Origin: Crambe crambe
Taxonomy: Eukaryota; Porifera; Demospongiae; Poecilosclerida; Crambeidae
Length of the DNA stretch: 64,000 bases
NCBI GenBank assembly: GCA_963924555.1
Contig: OZ004588.1
Location: forward strand, 3,720,001-3,784,000
Direction of reading: 5' to 3'
The notes beneath the pieces are model-generated. The model did no database searches, was not told where the DNA came from, and saw nothing but the letters and a program-made list of their open reading frames with translations. Both the position numbers and the translations under genes were made by a program. The stretch's first letter is position 1; every line of letters starts with the position of its first letter. Shown in pieces: positions 1 through 64,000 of the stretch.

Positions 1-943
1 GTGCTACTGAAATCATCCAAACATGCCTATTTAGAAAGGAAGATTTACTCATGGACATGTTAACAGCATTACATAACCACATACCTCAATATCTACAAAC
101 ACATTACAAGCATATGTGACAGTCGAGGGTAGAAATCAAACTTTATTCACGCTTTCTACTTTTGAAAAAAAAAGTTCGAAAAGCAGAAATTTTTATTGTA
201 AAGCATCAGTCATGACAAAAGTAAACTTTGACTAAAACTGTGAATAAAGTTTGATTTCTACCCTCGACTGTCACATATACATGACAATTTTGCAAATTTA
301 CAAGCTATTTGCAATGAGATTACAGGAAATCATATGAAGCAGATGCAAGAAGTACTTCTTTGGAATTATATACTCAGTTGAGTTACAATGAGCCCTAAAT
401 AGTGGTTAGTAGCATTATTATAGTCTGAAATTTTTACTGTTAAAAAAAAATTGGAATGTGAACCATAATTATTACGTTTTGTGTACTGATTCTCTTCAAA
501 TCCAACGACAAGTTCCAGTCAATATACTCCAGCACAATATAAATGTTAATACATGTTGAATTCACATGGACATGCTCAGTCAGCACTTAAGGTAAACAAG
601 GAGAAAACTAGCACCCTCACATTTCTGTGAGATGTCCAGTTTCTCATGATTCAAACATCATGGGTATCCACCCAGCATGTCTCACCCAAAGTTTAAACAC
701 TTATGTCTATGGTAACATGCATGTGTATAGGTTTAATCCAACTGAGCTAAGATTGTGGTCATAGTATTTCTATCTATATGTTTCAACCAACTACCCTGTA
801 TGAATCACTCCAAAATCATCAACTTTTTGTCCAGCAACAACCTAAGTACCAACTTTGTGCTAGTGGTACTATCATCATGTGCATATATAAATCTATAAAA
901 CTTTTGCCTATTGATCCTGGAATGATTTCAAACTTGAATTATT
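1..943. other. Repeat-rich non-coding stretch
   Basis: No credible gene is seen. It holds the small inverted-repeat element at 113-278. A motif near 61-110 (TAACAGCATTACATAACCAC and following) recurs in degenerate form near 1091-1130, and a segment with GATTACAGGAA near 322 recurs near 1149. The flank of the ROCO gene may therefore have been duplicated and decayed here. Short open frames in this stretch show no recognisable domain. Confidence 0.5.
113..278. mobile_element. Short inverted-repeat element (MITE), TA-flanked
   Basis: The 38-bp arms at 113-150 and 241-278 are exact reverse complements, beginning TATGTGACAGTCGAGGG. They surround about 90 bp of AT-rich sequence with no coding capacity. 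TA dinucleotides at both outer ends fit the TA target duplication of Tc1/mariner-type elements. The family assignment is inferred from size and TA flanks; no transposase is present. Confidence 0.8.
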
Positions 944-1065
944 TGAACAAATTGAGAAATTTCATGAGTATCGTGTCTCCAATAATTTACTTGTAGCTCC
1001 TCTTGTTCTTACTTCTCATTTGGAGGTCCTCGTCTTGGTACTTACTGCAGTCTCACTTGCTTTTT
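944..1065 (+). pseudogene. Fragment of a ROCO-Death gene paralogue
   Basis: About 115 bp matches 4450-4565 of the Roc-COR-Death gene downstream (around residues 542-580) with a scatter of substitutions and small indels. The shared stretch includes CATGAGTATCGTGTCTCCAA and GGAGGTCCTCGTCTTGGTAC. The frame is broken (for example the extra T in CTTGCTTTTTGTCTTG) and the rest of the gene is missing. It is best read as a relic of a tandem duplicate. Confidence 0.75.
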
Positions 1066-2085
1066 GTCTTGAATCACTTATCTTGAGCTAGTTAACAGCA
1101 TCACATAACAACATACCTCAAGCACATTACATACAAATTTTAATGCGATTACAGGAAGTCATTTAAAGGTTGAATATGAAGAACCTAATAAGTTATGTTG
1201 GCAAGACCATCATCCAAACCCAAGAACTACTTCTAGTTCAGATCATTGATAAAACTTCAGTTATATTGGCTATAGCAGCTCCAGGACTTACAATAAATAG
1301 AAAACAAAGAAGATTTAGATATTCAACTGGACACATAATTGAAAGTTTACCATCTGTAATGAGCTTTCTAAAAAAGAATCACCTGTTCCTTGCATTAATG
1401 AATTTGAGCATTTAGTTTAACAATAATTCATGAGGTTTGTATGATAAAGCACTAGCTATTGAAATATCAAAATCTCATGGAACCAATTAGCTCTTTGTGG
1501 AATCAGTGTACATAACATTGTGTGTAAGTGGTTGAACTTTCAATGTTATTACAATTTTCAGGAATGTGATAAGTAAATGTTTGTATGGTGTTAGTTTTAT
1601 AGGAAGGCACTTCAGGAGTTGAATAGCATTATCTGGTTTTCTGTTTTGGTAATTAACCATTGGCTGACACTGAAGTCAGCAGCTCCAGCTGAAGTGGTAC
1701 TAGGTAGCTAGCCTGTGAATGGCTAGCAAACTATTGATTGCTGATTGAATACATAGCCATTCTTGACCTTCCGTAATTCAGCTGACTACTACTAACGTGA
1801 GTAGCACTTACTTTCCTAGGTCCAATGCACTTGGCAACTAGTGAGCATAAAGAAAGAAGAAAATAAATTGTTTACTTATCATTCCACTAATATAGTAGAA
1901 TGTTCTTACATGTGCATGCAAAAAAGTATTCATATAGCTATTAAATTTTCAATCCCATGGTACAAATTATTCATGGTGTATGCAATGATGTTCTATGTCA
2001 GTTGTGTGCATGACACATACCAAGTAGAAAAAAATTAATTTGAGTGGGTATATTAATATAATTTGATGTTTATACATGCATAATA
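1066..2085. other. Non-coding spacer
   Basis: A frame after a possible acceptor near 1154 runs only about 34 codons before a stop and matches no recognised domain. The rest is AT-rich sequence with degenerate copies of the first 400 bp of the window. Nothing else is supported. Confidence 0.4.
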
Positions 2086-2790
2086 GCCTCGTACCCAGGC
2101 CCGCTTTTTTCGCGGGGCAGTGGAAAAGTGAAGGGCCTAGTATAAGTTGCATGCGCATGCACTTAATTAAACACGAGATAATATGTAAAATTTAGTCCAT
2201 GATGAATGATGTAATCATAAAAACGTATGTAGCATGTGCGCATTCAATCAGTGCATGCAGCTAAGGTAAAGCGGGGCTATTTCGAATGGCGGGGCTATTC
2301 CGTAGGGTCAAATATTTTCAAAATTTCATGAGCTTACGAGCTCTATTTTGAAAGATATATTCTACCATTATAGTAGATTATATCCTCCAACATTGAGCTC
2401 AGTGGTTTCAGAAATATTTGAACCTACGGAATAGCCCCGCCGTTCGAAATAGCCCCGCCGTTCGAAATAGCCCCGCTTTACTTTATCTATGCTTAAAGCT
2501 AGCAAGTTAGCTAGCTAGATCTGACTCCAGACCTTATCCACATCAGTGAAATAAACTAAGACAAGACAAGAACAACACCATCCCTCTCAACCCAATATGG
2601 TCAAAAAAGGTAAGACATGATACTTTGATAGCAGCAACTCTTCTCGTCTAACCAGTTGGTGTAACAGATGTGCCCGAAAGTATAGCGAATCCCCCCCTAA
2701 TTGGGGGGATGGATCGCATGCACATGCAAGTTATACCAGGCCCTTTGCTTTTCCACTGCTCTGCGAAAAAAGCGGGCCTGGGTACGAGGC
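2086..2790. mobile_element. Non-autonomous DNA transposon, 75-bp terminal inverted repeats
   Basis: The outer arms begin GCCTCGTACCCAGGC at 2086 and end with its reverse complement at 2790. Similarity extends about 75 bp inward on both sides, through the CGCTTTTTTCGC region to the ATGCATGC-rich part. TA lies directly outside both ends, consistent with a TA duplication. There is no transposase inside. A degenerate solo end of the same family lies at about 28785-28850. The predicted first exon of the Roc-COR-Death gene falls inside this element. Two independent, oppositely oriented insertions are the alternative. Confidence 0.7.
2267..2481. repeat. Nested inverted repeat with GCGGGGCTATTTCGAA ends
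   Basis: The left arm, from 2267 to about 2315, carries AAAGCGGGGCTATTTCGAA followed by a second GGCGGGGCTATTCCGTAGG unit. The right arm, about 2411-2480, is its reverse complement and repeats the outer unit twice. A central spacer of about 95 bp separates them. It looks like a MITE or foldback element lying inside the larger 2086-2790 element. Confidence 0.7.
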
Positions 2791-5382
2791 TAACATGCAT
2801 AATAACATTCATCCGGTTTTTTCATTGACTACCTGTAGGTTCCGCTGAGTCACGTCGACTGTATAACAAGGCAATGAAGCAGGGACATGTAAAGTCCCAG
2901 ATCAACAAAGCCCTCCTTTATGGGGCTCCAGGAACCGGAAAATCGAGTTCAATCGACCTTTTCGTTGGTAACCCTCCAAGGCAAGCCAGAATAAGCACTC
3001 CTCTAGCTGCTCGTCCAATTACAATGATACATATGGGTGTAACCAAGAAGGAGTGGAAAAAGCTTTCCTCAAAAGAACAGAAAAAAATTCTAGCGAGGGC
3101 CATATATGCTCAGCTTCATGCCAATGACAAAGATTCTGGCGAGGATTCTGTCTCTGATGAGGGATCTGGTGAGGATTCTGAATCTGGCGAAAATTTAAGT
3201 TCTGATACGACTCTTGAGCACAAAGAAGCTCATAGTAAAGAAGATAAGTCGACACGTGACGTACATCCACAAGTACACCCAGCAACTCATTCCAGTCCAA
3301 CACTTGCTAGAAAACCAAAGAAAGGTTCTCAATCAAAGGAAAAGATTTCACTGCCATCCATTAGCACACATGAGGAACTAATGGAACTATTGGACGAGAT
3401 CTCCAAATCAAATGAAGCCTTACCTGTCTTCCGGAAGGTCAAATTGATCGACTCTGGTGGACAACCACAATTTCATGAGGTGTTACCTGTATTTCTTCGT
3501 CGCATGTCCCTCTACATATTCGTCTTCAAGCTGTCAGAAGAACTCGCCACCAAGCCCATGGTAGAGTATTTTGGGGAGGATGGGAAGCGTGTGGGGACAC
3601 CTTACCGATCAGCTCAGTCCAACGAGCAGCTATTGAAGCACTGCCTTCGCACTTTGCACACCCACAGATCATCTCCCGATACTAAAGGTGAGTGCTCCAA
3701 AATCATGATCGTAGGGACCCACAGGGACGAAGAACACCTGTGCACGACCGAAACACGAGAGCAGAAGAATAAGAAGTTAGAAAAGCTGTTGCTTCCGATG
3801 TTCCGAGAGGAAGTCATCTACTACAAACTGGCAGAAAATAAGTTAATCTTTCCAGTCAATGCCAAAAATCCTGAAGAGCTCGATAGGGATACAGCTAAAG
3901 ATATCCAAAGTGTAGTCCTAACAAAGTGTATGCCTGATCCCATTGATGTGCCCCTTCAGTATTTCTCTTTGGAAATTATCCTTGAAGAAGTCAGCCTTTC
4001 TTTAGATAGAGGGGTATTGAGCAAAGAAGAATGCCTTCGAGCAGCAGATAAGCTTTTCTTTGATGAGCATACACTGGATGCAGCTCTCCAGTTCCTAGTT
4101 GAAATTTCATCGGTTTTTTATTTTCCCGAGGTTCTGGATGGTGTTGTATTCACTAACCCTCAAGTCCTCTTGGATAAGGTAACTGAGTTGGTGGAGATTA
4201 CCTATTGTTTGAGGGAAAATGTTGGTTGTAAAACACTTGGTGCACTTTCTGGAGGCTGGCAGAAGTTTAAAGATCATGGCATTGTTAGCTTAGAGCTTCT
4301 GCAAGAGAAAGAGTTTAATAAGCATTATGTGCCTGATATCTTTACTCCTGTTGATCTGGTCAAGCTCTTTAGAAAGTTGCTCATCATAGCTGACTTTAGT
4401 GCTTCAGAGTACATCATGCCTGCCCTCCTTCCCGTTCTTGAAACTGAGAAGGTTCATGAGTATCGTGTCTCCAAAGATTCACTTGTAGCTCCTCTTGCTC
4501 TGGACTTCCCACTTGGAGGTCCTCGTCTTGGTACTTACTGCAGTCTCACTTGCTTTCTTGTCTCCAATGACAACCAGTTTCCTTGTCCTTGGAAAATAGT
4601 GTTGCTTCCTCATTCCAACACTCCAGCTTGCCTGAATCGAAACTGCATTAAATTCAAGGTGCCAGGCTTTCCTGGCTCTGTCACTCTGATTGACACATTT
4701 ACACATTTTGAAATCCATATGCATACCGCTGAAGAAGTGTGCTGCAAGATGTGTTCCTTTGTCTCTCAAGCCATTTTTGCGGGCCTGAAGAAAGCAACTG
4801 TTGTTCTTGGCTACAACAACTCCATCCCTTCAAAAGCACTTCTTTGTCCGTGTGATGTTAGTGACCCTCATATTGCCACTTTTAGAGACAGAGTTTGGAC
4901 CTGCAGTCGAGACTGCAATGTGTTTGGAGTGCTTACTTCTAGACAATCACTATGGTGTGAACAAGAACATTATTCCTCTACAAATGGTATGTCCATACAT
5001 ACATAAACACATATACATACATTCATATATACATACATACATACATACATACATAGCTACATTAATTCTATCTTCCTTGAATTTGATTGTTTTGCATGCG
5101 CATGCAGCTCCATTGGACTTGAAGACTGTTCGTACTGCTTTGTGGGATGCCAGGTGCAAGTGGTATGACATTGGAGTGGAACTCGACTTGGACACAGCAA
5201 CTCTTGACTCGATCAACACTACTCACTGTAAACAAGTGGAGGACTGTTTTCGAGAGATTCTTTCTAAATGGCTTGAGGTGGCAACACCTTGTCCCTCGTG
5301 GAAGGCACTGGTTAAAGCCCTGAGGTCTCCTGCTGTGGACTTTCCTCAAGTAGCCTCTAAGATTGAAAGCAAGTACATTTGA
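2597..5382 (+). CDS. Roc-COR GTPase with C-terminal Death domain
   Basis: Model join(2597..2609, 2839..4986, 5108..5382), about 811 residues, with two phase-1 introns. The family acts as GTP-binding dimeric signalling scaffolds; human DAPK1 and LRRK2 are examples. Visible parts: P-loop GAPGTGKSS (residues 33-41), switch motif DSGGQP (about 209), a G4-like GTHRDE (about 297), a COR region (about 370-560), a Cys-rich C-terminal part, and a Death domain in the last exon (about 721-811). A Ser/Glu/Asp-rich insert of roughly 70-80 residues lies between the P-loop and the switch motif, within a 170-residue gap. The frame stays open upstream of the ATG at 2874 back to the acceptor CCTGTAG at 2838. 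The short first exon (ATGGTCAAAAAAG, donor GTAAGA) is inferred and lies inside a transposon-like inverted repeat. If that exon is wrong, translation could start at 2874 and still include the P-loop. Function is inferred from domains only. Confidence 0.8.
4994..5056. repeat. (CATA)n microsatellite in intron
   Basis: CATACATA-type tetranucleotide repeats fill much of the 121-bp intron (4987-5107) just before the Death-domain exon. The intron has a GTATGT donor and a GCATGCAG acceptor. Confidence 0.85.
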
Positions 5383-5595
5383 ACATTAGTTCATTCTTAT
5401 TCCCTGTTTGCATTTTAACATTGCAATTCTATCTCACAATTCTGAAATTTCAATTTATGTATCACTTTCTTGAATTTTTTGTGTTGCAATTGGATTTGAA
5501 ATAAGATTTTGCACATGTTTGCGCAACTGGCATCAGTTTCACGAGTATCATGACCCTCCAAACCAAAAGAATGGATATTGTCGAGAGTATTCCTT

Positions 5596-5607
5596 TGCGC
5601 ATGCGCA
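5596..5607. promoter_or_regulatory. NRF1-like palindrome TGCGCATGCGCA
   Basis: A perfect 12-bp palindrome matching the known NRF1 consensus lies just upstream of a conserved block (GGGCATTATTTAGTGTAGTAG). The same arrangement recurs at 19886-19897, 14.3 kb away. Keeping motif and spacing in both copies suggests a promoter. The binding protein is inferred. Confidence 0.55.
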
Positions 5608-5625
5608 TTTATGCAGATTGCAAGT

Positions 5626-5721
5626 GGTGGGCATTATTTAGTGTAGTAGAGCAATGTGTCTCCAATTGCGTTGGGCAGTGCTCTGATCATGAAGGCCAGT
5701 CTTAAGTCTGCCTTTGGACCG
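5626..5721 (+). ncRNA. Putative first exon of array transcript, copy 1
   Basis: The block downstream of the NRF1-like site ends at a donor (GGACCG then GTAAGC). It is similar to 19898-20058, which ends GGATCG then GTAAGC. No reading frame is shared between the two copies because several indels separate them, so an untranslated or non-coding exon is the simplest reading. The 5' end is not defined by sequence. Confidence 0.4.
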
Positions 5722-5933
5722 GTAAGCAACTTGTATCAGTGATGACAGATCATTTAGTGATCCACCCATGCCTATCATAAAGCCAAAGACATGTTTCTTT
5801 AAGTCGGTGTGTATTTGGGTTTAACATTTGTGATGATGATGCTCTCCCAGGGTGTTATTAAAGTATGTAAAGACTATGGGAGTGACAACCCCTATGCTAG
5901 TACTCACTCTAACTGAGCCTCTCTCCCTTGCAG

Positions 5934-6079
5934 GGTTCCTGCACCATCTGTATGCCTGGGGACCTCCTATATGCCATAACTCCCTCATCCCTGAAGAACA
6001 AGTCTTTAGTCAGTAGTAGTTGCTGGAGGCTTTAGAGGTTTCTCTGTGAGATTACTGGTCAGGACTCCCCACATAACAG
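5934..6079 (+). ncRNA. Exon-like block of the array (GGTTCCTGCACC)
   Basis: Preceded by a pyrimidine-rich CTCTCCCTTGCAG acceptor and followed by GTATGT. A related block at about 10672-10720 begins GGATCTTGTACCATCTGAAT and has diverged. No conserved frame is evident. It is called an exon on splice signals and duplication only. Confidence 0.35.
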
Positions 6080-6487
6080 GTATGTGCAGTACATCTATTA
6101 TTAACCCCTCCCTCCCCCTATTATGTATATCACTTCACCCCTACTATGAGAGAGTTTATAGACCATATGGCCAGAGACCCTTTATAGAGTGACACTGCAG
6201 AAACTTGAATTCAAATGTTGAGGTGTCTATTCAGATTGAGCAGTTGTTACAGTAGATATGATCATTCATTTTTCGTTCACTATGCCTCCTCCTCCCCCCC
6301 CCCCCCTCCCTTTCTGTGATCCTTCTGCCTAGTGTCAGTAACTGTGGTGCACCCTCAGGCTCGGACCATTCACAGTCATGTCTTGACAATATATCTTGAC
6401 CTTCCACCATTTTATTATGGCAGACAAAATGGCAAAATCCCCACAGATACTTGAATCAATATTGAGTCATTCATCTGATTGTACATG

Positions 6488-9037
6488 CATACTTACCAAC
6501 TGTCCCGGATTTCCCGGGATTCTCCCGGAATTCTGCAACTTGTCCCGGGTCCCGGAGCTGCCACTTCATGTCCTGCTAATTTTAGTAGCTAGCAATGAAC
6601 TTTGTACTTTCCTTAGAAAAAATTTTTAGTAGGTAAATTAATTAGCGTAAGCGGCTCCATTGCGTGGGTGCATGCTGTATGCTGTGGCAGCTGACTTTGT
6701 GCGAGCTATGGATTCGGATTCAGATTCAGGGTCTGCAGGTCTGGAGTGTGTGGCAGATGATGGCCAGAGCAGCACACCTGCTAGTACAACTTGCATTGCT
6801 ACACAGCTGTCTCTTGGTGAAGCTTCAACCAGTGGTAGTAGTTCTTGCAGCAGTGGCCTCCCTCCTGCTCCCAAGAGAACCAAGAGAGCTAGTAAGTGGC
6901 AGGAGGAATGGAAGAAGTATAGCATGAAACAGAGCAAGAGGGGAGCTTCATTTGTTCATTGCAACATTTGTTGCACTGATTTTTCTATTGCCTCTGGCGG
7001 TGTGCATGAAGTGAAACGGCACATGGGGACTAAAAAGCATGTTGAGCTGGCAAAGCAGAGTGCAGGCCAGACAACAATTGCTGCCACCTTTAGGAAGGGC
7101 ACATCAGTAGCTGACCAGGTGACAGCTGCTGAAATATATTTTTCAATGTTTATTGCCGAACACAATTTACCATTTTTGGCTGCTGATCACTTTAATAAAT
7201 TATGCAAAGTAATGTTTCCTGACAGCAAAATTGCTCAAGAATTTGCATGTGGCAGGACAAAAACTACAGCAATAGTGAAGTATGCACTGGCTCCTGTATT
7301 CAACAATAAAGTTGTTCAATCTTGCTGCAGTTCTCCTTTCACCCTCTTGTGTGATGGTGGTAATGATCAATCAGATAGAAAGTATTTCGGAATCATGGTA
7401 AGGTATCGGGATAAAGTAGCCCAACAGCCAGTTACACGGTTTCTTTGTATGCCAGTATGTAATATTGCCACAGCACAGTCATTGTTTAATGCAATAGAGG
7501 AAGCATTTGAGTCCCGCAATATTCCATGGACAAACATGATAGGTTATGCATCAGACACTGCTAGTGTTATGGTGGGTAAGCATAACTCGGTTTTGAGCCG
7601 GCTTCTTCTTAAACAGCCAAAATTGTTTAGTCTAGGTTGCCTTTGCCATTTAGGTGCTTTGTGTGCTGCTGCTGCTCTTAAAACGCTTCCAGTCTCTCTA
7701 GATGAGCTTCTGATTGACATATTCTATCATTTTAAACATTCTTCCAAGAGGTGGCATGAGTTTAATGAAATTCAACACGAGTTTAATGACATCAAGCCCC
7801 TTCGGGTCTTAAAGCATAGTACAACCCGATGGCTTAGCTTGGAACGCTGCTTAAAGAGGTTAATTGAGCAGTGGCCAGCACTAAATTGTTATTTTGACAG
7901 GACAGCTGAGTCTGAGCCTGACAATGAACGTGTACAAAGGGTTGCCAAACAACTGAAGGATCCTGAACTGAAGCTTTTCTGTCACTTTGTTGTCTTTGTC
8001 CTTAAGCCCTTGAATATTTTCTCAACTGCTTTTCAAACGCATGCCAGCCGTATTGGTACATTGCAGGCTGATGTTCGAAAGCTCTTACATTCTTTTGTCA
8101 GCAATTTTATTGATCCTGAAGTTATCAAGTCAACAGAAGATATCACTTCCATTGATTTTACTGATGCATCAATCCAGCTGAGTGATGATGAGCTTGGTAT
8201 TGGCACGTCAACTCGTTTATTGTGGTGCGGTGATCTTGAGGATATGGTGGGAACTGCTCTTGAGCGACGGTTTTTTAAATGTGTACGCACATTTTATGAG
8301 ACCAGTGTCTCAAAAATGATTACTAAGTTCCCATTTAATAATGAAACCATAGGGCAATTAGCTTTTCTTGATCCCAGAAATAGAAATAAGACCTCCATTA
8401 ATGGTATTATTCAGTTGGCAAGCCGATTTACCTCTTTTTCTCCTGATGAAATGGATTCTTTGTGTTTGGAATTTCGTGATTATCGTGCTTCAGCCTTGGA
8501 TCAATTGCCTTCATTTGATCCAAAAGAAGTTAGAGCAATTGATCACTTTTGGGCAGCCATGGCTAAAGTCCATTCAATCATGAATTCAGAATTATGTCGA
8601 TTCAGTGTTTTGGCTAAGCTTGCACAAGTGTTACTAGTACTTCCCCATTCAAACGCTGATCCCGAGCGTCTCTTTAGCATGGTGAGGAAGATTGAAACTG
8701 AGGAACGAAGGCAGCTTGATGTATCCACAGTGTGTGACCTGCTAAGTGTAAAAATTAACAATGATAATCCATGTTACTCCAACAAACATCTAATTAATGA
8801 TAGCAAAGCAAAATCAGCTACAAAAGAAAGCCTAAAGAAAACTGCTTAGTAATTTATATATATTAACTTATTATTATAAACAAAACTCCAGTCCACTCAA
8901 TATCTCCTGTCACTCACTTATAAATTCATATTCTCATCTGACACCATGAAAATAGGGGGGTGTCCTGCAAAAAATGAGCAACATCCTGCAAAATTTGGGA
9001 TTTTGTCCTGCAAAATAAATTTTGAGGTTGGTAAGTC
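6488..9037 (+). mobile_element. Complete hAT-superfamily transposon
   Basis: The 2550-bp element is bounded by an exact 8-bp duplication, TGTACATG (6480-6487 and 9038-9045). This length is typical of hAT insertion. The ends are short imperfect inverted repeats (CATACTTACCAACTG against GACTTACCAACC). The single long gene inside encodes a hAT transposase. The subterminal regions carry repeated CCCGG-rich motifs on the left and TCCTGCAAAA repeats on the right. Ends, duplication and open frame all look intact, suggesting a recent insertion into the tandem array. Confidence 0.9.
6672..8849 (+). CDS. hAT transposase with N-terminal BED-like zinc finger
   Basis: About 725 residues if it starts at ATG 6672; ATG 6708, before an Asp/Ser-rich stretch, is an equally possible start. 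The N-terminus has a Ser-rich region and then a zinc-finger motif (CNICC near residue 97, then HEVKRHMGTKKH). The middle carries the RNase-H-like core, with LLCDGG and GYASDTASVMVG segments holding candidate catalytic Asp residues. The C-terminus has the hAT dimerisation signature LPHSNADPERLFSMVR near residue 660. It would cut and paste its own element in the nucleus. No internal stop or intron is needed. It resembles the hAT lineage related to ZNF862-like vertebrate genes; the exact clade is not determined. Confidence 0.9.
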   Translation: MLYAVAADFVRAMDSDSDSGSAGLECVADDGQSSTPASTTCIATQLSLGEASTSGSSSCSSGLPPAPKRTKRASKWQEEWKKYSMKQSKRGASFVHCNICCTDFSIASGGVHEVKRHMGTKKHVELAKQSAGQTTIAATFRKGTSVADQVTAAEIYFSMFIAEHNLPFLAADHFNKLCKVMFPDSKIAQEFACGRTKTTAIVKYALAPVFNNKVVQSCCSSPFTLLCDGGNDQSDRKYFGIMVRYRDKVAQQPVTRFLCMPVCNIATAQSLFNAIEEAFESRNIPWTNMIGYASDTASVMVGKHNSVLSRLLLKQPKLFSLGCLCHLGALCAAAALKTLPVSLDELLIDIFYHFKHSSKRWHEFNEIQHEFNDIKPLRVLKHSTTRWLSLERCLKRLIEQWPALNCYFDRTAESEPDNERVQRVAKQLKDPELKLFCHFVVFVLKPLNIFSTAFQTHASRIGTLQADVRKLLHSFVSNFIDPEVIKSTEDITSIDFTDASIQLSDDELGIGTSTRLLWCGDLEDMVGTALERRFFKCVRTFYETSVSKMITKFPFNNETIGQLAFLDPRNRNKTSINGIIQLASRFTSFSPDEMDSLCLEFRDYRASALDQLPSFDPKEVRAIDHFWAAMAKVHSIMNSELCRFSVLAKLAQVLLVLPHSNADPERLFSMVRKIETEERRQLDVSTVCDLLSVKINNDNPCYSNKHLINDSKAKSATKESLKKTA

Positions 9038-9766
9038 TGTACATGTGACATTAAAATGTTGTACTGTCAGTGTTTGGTATTTAACTGGAAATTAACAGGT
9101 GACTGGATGTTATTTAGAGCACCACACCATTACACATCACCAGGTCATCATTAGCCTGAGTGTTATGATGTCATGTGACAGTAGCATATTGGCAGTACAC
9201 ACAAACCCCTTGCTTACCAATGTCTACTCATACGTTACTGTTGCCTTACTGAATATGATGTGACCTTAATCAAGTTGTTTAAATGATGTGCGTTCATGAT
9301 AATTAGGGATTTATGGAAGCATTGAAGGCTGGCTTGGATAGCATCAAAGTCATCTTTATACAAATATGCCGGACATCCTTTTGTGTATAATATTAGTGTA
9401 CACCCTTCCTCTCCCCCTCCACCTCTATAAGTTATTCCTCACTTGTTTATACTTCCACACCTTTGTTTCAACTGCTGCATGCTTTTCATTTTGTTTTATA
9501 GAGTGGAGTTGTGCTTCCCACACAGCTGGTCACTAGATCATTTACTTTCAGAAAATAGTTTCTGACCATTTGGTAGGTTGGGATATAATGAGCCCCCTCC
9601 CCCTTCACCCCCAATACAATAAACTAACATGTTGCATTTCCATGCAATCACTGGTAGTAGTAAAGCACTGATGTTTGTATATACAGATAGAGCAAACACA
9701 CCCCCCACCCCCTCCATACTTCTTTTTGTTCTAGATAATCACTGTATGTTGTGTATGCAATTACAG

Positions 9767-9837
9767 AATGAGATGATGAAGTCCTCAAGGAAGAGGAGCA
9801 GTCGTAATCGTCCCTCTAAGAGACCAAACCCTTACAG
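9767..9837 (+). ncRNA. Array exon AATGAGAT, copy 1
   Basis: 71 bp between ATTACAG and GTAACC. Translated in one frame it would give a basic Ser/Arg-rich peptide (NEMMKSSRKRSSRNR...). Copies 3 and 4 read a different acidic frame because of indels, so coding is not supported across the family. Confidence 0.45.
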
Positions 9838-10140
9838 GTAACCATCAATCCTTCTCTGTTGGATCCAAACAGCCCTTACCTGCTTTCACATGTGATTTCC
9901 TTTTGATGTGGTTTCAAAACATTATTATTTCAACCACCCCCACCCTCTGCTCAAGCCTCTTTGTGATCGTGATTGTATGTACTAGCATATGTGTGGATTC
10001 ATGTCCTCTATGCCTCCCCTTTATAAGCTGCCGGTGCTTTATGTGGAATTGCCTCAGAAGGTATAAATATTCCTATTGCTTAACAATAAGGTGTTGATAT
10101 GCCACCTATGTGCAGTGCATCACATTTTCTTAGGTACATA

Positions 10141-10274
10141 CAGTGTTGCCAGGTTGCTCTCTTAAAAAATCCACAGACAGATAGACATCCATAGACATCC
10201 ATAGATATTCATAGACATTTTTCTTATCCAAAAATCCACAGATTTTGGATAAATCCATGAACCTGGCAACACTG
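10141..10274. mobile_element. Short hAT-type MITE (CAGTGTTGCCAGG ends)
   Basis: The termini CAGTGTTGCCAGG and CCTGGCAACACTG are exact inverted repeats about 130 bp apart. GTACATA occurs on both outer sides, overlapping the right end by one base. The inside is AT-rich with short CATAGACATC repeats and no gene. CAGTG ends are typical of hAT elements. They differ from the ends of the complete hAT at 6488, so this is another family. Confidence 0.75.
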
Positions 10275-11239
10275 TACATATGTCTTCTGATTGCACCTCC
10301 CTCTCTCTATATCTTGTCCCATCGCACTTAGTCCCTAGCATGGATAGTGCTGAGAGAGAGTTCGTAGACCTGAACACCTCATGGCCCACCACTGTCAATC
10401 TATGGTAAGTTTTGAGATTGACTATTCTGTTTTCGACTTTCTGGTGTTGAGACCCTTTACCCATTTTCGATCTCTTTGAACCTTCTCTTGCTTAAATTCA
10501 TGTAGTCGTTTGTGACATTATATAATTAAGCATAATTGTAAACCACCAAATTATCCATCCACATGGAAATCTGTGCATCATAATTATGACTTTAGCTTCT
10601 CCATTAAAAAAACTTCCACCTCTGTACTGACATCAGTTTCATATTGATTAATTCCTCTTTCCCTTGATAGGGATCTTGTACCATCTGAATGTCTGGGAAC
10701 CTACCCACATGCAAATTCAACTCCCTTCACCCCTTAAATATGAGTTGCATGCATGAAGGAAGGAGTCAGGTACATCTTCTAATTGCCCCTCCCCTATCAT
10801 CTCTATTTATCAGTTGTGAGGTGAATACGAGTTGCTTGCATGAAGGAAGGTCTCTCTGTTTGGTATAATTGATACATCTTCTAATTGCTCCTCCCTCCCC
10901 TATATATTCAGTTTGTCCCTAGCATGGAAGATGCTGATGGAGTTAGTAGATGTGAACACCTCATGGTCCACCACTCTCATTCTATTCTGTACGTATGACA
11001 CTCTAATGTTGAGACCCTTTACCCAGCTGATGTGCATGGAGTGGCAGTATAGGAACTTGACTTGTTCCTTTCTGTTTCATAATGGCTCCCTTTATCAAGC
11101 CAGTATGTTTTTAGGCTGAGAATGAATTTATTTTAGGAGGGTGTGCTCTAATATGAATCCATGCATAGTCCGAGCATGTTTCAACTGACCTTAATTAAAC
11201 CCAGAAAGTGCTGAAGTCACGGGAATGTAGAACCTTGAG

Positions 11240-12930
11240 TATTAGATGCTCTGTGTTCCCCCCAGATCAGGTTTTACTCTGGGGCTATCACATGTTTAAC
11301 ACACACACACACACTCTATAGGGTTTCATACGAATCTTCCAAAAAGGGGGGAACCACTTGAAGCCCCTCTCCCTTCAAAATAATTAGTAGGAAAGCCATT
11401 AAGAGACCAACTCTATTTAAAGGCTACATTTCAAGGAACACTACATTCAGGTTTACAGTACATTGCAACTTGCAAGCTCATAGGGAGTGAATGTGTATCA
11501 GATCCAACACAGAGAACAGTACTCTAAATATTGCCCATCACCCGACATATCAACCCTTATTTGAGCCAGATCAGTAATGAACAGTCTACCCTATCAAAGT
11601 AGACATGAAAATTATTTGAGACAGATGAAAAATTCTAACTTGAGAATGATTCTAACACTGCTATGATTATATTAAACATACACTTATATATACAAACATG
11701 GGCCATTTATTGGTATCAATATGGACATACATGTTAGAATACATACTGACTATGTTTGTAGTAAGATAACTTCTGTTCATCTCTCTGAAGGGCCCATAAA
11801 AGCCATCTAAACTTCCATGACTCTCGACCACCATGGTTATTCTATGCTAAAAAGAGTTACTGTTTACTTACATAGCGGATGGTAAGGTAGAATAAGCCTA
11901 TCACCATCTGTTGAGAACAAACCTACCACCTATAAGGTATCTAGTCTGATGAAAAGCCGAGCTCAAGAGATGTACCTCAGCGGCCATTTTCTCAAAAATT
12001 ATGATGTCATCATGTAATATAAAAAGTATTGTAAATGTACGCTAGCTGGCGTATAGACTGTAACCACTTCAGCTGGCTTGTTGATGAGGTGTCTATCCAG
12101 AGAGGTATGGTCCCCATTTTGTTTTCTAGTATCAAGTCATATGGCAAATTTAAGTTTAGGCTGGGTAGCTTTGATTAGAGGTTTGAGGCAGGTGTAGCTA
12201 TAATATTTATAGTGTGAACATAATATAATAGCCTTATACCATATGACATCTGATTCTTATCTTTCCAGCTCTGAGACTCTATTGTAGTTATAGTTTTAAC
12301 ATACACTAAAACAATGTGCTCTAATGTAGAGCCATCTTCCATTTAAAGATCAGGCACAGCATTTTAAGCTTGTCATTTGCCGGCATTTTAAGCTTGTCAT
12401 TTGCCAGCATTTTACCAGTTACACTAAAGCTAGCCATACCATCTGTGCTGATCTGACATGATAATGATGCTTTAGACAATCCAAACTGAGGAATATGTGA
12501 AGAGCATGGACTACCTCTACATCAATATCTCTAAGCCAACCAACTCAAGTGAATGTGGCTGTTAATTATGATATCTGTCTGCATGGGGAGCATTATAGTA
12601 CACATGGAACAGAAACTACTTAATCTCCCAAAGTTTTGTCATGCTGTACCTGTTAGCTCACTCAAATGTTGCCTAAGAACATACGTAATGTGATGTGCTT
12701 TATATAGAAATGATCCACACGCACTTTTGTGTAGGTGCCATAGTCCATTCAGAAAAGAGGACATCTGTTGCTCACACAGATTATGTACGTACGTACGTAT
12801 GCATATGGAGGGTGTCACATGTTTGTCACATGCACACTATACTCAAGTTAGCTTTACTGTGGTATGCAGAGAGAAGTAGCTACCACTGCACATTCGAAAA
12901 ATGCTACCTTGGACTATCACATACTGCAGA
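11240..12930. other. Non-coding spacer in tandem array
   Basis: No gene is seen. It contains a short (AC)n run near 11303-11314, a 24-bp direct duplication (GCATTTTAAGCTTGTCATTTGCC at about 12360 and 12384) and an ACGTACGTACGT run near 12787. Splice-like motifs are present but no frame of useful length. Confidence 0.4.
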
Positions 12931-13596
12931 GCATTGTTAGCCTGACAGCTGGGTTGGGTATGGGCAGACAATGTGGATGAGTACACATAACTCCTTGCTT
13001 GTCAAAGTCTACATACCTTGCAGATTTATGGAACCATCAAAGGTCCTTCCTCTGGATTGAGTCTCAAAATATATACATGTATTAACTGACAAACCAATGT
13101 TTAGTACATGTGGATCAAGAGTGATGACTAAGTGTTTGATTGGTTGCTAGCTTACCCTAGCAACTTAGCTTGGTGATTGTGGGGTTTTAAGTAGTGGGTT
13201 GGACTTGTCAAGTATGTGCAACAGTTTCATCAGAGTTGCCAGGTAACAATTATGTTTATATTTAGCAATGTGTCCATGGACCTTACAGTGTACATCCTCT
13301 CCCCCTCCACCCCTACAAGTTATTCCTGTAAATTATCACTCGTTTACATACACTACTCCATCAGTTAAAAATTCCGGCCAAGTTTCAAAGATCTGGAGTT
13401 GTGGGATATTCCCCTCCCCCTCCCCTCTCAACACAATATACATAATGTGTTGCATTTCCATGAGATCACTGAAGCACTGATGTTTGTATGCATTGCAGAT
13501 AGAGCTGTTTTTTATGAACACTTCTCCTCCACACTTCTTTTTTTTTTCTTTTTCATTGTTCTAACTAATCACTATATGTTGTGTATGCAATTACAG

Positions 13597-13657
13597 AATG
13601 AGATGATGAAGTCTTCAAGGAAGAAGAACAGTCGTAATCGTCCCCAAACTCTTACAG
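13597..13657 (+). ncRNA. Array exon AATGAGAT, copy 2
   Basis: 61 bp between ATTACAG and GTAACC. It is nearly identical to copy 1 but lacks 10 bp (the CTCTAAGAGAC part), which changes the frame. Upstream intron sequence is also shared with copies 1 and 4. Confidence 0.45.
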
Positions 13658-14255
13658 GTAACCATCAATCCCTTTCATATTTGTCTGTTTGATTCAAGCA
13701 GCCCCCACTTGGTCACTTTCCTTTCAAATGTGATTTCCTTTTGGTGTGATTTTGAATTGATATTGAATTTATGGCCCTATTCTGTACTTATGACTTTCTA
13801 ATGTTGAGACCCTTTACCCAGCTAATGTGTATTGAGTGAACTTGACTTTTATATGTTGAGGCTCCAGAGAGGTTTTAGCATTTTCAATCGATATCTTCTG
13901 TTTAACAATGGCTTCCTTTCTAATATCCGGTATTAATCCTGTATTTTTAACTGTATTTTCGGAGAGTGTGCTCTAATATGAATCCATGCATCATCCAGGC
14001 AGCCTTAAACCCAGGGTAGTTTAAAAAGTGCTGAAGTCACAGGAATGTACTGTGATTATTTAGTGTGGTGATAAGAAAACTCGTATTTATAATTATTGTG
14101 TAACTCGTATAAGAGGATTTATGGAACCATCAAAGCAGGTTTTGCAGGATAGAAGGATTTGACACTTTGTTTAGCACGGCATATTGAACCAAAGACACTT
14201 GACAAGTCCAGCCCACTACTTCACCTCAGCACTCAGCTGAAAGGGAGGATTATCA

Positions 14256-14846
14256 CATAAAAAATAAAATTTTTTAAACGTCCATATCTTCATTATACTA
14301 CCCCCTTTATAAGCTTGATTTAGGTCTCAAAAGAGAGCTCTCTTTGAATGGTGTACTTAGTTACAACTTTACCCCCTCCCCCCCCCCCAAATATGGAATA
14401 CCTGACATGACCTCAGTATTTAAATTTTTTTCAAATTACCACATACTTAGGAGGCCTTTGATACTCCTATCATAGCTTCTATGGGCCTAGCTGCTTTGAA
14501 TGAACGAAGGGATTGTAAATGTGAAAAAAGTGTCATTTCTTTACATCTACCTTCATATGTTTGGAACTATGCTCCCCCCCCCCCCCCCCCCCCCCCCCCT
14601 TGAAATCCTTCAAAGCAGCTAGGCCCATAGAAGCTATGATAGGAGTATCGAAGGCCTCCTAAGTATGCAAGTATTTTATAACCACTGAGGTCATATCAGG
14701 TTTTCCAGATGTGGGGGGTGTAAAGTTGTATCTAAGTACACCATTGGAAAGCTCTCAAGGAGAGCTCTCTTTTGAGACCTAAATCAAGCTTATAGGGGGT
14801 AGCATAATGAAAAGATATGGACATTTAAAAATTTTTATTTTTTATG
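14256..14846. mobile_element. Long palindromic (foldback) element with 240-bp arms
   Basis: Left arm 14256 to about 14500 and right arm about 14607-14846 are near-perfect inverted copies, starting CATAAAAAATAAAA. Matching landmarks include AAGCAGCTAGGCCCATAGAAG and CTAAATCAAGCTTATA. A loop of about 100 bp holds a 26-base C tract (14574-14599). There is no coding capacity. TA occurs next to each end. It is a non-autonomous element whose transposase source is unknown. Confidence 0.85.
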
Positions 14847-16190
14847 GTATAGTCTACCCAATAGGCTGCATGATGTAATTAGTCTATACAGAACTAAGTA
14901 GTAAGAGTTTTTCACAGAACGTGCAGTTGTGCCTAGAACCAGCGACCTTTAAAAAAGGAGTGTCTTATGGTACAACACCAGATAAGGGGTTGATCCTGTG
15001 GGTAAATCCAATTGTGTATAGACAGTAATTCTGTGCAAGTACTCAGAGTACTTATGTTCTATACAACATAAAGTAATACATGTATTTTCCTTTCACTAAT
15101 TATTCAGCCAAACAATTAACTGATTTAACTCTCAATGGGCCTGGTCCCTGCCACTTTATCTTCCCAAAACTTATATTTTCACACAACCATTACCTAGAAG
15201 AGTAAATGTTAGGCCAAAATAATTAATTGCGAATTTGATCTACCTTCTTCATCATTTAAGGTTACAATCGTATCTCAAGTAGGAACAATATCAGTTTGGC
15301 TAAATTTAGTACCTGTTGATAATAGTTTCCTTAAGGTGTGTGCTTGCAGACCCACATCATCTGTAGGTGCCTGATTATAGCACATCAAATCACCTGTAGG
15401 TGTCTGATTGATATGTCCAAATAAGTGCCAGTTGCTCACACAGGCTACATACAATGGTGGGCATTATTTGTGAAGCGCCTCATGTCCAACCTATACTTGT
15501 AATATTGAGACTCTTTACCCACTATAGAAATAGACTTGGATAATGACTTTTACTCAGTGCTCAATTGTTGTTCTGACTGAGTCTATCTAATACCGGTTGC
15601 CTGTGGAGAGCTTAGTTGCTGCCAAGTTTGCCAGTGTTTAATTTGTCAACAATTTAAGTTGGTCAGCATTTTGTAGGACTAGAGCAGTTGAGCCACCAGC
15701 TCTATGTATGGACAAGTGGTACCATTGTACAAGCTGTGGACTCCTCAAGCCCTCGAGTGTTCCATAAGGCCTGGTAGCACTTAAAGGCCTTCAGTTAGAA
15801 GTACTTTTGGCTCTCTTTCTGTGGCATAATGTAATTGGTCTATTCTGAACTGGTGAAATTACTTTTCCACAGCTGATTGCTCCAACCACATCATAATGAA
15901 GGGGGAGACCCCTAAATTAGTGTTGTGTGTACTAACTGATCCTGTTATGTGTTTCATTATGCACACTATCACATGTTAATTTCCTCTGGATACCACATAT
16001 GTACATGCATGTACATCCACTGGCTTGCAATAACATACCATGTGCATTATAAACTAATTTCTTATGATCCAGGGACTGATTTTTTGGTTGGGTTGTACTA
16101 TGTCTAGTATTGGACTTTAGACTGAAGTCCAGGCACCATCCTGTTGTTACATAATAATGCCCCAGGAGAAGAAGTGTATGTCCCTATACT

Positions 16191-16212
16191 GTGTGTGTGT
16201 GTGTGTGTGTGT
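16191..16212. repeat. (GT)n microsatellite
   Basis: Eleven uninterrupted GT dinucleotides in non-coding array sequence. Confidence 0.95.
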
Positions 16213-17115
16213 TTATGTTATGGTGCAAATTACTGTCGATTTTCTTTCACATAATTATGTTTTATAATATTGAAAAGGAATTTTAACTACCTTCTCTTCT
16301 CATATATACACTCGTGACTTTCTAATGTTGAGACCCTTTACCCATATCCAGAGAGGTTGTCATAGCACTTTCAGTCGATATGAGCATTCACTTTCTGTTT
16401 CAATATGAATCCCTTTCTATTCTCCTGTATCAAACCATATTAATTGAGCTTAGCCTAGGAGGGTGTGCGTAGTCTGAGCATGTTTAAAATAAGTACCTGC
16501 CATTGAATCAGTGATAGCTTTCAATTGGTAAAGGTCATCCATTGATCCACCCATCTTGGATGTGTTTTCTTGTAGTCGAAGTGTGTATGATGATAATTAT
16601 TATGATAGTACATTTAACTAGGATGCATACCTATAACTTACCTGTTAATATCAACTGTCAGTCATGAATCACAAAATCAGTCTGTTTCGGCTCCCATTTA
16701 AATTGATAATTGATTATAGATCTATTCAGCTCTTTATGCATGTGTGAAAGTTTCATTCCAGACAGATCCTGTTATTCCATAGAGCTGAAATAACTGAATG
16801 ATATCTTATAAGTAACTTTTTTATGCTCTGCAGTTTTCCATTCACAATCAGCAGTAAAATTGTATAGAACCTTCCTCAATTGATGTGTGTTAGTGAAGTG
16901 GAAGTGGTTAGAATCTCTATGTCAAAAAATTTCAAAGCATCTGGGGGTCAGAGATAATGTCTGAGATCCCCCTCCCCTCAACACAATATGTACACATAAT
17001 GTGTTGATGCTATCACTTGTAGTATATATGTTTTTGGCCAAACACACCCTCACTCCCCACATTTTTTGCATCGTAGAATCTATTTAAATATTGTATATTG
17101 TGAATGCAATCACAG

Positions 17116-17167
17116 AATGAGATAAAGGAAGAGGAGCAGTCGTAATCATCCCTCTAAGAGACCAAAG
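17116..17167 (+). ncRNA. Array exon AATGAGAT, copy 3
   Basis: 52 bp between CACAG and GTAACC. It lacks about 18 bp present in copy 1 after AATGAGAT, so its frame reads NEIKEEEQS then stop. The acceptor and donor are kept although the coding frame is not. Confidence 0.45.
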
Positions 17168-17651
17168 GTAACCATCAATCCTTTTCACCTTATACTTGTA
17201 CTGTGTGATAGTTTCTTTAAAGTCAATTGGATCCCATTGCGTCTTGTGGCAAAAATGATGTGTAAAAGCAGCCCTTACTTAATTACTTTCCTTTCACATG
17301 TGATTTCCTTTTTGATGTGATTTTTTAGAGCATTGTTATTGTATTTCTATCACCTTCTCCTCCTCAAGCCTCTTTGTGCTTGTATGTACTAGCATGTGGA
17401 ATCATGCATTGCTCTTATCCTGCTTCCCTTTTAGAAAGTGCCTTTTGTATGGCTCTATCCATGCTGTCCTATATTCAGGTTCAATACATTTTCTAGTAAC
17501 TCCTTCATATCCACCAACATCATCCACCATGTCGTTGTCACATAACATTAAGTTAATTACATATGTTAATATCCCAGGAGAATGCACTATGTGTGTATTC
17601 TACTGCATTGTTTAGTTGTCCAAATGTCACAATATCAGTTTGTAACCTTAA

Positions 17652-18279
17652 GGGTGTTTGCAATAGCAACGCCCGTGCTTCTATTTCTAGAGTTTGAAAA
17701 GGTTGTCCTGCACTTACACTGCAGCTAGTCAGATAATTTTATAGTCTTATCTTCAGATAGGATCAATCTACACACTATGTATTAGTTATTAAGAGGGGGT
17801 GGGGCATGGTGTGGCTAAAATACCTTAAACCATAAAATTTTGATTACCTCGTACATCTCAGGAACCACTGGTTGGAATCAGCTCATTTTTTGCATGCAGC
17901 TTTCATAAGCCAAGGTGATCAATGTAACAGTTAGTTTTTTTCTATATCTAGCTTAGACTTTTCAAATCACAAGGTCGGGCATGAAAAAATAAGAATAAAC
18001 AAAAAATTAATATTGAAATTCAGAAAAACTCAATGTTATGTTGTAGAATATAGATAGAAGGTATCTGAGAGAAAAAATTATCCAAGTAAGTCCAACAGTT
18101 CCTGAGAATTACAGGCATTAGCAAAGTTGTTCATAGCACCCACGAAAATTAGGCAATATTTAAAATTTTTGGTGTGTGTGGTAGTGACATGGTACTCTAT
18201 AACTAGGATATTTTGCTTAAACAGCTCTGGAGTTATACTCCCCTAGCAACCATGTGTGGGCGGAGGGTTGCCAGCACCC
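17652..18279. mobile_element. TTAA-flanked piggyBac-type MITE, copy A
   Basis: A 628-bp element with GGGTG...CACCC ends directly flanked by TTAA on both sides (17648-17651 and 18280-18283). A paralogous site without the element is visible in the same array at 15331-15334, where similar flanks (ACAATATCAGTTTG upstream, GGTGTGTGCTTGCAGACCC downstream) surround one TTAA. Insertion at TTAA is characteristic of piggyBac. The interior has no transposase. It is related, in inverse orientation, to the element at 62430-63015. Confidence 0.8.
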
Positions 18280-18864
18280 TTAAGGTGTGTTTGTGCAGAC
18301 CCAAAATCCGAAGTACTGTCCTGGCTCTGTTCCTCTGGCATAATCAGGGGTGTATAAGGGAGGGCAAGCCTGGGGTATAGAAAAAAGAAGGGGGTGGGGG
18401 CAAATGAAAAGTGGATCTGCATGTGGTATAGATGACCGAGTGGCTACGAGGGGTGTGTGCCCCCTCCTGTGCAGACCATTAAAAAAAATTTTTTTTGGTG
18501 GTTGTACTATGTCTAGTATTGGACTTTAGACTGAAGTAAAGGGTCCCTATGGGTATGTCAACCATGTGGTCCCATAACTATCACATTTGTACACATTAAT
18601 ACATCTTATATAAAAGTAGCACCCTACGCTGGTGGAAACTATTTTGTCCTGCACTTACTGGGTATGTATTGTTTGATTCTTTATTCATTACTGATGCAGT
18701 CACCTAAATCCAATGTCCTATACAACAGTTTCATTGCACAGAGAATGCCTTTGAAGTGGTTACAGGACAAACATGTCTAGAAATAAATGACTCCCATGAT
18801 AGTACCTGACACTCTGTAGTGGTATAATGTACATGTGTGGTATTCCCCTCTTTTTTCTTTACAG

Positions 18865-19030
18865 ATGCTTCAGCTAAAGGAAAACTGAAACATTTCAAAC
18901 TTGGTTGCTGCTGATTTTGTTGACTCTACCTCCTCTCCCCTCCTCCCTCAGAGATTGCCTCCTCAATAAAAGGGTCCAGCTGGTCCTTACTGAAGAGCAC
19001 TTGCACCCATGGATTCTGGATCAACTAAAG
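18865..19030 (+). ncRNA. Array exon ATGCTTCAGCT, copy 1
   Basis: Starts after TTTCTTTACAG and ends before GTACGT. It is similar to 21590-21776, with shared CTCCTC and AGAGCACTTGCAC segments. The ATG-led frame stops after 7 codons here and after 16 in copy 2, so a conserved protein is unlikely. Confidence 0.45.
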
Positions 19031-19258
19031 GTACGTACATGGGGACTATTTAGAGTTATTCATGTGCAGAAAGGTTTTACGTAATTTGGACCCTTCTATA
19101 TCAATGTTGTGGTTAATGAGCCTTTGATGTGTGAGATAATCCCCACTCGCTTATATACCTCAGCCTGTTTCAATTCCAGTGTCCTCCCTCACACCTCCCA
19201 ATCACTAGGCTGTGAATTGATTAGTCAATAATGACCCTTTGACCTTTGCCCTTTCTAG

Positions 19259-19440
19259 GAGAGATGAGGGGTTGGTGTATCGTCACAAGAATCTGAAAAT
19301 GACAAAGTCTCTCACTTATGGAGATTGTAACTCTACCAAGAACCAGTGGTGACTGATTAGCTACACCCATGTGGCAACACCCACTTATATTGTAGTGGGT
19401 GTTGTCTTTCATCTTTTTATAAAATATATCCATTATTTTG
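19259..19440 (+). ncRNA. Array terminal exon-like block, copy 1
   Basis: Starts after CCCTTTCTAG with GAGAGATGAGG. It matches the block starting 21971 through CACAAGA, CAGTGGTGACTG and ACACCCACTTAT. AT-rich sequence follows, but no clear AATAAA. It is probably the last exon of the repeated unit. The 3' end is approximate. Confidence 0.35.
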
Positions 19441-19885
19441 TATGAGAGTTCAGTATCATTATTTGATGTGACCAGTTGATACTTCATTGTCAAATTAATA
19501 CTACACAATATCTAATATTTACACAAAAAGTTACAATAAAGTCAAGAATAGCACTCCAGCAAGTCTAATGCAGTTCAATTTCAATGTGGTATGAATTCAT
19601 CAGATGGTGTGGCAGAACAGATTGATTAGGCTGAATGTAAAAGGTCATCACCCTCAGTCGAATTGGATATCAGGTCATGTAGAAGCTCTATAGTGTGATT
19701 CATGCAAAGTAACACTTTTATTGTCTGGAGATGATGATCTGATAGCACTTTTGAATGAACGAGCCAGAATGATAATACTGTACAGCAACAGGTATTCCTT
19801 GATTCTATGCCTTTCGTGTGGATCTTCCATTTATTATGCAGGAAGTATGTTATTTATGACTGTACAATTCAATATACGAGCAGTT

Positions 19886-19897
19886 TGCGCATGCGCA
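19886..19897. promoter_or_regulatory. NRF1-like palindrome, second copy
   Basis: TGCGCATGCGCA again, followed at similar spacing by GGGCATTATTTAGCGTAGTAG as at 5596. It marks the second promoter/first-exon block of the array. Confidence 0.55.
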
Positions 19898-19916
19898 TTT
19901 TTTGCAACCGGTTGCA

Positions 19917-20058
19917 AAGTGGCGGGCATTATTTAGCGTAGTAGACTGCGGAGTTTTTCTGAGGAGTGACTGTCGTCAACCCAATTGAACGATCGCGTAG
20001 GGCAGTGCTGTGAATAAGAAAACTAGTCTTGAGTCTTTGTGTACCTGCCTTTGGATCG
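19917..20058 (+). ncRNA. Putative first exon of array transcript, copy 2
   Basis: Longer than the 5626-5721 copy by insertions, but ends at the same donor context (TTTGGATCG then GTAAGCA). Its downstream intron sequence (CAGTGATAGCAGATCCACCCAT) is also shared with copy 1. No shared reading frame. The transcription start is not defined. Confidence 0.4.
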
Positions 20059-20326
20059 GTAAGCAATGAAAACTCTTGCTTCAGTGATAGCAGATCCACC
20101 CATCATAGAGCCATAGATAATCTATGATGTAGGAGATTCACCTCCCCATCCCCTCTCAACACAATACACATAATTTGTTGCATTTTTGAGATCACTGAAG
20201 CACTGATGTTCGTATGGATTGCAGATAGAGCTGTTTTTGACGAAAATACCTCTCACCCCCTCCACTCTTCTTTTTTTCTTTTTCATTGTTCTAACTAATC
20301 ACTGTATGTTGTGTATGCAATTACAG

Positions 20327-20398
20327 AATGAGATGATGGAAGTCCTCAAGGAAGAGGAACAGTCGTTATCGTCCCTCTAAAATACCAAACTCTTATAG
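20327..20398 (+). ncRNA. Array exon AATGAGAT, copy 4
   Basis: 72 bp between ATTACAG and GTAACC. One inserted base relative to copy 1 switches the frame to an acidic peptide (NEMMEVLKEEEQSLSSL, then stop). This loss of frame beside intact splice sites is the main argument against a protein-coding family. Confidence 0.45.
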
Positions 20399-21017
20399 GT
20401 AACCATCAATCCTTTTCATATTTGTCTGTTTGATCTTACTCGGTTACTTTCCTTTCACATGTGATTTCCTTTCGATGTGGTTTTGAGCATTTCTATTGCA
20501 CTTCCCCTCCCCCCAAGCCTCTTTGTGATTGTATGTACTAGCATGTGTGTGGATTCATATTCTCTTGTAGTTGTTTGTGACTTTGTCAATCTTTACCAAT
20601 TATTCCATTATTCAGCATAATGAACTTAAGTAGTTGAAGAGCCACATGTAAATCTGTGTATCATAATTATAACTTCTGATTGGTCTAATTGGTACATCTT
20701 CTAATTGCCTCCCTCCCCTACATATTCCGTGTGTCCCTAGCATGGAAGTGCTGATAGATGTCACACCCACCACTATTCTGTACTTATGACTTTCTAATGT
20801 GGACCCAACTAATGTGTATAGAGCGGCAGTACAGGAACTTGACTTTGAATGTTGAGGTGTCTCTCCAGAGAGGTTGTAACATATAATTGTTTACTTTCTG
20901 TTTCGTAATGGCTCCCTCTCTATTGTCCTGTATCAAGCCAATATTTTTTTAAGCTGGAAATAACTTTATTTCAGGAGGGTGTGCTCTAATAGTGTGTGCA
21001 AGTTTCAACTAACCTTA

Positions 21018-21260
21018 AGGCGGCGGGTATGCATTTGCTCATGAATAATTCATGAGTTAATGAGGCGAGTAGTTGCACCGACTATGAGATGCTATGGTTT
21101 AAAACTACAGTTTCATACTGACTAGCACTTCCTACTCTACAACTGAGGGCAAACCAGACACTGGAGAACACTACCGTTGCAGTTGTAGTTGCAGTTATAG
21201 CAGTTGTAGTTGTAGTTGTAGCAGTTGTAGTTGCAGTTATAGCAGTTGTGGTCAGATAAA
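21018..21260. mobile_element. Partial copy of GGCGGCGGGTATGC element plus GTT-rich repeat
   Basis: After TTAA (21014-21017) the sequence matches 63332-63500 almost base for base for about 165 bp. It then passes into a (GTTGTAGTTGCAGTTATAGCA)-like repeat at about 21175-21250. The corresponding array position at 11191 has an undisturbed TTAATTAAACC, so this is an insertion at TTAA. The right end is not resolved. Confidence 0.55.
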
Positions 21261-21589
21261 AGGACTCAGACTCAGATATTAACCAGCTATGTACTAATTA
21301 CTATTAGACTATGGCATCCATAAAAATGCTTTGAAGTTTCAACCTTATTGAGGTCTCTTTTAACAGAGCCATCTGGGCAATACCAACCTGGGCTCCATAA
21401 GCACCATAGTAATGTTTGCAACTCATTTTAGTGTCATTGGGTTGCGTTCTTTAAAACCACCAGAAACCCATCAAGACTGCTGACAGAGTCTACATTATAC
21501 TGTGAGTGTTATGCCCTCGGTCACCATAATAAAGTGTTGTATAATGTACATACGTACATATGAAATGTTTCCCTCTATTTTCCATGTAG

Positions 21590-21776
21590 ATGCTTCAGCT
21601 TAAGGAATGTAAAGACAATGGAGCACACATTCTGTGGTGATCTGCAAACTCGTAGAACTGGGTGCTGTTTGTTTTGTTGACTCCACCTCCTCTTCCCTCC
21701 CTCTGATGCAATATCCACAGAGACTGCTTCCCCAATGAAGCTAGTCCTTATTAAAGAGCACTTGCACTCACTGAAG
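21590..21776 (+). ncRNA. Array exon ATGCTTCAGCT, copy 2
   Basis: Acceptor TCCATGTAG and donor GTATTC. It aligns with 18865-19030 with several indels. The ATG-led frame ends after 16 codons. Confidence 0.4.
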
Positions 21777-21970
21777 GTATTCACTATTTTAGTTATCTTG
21801 GTTTTGAATATTTGACTTTGATGTGGTTAATGGAATGTTAATTACCCTTTGATGGATGAGATGATCCCTACATAACACTCCCATGCACTATGACCTAAAC
21901 CTATGGGGTATGAATAGGTGTCCTGGTAATTAGTCCATGAATGACCTTTTGACCTTTCCAATGTGTATAG

Positions 21971-22110
21971 GAGAGTGAACAGAAAAGACGAATGTGAAGG
22001 TTGTCGATGTATTATCACAAGATGACACTTTAGAAAGTGATGGAGGTTCCACTTGTACCAGTCCGTACAGTGGTGACTGCAGACCACACCCACTTATGTC
22101 TCGTCTTGTG
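21971..22110 (+). ncRNA. Array terminal exon-like block, copy 2
   Basis: Starts GAGAGTGAACAG after AATGTGTATAG. It parallels 19259-19440, including CAGTGGTGACTG and CACACCCACTTAT. This is the last recognised block of the array. Confidence 0.35.
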
Positions 22111-23160
22111 TCTTTTTAAAGTGTATCATCTTTAATTTTATTATGTGTACATATTATTATTAATGGGTTGATAGTTCAGAGTTCAGTATCATTGTTGGTC
22201 ATGTGACCAGTTGTGTCATTCCTGATAACATCCTCCACTCGTGTATTTGGCTCTTCTTTCTCCATCACCTTCAAAATGTTCAAGATCTTGGGTCGGCCAG
22301 AGTAAACTAAACTCTTGAATGGTTGGTCTAAACAGGTCCAGTGCAATACATGATGAATGAGGTATATAGATTCATCAGATGTTGGGGCTTGCCATGGCTC
22401 TACAGTGTGATACATGCAAGTGGGGAGTCTTGAGACTACATAGAACTTGTATAGATGTGCAGTACACATGTATGTGCCTGAGGCCGAGCGAGGTATCTCA
22501 AAGATGGTGCAGTATTTAAGTCGTGGCCACTTACAGAAAATCCAGTTGCACCTCTACCGTCAAGGCACTCTTTTCCAAGTGATCGTGACCTCGTGTATCT
22601 GGAAGTAACAACTTTTTCGCATAGTTAGATAGGTCTATGTGTGATCTGTTTGTGTGTACGTATACAATGTAAGAGTTATAGCAGGAATTATAAGTTAACT
22701 AAATAGGAAAAAATATTCCAAATGGAGAACTTCCGGTGCAAAAGAAATTGTATGGGGCCCTTGACTTCCGGTTCCGCTGGCGTAAGGTAAAGTGGGATGA
22801 TTTGGGACACGGGATAACTTGGGACACTGAAGTTATATTTCAATCTTGCTTCGAGAGTTTCAAGATCTTATTTTGCACACATAAACATTTATGCTTTGTC
22901 TCTCTCTGAAGCCAGTCTAGAGTGCTTTGGTTACTCTGTTGGTAATAAGCAGCCCTAAACACTCTGCTGATTTTACAAGACCGCAAGAAAAACTTAATAA
23001 ACTAACTTCAAATTTACTTAACTGATTTATCAATATTCTATTCACTGAGATAATACTGCATAATGATCTCTGTGTTTTAAAGAAGTGATAAGTCAGCAAA
23101 ACATGCATAGCGCGCTGTTTAGATACGCATGCGCATAAAGGTTGTTGTTCTCCATTTTGT
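22111..23160. other. Non-coding stretch before the 23-kb element
   Basis: No gene is supported. Near 22791 the sequence TAAAGTGGGATGATTTGGGACAC resembles the end of a short inverted-repeat element, but no matching right arm was found nearby. A TACGCATGCGCATAAAGG motif at about 23124 resembles the NRF1-like sites and could belong to a promoter split by the next element. Confidence 0.4.
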
Positions 23161-23168
23161 GATTTGTG

Positions 23169-24185
23169 CATAGATAGTATATTACCGCCCCGGGATTGGA
23201 AACGGAACCAATTCCACGGGCAATCCGTGTTATGAAGTCAACGCGCGCGCGCTTAAATCTAATAATTATTACAGAACATACAGTGATAATGTGCAATACA
23301 TACAGTGCATGCTACTAGTGATGTGATGGACTCTTCTTCCTCTCCTTATTCATCAGTCAAGGAGGCTACTACACAATAATTATACTACACAATATAATAA
23401 TTACTTTCTGATTTGCATGCACAAGTAAGTGATCACAAAAATTGATGCAGAGTTGCTAATAATATAATATTATACCATCAAAATTGTCAATGAACTTCAA
23501 TGCCAAGATGCAGTCATCAGAGTTACCAACACAATTTTGCTGGAATCAATCCGGCACAGTTACTAGAGAGACACAGGAGCTGTAATGCCGGAACAATTTT
23601 TAGGGTCATGTTGCAATCTATAAATGATATTGACACTATTGATCATTTAATACTGGCATGAACTGTGGAGTGACCAGGATATCTGGAATGGAGTGCAGCA
23701 GTGGAGGTTACATGACCATTACTTTCTTGTACATAGCCGATGCTTCCTTCCTCCCATGAGTGCTCTAAGTAATTGGTTTATATTTTCACCATTAATGCAG
23801 TAACATGCATCTAATGCCACTCATTCTATAAAAGAAGGATGAATCTACTCACAAAACTAGATAATAAGCACAAACCTAAGTTATGAAGACTACCATTCCC
23901 CCGACGAATTTTCTTCTAGTTTTCTATATCGCTAAAGTGTGGAATTTAGCCATTATACTAGTAGGAATAATTGAAATTGTGGATGCAAATTATAAATACT
24001 AACCGCCGCTTGCAGTTTCCCTGTGAAAGAGCAGCCACACGCCTCCTAGCGGACCGCTGCAGCCCGTTGCTACCCACGTAACTAGGTAAGTTTCTTGGTC
24101 GCAAACCATAACACGGAGTGCCCGCGGAATTTTCAATTAGCCTATGCTACCGTTTCCAATCCCGGGGCGGTAATATACTATCTAT
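23169..24185. mobile_element. 1-kb non-autonomous DNA transposon, exact 8-bp duplication
   Basis: The ends CATAGATAGTATATTACCGC and its reverse complement extend as inverted repeats for more than 40 bp, including CCCCGGGATTGGAAACGG. They are flanked by GATTTGTG on both sides (23161-23168 and 24186-24193). An 8-bp duplication fits hAT or P-type insertion. There is no transposase frame. It separates a GC-rich promoter-like stretch upstream from an open frame starting about 24232. Confidence 0.85.
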
Positions 24186-24231
24186 GATTTGTGGCCGTGG
24201 GCGGATCCGTTTAGAGTTTGTTTGTCCCTAA

Positions 24232-24572
24232 TCCGAAGCAACCAGTCCAATATTAAAGAAAGAGAAAAAAAAACAAAAAAACAAACCTTTTTCGCGGATA
24301 AGCGTAAGCTTACGTATTAAAAGTTCTTCTGGTTTTGATCGATTTTCATCGCTTAAGGAGAATGCTGAGATCTCAACTGGTAGACCTGTGGAAGTCTCGG
24401 GTCCAGCACCTGAGACAGTATTACTGTTTCCATGGACACAAGCCAAAGCAGAGAAGCTCCCCGGCCATTTCCAGCCATGTCTGGTTCATTCCTCTGATAT
24501 TGACCTTATGGTGGTTGTTGATAGCTGTCATCTTTTTATACACTCTCAAGATGGAGCATTTATTGAGCACAG
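24232..24572 (+). CDS. Candidate exon of unknown gene
   Basis: One frame is open from the stop just before 24232 to a donor-like CACAG/GTGTGA at 24572. It encodes a Lys-rich start, then a stretch with SSSGFDRFSSLKENAEI and a hydrophobic segment DLMVVVDSCHLFI. The only in-frame ATG is at 24388, so an upstream exon or a short protein from 24388 are both possible. No domain is recognised. The 23169-24185 transposon interrupts the DNA just upstream. Chance openness in AT-rich DNA cannot be excluded. Confidence 0.3.
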
Positions 24573-25413
24573 GTGTGAATTACAAGCTAGTTTTAGCTAT
24601 AATCAGCTAGCTAACTGTAAAGTACCTAAAGTGGGATAATTTCAAGCACCAAAGCAAATTTTTTTCTGTTGCAGGTAGCTAGTTCACTTGGGTAGAATGA
24701 TTAGCATATTATACCTTGTTTTGGAGGAGCACTTGTTATTCTGTCACATTTGACATGATCAAAACTTCAGAATTTAATATTATTATTATTATAGCTACCA
24801 AGATAATTGTAAGTTCTTCAGTGCATGGGATTAAAAATTATTTGAGTGCTACATCAAAGGGAAGCCACCAGTTGTAATTCTAGTACATTGTGGCTACTTC
24901 AAAGGCCATGTCCAATTGAATTTTATGGTTTGTGATAGTACATCTCTATACAAGGACAGTTTCCTGGAATGTATTAGGCCTGCCTGTCTAGACACTTCTA
25001 TATCAGCCCTGGAAATTTATTGATGGTGCCTAAGTGTTGAGAAATATTGAAAAAAAATTTTTTTTAACAAGAGAAACATTAAAATTGAAGCTATAGGCCT
25101 ATCAAAAAACGCAATTTACACAGAAAACTTTCAGTCCAATGCAGAACAGTCTCAGCTACTACTATATTTAATAAAGAAGGTGATATCACCGGCAGCTTCT
25201 CAACATCAATATCGATGATACTGTCCATTTAGCCAGCTAGCTAGTAGTCTGGCGGCGCAGCCCCGAGCATGAATTACTAGCTAGCTAGTAACCAAAATCT
25301 TTACAGAGGTCATTGAGTTGCCTAGATACAGCTAGTCACATAGCTACCTAGTACTTTCTAGACATGCAGCTGTAGACACGTAGCTGTAGCTATGTAAACA
25401 TTTACCAGACGGC

Positions 25414-25502
25414 TGTAAAATAGTTATAGCAAGCCTTTACCTCGGGTAGTATGTGATAAATCACATACAGCCCTCGAAGGCATGCTATAACTATTATTTA
25501 CA
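25414..25502. repeat. Hairpin-forming inverted repeat
   Basis: TGTAAAATAGTTATAGCAAGCC pairs with GGCATGCTATAACTATTATTTACA with few mismatches. The centre is also palindromic (TATGTGATAAATCACATA). It is a small MITE-like palindrome. A similarly built one with ATAGTTATTAA arms lies at 38085-38212. Confidence 0.7.
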
Positions 25503-26966
25503 CAAGCCAAAAATTTTCCCTGAACAAAATTACATAGGGTCCTAATAGCAAGCTGTGTTGTGAATGTTATGATTGTGAAGAAAAAAAGTAACTAGGGATC
25601 AACAAAATTAATACTTGTGGAGAATGGGGATAAAAAATAGTTGACCAAAAATCAGCTACTGAATTCGAGTGATTGATAAGAAATAGTCTTGCCATATCTT
25701 GGGTAAAAATTGTACATTTTAAGTTTTGTGGAGAGATTGGCTTCCTTGGCAACAGGGTTGTCACCACCACTAATTACGTAGGTGGCTACTCTAATTCAGC
25801 AGTTTATACAAAGGAACTCAAGAGTCAATACCAATACCTCCATATCTGCCAACCCCTGGAAGTAAAAATCCCCTATTATGCCAGCATTGTGCTGGCATTA
25901 AGGTTCAACCCATTATTATGCCCAAAACTATGCCGGCATAATTTACATGTCCCCACTGATCTGTCAGTAATGGTATCACAATTTTTGTTGTGCCTGTCTC
26001 TTCATCTAACATACATTTGGTACACTACAGACTGAGAGCCTTACAATCCTTGCAAGCTCTCTCTCATAAGAGTTGTTGGTCTCTATTATTTGCATTTCTA
26101 TGCTCAGGCTATGAGTCTTTAGGTAATCAGTACAAGATCCTCTTGTGTAATAACAGCTAGCCAGATCACTTTATTATTCCAATCATGCTCAGTGCAGCTG
26201 TAATGTTTCATGGAGATGGCAGTTAGCCTGTATTTAATCTCCAGAAAAAGGGGTGTGGCAAGCCACATCACTAGGACACACCTGTCATGTTGTGAACCAC
26301 TAGTGTCCTTGTGTTTATAGTCCAGACATGTGGGTTTAGAAGCACTCCCTCCCCCTTGGAAATAACTTAGAAGCACACAATAATTAACTAGTCTTCTACA
26401 AATTAAGTTTCCAGTGTCATTAAGTCTCCTATTTTGATTCCACAAGTAACATCTCCATCAATATTGTGTACTCAGCAGATGCAGTTCTAACAGGAATGAA
26501 AAGACAGATATTAGCTAAGAGTATTCATGTTAGGAAACATTGCTATCGGCATCTCATTGGTAACCAATGCAGTTGTGATCCCTTATCTTCCTCATGCTGC
26601 TTTAGTAAGAAGTGCGTATCAAGAGAACTGAAATATGTTGCACATCAACCACTGCACCCAGTTACGTTGAATGGTAATAACACCATCAAAAGCAATGAAA
26701 GAGGTCTCAAACTGGTAAAGAGTCATACCAATTAGCATGACCCCCCCCCCCCCCCCCCCCCCATGAAAAAAGCCCTGCTAAACCCTTGACATTGTACACA
26801 AGTAGAGAAGTGTGCCATCCTGTTTATGATGATGACTTGATATTTGCCATGGTAACCTTAAAAGTGGGTGGAAGTGTCAGTTGTAGTTTTAATTGTACTT
26901 CTGTCACTAAAAATAATGTCTCTTACTAACTGGTAGAGAGAGTACACTACAGACTAACAGCTTGCA

Positions 26967-27003
<37 letters not shown>

Positions 27004-27164
27004 GAGTTTAAGTCCCTCTATGCTTTTTACACAGCCTTTGACATGTGTTGTTTTAACATGACTCACATGGTGATGTGAAGTTCTGTTGTGACCTTTAGCA
27101 GTGTATCTCTTAATTTGTACCTTGACCTCATAACATCATCCAGGATTTACACTAATCTCACTAG

Positions 27165-27269
27165 CCAGACTCCTTTTCCCCTCACTATACTTTGCACATG
27201 CACACATACTTGCATGCACATGTAAAACGAAGGGAGGAAGAAAGAAAAAAGAGGGGAAAAGGAGTCTGG
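27165..27269. repeat. Short inverted repeat CCAGACTCCTTTTCCCCTC
   Basis: A perfect 19-bp inverted repeat lies at both ends of a 105-bp segment with no coding capacity. Probably a very short MITE. Confidence 0.65.
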
Positions 27270-28034
27270 TGTAGGTTTTCTGGATCCCTGCAGGAATGTA
27301 GGCATAACCAATCAGATCCCTTGCTATAAATAAGTCACATGATCATTATAAATTATCACATGAAATTCTTCTCTGTAAATTTGGCGTGCTATTTCAATGT
27401 CAGAGGCTACGCCATAGTAAGTGCTAGCTAGCTACAGAGAAACTAGGTTATCATCAGCTACTCTCTGCTTGACTTCATCTTATAAGCATCAATTTTTGTT
27501 GTCATTCAATCGTTTGATTGTCAACAAACAACCGCCTAGTGAAATAAACTGATCTATTGCCTCCACACTGAACAAGTGGGCTGTGCACTCACTTGTCTCA
27601 CATAGCCAGTGCTCACTACACCAAAGAGATCTACCTCAGGGTTTTAGAAACGATTTTTCAAGATATGGGAAGCTGAACCTAGACCACTGCTGCAGCTATA
27701 CTCTAATGCATCCATAGCCTGCATTTCAGGATGGTTGTCCACAAGGAATGAGAAATAGGTAGTGGCTTACAAGGACCTAAGAAACCATGTCCTATTCAAT
27801 CCATGCAGTTGTGTAAACCATACCCCAAACCTTCCTGACAACCAACCTGCAATGGACAGTAGCTATAGCAGATTGCAGTGGTCTTGCAACATCAAAATAC
27901 TAAAACCAAAATTTACATAGCCTCCTTTCAAGTAGCACAACTCCAAAGCCACAGTTAGTCCTTCGATAAGAGGCTATGTAAATTTTGGGAAACAAAATCA
28001 CTGCAAATATTTTTTATGGATTTTGGGATTTTTT

Positions 28035-28712
28035 TGCCTCGGCACCGGAGTGCCGAAGATAACTATGATGGTACGTATTAATAGCGCGCGCAATGATGCG
28101 CGGTGATGCGTATCGAGCACGTGCATTATTAGCACTAGCTCTCTAGCTAGCATAGCTAGCTAAGCCAACACAAAAAGATAAACAGGCTCAAGCTCAGGCT
28201 CGCAGTCACTACGCAGTAATGCTACACCGTGAGTGAAGAGAGTGCTGATGCTTCTTGGCCGTCTTTGCCAACAAAACAGCCCATGAACAAAAACAACAGA
28301 CCCATGTTACTAAGACAAACAGACGGGCTCAGGCTCACAGTCACTACGCAGTAATGCTACACCGTGAAGAGAGTGATGCTTCTTGGCCGTCTTTGCCAAC
28401 AAATCAAGCCCATGCAGAGAAGACAGCAATGAACAAAAACAACAGAGATTGCAATGTACATGAACTAGGTGATCATTTGAAGTGCCAAAGACTTAGAGCC
28501 ATTATGAAGGAGAATCTAATGAAAGAATCCCAGACATACTTCAATCAAGCTATATGGATGAGAATCATTCAAAACGGCAGTTTGAAAGCATTGAACAGCA
28601 AGAATACTAGCTGTGTAAATACCAACCTTACTACAATAAGCCATGTTGCTCAGTGCACATTATTTAGAAAGTTTAATAATAATAAAGGTTGCACTGAAGT
28701 CATGCCGAGGCA
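28035..28712. repeat. Dispersed repeat bounded by TGCCTCGGCA, copy 1
   Basis: Begins TGCCTCGGCA and ends with its reverse complement TGCCGAGGCA. It shares order and sequence with 29230-30021, including GATGCGTATCGAGCACGTGCA, GATGCTTCTTGGC and GAATACTAGCTGTGTAAATAC. An internal duplication of about 90 bp (CAGTCACTACGCAGTAATGC) is unique to this copy. The longest frame inside, about 150 codons, has no ATG at its start and no recognised domain; the part ending NTSCVNTNLTTI is also kept in copy 2. Confidence 0.65.
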
Positions 28713-28784
28713 TTCCTAGTCTTTTTAAAAGATTAACTTGTTTAAACATGTAGCTAAAGGGTCAACCATCACCTTAAGCACATG

Positions 28785-28850
28785 CCCATGCAATTGATAC
28801 CAGATCTTTTTCCACCGCCCCATGAAAAAAGCAGGGACTGGGTACAAAGT
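28785..28850. repeat. Degenerate solo end of the 2086-2790 element family
   Basis: Contains CCACCGCCCCATGAAAAAAG and GACTGGGTAC, matching with changes the right terminal repeat at about 2727-2783. It shows that family is dispersed. Confidence 0.5.
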
Positions 28851-28932
28851 TCATTGCAAATTTAATGGAATCAACCACTATACATGGCCTAGCACAACAA
28901 TTAGAAATCTAATCATTACCACCCAGAGTACT

Positions 28933-30168
28933 TACCGTATGGATAAATATTTTCGAGGGATCATGGTTTCTCGGTCACTTTGAATTTTTAACACTCGAAA
29001 AAATCAATAGTATAGTAGCCTATTACTTTTAGCGCATGCGCATTAGTCATTACGGAGTACTTTGACCTCGATCTTTCCAGATGGCTCTCTACAAGTATTT
29101 CAGAACTTCACTTCGCTTTCAGAACAGCAGAACTTCACCATCTGAAGCTTCCTGTAGACGTGAAATTCCCTAACCATTGAAGGGTAACTAAAACTGGTCA
29201 TCCTTCCAATAACCACATGTACAATTTTTTGCCTCGGCACTAAAGTGCCGGCTGGAAGCGACTATGGGCGATGGTACGTTTCACGTGCACATGCGATGAT
29301 GCACGATGCATGATGCGTATCGAGCACGTGCATTAATTTAGCTCTAGCTAGTACAGTATAGCTAGCTAGCTAGGCATACAGTACTAAGGACAAACAGCTA
29401 GGCCGGGGCTCACAGTCACTACATGGTAATTCTACACTGTGAAGAAAGTGCTGATGCTTCTTGGCTGTCTTTGCCAACAAATCAAGCCCATTATCACATG
29501 CAGAGAACTGACTAAAAGACAGCAGTGAACAAAAACAACAGAGATTGCAGTGTACACGAACTAGTGATCTTTTGAAGTGCCAAAGAGAGAGCCATGGTGA
29601 AGGAGAATCTTAGAACTAAGACTTTGAGGCTTCCAAACAATGTGAGAATCCAGTACACATACTTCAATCAAGCTATAACCATTCAAAACGGCAGTTCGAA
29701 AACGTTGAACAGCAAGAATACTAGCTGTGTAAATACTAATCTTACTACAATAAACCATGTTGCTCAGTGTGCATTATTTGGAACTCTCCACTGCCAGAAT
29801 TAAAAAGAAGCTGAGAGAAATATTTTGGCAACATTTGACCTCGCAAACCCCTGCGCTTTTCATCATGCAGCAAGTGTTCAGCAATTCCAAATATAATCAT
29901 CCTTATAGGACTCTGGCTTTAAGTGTATCTTTATCGTCTCTTATCACTGTCGTATTCACTGTAAAGCATTTAAAATAAAATTTAGAAAGTTAAAGGTTGC
30001 ACTTAAGTACGTGCCGAGGCATTCCTAGTCTTTTTAAAGACTAACTTGTTACACTACGCGCGAGCGATATATTGCAACGTATGCGGAGCGAAACGAAATT
30101 TTTATAATCTAGCTTGGTACTGATAATCACGAAATTTTAATTTCTCGAAAATATCTACCCATACGGTA
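28933..30168. mobile_element. Inverted-repeat element with TACCGTATGG ends, hosting a nested repeat
   Basis: The left end TACCGTATGGATAAATATTT (28933) and the right end, its near reverse complement ATATCTACCCATACGGTA ending 30168, enclose about 1.2 kb. The second TGCCTCGGCA repeat (29230-30021) lies within it, so the insertions are nested. No transposase is present. The right end lies only 64 bp before the predicted start of the 2A-Death gene. Confidence 0.65.
29230..30021. repeat. Dispersed repeat bounded by TGCCTCGGCA, copy 2
   Basis: Direct copy of 28035-28712, about 0.5 kb further on, without the internal duplication and with other indels. It ends TGCCGAGGCATTCCTAGTCT, as copy 1 does. 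Confidence 0.65.
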
Positions 30169-30231
30169 TCTAGCACACCAGGATGGTTGAAGGTTATCTC
30201 CCCACAGTGTCTTATCAGGTTGGCAGAGTTC

Positions 30232-30848
30232 ATGTGTGCACAACCAACTTGCAAAGTACTGTGCATTTACGTCAACATTTTTTTGCATACAATAATCGTT
30301 ATTTCTGTTGTGTGTGTAGGGGAAATCCTGAGATACGAGCTTTATTTGAACTTCTTGCTGACTATATTGTGGTGGAAGCTTGCAGTGACTGAATCTGAAG
30401 GGACGACCAAGACTCGCTTTCGTAATGGCCCACACTGCTCATGTACCATGTGTACTAATCATCGAAATGGCTGCACTATCACAAGGGGAAATGTTTCCAT
30501 GGTGATTTTACCTCTTAGAGACAACTGGAAGTGTTATCGAAGAAGAAGAGTTCTTCATACTGTTCACTATTCTGATCATAAAGTGGTGACTTCCTTGTTA
30601 TTGATATTGGCTGGTGATGTTGAAACTAACCCTGGTCCTGGTGAGTATTAGAATTATTCTGTTATAACTTTCTTAAGCATGTGTAATAGAGTTCCATTTT
30701 GCACTGTTACAGTATTTTCTTTAAGAATATTAGCTGTTTGTTTATTGTTGTTTTGTGTGTGTGTGTGTGTGTGATGTATGGTCTTCAATTAGCTATTTTG
30801 AGGTTGAAGCCCCTACACACCAGAACAAAAAAAAACAATGGTTCATGA

Positions 30849-30896
<48 letters not shown>

Positions 30897-33800
30897 GGTA
30901 TTGATGCTGATGATACTACCATTTTAGGTATGTGAATTACCTCAGTACTCAGTGAGGGCGAGACTTGTATTAAATCTTGTCCTTAGATGAGCATCCATTT
31001 CCACACCCCTGGCTAGCTGCTACTTATAATCCTAAGTGAAGGGGAAAAATTTTAAAAAGGCCATGTAGAGTTAGTCTGTACTTTTACCTGTAGCAGTTTC
31101 TGTGAGCAACATCAAAACTATGCTGCCTTCAAAAATAATCCCTACATCACTGCCTCCCACCAAGCTGCTTCAATTTATGTCAGTGTAAAAGTGTTCTGCT
31201 TGGTTTTGGCAGAGATGTAGAGATTATTATTGACAGCATGGATGTTTATTCACAGAAACTGCTACATGTAAAAGTACAGACTAACCTTACATGGCCTTTT
31301 TAATTTTTTCCCCCTTCACTTGTTTGTTTACTTTTCATATGACCTTTACTTACTGTATCAACTCATGTTTAGTGATAATTTCACCGTGCGCACGTGATCG
31401 TGACAGACGCGTGCAAATGGCTTACATTGTATCGTTTATAATGAAAAGTTTGGAGGAAAATTGGATAATGATGGTAAAAGCACATTGTGTGGTTATAACT
31501 GCAACAAGTTACATTGTCATATGTGAAAGGATCATGAAGTTGCAGCCATCAAAGAAGATGAATCTGGCTAACGAATCATAAAGATTTAGATGGCAGCTGT
31601 ACTGGTGCCAATTGTTGATGCTGTTCTAGAGGGGTTTGAGCGGACATATCTGCATTGCAGTTTAGTTGAGCTTGTAGAAGACATACAGAGAGTCTAGTTT
31701 GTATTGTTCTAATGAGAGAAGCCACGCCCATTCCGGACTAACCCTACATAGAGAGTACTACCGCACTCTCTGATAATGCAAATAGATCTGGAAGACTTTC
31801 ATTACAATTTCTATCAGAGCATGCCCAGTAGGTACATGAGTCTTGGGAATGAATATGTTACGACTCTATTAGCAGCCCTGGTGCCCCTTCCAGCCCTGTT
31901 CTGCTAGTAGTTGCCTGCCACAGCAATGGACTACTGAGCCATAGGATGTAACATAGTGAGAAGAGGCACGCTCTCGTTCAGGTGAACTTGCCATAGCTCG
32001 TTTACTTTGAGGAAATTCACTGTTGGCCTACTTCTGTTACGGCTTTATTAGCAGCCTTGGTTTGGTGGTGCCCCTTCCAGTCAGGGAGAGACAAAGTTGG
32101 CTTGAGTGATCTATAGTGCAGCTGTTACTATGCAAGCATTCTTAATAAAGGGCATGGTTTCGAATTTTCTGTCTAGCATACAAATTATACAAAAATTTAG
32201 ACCATTTAAAAAATTCCCGCTATACATTTCGTTGGGTTTCAAACAGGAAAACCTCAGGAATTTTTTTGAATCTTATTAAATTTACATTCTTACTGAACTC
32301 AATGTACTACATATAGATGGTGAGTCATGGACCAACTGGAATTAGATTATACCCAAGTCATGTGATCAGCATTAAATAGTTTAGATCACTCTGATCTAGC
32401 TCCATGTGTTTTAATGATGCTAGCTATAATGCTCATGCAGGTGCATTAAAACACTTAGAGCTAGATAAGAGTGAACTGAATACCGGTATTACTTAATTAA
32501 GAAAATTATTAGTGTTAAAATATATTTTCGCTATCTTAGTCATGGTTGGATTTAGGGTATAGACCATTGGAAAGCTCTTCTAAAAAGCTGCTTTTTGGGT
32601 AAAAAAGGTTTTGCAGGTATGTAAGTATGAAGGCAGTATCAAGCCTAGGAGTTCAACAAACATTTGAAAAATTTCATGCTGGCTTATGAGCAAGATGTCT
32701 CTTAAATGTTGAATATCCCCTGGGCTAGCTGCTGCCCATCAAGTAGAACTACAAAACCTCTTACTCAGTTTCAATTTGAGCATATTCAGTAGGTACGAAA
32801 TAATATATAGTGAGTTCATAGCCTTCTCATGCCCCACCCCCTCCCCCAATGCAGTTCAGGATGATATTGATGATGTAATTGATGAGCTGAAGAATGTTCT
32901 AGAACCTTATTATGAAATCGGTAGGAGACTCCATCTGTCAGGTGACAAGCTAAAACAAATTCGTGGACAAAAATTGAGTCCAGCAGCAGCTATGGATGAA
33001 GTGATTACGGAGTGGATAAAAAAGAATTATGATGTCAATAGATTTGGTCGTCCAACTTGGAAGGCTTTGGTTGATGCTGTTGAACATCCTGCTGGAGGAA
33101 ACAACAGAGCTGAAGCTGAAGAGATTGCAAGGAGACATAGAACAAGTGAGTCCAGCTGTATTTCACTGTTATGAGCTATTTGTCTCAGCTTTTAGTGTAT
33201 ATGTAATTTTTTACCCCCAAGAACAACTGCATACTAAATAGGAAAAATTGTTTGGAGGAAAAGCTGAATAAGTAATGTGAACAGTCACACCTACGCATAA
33301 AATCAGTGGGCGGAGTTTTAAACTAGAAGCTGCTTCCTGCCGCTATAAAGTGCCAACTAAGCTCAGAGAAGAGCAACAAGATACCGAAGGTAGCGAAAGC
33401 ATAAGCTTATAAGATTACCACATGACTTTTTCTTAGAACTAGAAGATGAGTGTCTGTAAGAGCACATTATTTTTCACTTGGTATGTATATACAGTTCTTC
33501 ACTAAAAGAATTGTGTACACATCCTTTCAAGGGACTGTAATAAAATGGCTATAGGACTTAAAAATTTTAAATCAACAATTGAGTGGATGGATGTGTTCAA
33601 AGGATGTGTCCCAAAACAGAAGGATTTCACTTTATAGAGTAATTTGGGGAGAACACATGCTTATCACAGGGGAGGGTTCAAAACATTGCATTTAGTCACA
33701 GTGCAGAAATATCTACACAAGAAGAAAGTATAGTTTTTAAAAGCCATGGCTCTGAGTACAGAGGCATCATTCTACCATGCATACATACCTAGGTCTTGGT

Positions 33801-35293
33801 GTGTAACGTATTACTGAAGGCCATGACCCTGTGTTATAGTATTGCAAAAACTTGTTGTATCTTCATATGACTTGGTATGTAATTTTTCAACTGCATGCAT
33901 GACATTTTTGACTTTAATGTTCAGAACATGCTATATTGTTTAGATGTATAGTATTTTATTGTAGCCTTCTGAGAACCTGTAGAGTAAGGGTAGAAGAGAA
34001 AGAAGAGTTTTAGTTTATATACAGTCTTATGACCTTTGACCCACCATCCCTACTTAGAGACTCTCGATATATATTTCAATGAGTCATGACCTGAGAGTCA
34101 GCTTGCTTGCTCACTGAAAATTATAAACATACGGTAACTAAACAGCTATTATGCTATTCATGCATTTTTTGACTGAAAATTATTTTTCCATAGAACACTG
34201 TGATACTAATTCAGAACAACCTCCAAAAGAACCTGCTGCTGGTGAGTATGAAGTAGCTAATCATAGCTAGAAAATTTTCAAGGCTTAAATTTGCAGCTTG
34301 GCTATCCAGTTAGCTTTTTTTTTTTCTTTTTTTTTTTGAGCTATACAAAAGTATGTTTGCTTGTTACACAAATAGTTTGATCCCTGTATGTAATTTTTCC
34401 ACTGCATTTTTTGTTCAGAACGTGCTATATCTGACCAGACTGGTGTAAAGGATGAAGCTACTAAGGATGGAGCTAGTGAGGATGGAGCTAGTGAGGACGG
34501 AGTTAGTGAGGATGCAGCTAGTGATGAAGCTAGTGAGGATGAAGCTACTAAGGATGGAGTTAGTAATTGGATGAATGAAGGTATGGTAACTACATGAGTT
34601 ACCAGACATGACAATTAGCATTAGAATCAGTGCATGGTGGAACCTCTCAAAGCAATTACGATTGGAGCATGTGCATATGTTTGTTTCACCTTTGACTCCA
34701 CAAATAAAACATGCTCACAACACTTGGCCATTTGCCTATAGGCTTATCTAAGGCGCTTGGCTTTCTAAGTACTTGTGGTAAGCATTATACAGCCTCTTGT
34801 GTATGCAGCTGCACCACCACTTCATCCTGACAGCAATACCTTAGGCTAAGAAGTTGAAGTACAAATGACTTTCACCAACTGCTTTGCTCACCAATTGAAT
34901 ATAACCCTAGCTCATGTGCTACTATTATACGACACATATGTACTATTGTACGTACGCCTGGGACATTTTGGAGTGTAGACCTAGATATATGAGTGCCAAA
35001 TTTTTTTCTAAATAAGTAGGTTAAGTAGGGATAGCCTAAAATCTAGCTGGGCTGTATAATGTACTGTGAAAACAATCCCTACATTTACATCCACTCCCTA
35101 CTAGCTATGGCAGTTGTAAAAGTAGGGATTGTTTTCATACGAGGTTGCAGTACATTATACGGCCCAGCTAGATATTAGGTTATCACTACTTAACCTACTT
35201 ATCTAGAAGAAAATTTTTGTACTCACTTATTTTTATCCTTTTTCTTTTGTAGGTACATACACAGTCACTGATGATTTAATGTTTAGCTATTAA
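30232..35293 (+). CDS. 2A-like peptide fused to a Death domain, multi-exon
   Basis: Model join(30232..30640, 30898..30927, 32855..33145, 34194..34241, 34419..34580, 35253..35293), 326 residues; all five introns are phase 1. Exon 1 encodes a hydrophobic start, a basic stretch (YRRRR), then LLLILAGDVETNPGP, with GDVETNPGP at about 128-136. This is the canonical 2A consensus at which ribosomes skip the Gly-Pro bond. A 10-residue acidic exon follows. Next is a Death domain (about 147-243), with signs such as IGRRLHLSGDKLKQI and PTWKALVDAVEHPAGG. Two acidic, repeat-bearing exons (SEDGASEDG type) come after. The last exon is taken as 35253-35293 because of its long pyrimidine tract (TTTTTCTTTTGTAG). 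A competing last exon, 34809-34849, is also in phase and also ends after 13 codons. The start is uncertain: ATGs at 30448 and 30499 are in frame, and an acceptor-like TGTGTGTAG at 30319 could begin the exon. 2A motifs are known at the front of non-LTR retrotransposon proteins and of sea-urchin NLR proteins. The first exon might derive from such an element. Confidence 0.65.
30853..30896. repeat. (CT)n tract serving as polypyrimidine tract
   Basis: About 22 CT units lead directly into the TAG acceptor of the 30-bp microexon 30898-30927. Length changes in this microsatellite could alter recognition of the microexon. Confidence 0.85.
31035..31320. mobile_element. MITE with AGTGAAGGGG ends
   Basis: Arms of about 68 bp (31035-31103 and 31250-31320) are inverted copies sharing GGCCATGTA(A)G, TTAGTCTGTACTTTTAC and GTAGCAGTTTCTGTGA. 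It lies in the intron between the microexon and the Death-domain exon. No coding capacity. Confidence 0.75.
34990..35225. mobile_element. MITE with TGAGT ends in last intron of the 2A-Death gene
   Basis: The arms 34990-35085 and about 35127-35225 are inverted copies, sharing AAATAAGTAGGTTAAGTAG and TAGCTGGGC, around a 40-bp loop. It ends 27 bp before the acceptor of the chosen last exon. Its insertion may have separated the two alternative last exons. Confidence 0.75.
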
Positions 35294-35879
35294 GTTTTGT
35301 CTAATATAAAACTTTACAGCAACAGCAATGTAAATGACATGTGCATGGCATGGTGAAGTGAGCTGACTACACTACAGCCAAGTACTGGCTATAATACTAC
35401 TATAGGATGAGCATATGTACTGCAATCCAGCAAGGAGTGACTGGAACACCATCAGATAAGCGATTAAACTGAAGACCTAGCTAAACTTAAGAGCTACTGG
35501 ACTGAAAGCTGCTTAGCTCCAGCTATTAGGCTGTAGAGTACTTACACGTGGCCCTGCCCCCTACCGCACGTGCACTTCAAAATGGCATAGAAAGATTAGC
35601 TAGTGTTCCGAGTGCTATCAATATCACTGAATTGTGAAGTAGAGCCTTAGTCAAAACTAAAAGATTAGTGCTCTAATAGATGGCCAAAACAGCCAGTAAG
35701 TTGGTACATCGATCTTATACATTATTATTATAAAGAAACAGAACAAAAGTCAATTTTAGAATTTGCTTATGAATTCTACATTCTTCTTGTAGATGTAGTA
35801 TTCTTCCATACAATTTACTATAGCTACTTGGTGATAACAATAAGAAGTTTGTGCCAAGAAATTCTAATGTATATCCATA

Positions 35880-36245
35880 ATCAGAGAGAGCGGTAGCTCT
35901 CTCTTTGTACGTAGGGATGACGCAGACTCCGCATATACACTAATACAATAGTGTAGGTTCCAGTTCCCCCACTTGGACTTATAACAAAAGCTAATTATCG
36001 AGCCTACTACAATATGCAGAACAAGTTTCAGGATCAGGGAGCTTACCGTTTCAGAAATATAGCAAGCAGGTAAATCGCCGAATTATTATTTTTCTTCTTA
36101 GACAACCACATCTCTTGAACCACTCAAGCTACAGCTATGATTTATGGATAAATCCACTCAAAATTCTACCAGCTACGATCTTTTGTACTTGTCGATCCTC
36201 GGAATAGTCAAAGAACAAGGAGACACTATGGAGCACAATACTTAA
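35880..36245. repeat. Dispersed repeat, copy 1 (of 45478-45832)
   Basis: Direct copy of 45478-45832, sharing GTTCCCCCACTT, AGAGCTTACCGTTTCAGAAA-like sequence, CAAGCAGGTAAATCGC and GAACCACTCAAGCTACAGCT. Not coding in either copy. The repeat type is unknown. Confidence 0.75.
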
Positions 36246-37080
36246 TTAGTGGATGCCATTTTATCGATAATGCGCATGCACGTGCATATAAATGGGCATA
36301 CATCAAAATAAAGATGAAAACTTCCATAGTAGTATCATAATAATGATTATATTGAAAAAAATGATGTACTCAATTTAGTTAGTACTGTACCCATAGCAAC
36401 CTAGCAAAAACAATATACTATAGGTGACAGGATTTGAGAAAAGGTACAATTTCACGCATGATTGAATTATGAGATATGTGTGTCTCTAGCCTTATTTTTT
36501 TTAAAAATCCATTTTTTTTTCTTTGCCTCCACAGTATCTTCGGTCCTTTGTCTAACTTCCTGCCTAATTTCAGGAAGTGGGAAGGCTTTGAAGTGGGCAA
36601 GCGCTTGAATTGAAGTGAGCTACCTCACCTGGAACTTATTTCACATCCTACGTGCCCAAATTTCAATGTTCAATTACAGAGGGCATTTAAGCATAGTGTG
36701 CAGGAATAAGGGAAATTCCCCATAGAATAATATTGATGATTTCAACTTAGATAGGAAGAGGATGTGGTAGGGGCCATTCAACTTTGGAGGTGCTGGATCA
36801 ATATTATTAGTCTCCTTCAACCCCAGGACTGTTGACAATAAAGTCTTCATTAAAATACAGCCAGTGTCTAGATTCCGACCCAGGCTAGCACAGCTTCCAC
36901 AGGAATCAACTAGCTAATAGAGATCAAACATAGAAATAGGACAATAAAACTTACAAGTATTTTAAACTATCAAACACTACAACTTTTCAAGCATTTATCT
37001 ACCCAAAACTTTACCTGATCATTATTCCCACGTTAAGCACTCAAAGATTACACAGTAAGGCCACACCATGCCACCAATTA

Positions 37081-37460
37081 GATTTTATGTTGCTCGGGCG
37101 AAAATATGCTGACTGATGGGTAGGTAGGTCGGGTTGAAAATGATAATGATAATAACTAGGGAAGTTTAGACATGTCAAGCACTCATGGACAGAATGTGAT
37201 GAACGAAATAAATACTGTCATGAATGCACTTTTCTTCATCACCCCTATCCTTGGCATGTAATAATATCTAAAGTTTGGCCGAAAGCTCAGTACTGTGAGG
37301 TAGTAAAAATATATAATTATACAATTCAAAATTTCCACAGTAATTATCATAGTACTTTCAGGGCTAGCCAATATTGCAATGCAGAAATTAGGTATGCTTT
37401 ATCTAGAGTATCATTATTGAATACAATCTTGGGTCGGTAGGGCCCAAGCAACATAAATGG
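37081..37460. mobile_element. Inverted-repeat element with TATGTTGCTCGGGC ends
   Basis: GATTTTATGTTGCTCGGGC on the left and GCCCAAGCAACATAAATGG on the right are imperfect inverted repeats. Further pairing is seen in GGTCGGGTT against the CTTGGGTCGG region. The interior is AT-rich with no gene. Confidence 0.55.
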
Positions 37461-38084
37461 CCTAAAGCAAAGTTATCAATAAACTTATAATAATTTATAG
37501 CCCGTTGCCATGATTTACATGGATTTTTAAATGTGATACAGTGCATGTAATTGTAGCCTGGGGTGGTGTTTACAGGGAAAAGTTAGATATAGATTCTGCA
37601 AAGTTGATATTGTACTTTAAGGAGTTGTGACTAGACTGAAAGGTGAGTATGTGACAGTATAGAGTATAGAGTTCTGTCCTTATACTAACTACTCTCAGAA
37701 AAGAATTTTAATATTATTCATTGAACACGGTGCGCACGCTATAATGATATTCATTGACCACATTCCCCATTTCAAACCCAACAAGCTTTTCAGAGAGTAG
37801 CCAGAGCATAAAAGGCAGAACTTGCGAGCTGTGTAACAGCGTGGCTGGTATTCTGCACTAGCTGCCCTACTTGCCATTCAGCGTCCAACCATAATTATGA
37901 CGCTGTGCCCCTACCTTACGTGGGCAACACAGTGAGTGGGTGGGTTATAGAGTGAAAGATAGTTCGGTACCATACGAATCACGACGTTGAAGTGGGATGG
38001 CCATATTCTTGTAAGCAGCCAAAAAGTAGCTACATCGCTATAGAGACAGAAGCACTGAGCATGCGTAGTACACTCGCGCGGGCT

Positions 38085-38212
38085 ATAAAATAGTTATTAA
38101 CCGCGTGCGTGCGGTTTGTAGTGAATTATAAGCACTCGCCCCTCGGGCTTCGCCCTCGGGCCTCGTGCTTATAATTCGACTACAAACCTAGCGCTTGGTT
38201 AATAACTATTAC
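38085..38212. repeat. GC-rich hairpin palindrome
   Basis: ATAGTTATTAACCGCG, GGTTTGTAGT and GAATTATAAGCAC on the left pair with GTGCTTATAATTC, ACTACAAACC and GGTTAATAACTAT on the right. The apex is CCCTCGGGCTTCGCCCTCGGG. It lies about 180 bp before the chosen start of the next gene. Confidence 0.75.
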
Positions 38213-38390
38213 ATATAACGTGGTACTAATAACTCCATTTTTACTTACCTTTTTCAAATCTTATCATTTTTTAGTACATAGTACATAAAGATTTGCAGCA
38301 TGCCTTAATTTACCGTGTTGTCAAGCACTTGTTATTTTGACCCCCACATATCCATTAACCATAGCTCAAACTCGTTTTTATGTTCTAATA

Positions 38391-41300
38391 ATGACAGATC
38401 ACTACACTCCATCTGGAGCATACAACATAGAAGAAGACGAGATATGTTATCTCCCCCAAGAAGAAGTGAAAAAATTAAGCCACCCATCTTCTGAATTGAT
38501 AAGCCAAGGTGCATTTAAATTTCCTCCTAAACAAAGCTATTTAGCACGTATAAGGGAAAGAACAGAAGATATAAAATGGGAATTCAGCACATTGCTTGAT
38601 GATTTTTGTGAAACTTTATCAAAAACAACTAATGATGAGAATTTTTCCCGTCGGTGTCGTATGATCTTAGATATACTTTCAATCAATCCTAAGACTAGGG
38701 ATGAAATAAACAATGTGGAGAAGCTCACAAAAAAGATTGATGAACATCAGTCTTTCATAAATTTTGGCATTCTTGTAAAGAGACTCATTCCACGGCTTGG
38801 ATCCGAAAATGACAAAACAAATGCAAAAAATTACATCGAGATCTTTAAAAAATATGCAAAGTGCAGAGTAATTGATTGCAGCCAGATGTGTCAGTCAGTT
38901 CTTACTAATCATTTCAGCACTGTTTTTATTATCAACAAAAATCAAGATCAATACAGGATTAGTGATCTGTTTAGTTTCAGGCTACATCTGAGCAAATATA
39001 TAGGAATTGATGACACTAAGATATTACTAGTTGGAGTTGAAGGAGGAAGTGTTATAGTCCATGTTCAGATTCCTGATTCTTTCTTGAAAATGTTACTGTG
39101 TCAACCTCTCTATCTGAAGAAAATAGAAGCTTTTAAAGATACTTCTGTAAGATCTTACTCTTTTAAAGACCATGAAGTGATACTAAAACATTGGAACACA
39201 CTCACAAATGTCTCGTTACCTCCAATAGAATCATCTCCAGCACATGAGAAACAAGGTAAGATTATAAAATCTGTTCATCATCAGGGCGAAGAGTGTATGG
39301 CTCTTGTTTATCCAAATCAGTATTCTGAGGAATCCGAGATCGATGTTGAGTATATTAAGTATCTGGAAGCTTTGATTCGTGATCACAAAGAAGTACCATC
39401 TATTAAAGGGTTGTATTATCCACCAGAAGAGGAAGGATTGCAAAAGTATCCTGTTGTAATCACTGAGAAGTTAAAGTTTCTTGAAGAAATTACCTTTCCC
39501 ACTAATTATGATGAATCAGATATCGATCTACTTCAGATATCTCTCCTTTTGAATATTGCAAGTGGTGCAAAGAGATTTGAAAAGCTTAACCATAAGGTAA
39601 AGGTGTCCACTGACCACATATTAATTCAAGAAGATGATGCTGAATACAAAGCAAAATTCATCCCTGTTTATGGTGACTCGTTCACTGATGAAATACCCAG
39701 CGATCAATATAGCATTTCAGAATCACTACCACATGATGACTTGCTGTGGATGAAGGAAGTCATACTTCATATTTTGTCTCATGGTGGTAATACTTCCCAT
39801 GTTGAAATTCCTGGCCAACATATTCTGAAGAACGTGATTGAACAAAAATGGCTTTCAAAGGACACACAGTTCAGGCCTCATACTTATTCAGATTTAGCTG
39901 ATGAACTTCAGCATTTACTAGGTAAGTAGCCTTTTCATATTTATGTTATAATCAATGGGATTTTTACCAGTGGTGATTGGCACTTAACTATATAGTAGTA
40001 CAATTATACTGTAGCAATTGTGTAAAAAATAACTTCGACCACCAAAGTGTATTAAATCCATCCATCCAAACTTAATAATATTATTATTCCTCTATTATAT
40101 TATTGTAGAAACAGAAAAGACTTGGATTGGCTTAATAAAGATTTCTACAGGTGGTGATCTTGTTAAAGATGAAGTTCAAATTCATGTCATTCTGATAGGC
40201 CACACTGGTGTTGGAAAGACAAGTCTCCGAAAGCATCTGAAAAACGAGCCTATAGATGACAACGAACGACCCACAATGATTATGGAACCTGAATTTCTCT
40301 ATCGTGAATCATTGACAAATGTTGCAGGAGGTGCCTTCAAGCCATTACTGGATCTACCCAGAGACTGTCAAAGTAAAGTCTTTCTCACTATGTGGGACAC
40401 TGGAGGTCAACCGATATTCCAAGATCTACTGCCTTGCTTTGCTCGATTAAAATGTTTATATGGAATAGTTTTCCGTTTGAGCGATTTAGAAAAATTTGAC
40501 GAGAAGCCAGAAATCCGACCCTGCAAGTCTTTCCTTGAACCAACTGTATCTCCTTTCACTAATAGAGATATAATGTACCGTAATCTGTCATTTGTCCAAG
40601 CTTTTTCATACAACACACAAAGAAAGCAAGAAAACTTACCTCCACAGTTGAGGTCAAAAGATTCCCAGAAAGCTTCTACTGCAGCTGTTGTCATTGGCAC
40701 ATACAAAGATAAAGCAACTGCTTCAGATGAAATTCTCCAAGACATTGATCACAACATCGGTCAGTTTGCCAATGAAAACAAGAGTAGCGTATTACTTTAT
40801 CCTGTACAGCAACACAGAGAGTCTTATATACACAAAGTTGATAATACAAGATCAGGAAGGGAAGTTGATGATTCAGGAATAGAATCACTTAGAAACACTA
40901 TATCAACTTGTGCCAATGAGTCTTCAGATATTGAAATTCCTCGCTCATGGCAACTATTCAGACTAGCCTTACAAAAAAAGTGCTACACTGATTGTATCAA
41001 TGTTGGTATCATCCCCTTAGATGAAGCTATTTCAATTGGCAAAGATTGCAAAGTTGAGGAACCTAAAGCTGCATTAATGTACTTTCATGAGCTTGGTGTG
41101 ATCATGTGGTATCATCTATCTGAAAAAAAGAACATGAAAAACTTTGTAATAATCGATCCGAAAGCTTTGCTTAAAGTGTTTGCAACTTTATTTTGTTATG
41201 ATCCTAAACTTCTTAAACCAGAATGGAGCAGTTTAGTTGAGAAGGGAATCATGCCTGTGAGCTTTTATGCATCCCTTCTCAAAAAGAAACCATCTAAAAT

Positions 41301-44300
41301 TGATGACTGCTGGTTTATGGAATTTCTAGAAGAGCATCATCTGAGCGTCAAAATAAATCTTCCTGGACACGAGATTTGTTATTTCGTTCCTTCGATATTA
41401 CCAGTACCCAAGAAGGCCATTTTAGAGAATTTAGACAGTGATGTATCCCCCTTGTACATTGTTCCAGAGTCTGAATACATTGCTACCGGTGTGTTTACAA
41501 GACTGTTAACTGCATTAGCTGGAGTTATTATTGGCAATACGAGATGGAGAATACCACTTGATAATAGTGAACCTTGTATTCAATATTGCCGAAATCAGTT
41601 TAAATTTATAGTGAATGAATGTATCTGTGTGATACTTACTGAATTTTCCCAATTTATTCGAGTTGACTGTGTTTCATATAATGATGCCATCTTGAGTGAA
41701 GATATCTACTACCATATTTTATCCACATTAAATGTGCAGCTTCAGCGAATAGTACCACGTTGGCTTGAAGAAAGAGAATTTGATTTAACATTAGCTTGCA
41801 ACAACAGCAGTATATATACAAGTTGCTCAGCATCAAATATACAGCATTTTTATGTCATAAAGAAGTTAATGTTGGAATCTAACACATGTGAATGTAGCAA
41901 TCAACAAGTAAGTGAACTCAAAAAGTCTGAATTAGCATGGTTCCAAAAACAAAAGGCTTCAGAGAAAGCTAGAGGTAAGTCACTAATGACCCATTCCAAG
42001 TTTCATTGTTTTTATTGTTTTGTTAAACTTACATAGGTGAAGCTGCTGATATTTTTGATAAAGCGATGGACAAAGGTTCTCTTGATTTAAGGATTGCATC
42101 AGTGATCTTTTTAGGAGTCTCTGATTCTGAAGTTACGAGTGCTAAACACATTGCACTTCAGGAACCTGTGCCTATGACTCCAAAGGCCATATCATCAGTT
42201 GAGCATGAGATTTATTATCGACCTGCTGATCATGATCGTGCTGTGTTTAAAAAGATGGAAACCAATCATCACAATGAAATCATAGCATTCTCAATGCTTG
42301 GAGAGAGTCAGTCAGAAGTAGAACCTACATATTCTTCACAAGACTCACAAGACCAACAAGACCCACAGCAAGACTCACAAGTCCAACAAGACCCACAACA
42401 AGACTCACAAGACCAACAAGAATCACAAGACCCACAAGAATTGCAAGACCCTCAAGACCCACAACAAGACTCACCAGCACCGAAACCAGAGTCATCAGGA
42501 AGAGGAGGAGAAGGTGAGGAGAGAGGGAGGAGGAGGTGGTGGGGGAGGGTTAAAAGGACTGTAAAGAGGTGGTTCAGGGGTGGTGGAGTAGAAGGAGGAG
42601 AAGGAGAAGGAGCATCATTACCTATAATACCACCACCACCACCACCAAAAGTGGATGAAAATCAAAGAACTTCAGTAAAGAGTGTGGATACACACAAATC
42701 TGAAGAACAAGAAAAGCAAACTACTTCTGCAGAGAGTGTTGATACACACACATTTGAAGAACATAATCAATTTGTTGAAGCTGATAGCATAATGAATACA
42801 AAAGATTTCATGTCCCAATACCAAACTAAAGGGAAAATGGAAGTACTTCATGTTATTAATTGTGGATCTAACTTTTTCAAATTCAGTGAACTTTTAAAAA
42901 TCTTCATCAGGAATGTGACTTTCTATGCTTTTGTTACTGATTTATCTAAGGAGTTGCATCAGACTGAATGGGATGATTTGTTGCAAACTGCAACACCAAG
43001 CTCTAAATTGTTTGTTATTGGAACATATTTCAAAGAGAATGTTAACATTCAAGAAAAAGTTGCTCTCCTATGTGAAAATTTAGGCAATTCAAGTAGTAAA
43101 AACCAGATTTTTCCCCTCAATTATAAAACACCAGAAAGACAGGATTATGACACTGGTCGCAGAGTTATTGACCATGCAATGTCAGAAACCGATTCCAAGA
43201 AATTCCCATTTGCATGGCATGTATTTGGTTTCAAATTAAAGGAATACATTGCCTCTTCAGATTTGCTTATTTTAAGTGTTGAAGGACACTGTAAGAAAAT
43301 TGGCCAACTTTTAAATATGGACAGGCCAACAGTCGAAGTAGCACTTCAATATCTGTCAGAACACAATATGTTACTTTACTTCAAAGATGCTCTACCGGAT
43401 ATCGTTTTTTCAGGAATTACAATTTTTTCAAAGATATTTTCCTCTCTCTATGATAAAATTAAACATTTAGATGGCTGGAATTCATCAATTGTCACCAGAG
43501 TAGACTTGCTCAATGAGATTAGAGTCTATACTAATGAATTGAAATATATATCTGACAAGGACTTAATAGTTTTATTCACCAAGTTGATGATAATGGCTCC
43601 TTTTGATGGTGATACCAGATACATCATGCCTTCCTTGCTTCAACCTTTGAATAAAATGGACAGAAAGATATTTTGTGAAAATTCTATTGATTTGAATCTT
43701 ATTCCTATGATTATAAAGTGTCCTTCAGGTAATGAGTTCATTTCAATGCTGATATCATGTCTATTAAATCGATCATGGATTGTATCAAGAGATCAATCTG
43801 GTAATCCCAACTGCTTGTATAAGAACTGTGCAATGTTAAGAGCTGAAGAATTTCGATGCCTTGTGACTGTTGCATTTGAGTCACCATATGTTGAAGTATA
43901 TGTGAAGTCAGATGAACAGAAAAAGCCAACTAATCATCACCAGATTGCTTCAATTATTCTGCAATGTTTGGAGAAGATAAGCATCATCAATGGCCATAAT
44001 TTCAATTTCAATGTCGTATTTGACTGCAGATGTGGGAAGATAGATGAAAAACACACATGTTCTTACCACAGTGATACATCCATGAAATGTGAAAAAAGTA
44101 ACAGCATCTTTCCAGGATCTAGCCATATGAAATGGTTAGGTAAGGATGTGTGCTATAACATGTGACCGGCTAATGACTTTTAACATTTTGCATGAAATTC
44201 TCAAATCCAGTCACATAATTTATAATGCAGAACCTAATATAAAATAGTGTATGAAATTCTTTTCAATTAATGTACAGGTGATGGGAAAGTACAAGAACCC

Positions 44301-45181
44301 TTGACAATCGCTAATGCTGTTAGCATGTTACTTAAGTTATCAGATCGTTGGATTAGGGTTGCATCTTTACTAGGTTTGCCTAGTTCAGTCACAGATGTCA
44401 TTACTGTTTCTTGCCGAAAGGATGATCAAGTTGCCTTGAGGAAAGTTGTGGAGTGGTGGTTCATGAAAAATGCTAATCCAGAATGGGGTGATATACATCA
44501 AGTATTGAATCTTGGTAAGCCGAAAACTTAACGCTATCATTCATAGCTAATTTCATTAATTTTTAAATAAATTTTATTCATTTATTTTCAGTAGAAAAAG
44601 GTGCAAGCAATGCCATTCCTTCAAATTCAGGTATGTATTGCTATGATATGTGATTTAGTGAAAGATAAGTCTTTTCCAGTTCAATAACTTTAGATCTTAG
44701 ATGTTATATTTAGCCTGTGCCAGATTTGCCTTTTTGGTAACAGATATTTTTGTTCTGAAATAGTTATAGTTATATTGCTACCTACTTTGGAAACATGCAA
44801 GTTTAAGAATGATACTTCTAAGTAGTGTTTTTAGTGCTCTGTGCGGGAGGGGGATCTTGCAGGAGGGGGCAGGTCCCCCTCCTCCCCCTTACCACACAAA
44901 CCATGAGCTTTCCCCTATACACAGGAGCCAACTCAAATTTGAGTGGATCAAGAAGGACTGAGGCTAGTCCTCCATCTCTATGGATTGGAAGGAAGGTATC
45001 CAAACAAGAACAAAGGAGAATTGAAAGGATAAAACGAAAGTTCAAAGGTAGCTGCATACTAATGGGAGGAGGGGCATGTTCAATTATGGTAGAAGCAAAT
45101 CTTAGCTATAGATAGCCTAGCTTTGATTTTATTTTGTCAGTAGCTCTAAAGAAGTCTTGTAATGGCAAAAAATTGTTTTGA
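38391..45181 (+). CDS. Pseudokinase / tandem Roc-COR / Death-like scaffold
   Basis: Model join(38391..39921, 40109..41974, 42037..44139, 44278..44514, 44592..44630, 44925..45047, 45141..45181), about 1979 residues; every intron is phase 1 and the total is divisible by three. Residues about 60-240: helical region ending in a C-R-V-I-D segment. About 289-510: kinase-like fold (GLYYPPEEEGLQKYPVVITEK, then LLQISLLLNIASG) without a VAIK Lys, HRD or DFG, so a pseudokinase. Roc 1: GHTGVGKTS (541-549), DTGGQP (607), then a COR from about 790. Roc 2: its front lies around 1140 with no P-loop, and its switch is NCGSNFF (about 1407) instead of DSGGQP. A second COR follows to about 1700. Between the two halves of Roc 2 sit Gln/Asp/Pro repeats, a Trp/Arg-rich basic patch and PPPPPP. 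Residues 1834-1912 are Death-like. Two intron acceptors (40108, 40150) are both in frame, 42 bp apart. ATG 38391 overlaps an acceptor-like TAATGACAG in phase 1, so upstream exons remain possible. No catalytic role is assigned to the kinase-like module; Roc 1 may bind GTP. Confidence 0.8.
42337..42480 (+). repeat. Coding CAAGAC/CAACAAGAC tandem repeat (Gln/Asp/Pro)
   Basis: Degenerate 9-30 bp repeats (CAAGACCCACAACAAGACTC type) encode QDPQQDSQ-like runs within exon 3 of the pseudokinase-ROCO gene. They fall inside the degenerate second Roc module and are probably a disordered, length-variable linker. Confidence 0.85.
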
Positions 45182-45477
45182 TCACATGTTCAAGTGCAGC
45201 TTGATAGGCAGTCAGTGTTTTAGAACTCATTTGTTGCCTCATCATCCTTTGATAAATCCAGTGGAGGTTCACCACTTTGTGTCACAAAATAGCTAACCTT
45301 TTGCACAAATTGAATCCATTGATCTATTTTCCCCAGATCCCCCAAAATGACACTCTTTGTGTGCAATATGGTCAGTCATATGACTACATGAGTGTAGGTA
45401 AAGGGATCAAGCACACCAAAAATTGTGTTGTAGCCATTAGACTCAAACTCTGAAGTGACAGTTAGTATGCACTGAGT

Positions 45478-45832
45478 TATCAGAGAGTGCAGTAGCAATC
45501 TCTATGTAGGGATGACTTGGACGGCCGCGCGCACTGCCTATAGACTAATACAAAAGTGAAATTCTAGTTCCCCCACTTAGACCTAACAAAAGCTACTGTG
45601 AATGATTATCCAGCCTACTACAATGTGCAGACCAAGTTTCAGGACCAGAGAGCTTACCGTTTCAGAAATATGGCAAGCAGGTAAATCGCTGGATATTCTT
45701 CTTAGACAACCATATCTCTCGAACCACTCAAGCTACAGCTATAAATCCACTCCAACTACAATCTTTTCTACTCGAAAGAATCGATGAAAAGAAGACACTA
45801 CGGAGCACAGCACTCGACTAATTCAATTAGTG
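45478..45832. repeat. Dispersed repeat, copy 2 (of 35880-36245)
   Basis: Direct copy of 35880-36245, about 9.6 kb away and on the other side of the pseudokinase-ROCO gene. It begins with a TGTAGGGATGAC motif also found in other local repeats. Not coding. Confidence 0.75.
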
Positions 45833-46162
45833 GAAGCCCATAGAAATTATAATATTACTCAGCTGTCTCTAGCTAGCTCTAGATAATGGTGATAGACTAC
45901 TGTATCAACTCGGAGATTTAGATTCACCAATCCATCTACCGGTAGACTCTATTTCAGCATCTTTGACCTCCAAGTATAGCTCAACAATAACACAACACCT
46001 TGACTCCTTGATAATGATTGGGCTGGTATGCTATTGGAGAACTACTCTTCTTTCATCTGTCCCTGCAGACACATAGAAGAATGAACTATATACATAGCTA
46101 AAACCATAAAAGAGAGGAAAAAGACCAGGAACAAGTAAGGGGAAAAGCATTTTGTGAAATAA

Positions 46163-46262
46163 AGAAGATGTAGGGATGACCACTGCTCAAAAAAGTAAGG
46201 AAACAAGAAGGATGGAAATGGGATCAATCTTTGTTCTGTATATCCAGCCAACAATCCCTACA
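46163..46262. mobile_element. TGTAGGG...CCCTACA MITE, copy 1
   Basis: About 100 bp with TGTAGGGAT/ATCCCTACA-type ends. It matches 47152-47245 in inverse orientation nearly throughout, for example AAAAAAGTAAGGAAACAAGA. The two inverted copies bracket another element at 46305-47147. Confidence 0.7.
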
Positions 46263-46304
46263 TATACGTCGGGTAGCTTCAGATTATAGTGCAGTAATGT
46301 ACAT

Positions 46305-47147
46305 AGCGTAAGCCGCCGATTATCGACCAGTACGTATTATTGACCATGGCAGCAGCAATTATCGACTACTTAGTATACGGAAAGTCTACGGTAGTACACA
46401 AATGTAAACGGAGTTTAAGAAAATGGCTGCATTGAAAATATATGGGAAAAACTTACAAGTTCTAGAGAGAAAACAGGACTTCAACAGCAAGTATTTATCA
46501 ACTGCAGTATGAAAGTAAGTTACTAGCTCACGTTACCTATCGTCATGGCTCCAGAAGACCGCTTAAAAGGTATGAAAGCTATCGACTTAAAGTCGAATTT
46601 GGTGCTTGTTTAGTGAGGACTGTATCATAGATTATTACTGGATTCTGTAGGAATATGAAACACAGACCAATGAAGACTGTTTCCGAAAAGTATCACCAGA
46701 ATCCAACAAAAAGGAGAGCTTCTGCAGCAGTTCCATTTCACCGTTAAATTGTGGAGCAGTTTATGGTAGAAATGCTTCGTTCATTTTTTATACAATTTGT
46801 TATGATAATGTATTTTATAGCATAAAATAGTATAAAAGTATCTTTTTAAGGGCCCTAACATGTAGTGGAGCAAAACTGAAAGAAAGAATGGAACGGACGA
46901 TGATTGATATTATGATTTTCAACGGGTCGTCGAAAATAGGTGTCGGTGATCGATAAATGATTTTTTTGTTGACGTAGTAGATTCAGCATAGCAAAATTTC
47001 TATCCAATTGTGAGAAAAATAATTTATATGATGTTATAGAGGATGAAATTATCTTTCCTATAGTTGTTGTTTGAGACTTTGACGACCATCGGTGAGGGCG
47101 ATATGGTGCGAGGGGCAAAGTATGGTCGATAATCGGCGGCTTACGCT
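46305..47147. mobile_element. Non-autonomous pogo-like element, AGCGTAAGCC ends
   Basis: Exact 25-bp terminal inverted repeats (AGCGTAAGCCGCCGATTATC and on to GACCA). The end sequence resembles the right end of the decayed pogo-type element at about 58978-59022 (GTCGATAATTGATGG and GGACTTACGCTA). It has no full transposase gene. The mobilising source is inferred to be pogo/Tigger-like. Confidence 0.7.
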
Positions 47148-47151
47148 TATG

Positions 47152-47245
47152 TAGGGATTGTTGGCTGGATATACAGATGATCCCATTTCCATCCTTCTTG
47201 TTTCCTTACTTTTTTGAGCAGTAGTCATCCCTACATTTTTTTTCA
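47152..47245. mobile_element. TGTAGGG...CCCTACA MITE, copy 2
   Basis: Inverse copy of 46163-46262, ending AGTAGTCATCCCTACA. It lies directly beside the right end of the 46305-47147 element. Confidence 0.7.
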
Positions 47246-49100
47246 TTTCACGAAATGCTTTTTCCCTTACTTGTCTAATGTGTGACCTTGAAAGTGCAAC
47301 CCAAAATGGATACATAGACTGTTTCTTTCTTTGATCGTAGCCTTAGATGATGTAATAACCACATTAGCTCATAGTTAAGTTAGTACCTCTAATTATGCTA
47401 CGATAGAGCAGATATAAGTTCTCAAAGAAGAAATAGACATGGTTAAGTAAGTAGACATGGTCAAATGTGCACCATTTTAGTGTGGGAAGGGTTTATAATC
47501 CACTCAACCCCACCCCCACCCCTAGATCCAGCCCTGAATACTACTGTGCTCTGTTACCTAATTGGTCCTTTGTAGCTACCACAACCATAATTATGTTGAG
47601 AAAATCTAACTGCCTGCCCTATTATGAACTTCTGGTTACAACCCTGTAGTTATGTGGCTCAGATATCTACCATCATGGTTGCTTCCTACCCATGCCACAC
47701 CTACTGTAAGGGATCTATTATATATCAGTATTACGCATGCGCAATGCAATGGAATATTCAGAGTATTGCACTATTTCAGCAAACATGATGGGAATAAGGA
47801 TTTCCGGAACTACAACCAATGCTTCATGTCAATTTAAGGAGAGAGCCATCTAATATTGTAGACAGCAATACTATCCTTGTGATAACAAAATCAGTCCCAG
47901 AGAATATAATATTAGGGCATATTGAGAAGAAGGTAGCTGCAGTTCTGGCATCAATATTCGCCAGAACTTTTTATTAAAAGGTATAAAATAGACCACTTAA
48001 ACTTAACTGTTGAGGTGCAGTAGCATAGTACAAGCATGTGCGCGCGCAGTGCAGAACTTATTTACATCATGACATAATATTACAAGTAAAGAAAATCATT
48101 TATTCAAATAAATGAAGGTGATGTAGGGATGACTATAGTTAACTGGTCAAAAAAGAGATGAAACAAGAGCTGAATAAATGAGATTATGCAAGGATGAAGT
48201 CAAATGTGGGTACGTCACACCTAGTGACTGCACCCGGATTCGACAGAAACCATTAAACATAACGATTTAGGTAATAACATTGAACTGCATGCCTATACTA
48301 ACTATCCCTAATAATGTCTGCAGTTATTTTTGCTGACTCCTTCCAGCTTCTCCTTCATGTGAGTATTGGTATCATGGGTCCTTCCCCACTTCTTCAGTTT
48401 GTCATGAACATTAATCTTGTTCAGTACCTTAGACCCAGACACCTGCAGCTTCCTTGCTCAATCCATTAACATTAACTTCACATTTCATACTCTGGATTTC
48501 TCCTGATGAAAGCAAGGGTTAAAGTACCTCAGCTAAATGTAAACGACTGGTGTTACATTTGTATGGCTTAAAAGGGTGTTATCAAAATATGGGTCCTTAG
48601 ATTCAAGGGGTTGTTACTATTCAGCATCTAAGGTATCCCCCTAAATGGCATGCTTTGTGTGCTGTGTGGTCAGTCATACGCTAGCATAAGGGGTGAAGCA
48701 CACCAAAACTATGACATCTTTGAAGTGGTTACAGGTGTGATCAATAAGGAAATCACAGTTTGTATGCACTATGTGTGACCTTGAAAGTGTAAGTCAAAGT
48801 ACAGTGCCGTATGGATGTGTCATAGACTGTTTCTTCATTCATACAAGTGAGTGTTGGTGGGGGGGACACTTCATGTCTGTGCCTATGGCACACAAAAAAT
48901 TCTCGTCCATACCCACTTTTTATTAAACATGCCCATTAGATTAAGCTTCACCTCCACCAAAGAGAAGATGATGTCATTGATCGGATCACATGATGTGTGC
49001 TGAGTGTTCATAATAATGCTACAGCTGAACTATACTAACTACTTCTAGCTCCATGTAGCTCTATCTGTCGGGACAAGTCATTGTTAAAGCACTATTTCAG

Positions 49101-49866
49101 GCCATAGATTGTGTAGACTATGTAACCAGGATTGGAAATGCCCCATAGCAATAATACAATCTGCGTGGTACAATCTGTATTGCGGTGCGTGGTAGAGCTG
49201 AAAAGCTTAACGTGGAGGAATCGACCTCTCGAAGTTCAGAAGTAAGTCCATAGCATAGGTAGTAACTTCACTACCTTACTTGTGCAAAAAGCAAATTTTT
49301 TGCTAAGACATTCATGCCAGCCTGCTTTGGCTTTGTGTACCTGTATCTCATGAAAGAATAAATATTCAGCTTACAGTTTCAGAGTTTAGTATACACTCTA
49401 CTTCATGCCCTCATACGTGAAGTTTGCATGTATTCAAGAGTTTTAGCCAATAGTGTATCTTTGCGTACCTTTTTTGAAAAAATTAAATTATTTTCTAGTG
49501 CCCCCAATTTATATTCAAGTAGTTATTCCTTCATACCCTGCACCTATACTTTCCTATGCAATCCCTTGCCAAGAAAAAAAGCTCAATGATTAATTTTTAA
49601 TATTATATTCCTCAAGGATGATCGACTGATAGGGAGGCTTCAATATCTTCACTCACAGAAAATAGAGGTGAAGAAAAAACTGAAATAAATTACCAGGATC
49701 AATGGCTGCACACTTGATACCCATATAATGGCCATATTTGATAACAATTGTATTTTTTCTTATTGTATTAATTAATGCGGGCATGCATACACAATAAGGA
49801 GTGGCCAGGCAGTTTATATTGCGTTTCCAATCCAGGTCACGTAGTCTATACAATCTGTGGTCAGGT
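49101..49866. mobile_element. Inverted-repeat element (CAGGCCATAGATTG ends)
   Basis: AGATTGTGTAGACTATGTAA and CAGGATTGGAAATGC on the left pair with GCGTTTCCAATCCAGG and TCACGTAGTCTATACAATCT on the right. The arms are about 60 bp with a few mismatches. The interior of about 640 bp has no recognised gene. A minus-strand open frame covering the right arm appears to be incidental. Confidence 0.65.
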
Positions 49867-50451
49867 GGGACCAGGACAAGAGCTATAATACCATGAGTGT
49901 CCATGCCAAATCGGTAGAGTTGGCAGCTATGCACTAAATAGAACTGGTTAATACCCTTTGTGGATATCATCATCTTATTCACCATAATCTCCACTGTGGG
50001 TGTAACTCTATGCACATTTGTTAGAGTGCCGGGTCCTCAAGTGTTTGGTGTGCCAAATTAAACAGCTGTGGGTCCCTTTCCTGTCTATAATAGGAGCTGC
50101 TGAGTCAGTTTGGGGAATCCAAAACTCAATGTGTAGGATTCACCTGCTGATGTCAGAAGAGTGACATTTCCAATGAGGCCAAGAGTTGAGAATGCAAGCT
50201 TTGCAAATTTCCTAGTATTCAACAACCTTGTCTTTTCCTAAATATATGTTATGTGAAAATAATTTGGATCATTTTTAAGGGGAAATCAGTCCTTATGCAA
50301 GGACAAATAGAGTCCCTATGAAGGGACTCACCACTAAATGTGTACATGTTTATTCATATTGACTGAAGTGAAGTGGGTAGGTCCCTGCTAATATCTTTTA
50401 ATTAGTGTATTATAGATTTAATAAATTTTGTGATATTTTACATATTTACAG

Positions 50452-50718
50452 CTCCTCCCCTCAGTGTCAACAATGTTATGGCAGTCCTAAAGACACATTC
50501 ATTTTATGAAGTTTGTGACTGCCTGTGTATCCCTGACTACAAGTATAATTCTATAAAATACGAATATCACACAGACCAGGAAAGACTGGCAGCACTCATC
50601 AAGTATTGGATCTTTAATGATCCATGGGCATCCTGGAGGAAACTTATACATCAGCTTGACAAGTGGAATATGTCAGATATAGCGGACAGGATACGGAAGT
50701 ATGCAGAGAAACTAACAG
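50452..50718 (+). CDS. Death-domain exon, phase 1 on both sides
   Basis: 267 bp between TATTTACAG and GTCAGT encode 89 residues with the Death-fold pattern. Signs are VMAVLKTHSFYEVCDCLCIP, hydrophobic LAALIKYWIF, the WASWRKLIHQL tryptophan motif and DIADRIRKYAEKL. It is not terminal, since the frame leads into a donor. Partner exons are not identified; the exon at 59597-59821 has matching phase and might belong to the same gene across an intron filled with transposons. Confidence 0.7.
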
Positions 50719-51505
50719 GTCAGTGAGTATCATTACTCAGATGCTGAGATGTGGTAATATGATTGAGCCCACACACTAATTGTATTAGTGAGGAAAGAAA
50801 TATATGTACATTGACATATAGTACGTGGACAGATTCAGCATGCTGCAGTTCAATTCTAGAAGTCGGTGGTCAGTCAATTTATGGATCCTACATTCTTTTA
50901 TATCAGCATAGACTGTTCTTTTAGATAAGATTCAGTTGCAGCTAGTGTATTATCTCTAATTCCTCTAAGTGTACTATCTGCATTTTTTTGACTGGTAGCA
51001 CATAACATATGAGGACATGAGAGTATGACATTTTAAACAATTGCATATAATTAAGTATTCTAACTTCTATATCTGCTGAGTCAGCTATATCTTGGAGTTG
51101 ATTGTAACTACTTGACTGCTGCACATGCTGAGACCCATGCCCAGTTGTTAAGAGTAGAGACTCAAAGTCTGTAGTACATGTAACAAAGTTTAATTTTTTT
51201 CTTGTCAATTTCATTGCACTATTCCAACAAACCCTATTATAGTCTATCTACATTCACTCTGACACCTTGAAGTTAATGAGTCATGTGATCAGCTCTCTGC
51301 TGATGTCTGAAATCAGTCAGGAACCGACAAAGTTATACCGTAGTTCCAGAAATTTATAAGTTGAAATATTTTGCATTTTTATTTTTCAATGAAATTTAAT
51401 TTCGGAAACATTATATACAACATCTGAAAATTTTAAACAACGAATTGTTATTGCATCAGATGTGCGTGAATTAGAGTTTGACTAGTTACCACATGTACGT
51501 ATGTA

Positions 51506-51856
51506 ATGGCAGAGTCACAATGTGAGGTGGATTCCTGCATCAGAGGCTATCATGAACACAGAGCAATATGGACAGCAGCTATTGGAGAGTCTCTTTGTTG
51601 TATTAGGGGAGCCTACTAATACAATAGATCAATACACTGTTGCTGTAATTAGAAGTGGACTAGTTGTTGGACATTTTCCTAAGAAGATTCCAAGAGTTTG
51701 CTCACTTTTTTGAGGAGAGGAGGTACCATATATTGTATAGTCACCACCACCAGGAGATATTCCGCAGACCTCCCTCAAAGTGGACTAGAGATCCCCTGTA
51801 CTTTGCACTTTGAAGGGAAGAAGAAAGAAATCAATTCTTTGAAAAGGCACTTGAAA
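51506..51856 (+). pseudogene. HIRAN-like single-domain gene with two frameshifts
   Basis: Starting at ATG 51506 the frame reads MAESQCEVDSCIRGYHEHR, then GESLCCI. It shifts in the GGGG run near 51619 to EPTNTIDQYTVAVIRSG and VVGHFPKKIPRVCSLF, and shifts back in the T run near 51706 to LRRGGTIYCIV and RRYSADLPQSGLEIPC. The N-D-Y-A-V-G-P pattern fits HIRAN-type domains, which bind DNA ends in nuclear repair factors. Small stand-alone proteins of this kind are common in sponges and cnidarians from memory. Both shifts fall in homopolymers and cancel, so sequencing error and true decay are both possible. Confidence 0.6.
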
Positions 51857-51979
51857 AACACATGCCCAATCTCAATTCATAATCAGTACTTACATCATTG
51901 TTTTCATCTGCTAAAATTGTATTATAAAAGTTACTACACATTAAGTACATCAATCAATCACTGTTCACATCCACTTCTT

Positions 51980-53340
51980 CTATCGCTGAATCTTCCATGT
52001 CTGAAAAACTGTTGGAATCCACACTATCCACAGCAAGTGCCTCATTCCAGCTTTGATGAACCCGTTCATTATGAATGACGGATTATCAGCAATGTGCTGA
52101 ACTGTCTCGACAAGCCATTTGGCACCAACTTCTTTCATAGCTGGTAAACATAGGTCAACAGGTTCCAAGTTAGCAGCTTCAATATCTGGCTCTTGATCCA
52201 ACTGCTCTGCTCTTTGACTTGAATACCAGTCTTGAAATTTTCGCCGAAGAAAATCCTTCACAGGTTTATTAACGGAGAGGTCCATTGGCTGTAATAAATC
52301 TGTGGTATTAGCAGGCAACAAATAAACATGAATGGAATTCACTCACATGGAGTGATTTGACCTTTAAAATTATCCATAATCACAAGGGCAGACTTGTCTT
52401 CCCCCAAATTGTCTTTTTGCTTTTAAACATATGGAATGATTATGGCTTTGATGTATTGAAGCATCGTTTCTTCATTTGACCAATATTTTGGTGAATGTGT
52501 AATATCCCAGTCACTCGGAAATTTGAAATGGGGGTGACAACGGTTTATCTTGCCCTGGGGGGATATTTTTTCCATTTCAACAGTGGAATTGACATCATCT
52601 AGAAATTCCTTCTTCATCTGTGAAAAATTGGCAACACTAAATTTGTTCTTTATTGTGGTGGGTTTTCGCTGGATAAATTTCATCTGCACAAGAAGTGAAT
52701 TTGCCCATGGTCTGTTCAATTTTATATAGCCACCAAACTCTTCTAATTTGAACTTGTCATGATTATGCCATCACAATACCTTGAGCAGCAGCAACAACAA
52801 TACGTGCAGATACACCTCCAGCTCCTTTCAGTTTCAGCAAAATTAATATGCTTGCAAACCGTATCTAAATGGTCCCCCAGCAAAAGTGGCCTACCATGCT
52901 TTCTCTCAGGAAGCTCATCCACATCATTATCATTTGTTTTCCATTTCTCTCACACTTTCAAGGTAGTCCTTCTTGATTGAGTAGATGGAACTACTGCTGA
53001 TTTTTACCCTCAACTTTCGAGAGAAATGTGCAGCAGCTGCTGCAACTCCATCTGACTTGCATATCTGCCCATATCAGCACGATCCTTAGGACTATATCTG
53101 GAATTGTCATCTTTTTCCCAAGCTAGCTTAGCTACCTACGTAAGTACATACTTCATGTATGGACAACGTTTTTCTGTTTCTTAGCTTCACCCATAACTTT
53201 GTCCACTTCCTTATTGGCAAGCGCTACTGCCCTTGAGGTCATAATGTTAGATAAAGATCTACTGGGGCTTGGAAGTCCATCTTTAGCCTTGAAATACTTC
53301 CGTAAAGACGTACATGTGTCGAGTATGCCAGAGCCACATG
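51980..53340 (-). pseudogene. Decayed pogo/Tigger-type DDE transposase
   Basis: On the minus strand, broken pieces appear in the expected order. They are KHGRPLLLGDHLDTVCKHINF (helix-turn-helix region, near 52890), then QMKFIQRKPTTIKNKFSVAN, CHPHFKFPSDWDITHSPKYW and EETMLQYIKAIIIPYV (DDE core), then KSALVIMDNFKG (catalytic Asp region), then LPANTTDLLQPMDLSVNKP (C-terminal signature). A stretch after MEKISPQ is missing and there are frameshifts and stops. It is clearly dead. It is a different subfamily from the copy at 55800-58245. Its overlap with the HIRAN tail at 51980-52078 is only of open frames. Confidence 0.8.
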
Positions 53341-53423
53341 TTATCTAAATTTACGTAATTTAAATTTTCATACAAATATAATTTTCTGGTAAGTAATTTC
53401 GGAATACTTCCAACTTCCGAAAA

Positions 53424-53614
53424 CAGGGGCAGCTGAGTGACCCAAAAAAGTGGGGGAGCTCAAAATTGCATGCGCATCGATGACTACTAATATGCAACAT
53501 CATTAGTGACTAGACAGTAGATTTTACTGCTGCAGTTGGTCAATTATATAATGGGTCAAAAAAGTGGGGGGGGGGGGCTCCAGCCCCTCCCGCCCCCACC
53601 CTCAGCCGCCACTG
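53424..53614. mobile_element. Possible hAT-type MITE (CAG..GGC.GCTGAG ends)
   Basis: CAGGGGCAGCTGAG on the left and CTCAGCCGCCACTG on the right are imperfect inverted repeats. Repeated CAAAAAAGTGGGGG lies inside each. No clear 8-bp target duplication was found. Confidence 0.4.
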
Positions 53615-53619
53615 GAAAA

Positions 53620-54311
53620 TATTCTGGAACTATGGTAACTAGTATCACAAATACTCTAAGTGCTAAGTACATTTTTTCAAAGCTATCTAGATCTTGGGGT
53701 TGGTAGGTGAATGCACTGCACATATAGAAAGAGAGCAAACATAGATGTTCTATGTAACTGAAATTATTCTGTAATAATTATATGGAAATGAGTTGTCTCA
53801 CATAGCCAGCCTCTTGATCGCAACTCTAAGATTACTAGCATATGTTAGGAAAGCCTCTCGAAGAGGTTTTGTCCCTAGATATTCCAGGACCAGAAGGGGT
53901 GTGGTTAAGCGAATTAGACTCTTGCTCTCTAATACAATTCTTTTTTTGGCTAGCAATAAACTTAGGTCAGTCAGTCCTATTGAAGACAACTGCAAGAAAT
54001 GTGAACAAACTACGTATAGTAATAAGAGACTTGCTGTATTCTCATAAACTAAATATTCTTAGGGAAAGTTTAGGATTATCTTGGACATGTGGTTTAACAT
54101 CTAGGGGGTGAAATTTCCCCTATGCTTCCCCCCTTTATGGTTAGTTAGACACAAGAATTAGGTAGTTTGAGGTTTCCATGCAATGGTTAACAGTGACTTC
54201 TAAATGTTTAATCTCGTAACTTCCCCTCCAAGTGGAAAATCCTCTTATTTGTATGCTTTGGTTTATTATGAAAGAGCCACCGTTGGAAAAGCTGGACCAT
54301 CCACAGCTACT
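53620..54311. other. Unassigned stretch
   Basis: Between 53793 and 54111 more than one frame on both strands is open for 60-90 codons, for example MLGKPLEEVLSLDIPGPEG. No domain was recognised and no splice-supported model could be built. It could be a relic of an unknown element. Confidence 0.3.
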
Positions 54312-54315
54312 TTAA

Positions 54316-55324
54316 AGGGTAACTGACATGAAAAAATTATTTCTCAGTTTATTACATTTTTGGGTTGTTTTGTATGCCTACATTACTGGGAAGAAATATG
54401 ATAAGCATTTGTTGAAGTCTCACCGAGAAAGTAGCAGTAGAAGTTGGCCATTTGATTTATATCCTGTTTGGGGCGGGGCTTACTTGTGAGGGACAATCTC
54501 TATTGAAAATAATACAAATGTTGGAGTCTGTATTTCACATAAGGTTTGATATTTCCATAGTTTGCACTAACAAATGCTAGGGTATGTTAAAGGCTGTAAC
54601 AAAATTTAAAGTCCATGCCTCTGATCAAAGGTGAGCTATCCTTCACTACATACAAGATGTAAAAACAGGCTTTCTGAGGTGATGGCCAATCTAAGTATGC
54701 TGTAGGTAGGGGCCTAAAAATCTTAGATAGACTTACTGGAGTATGTGTGAGCTATCTCAGATATGTGTGAGCTATACAGCACAAAGATGATGCCTAATGG
54801 CTAGGCTAAGTGGCTAGTCAGCTTGTATGCTTAGTTTGACAATCAGTAGGTATGCAATTGTGCTGTATAGCTCACACATGCTCCAGTAAGTCCATCTGAG
54901 AATTCTAGCCCCCTACCTACAGCATGATAAGCTGGTCATCAGTTCTGAGAGCTTGTTTCTACATTTTGAAGTGGTTCTTTGGATATCTCACCTTTGGTAA
55001 TAGTCATGAACTTCAAATTTTGGTATAACTTTTAGCATACTCTAAGATTAACTTGTGCAAGGTTTGGAGGGAATACACTAAACCATGTGTGAAATACAGA
55101 CTCCAGCATTTGTATTATTTTCAATAGAGATTGTACAATGAGTTCCCTCTATGACATCACAAGTAAGCCCCGCCCAAAACAGGATGTAAATGAAATTGTC
55201 AACTTCTACTGCTATTTTCTCAGTGAAACTTCAACCAATGATTCTCATATTTCTTCTTCCCAGTAATGTAGGCATACAAAACAACCCAAAAATGTAATAA
55301 AAAATTTTTCATGTCAGTTACCCT
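54316..55324. mobile_element. 1-kb palindromic element flanked by TTAA
   Basis: The ends AGGGTAACTGACATGAA and the reverse complement lie directly inside TTAA on both sides (54312-54315, 55325-55328). The arms of nearly 490 bp are inverted copies throughout, with matching landmarks such as GTTGTTTTGTATGCCTACAT and TAGCTCACACAT. The loop is only a few tens of bases. TTAA flanks point to piggyBac-type mobilisation. No transposase inside. Confidence 0.85.
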
Positions 55325-56339
55325 TTAATGTCTCCGAGAGTTTGAGCTGACAATTTGCATGTGATGAGGGCCAAAGTTCTTCGAAGTAGCCGATGTTCGA
55401 ATATGGTAGTTAGTATGTCTTGCCGATAAATGGTTGGTGTGGACGATCAATGGGGTAATAGTCGTTTTTCTTTATGTGTCCGTATGTTTTCCTGTAAAGT
55501 GAAATAAGAAGATAGCACCATCGAAATCTGTGATCATTAATACCCTTTACCAGACCATATCATAAAATTCTTATGTGCCAGTTTTTTGGTACGATCAATG
55601 AAAGAAGGTATAATAATGAAATAATGAAAGTCAACATAAAGGACATAGCTTGGTATTACTAGAATCTGCAGTCCTCTTGCAACCACCTGCCACAACTACA
55701 CTCCAACCAATCCCTATCAGTGCCTTCATCATCTTCATAAGAGCCATAACAAACACAGCAAAGGTCAGTTTGTATGGTATTGACATGAAGCTTAGCTTTC
55801 TTTCTTGAAGAACGTGCAATTCGGAATTAGATTCAAAATCTTTTCCACGCTTTCCTGTTTTGGCACTCTTTTGAGCTTTTTTTCAGCAGCCTGGCGAGCC
55901 TTTTCCTCCTGCTTACGAGCTCTTTCTTCTGCCTTACGAACCTTTTCTTCTTGCTTACACTTTTGTTCTTCTTCTCTTTGCTTTCACTTCAACAATCTCT
56001 CTTCCATTCGCTTCTGTTTTTCATCTGCTTCACGCTTCTTCTGTTCTTCCTTTTCTCTTAAAATAGCAATACACTCATCACTTGTCAAAACACGTGCACT
56101 CTTTGTCTTGGGTTTCAATCCCTTTGTTCTTATAGGAAGGTTCAAAATATATCTGAAAGGGGAGAATGATTATTGCCAATGGGGGTTGTTGAAGTAGATA
56201 GTGACCATACATGAGAGAAAGAAGTCGCTGATTTAGGTTGAGAGGGAGTAGCGACTGCTGATAACACACCTGACTTGACTTGAGAGGGAGTTGTTGACAA
56301 CACACCGGAGAGAGAGGGAGGAGTCAAAGTTAATGATTG

Positions 56340-56660
56340 AGAGACATTTGCAGACAGACCTGGCAGAGAGGATGGACTGATAGAAGTTAGATTTGTAGAT
56401 GGACCTGGCCGAGAGGATAGATTGATAGTTGTAGATGTAGATGGACTGACATTTGCAGGCCAAAAGGATGAACCGACATTCACAGACGGACCTGGCTGAG
56501 AGGAAGAACTGATAGTTGCAGACAGGCCTGGCTGAGATCCGGAAGAACTGATAGTCGTGAATGGGCCTGGCTGAGAGGAAGAACTGATAGTCGTAGATGG
56601 GCCTGGCTGAGAGGAAGAACTGATAGTCATAGACGGGCCTGGCTGAGAGGAGTCGTAGAC
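56340..56660. repeat. 36-bp coding minisatellite (Ser/Pro/Gly)
   Basis: Repeats of CCTGGCTGAGAGGAAGAACT plus 16 bp on the plus strand give 12-residue SSSSQPGPSTTI units on the minus strand in the transposase tail. They become degenerate toward 56340. Frames differ on either side of about 56650. Confidence 0.75.
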
Positions 56661-57253
56661 AGACTCGAAGAACTGATAGCCGGCGTAGGTGGCCTGTCTT
56701 CGGCATGATAGATTTTAAGCCAGGCAATGTACTTTGGATCGAATATATCGTAACCCTCTTCATATCGATTGGCATAGAGAAGCTGTTCTTCGGCTGAAAA
56801 GTACATTTCATCTTCACTATGATCAGTGGGGTCAGCAGTATCTTTGGAGTTATCAGCATCCTTGGAGTCACCAGCATCGTCTACATCAACTGGAATTTGA
56901 ATAATAAAATTCTAATCAAACCACAAGATAAAATTGAATTACTTACCAGTGTATTCTGCAGTTGTTATGGCTTGACAATTGAAGGGATAAATACCAGTTT
57001 TCTTAAACCCATTGATTAAGTTGGAAGGTATTATAGCAGTCAACCAAGCAGGTTTGAAAACGCTGCAGAAATTTAGCTTCGATATCACTTTAGTGGGATT
57101 ATTTTGATAGAATGTGTGACAAGATTGCTGCCATAATGTCTTCAGAGCTCGGAAAAAACTGACATCAAGAGGTTGGCACTCGTGCGTGGTATGAGGTGGT
57201 AAACAAAATATTATGATTCTATTATCTTTGGCAAATTTGATGGTATTTGGCTC

Positions 57254-57420
57254 AAAATGAGAACTATGTCCATCTAATATGAGGAGGAGAGGATGCCTTG
57301 ATACGGCATTTGGAAGAAAATGCTTCTTTAACTAAACAAAATGAGAACTATGTCCATCTAATATGAGGAGGAGAGGATGCCTTGATACGGCATTTGGAAG
57401 AAAATGCTTCTTTAACTAAA
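57254..57420. repeat. 84-bp exact tandem duplication in transposase
   Basis: The 84-bp unit from 57254 is repeated from 57338 almost without change. It is a multiple of three and duplicates the HFLPNAV...DGHSSHF segment. A TAG/TTAA context at each junction creates stops on the minus strand. The exactness points to a young event. Confidence 0.85.
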
Positions 57421-58342
57421 AAGTTCTTGATCTGCCCACCCTTTGTCACTTACAGCATATCTGGTGCCAACTACTTCATCTCTACTCCACAGTGGACTGA
57501 TCTGTTTAGCGGCAAATATAATAAACGGGGGGAGGGCTTGACCAGTAGCATTCCCACAACCAATCACAGTTACTTGAGCTTTTTGCCCACTGGTACGATA
57601 CCTTTTTTTTTTTTTTTTTTGGCCCTTTTTTGCAACAATCTTTGGTGGCCGAGGCTCCAGCGGCATACCCGTTTCATCCATGTTATAAATGGTTTCTGGA
57701 AACTTGTCAAACTTATTTTCATCATACATTTTTCTCAGAAGATCAAAATATGTCTTCATGTTGTCTGAAGTCATGGTATTCATTCGAACACACGCAGTTG
57801 AATCACCAAGACGAAGAGAGAGAGTCTTGTTCCGTTGCAAAAATCTCTGCCACCAACCATTGCTAAGTGCTGAGCCTTTTAAAATCCCTTTTCCCTTCAG
57901 ATAACTCTCAACTAAACATCGTACATCACGTCGTGTCTTACCGAAGCCTATAGAGGGAGCTAAAAGTAGGTGACTTGACAATTCCTTCTCCTCATCCCTT
58001 GACAAGTACAGCTTAGGTCCAGGATTAACTCTGTGTGTAACACGACCACTGAGACGATCCTTCAATGTTGATTGTGGAACACCATGAAGATCAGCAGCAT
58101 GGTTTCCAGAAAGCCCATCTTTTATCACACTCTTTATAGCAGCTGCCATCTGATCGTCGGACGTACTTTAGCTTGATAAGATTCTTTAGCTTTAGCTGAA
58201 GGATGAAAATGTCTGAAGCCTTTCCTTTTTTTGTTTGGCATCTCCTTAAACTACATTACAAAAAGAAAATCAATAATGAAGTAGCTATACCCAAGTGTGA
58301 ATAGTTAACTGCGTAATACTTGAGCAGAATTGCAAGCCATAC

Positions 58343-58623
58343 CTATGTATAGCCACGGTAAAGGTCACATTTGTTTGAGTGCCAAATCCTAAAGTGATTC
58401 CTATCTTTCTTAAAGCAGAAGTTTAAGTTACATGCTGAACAAATAAATTTAGTCTTTATACTTTTCCTTTCCACAATTCGGCAATAATCACAGAACTCAG
58501 ACTTGTCCAGAAAATCAAGCTGATGTGGCGCCCTTATAGTACTTTGTCCATTTGAACCATCTGGATACCACGAAGGGTGTTTGTCTTCAACTATGGATGT
58601 AGCATAGGATTGCCTCACACCCA
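58343..58623 (-). pseudogene. Cys-rich zinc-finger fragment, possible piggyBac tail
   Basis: The minus-strand frame from ATG 58623 encodes about 93 residues ending in CDYCRIVER, FICSACNLNFCFKKDRNHF and WHSNKC. This is a CxxC...CxxC...C...H pattern like the C-terminal zinc-binding domain of piggyBac-type transposases. The catalytic core is absent. It lies just upstream of the pogo-like gene, so being an extra exon of that gene is the alternative. The assignment is tentative. Confidence 0.4.
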
Positions 58624-58977
58624 TTCTAGCCAACAACAAAGGAACAGCAACAAGCTAGTTAGTATCTGTACTTTACTTAGTGCATTTTTTGTTGCAAATG
58701 CATACAACTTAACTAGCTATTTTTATTTGCTGCAAATAATGATTTTTCAGTCCAAATAATATGACTAGTTGGCTATTCTAGCCATAAAAATGCATTATTA
58801 ATTGTGTTACAATGGTTAAACAAACAGTTCTGCTGCACTACTGAATCATTATTACTACTATTACTCACCAATAAGTTCCAGATCAATAATGATTAAGACG
58901 AAGAAGCAAAGAACCATGTTAATTGAAGCGAACACGCGGTAATGAACGGAAATTAGTATAATTCTTCCGTATACTTA

Positions 58978-59022
58978 CATGGTCGATAATTGATGGTGGG
59001 CGATAATTGAGGACTTACGCTA
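58978..59022. repeat. Right end of pogo-like element
   Basis: CATGGTCGATAATTGATGG followed by GGGCGATAATTGAGGACTTACGCTA resembles the ends of the 46305-47147 element. It would be the terminus upstream of the minus-strand transposase. The opposite end, expected near 55.4 kb, was not resolved. Confidence 0.45.
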
Positions 59023-59596
59023 CACCATAGAATATGTGGTTCATGATTGAAAGACTCAGTTTAGCAGGCTAGATCCACCCTTACATGCTCTTACCTGTGC
59101 AGAAACTATTATGTGTGCCTGTAATCATTGAGTGGGAAATGGGAGTGGTTATGGGAGGAGTATTTTAGTCCCTCAAAGAAGAATCTTATGCCTTCATTTT
59201 TTCTAGATTCACCTACTGAGCATACAAAGTCACAAAAATGGCATACAATATGAGTGCATAATTTGTTTACTGTGCAAGGACATGTGAACTTGACCAAACC
59301 CATTTCTTGCATGTTAGTGATACAATTCTGTAATCAAGTGGATGGTTACACAAGACATGGAAGTGAGGGGATCATGCTTTTAGCTAAGTAGGACCCTCAC
59401 TTTCTAAATAGCCTAATTGATCCGTTGATAGAATAAACTTCCCACATTGATATTATCTTCAAACATATACACACCCACACACAAATATCCCAGTGCCTCA
59501 CTCTCTATATGGAACCCTCCATGGTGCTGGACTAGTACTGTAAATTCTGTGGGTGTGTCTTATCTGAGGTAATAGAAGTGTTTGTGTCCTCCCCAG

Positions 59597-59821
59597 ACCC
59601 CAGCCTCACCTCTCACAGTTTGCTGGATACTGTGGGGGACTATGACTTGGATGCTGTACTTGAGATACCATGGGTGAAGAGGATGTCACGTGATGACAGT
59701 GTTAAGTACTACTTAGACACTCATCCAAATGCTGGATGGAATCACCTGGCTGGGAAGCTTCTCTACAAGGAACAACACAGAGCTCTTAAGAAATTGAAGG
59801 GGAATGTTACAGCTGATAAAG
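59597..59821 (+). CDS. Death-like exon, phase 1 on both sides
   Basis: 225 bp between TCCTCCCCAG and GTAGGT encode 75 residues. Signs are SLLDTVGDYDLDAVLEIPWV, then KYYLDTHPNAGWNHLAGKLL and ALKKLKG. The pattern (a buried IPW segment and a W in the GW-LA motif) resembles divergent Death-fold exons, like 44278-44514 in the pseudokinase gene. No upstream partner is proven. It may be joined to 50452-50718 and/or 60182-60447. Confidence 0.55.
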
Positions 59822-60181
59822 GTAGGTGTGTGGTAGATGACACATACTAAGTGAGGCAAGGGTGGATATAGTCATGTGATTGGTCAATGTTGGATACTCT
59901 TATGAATAAATGACTCTTCAAGTTCAGGACTATAAATATGTTTTTCTCATGAGAACACATTCCACCATGTATCCACCACTACCAGAGAGTCCACACTCAA
60001 AAAATACACTTTCTAAGTTAAGAACAAGCTCCTTATAAAGTTTTCCCAGTATCTGCAAATATGTAGTAGTCCCAGCATGGTTATATACAGCAGAGGGGAA
60101 AGGGGGAGTCCACCTTTGATCGAAATCCCCCCTAAACCAATAATTACTTAATGTGCCTTAAAAATAGTAATCTTATTTCAG

Positions 60182-60447
60182 TGTGTCCACCCACTATGTG
60201 GAGGTCCCAGTGTGTCCACCACTATGTGGAGGTCCCAGCGTGTCCACCACTATGTGGAGGTCCCAGTGTGTCCACCACTATGTGGAGGTCCCTGTGTGTC
60301 CACAACTATGTGGAGGTCCCAGTGTGTCTGCCACTATGTGGAGGTCCCAGTGTGTCCACCACTATGTGGAGGTTCCAGTGTACTTGCGAATTGATGTGTA
60401 TGTGTTGTCTACTCATGATTATGTTCATTTGGAGGAAATGTGTTTAA
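60182..60447 (+). CDS. Candidate terminal exon made of a 28-bp repeat
   Basis: After a TTATTTCAG acceptor, a phase-1 frame continues from the 59597-59821 exon through seven repeats and a hydrophobic end (MCMCCLLMIMFIW) to a stop. Because 28 is not a multiple of three, each frame reads the repeat in turn, and all three plus frames stay open. Openness is therefore no proof of coding. It is listed only because phase and acceptor fit. Confidence 0.25.
60183..60380. repeat. 28-bp minisatellite, about 7 copies
   Basis: GTGTCCACCACTATGTGGAG plus GTCCCAGT is repeated head to tail with rare changes (CCACAAC, CTGCC, GGTTCC variants). Single-base variants between units show it is a true tandem expansion. 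Confidence 0.95.
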
Positions 60448-60499
60448 GTTTTGAAAACTACATAAATGTGGTCTGTGGCATGTAGTGTTGTTGGTCAAA

Positions 60500-62425
60500 T
60501 GTAAACAGTCTCTATGGCATGACATCTTGTAACTATACATTCCTATTTGACATCAAGCATGCGTGCCATTGTGGATATCCCAGGGTTGCAATTGTAATGT
60601 GTATAAGGAAGCTTTTGGGGAAGAGTTAGTACGTAGGGGGTGTCCCATTCAGCCAAGAAAATAAGCAATCAGGAAGTCACGCAATAGTATACTGTAGTGA
60701 CTAAAAATAACAACCTGACACGACATTCTAATCAAGTATATCAGGTACATGCATAACACCAGTAAAGGCATGTAGTCTTAGTGTTCACAATGCGTAGTCG
60801 TCCTGAAGAAAGTCTAACCAAAGTGGACTACATTAATATGTTCAAATTTCAGCTCTACAATGCTAGTCTCTGTATTACTTTTTTCCTGATGCACTAACTA
60901 AAAGTTGTTTTTAGTGTTGATACAATATTGTAACAGTTCCCATTGCTGACTGGTTGGTTACTTCCACTAATTGTTTTAAAGTACTACTTACCTGATGACT
61001 ATCCATTAACTTTCACACGTGAAATATACCACAATACAATTTAGTAAGCAACCACAAAATCAAGTAAGTGATTGTTTCAGGAAATTCTGTATACTATTCC
61101 GGCATTTCACATCCATATGGAGTATCTATATAATCTGTGGCGTATGCAAAAGGCTGTAGAAAACAATCTAGCTCAATTACAATTGGAGCATGTGCATTAT
61201 GCACACACACATGGCACCATACGTATGCCTGGGGCATTTTGTATTGTAGACATATATATATTACAATTTCAATGAGTCATGACCTGAGAGTCAGCTCGCT
61301 TGCTCTACTCGCTCGCTATCTGTAATTTAGGTCCTTATTTATAGGAATTGTGTAATCTGTATGGCATATCTGATTATTGTATATGAACACATGAATTTTT
61401 TTGCCAACGGATACAGTTGTTAGTACAACTGATATTTTATTTGAGTGATTTTAATCCACTGAGGTCCCAGTGTACTTTTAAATAGCAGTGAAATTAATGC
61501 GTATCACACAGAAGATACTTTTAGTGCTCTGTGTTGTTTCCTGCCCATATATTAGCTAGCATATATTCATTTGTTAGACAATAACATACATTTGATATAA
61601 TGAGGTAACTATAATATCATGTAGTAACCACTTGCTCGGCATACAAGTGATCAGGTATCTAAGTGTCTACTTAGAGACCAACTTAGAGACCTGTGATTGT
61701 CATCAGACTATATATACACAGTTTATACTATTGTCTAAGTCATTAGATCACTCCAGTGAGTGACTACTTAGTTTAAAATAGACACCTCTGGCTCTGCCTC
61801 AGTATCTATTGTAAACCTTGTAGTCACTCACTGTCATGATCTAACCTATACATAGAGAAAAATGTTGATGACTGTCATAAATATTGTAGATTATCAGTGG
61901 TATGTTGTTTTGTTAGTCAGGTATAAACAATCTCTATGGCATATATCTGTTAGTTCTGACTTGATTATTTTTGTGACTTCCCTAGTCTCCATCATGTCGC
62001 ATTGTATTGCTATTGGTCAAGAATATCTAGGCAAGTGAGCTTTAATTTTCATTTCTTTGTTTTCATATGATTTCCTTGTTTGGATGACTATTTCACTTTT
62101 TTGTTTTCAATGAAGATACCTGATGGAGGTTTTAATATATAGGAATTATGATATTTTTGTACATCCAAATAGCAATTATTAAAGGAGGTGGTAAAATTGT
62201 TCCTATTCTGTTTCATTAAAGTGGCATTTTTAGTTTAAGTAATAAGCTTCTCTATAGTCATTGCTATGAGATACTGTATATGGAAATGGTACATACCTAC
62301 ATCAAGGTCAGAGCATGCATACTACAACAGGGGTCAAAGGTCGGATATCTAATGTTGGTGGCAATCTTCAAATTATAGGAGTTCAGTTTTTCCTTTTCTT
62401 TTTGTGTATTTGTGTAAGAATATTA
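60500..62425. other. Repeat-bearing non-coding stretch
   Basis: No gene is supported. The part at about 61170-61310 (ATTGGAGCATGTGCAT, CGTATGCCTGGGGCATTTTG, TCAATGAGTCATGACCTGAG) repeats pieces found at about 34075-34115 and 34660-34990, so a dispersed repeat is present. Short frames have no domains. Confidence 0.45.
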
Positions 62426-62429
62426 TTAA

Positions 62430-63015
62430 GGGTGCAGGAACGCCCACGCATGGTTGCTAGGGAAAATTAACTTAAAAACTATTCATGATAGAAATTTCTA
62501 ACTTGCACCACATTATTAAGTATCAGAATAGTACTACATACACAAAAAATGAAGGAGGACCAATCAAAATGACTGATGTTATGACTGATTCCATTCTCAA
62601 GGTAAACTGCGTTACATCTCAATGACCACTTGGAATCAATGGCTGATTTTTGATATACAGCTTCTTATACTTATTGCCATAAAAATTACATTTAGTTTTT
62701 GTCAATTCACATTCTACTTTTCAATTTATCCATATAGGATCTAGTGTCCTGCACATTCTGTACTAGCTATAAACTAAAGCAAAATGTAACTTTTTAGACC
62801 TTATCAAGTAGTTGCCATATGCAAAATATTGGCCCATTTCCATGCATAGTTCCTGAGTTGCAATGACTTGTTCATTATTCATGCTAGCATGGATTTTATA
62901 TGTGCCAAAGCAGCAGCTGCTATTGTGTTTACTATCTGTTATTTTAGCGCGGTAGTGTTTGTGGTTAATTAGTGCTAGTACTAGCGCATGCCTTGGTTAC
63001 TATGTGCCTGCACCC
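62430..63015. mobile_element. TTAA-flanked piggyBac-type MITE, copy B
   Basis: The ends GGGTGCAGG and CCTGCACCC are directly flanked by TTAA (62426-62429, 63016-63019). The left part matches the reverse complement of copy A (17652-18279), sharing CGCCCAC, CATGGTTGCTAGGG and CAAAAAAT segments. It is the same family inserted in the opposite orientation. Confidence 0.75.
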
Positions 63016-63331
63016 TTAAAGGGGTCATATCTATCACTCCATCGATTCTTTTGCCAACAGATACAGTTCTTAGTACAACTAAAGGATTTTTTGTGGCTTT
63101 TCTATTTTATGCTTAAGTCCAATTATGCACTCCTTGTTGAGTGTACATATGGCTAGAGGGTGTGAACCAGGATAGGTATGGTTGTGCATCAGTGTGGGAG
63201 GGGGTAACAGCTGAAAGGTTATGGAGGGCATTATTTCATTATTAATAATATAGAAATGTGCAACACAAGTCTTTTTGTGTTAAAGCAATTCCCACTATAT
63301 ACGGTACCTGTCATTCATCTCTTGATGTTAA

Positions 63332-64000
63332 GGCGGCGGGTATGCGTTTGCTCATGAATAATTCATGAGTTAATGAGGCGAGTAGTTGCACCGACTATGA
63401 GATGGTATAGTTGAAAACTACAGTTTCATACTGACTAGCACTTCCTACTCTACATCTGAGGGCAAACCAGACACTCGAGAACACTACCGTTGCAGAGAAA
63501 CTCAACCGCTAAGCAGCCATACCTCGATCGATTTTTTGACTCAATTTTCTCGAACTACAGGCTTGTGATGACTGTCTTTTGTGCTTATTCCAGTTGTATA
63601 AACCAAGATGCAGGGCGGCACGGAGAGATTTTAGCCAGAAAAGCCAACACTCCTGAATTTTGATCGCTTTTAGCCGTCGATCGAACGATCGGCCATAGCT
63701 CTCGCGTACAGTGGCTTCTTTTCAAAATCTCTCCGTCTGGCCCTGCCCACTGGTTCATATAATAAGAAAAAGTACAAAATACGGTCAGCACATGGCTGCA
63801 GTTTGAGAAAATTGACGTCAAAAAATTGATCGAGGTATGGCTGCTTAGTGGTTGAGTTTCTCTGCAACAGTAGTGATCTCAAGTGTCTGGTCTGCCCTCG
63901 GTTGTAGAGTAGGAAGTGTTAGTCAGTATTAAACTGTAGTTTTCAACTGTAGCATCTCATAGTCGGTACAACTACTCGCCTCATTAACTCATGAATTATT
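63332..64000. mobile_element. Palindromic TTAA-associated element, cut by window end
   Basis: After TTAA (63328-63331) the left arm GGCGGCGGGTATGCGTTTG and on (to about 63545) is matched in inverse by about 63805-64000. Shared landmarks include GAATAATTCATGAG, CTACTCTACA and ATACCTCGATCGATTTTTTG. The loop of about 260 bp contains minus-strand frames of 70-78 codons with no recognised domain. The right terminus is outside the window. A partial copy is at 21018. Confidence 0.75.

Follow-up and report, generated by a model that had tools for sequence, protein, structure and literature searches.

StopGo (2A) recoding is described as rare among cellular genes, as stated in PMC12846837; in the literature drawn on here, the sea-urchin NLR family is the sole cellular example mentioned. 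PMC12846837 also defines the core of the element as (D/G/C/N)(V/I)ExNPGP and gives, for the L-rich upstream motifs 2 and 6, an ending in (A/S/C)G ahead of the D (PMC12846837). According to PMC4981915, the usual architecture of sea-urchin NLRs is DEATH-NACHT-LRR and ~35% of the Strongylocentrotus purpuratus NLRs (85/241) carry a 2A; by a stricter count, a 26-aa N-terminal 2A is present in 14 of 87 NCBI entries, 12 of the 14 being predicted signal sequences. One of these NLR 2A leaders worked in reporters both as a recoding element and as a signal sequence. The leader SpNLR2A6 was qualitatively ~80% active in vitro, and in reporters expressed in HeLa and plant cells its skipped product was cytoplasmic while the skipping-dead fusion took the secretory route (PMC4981915). 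In that work, 2A activity fell when the hydrophobic tract close to the motif was mutated (PMC4981915), so the activity of the 2A described below cannot be assumed.

The stretch of DNA that we analysed, hereafter the window, is 64,000 nucleotides long. It encodes the nine residues GDVETNPGP at 30613-30639 on the forward strand, which match the 2A/StopGo core (D/G/C/N)(V/I)ExNPGP. As had been claimed in an earlier note on this DNA, the match to the 2A consensus is exact. It is the sole D(V/I)ExNPGP site of the window; the degenerate DVExNPGP pattern gave one match in the 64 kb and none in 100 dinucleotide-preserving shuffles, and the number of D(V/I)ExNPGP sites expected from base composition on both strands is 3.7e-5. 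A chance origin of GDVETNPGP was ruled out on the strength of these shuffles and this expectation. A six-frame scan located NPGP at two places, the second being at 58026 on the reverse strand and lacking the D-V/I-E part. The bond predicted to be skipped lies between Gly (30634-30636) and Pro (30637-30639). Directly before DVETNPGP stands the hexapeptide LLILAG, which, when compared by eye with the motifs as given in PMC12846837, fits the L-rich upstream class (motifs 2/6).

The motif closes the first exon of a proposed six-exon gene model, whose features are as follows.

30499-30640, forward strand: proposed coding exon 1; it begins with ATG 30499 and has 47 codons, the last being the NPGP proline, followed by one extra base; codon usage p 0.044
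30583-30615, forward strand: hydrophobic run VVTSLLLILAG, directly before DVETNPGP; Kyte-Doolittle mean 2.55 over 11 residues
30641-30646, forward strand: GTGAGT splice donor (phase 1), starting one base past the Pro codon (CTG/GTGAGT)
30898-30927, forward strand: microexon of 10 residues (30 nt), phase 1-1, with a (TC)n tract and AG ahead of it; codon usage p 0.006
32855-33145, forward strand: predicted Death-domain exon of 291 nt, phase 1-1; PF00531 at E 0.0029, below the cut-off, and a four-stretch profile
34194-34241, forward strand: proposed exon 4, phase 1-1; codon usage p 0.001; weak acceptor, top 22.8%
34419-34580, forward strand: proposed exon 5, an acidic repeat with a 15-nt period, phase 1-1; codon usage p printed as 0.000
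35253-35293, forward strand: proposed last coding exon, stop TAA at 35291-35293; acceptor top 0.14%; codon usage p 0.35

Splice sites were scored with generic matrices. The donor after 30640 is among the 7 best of 3793 GT sites, and a donor this strong within the next 12 nt is found at 0.13% of positions when the threshold is set at the observed score. The microexon acceptor (before 30898) ranks in the top 0.07% of 4227 AG sites and that of the Death exon (before 32855) in the top 2.2%; apart from exon 4, whose acceptor is the weak one, all acceptors of the model lie in the top 2.2% or better, and its five donors are all within the top 2%. All joins were computed to be phase 1 and to leave an open frame, and each of the four inner exons has a length divisible by three, the microexon and the Death exon both being symmetric. 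The arrangement first proposed, with the 2A at an exon end followed in frame by a phase-1 donor, a microexon and a Death exon, is borne out at the sequence level by these joins. The frame agreement at the Death join is weak evidence because 3 of the 13 AG sites at 32780-32930, the used one included, leave the frame open; omission of the microexon also preserves the reading frame. Exons 4-6, which were absent from the earlier note, were selected by eye to maintain the frame up to a stop, and since they were picked for frame, their agreement is not independent evidence. Two introns of the model contain MITE-like inverted repeats (31034-31321 and 34998-35216), whose arms (72 and 69 nt) are 92 and 91% complementary.

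When spliced, the model encodes 237 aa; a working 2A would split these into a leader of 46 aa and a product of 191 aa whose first residues are PGIDADD. In this product, the Death domain would be accompanied by a tail of 83 aa with 23 D/E and 6 K/R. The motif, its frame, the splice signals and the predicted Death domain can be read directly from the DNA; we infer that the exons are joined in the real mRNA and that ATG 30499 is the start.

Codon usage was then considered. Four large window ORFs (2829-5006, 38289-39929, 40123-42036 and 42060-44165) provided the training set for the scoring, and stop-free stretches of about 9000-24000 on both strands served as the null. None of 1146 null stretches scored as high as the Death exon, and the p for exon 5 was obtained with 2000 null stretches; exon 4 and the microexon were likewise coding-like. 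The leader was borderline, one reverse frame scoring higher but with 2 stops, and the last exon was not coding-like.

The frame that runs through the leader is open back to 30127 and comprises 174 codons, an unlikely length by composition (9e-6 per start). Other in-frame ATGs are located at 30448 and 30232, so with several candidates the true start is uncertain; ATG 30499 itself has no purine at −3. Such a frame could also belong to a longer gene in which the 2A is internal: further 5' exons would contribute a longer upstream protein, from which skipping detaches the downstream one, with no signal-sequence role for the leader. The open frame with its two upstream ATGs would be consistent with this, and upstream exons could be accepted by the AG before 30519 (top 15.5%) or by the one before 30320. 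We nevertheless regard an internal 2A as unlikely: codon usage in the open frame at 30127-30498 is noncoding-like (p 0.32 and 0.35), and a low-sensitivity scan of the three forward frames of 20500-30490 produced no convincing Pfam domain, with DUF1218 appearing below threshold at E 0.019.

The earlier note had spoken of a hydrophobic leader. This description suits VVTSLLLILAG, that is, the last ~11 residues before DVETNPGP, to which the hydrophobicity is confined; it does not suit the long preceding part, which is largely basic and polar. A blastn search at E 0.01 found no second copy of the leader exon in the window, and the region 30499-30660 had no blastn match to phages. Searches in viral_contigs and genome_contigs found 0 confirmed relatives of the leader and Death exons, a result that is little informative because these collections hold viruses and prokaryotes only. 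Upstream of the leader, two short stretches, of 61 and 25 bp, are repeated near 28.7-29.0 kb (blastn, E 0.01). Also upstream, 28179-28669 and 29389-29783 form a duplicated block with four shared direct-repeat families.

Odon et al. (2013) reportedly described 2A-like sequences in non-LTR retrotransposons. That such sequences are established in these elements, those of S. purpuratus included, is stated in PMC4981915, and the leader could be what remains of the N-terminal part of such an element after insertion upstream of a Death gene, either unused or later captured as a 5' exon. The length of the open frame through the leader would agree with a relic, and so would the codon usage upstream of the leader, which differs from that of the window's genes. 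However, although the core motif is shared with these elements, no endonuclease or reverse transcriptase was recognised beside it here. No Pfam family at all was recorded at E 0.1 for the six frames of 29000-36999 (stops as X), in a search whose long queries missed the Death exon too; when the 22 open frames of at least 60 aa in the same region were each scanned alone, again neither domain was found, though shorter decayed pieces may escape such a scan, and the other matches of these frames were sub-threshold and unrelated. Moreover, the unspliced 2A frame stops two codons past the glycine that follows NPGP, a donor among the seven best sits at the motif, and by blastn (E 0.01) the leader exon is present only once in the window. 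We give a retroelement relic a low probability. In its captured form it is compatible with the host-gene explanation, skipping then being a by-product or exapted. The possibility raised earlier, that the 2A exon belongs to a retroelement transcript, has in this way been checked in part, at the level of the domains encoded in 29000-36999.

Next, we considered the identity of the exon at 32855-33145, which had been proposed to encode a Death domain. The Pfam support is weak: PF00531 (Death) matched the 237-aa protein at E 0.02 and, as with the exon alone, this is below the curated cut-off. An open frame on the opposite strand reached E 0.005 to an unrelated Pfam family, which indicates that E-values of this size arise by chance here. 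Other Death-like stretches of the window are located at 5110-5379, 44289-44525 and 50451-50723, and their alignment with the Death exon gave 26, 18 and 21% identity, respectively. In a search restricted to the window with permissive settings, the Death exon matched 5110-5379 with 27% identity at E 5e-4 and 50451-50723 at E 13, and 44289-44525 was matched by 5110-5379 at E 0.003. We built a profile on all four stretches, the Death exon being one of them. Searched against the PDB sequences, this profile returned 19 distinct matches at E up to 1, the best at E 0.0011, corresponding to 11 FADD, 4 RIPK1, 2 ankyrin and 2 PIDD/LRDD entries; all 19 belong to proteins known to contain Death domains. 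The single Death exon, searched against the same sequences with phmmer, gave 3 weak matches, none of them a Death domain.

A single-sequence fold model of the Death exon (pLDDT 57.5) had no Death domain among its 30 Foldseek matches; it was judged too poor and was replaced. The four-sequence model has six helices, with pLDDT 70.9 and pTM 0.60, and its four best fold matches, each a Death domain or a chain containing one, are FADD twice, ankyrin-1 and ankyrin-B (TM to query 0.64, 0.69, 0.49 and 0.48). The best of these, a FADD Death domain, has a Foldseek probability of 1.00 and a TM of 0.64, but an E of 0.23; the E-values of the fold matches are weak in general, with none of 43 at 0.001, and 6 of the 43 are Death-domain chains. 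The six-helix bundle and the sequence profile are both those of the Death superfamily. Taken mainly on the four-stretch profile, with the fold in agreement, the prediction that the exon encodes a Death domain is supported.

Further Death-like sequence lies elsewhere in the window. On the forward strand, 38289-44525 contains three long ORFs. Their matches are Roc at E 1.8e-9, COR-A at E 1.1e-6 (below the cut-off) and, weakly, a TRADD-N-like domain at E 0.029, and a Death-like stretch is present too; judged by these features, the region is apparently a Roc-COR-Death gene. No relatives of its Roc-COR ORF were confirmed in viral_contigs. The 2A-Death transcript might run past exon 5 into this gene (38.4-44.5 kb), in which case a large receptor-like protein would be released in place of a small adaptor. 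An in-frame phase-1 AG stands directly before 38398, the ORFs beyond it offer Roc, the sub-threshold COR-A and then a Death-like stretch at 44298-44507, and the modelled last exon lacks a coding signal. Yet the AG before 38398 is weak (top 12.1%, vs top 0.14% for the last-exon acceptor) and the 38.4-kb ORF comes with an ATG of its own (38393), and we see only a slim chance that the transcript extends this far.

Other features of the window were recorded as well. On the forward strand, 2829-5382 holds a Roc-like ORF (PF08477 at E 0.0034, below the cut-off) followed by a Death-like stretch at 5116-5379, and 50406-50726 a Death-like ORF (PF00531 at E 0.0018, below the cut-off). An open frame of 732 codons at 6651-8849, also on the forward strand, contains a hAT dimerisation domain (E 1.4e-6) and is a hAT-like transposase. 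The reverse strand carries DDE_1 transposase pieces at 57412-58167 and 51980-52342; a Psq helix-turn-helix (E 4.3e-11) accompanies the first, and we take the pieces to be pogo/Tigger-like. Adjoining the DDE_1 ORF, 57253-57420 is a perfect 84-bp tandem duplication (100% match), either a recent event or an assembly artefact. ARAGORN, run with the bacterial code, reported no tRNA genes.

Weighing these results, we consider it rather probable that the locus is a spliced host gene in which an L-rich 2A leader exon is joined in frame to a small Death protein with an acidic tail, ribosome skipping freeing the 191-aa product. The gene itself is probably an invertebrate immune or cell-death gene. The alternatives discussed above overlap one another and, in part, the host-gene explanation, and the likelihoods given to them need not add up to one.

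According to the host-gene explanation, the leader, while in the exit tunnel, would cause the ribosome to fail to join Gly46 to Pro47, to release the 46-aa leader and to continue. With an active 2A, this would set free in the cytosol a Death-domain protein of 191 aa that begins Pro-Gly. Where the bond does form, the hydrophobic run before the motif may route the fusion into the secretory pathway, by analogy with the reporters of the sea-urchin NLR leader; the hydrophobic run is shorter and weaker here and is preceded by a basic stretch, so that targeting by this leader is only possible. Skipping by the 2A, targeting of the leader to membranes and a role of the product as a Death adaptor are what we infer. 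A Pro-Gly start favours GID4-type recognition. An N-terminal proline may moreover destabilise a protein, as noted in PMC12846837.

A broader idea, which we put forward tentatively and hold to be rather doubtful, is that the first exon is a self-contained phase-1 module, its StopGo and targeting leader stopping right at the exon border, that could be placed ahead of cell-death or immune domains. Skipping would then set the cytosolic and secreted pools of a free Death adaptor, and perhaps its half-life through the Pro-Gly start, and the sea-urchin mechanism would extend beyond NLRs, possibly to another animal lineage. If true, the locus would be a second cellular setting of StopGo, again with a Death-domain protein, and would point to a recurrent role of 2A leaders in innate immune or cell-death signalling. 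With a gene model this small, ordinary reporters would suffice to follow skipping, targeting and what becomes of the Pro-starting product. Among the literature matches listed, no title or abstract opening described a sponge 2A-Death gene; absence from print is not claimed.

Finally, we compared the locus with the known systems. Among adaptors, the best profile and fold matches of the Death exon in the PDB are FADD Death domains; FADD-type adaptors differ in their Death-effector domain, a match to which is absent from the 237-aa model (E 1), the predicted protein having the acidic repeat tail instead. With the L-rich StopGo class (motifs 2 and 6 as given in PMC12846837) the locus shares the L-rich residues ending in AG before DVExNPGP. 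That survey deals with virus ORFs, whereas here the partner is a predicted Death domain in an apparently intron-containing gene. The likeness to the sea-urchin leaders is closer. The SpNLR2A leaders of Strongylocentrotus purpuratus are likewise leucine-rich 2A sequences; there they open proteins whose first domain is DEATH, and a downstream DEATH domain is what the profile and the fold indicate here, with the Pfam match sub-threshold. SpNLR2A6, whose sequence we translated from a primer printed in PMC4981915, has the same nine core residues GDVETNPGP; the two leaders agree at 11 of their final 26 positions, the core accounting for 9. It is 26 aa long, in contrast to the 47 aa from the nearest ATG here, which include a basic stretch, and its best 11-residue hydropathy is 3.19, vs 2.55 here. 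Sea-urchin NLRs continue downstream with NACHT and LRR, whereas the 237-aa model has a Death match only (E 1), with no NACHT or LRR in the model at that threshold or in the six frames of 29000-36999 (E 0.1). The earlier suggestion that a 2A-Death protein would be a new arrangement is thus narrowed: 2A leaders before DEATH are known in sea-urchin NLRs (PMC4981915). If confirmed, the parts that would be new with respect to these NLRs are a Death protein free of NACHT and LRR, the coincidence of the 2A end with an exon border and, possibly, the lineage.
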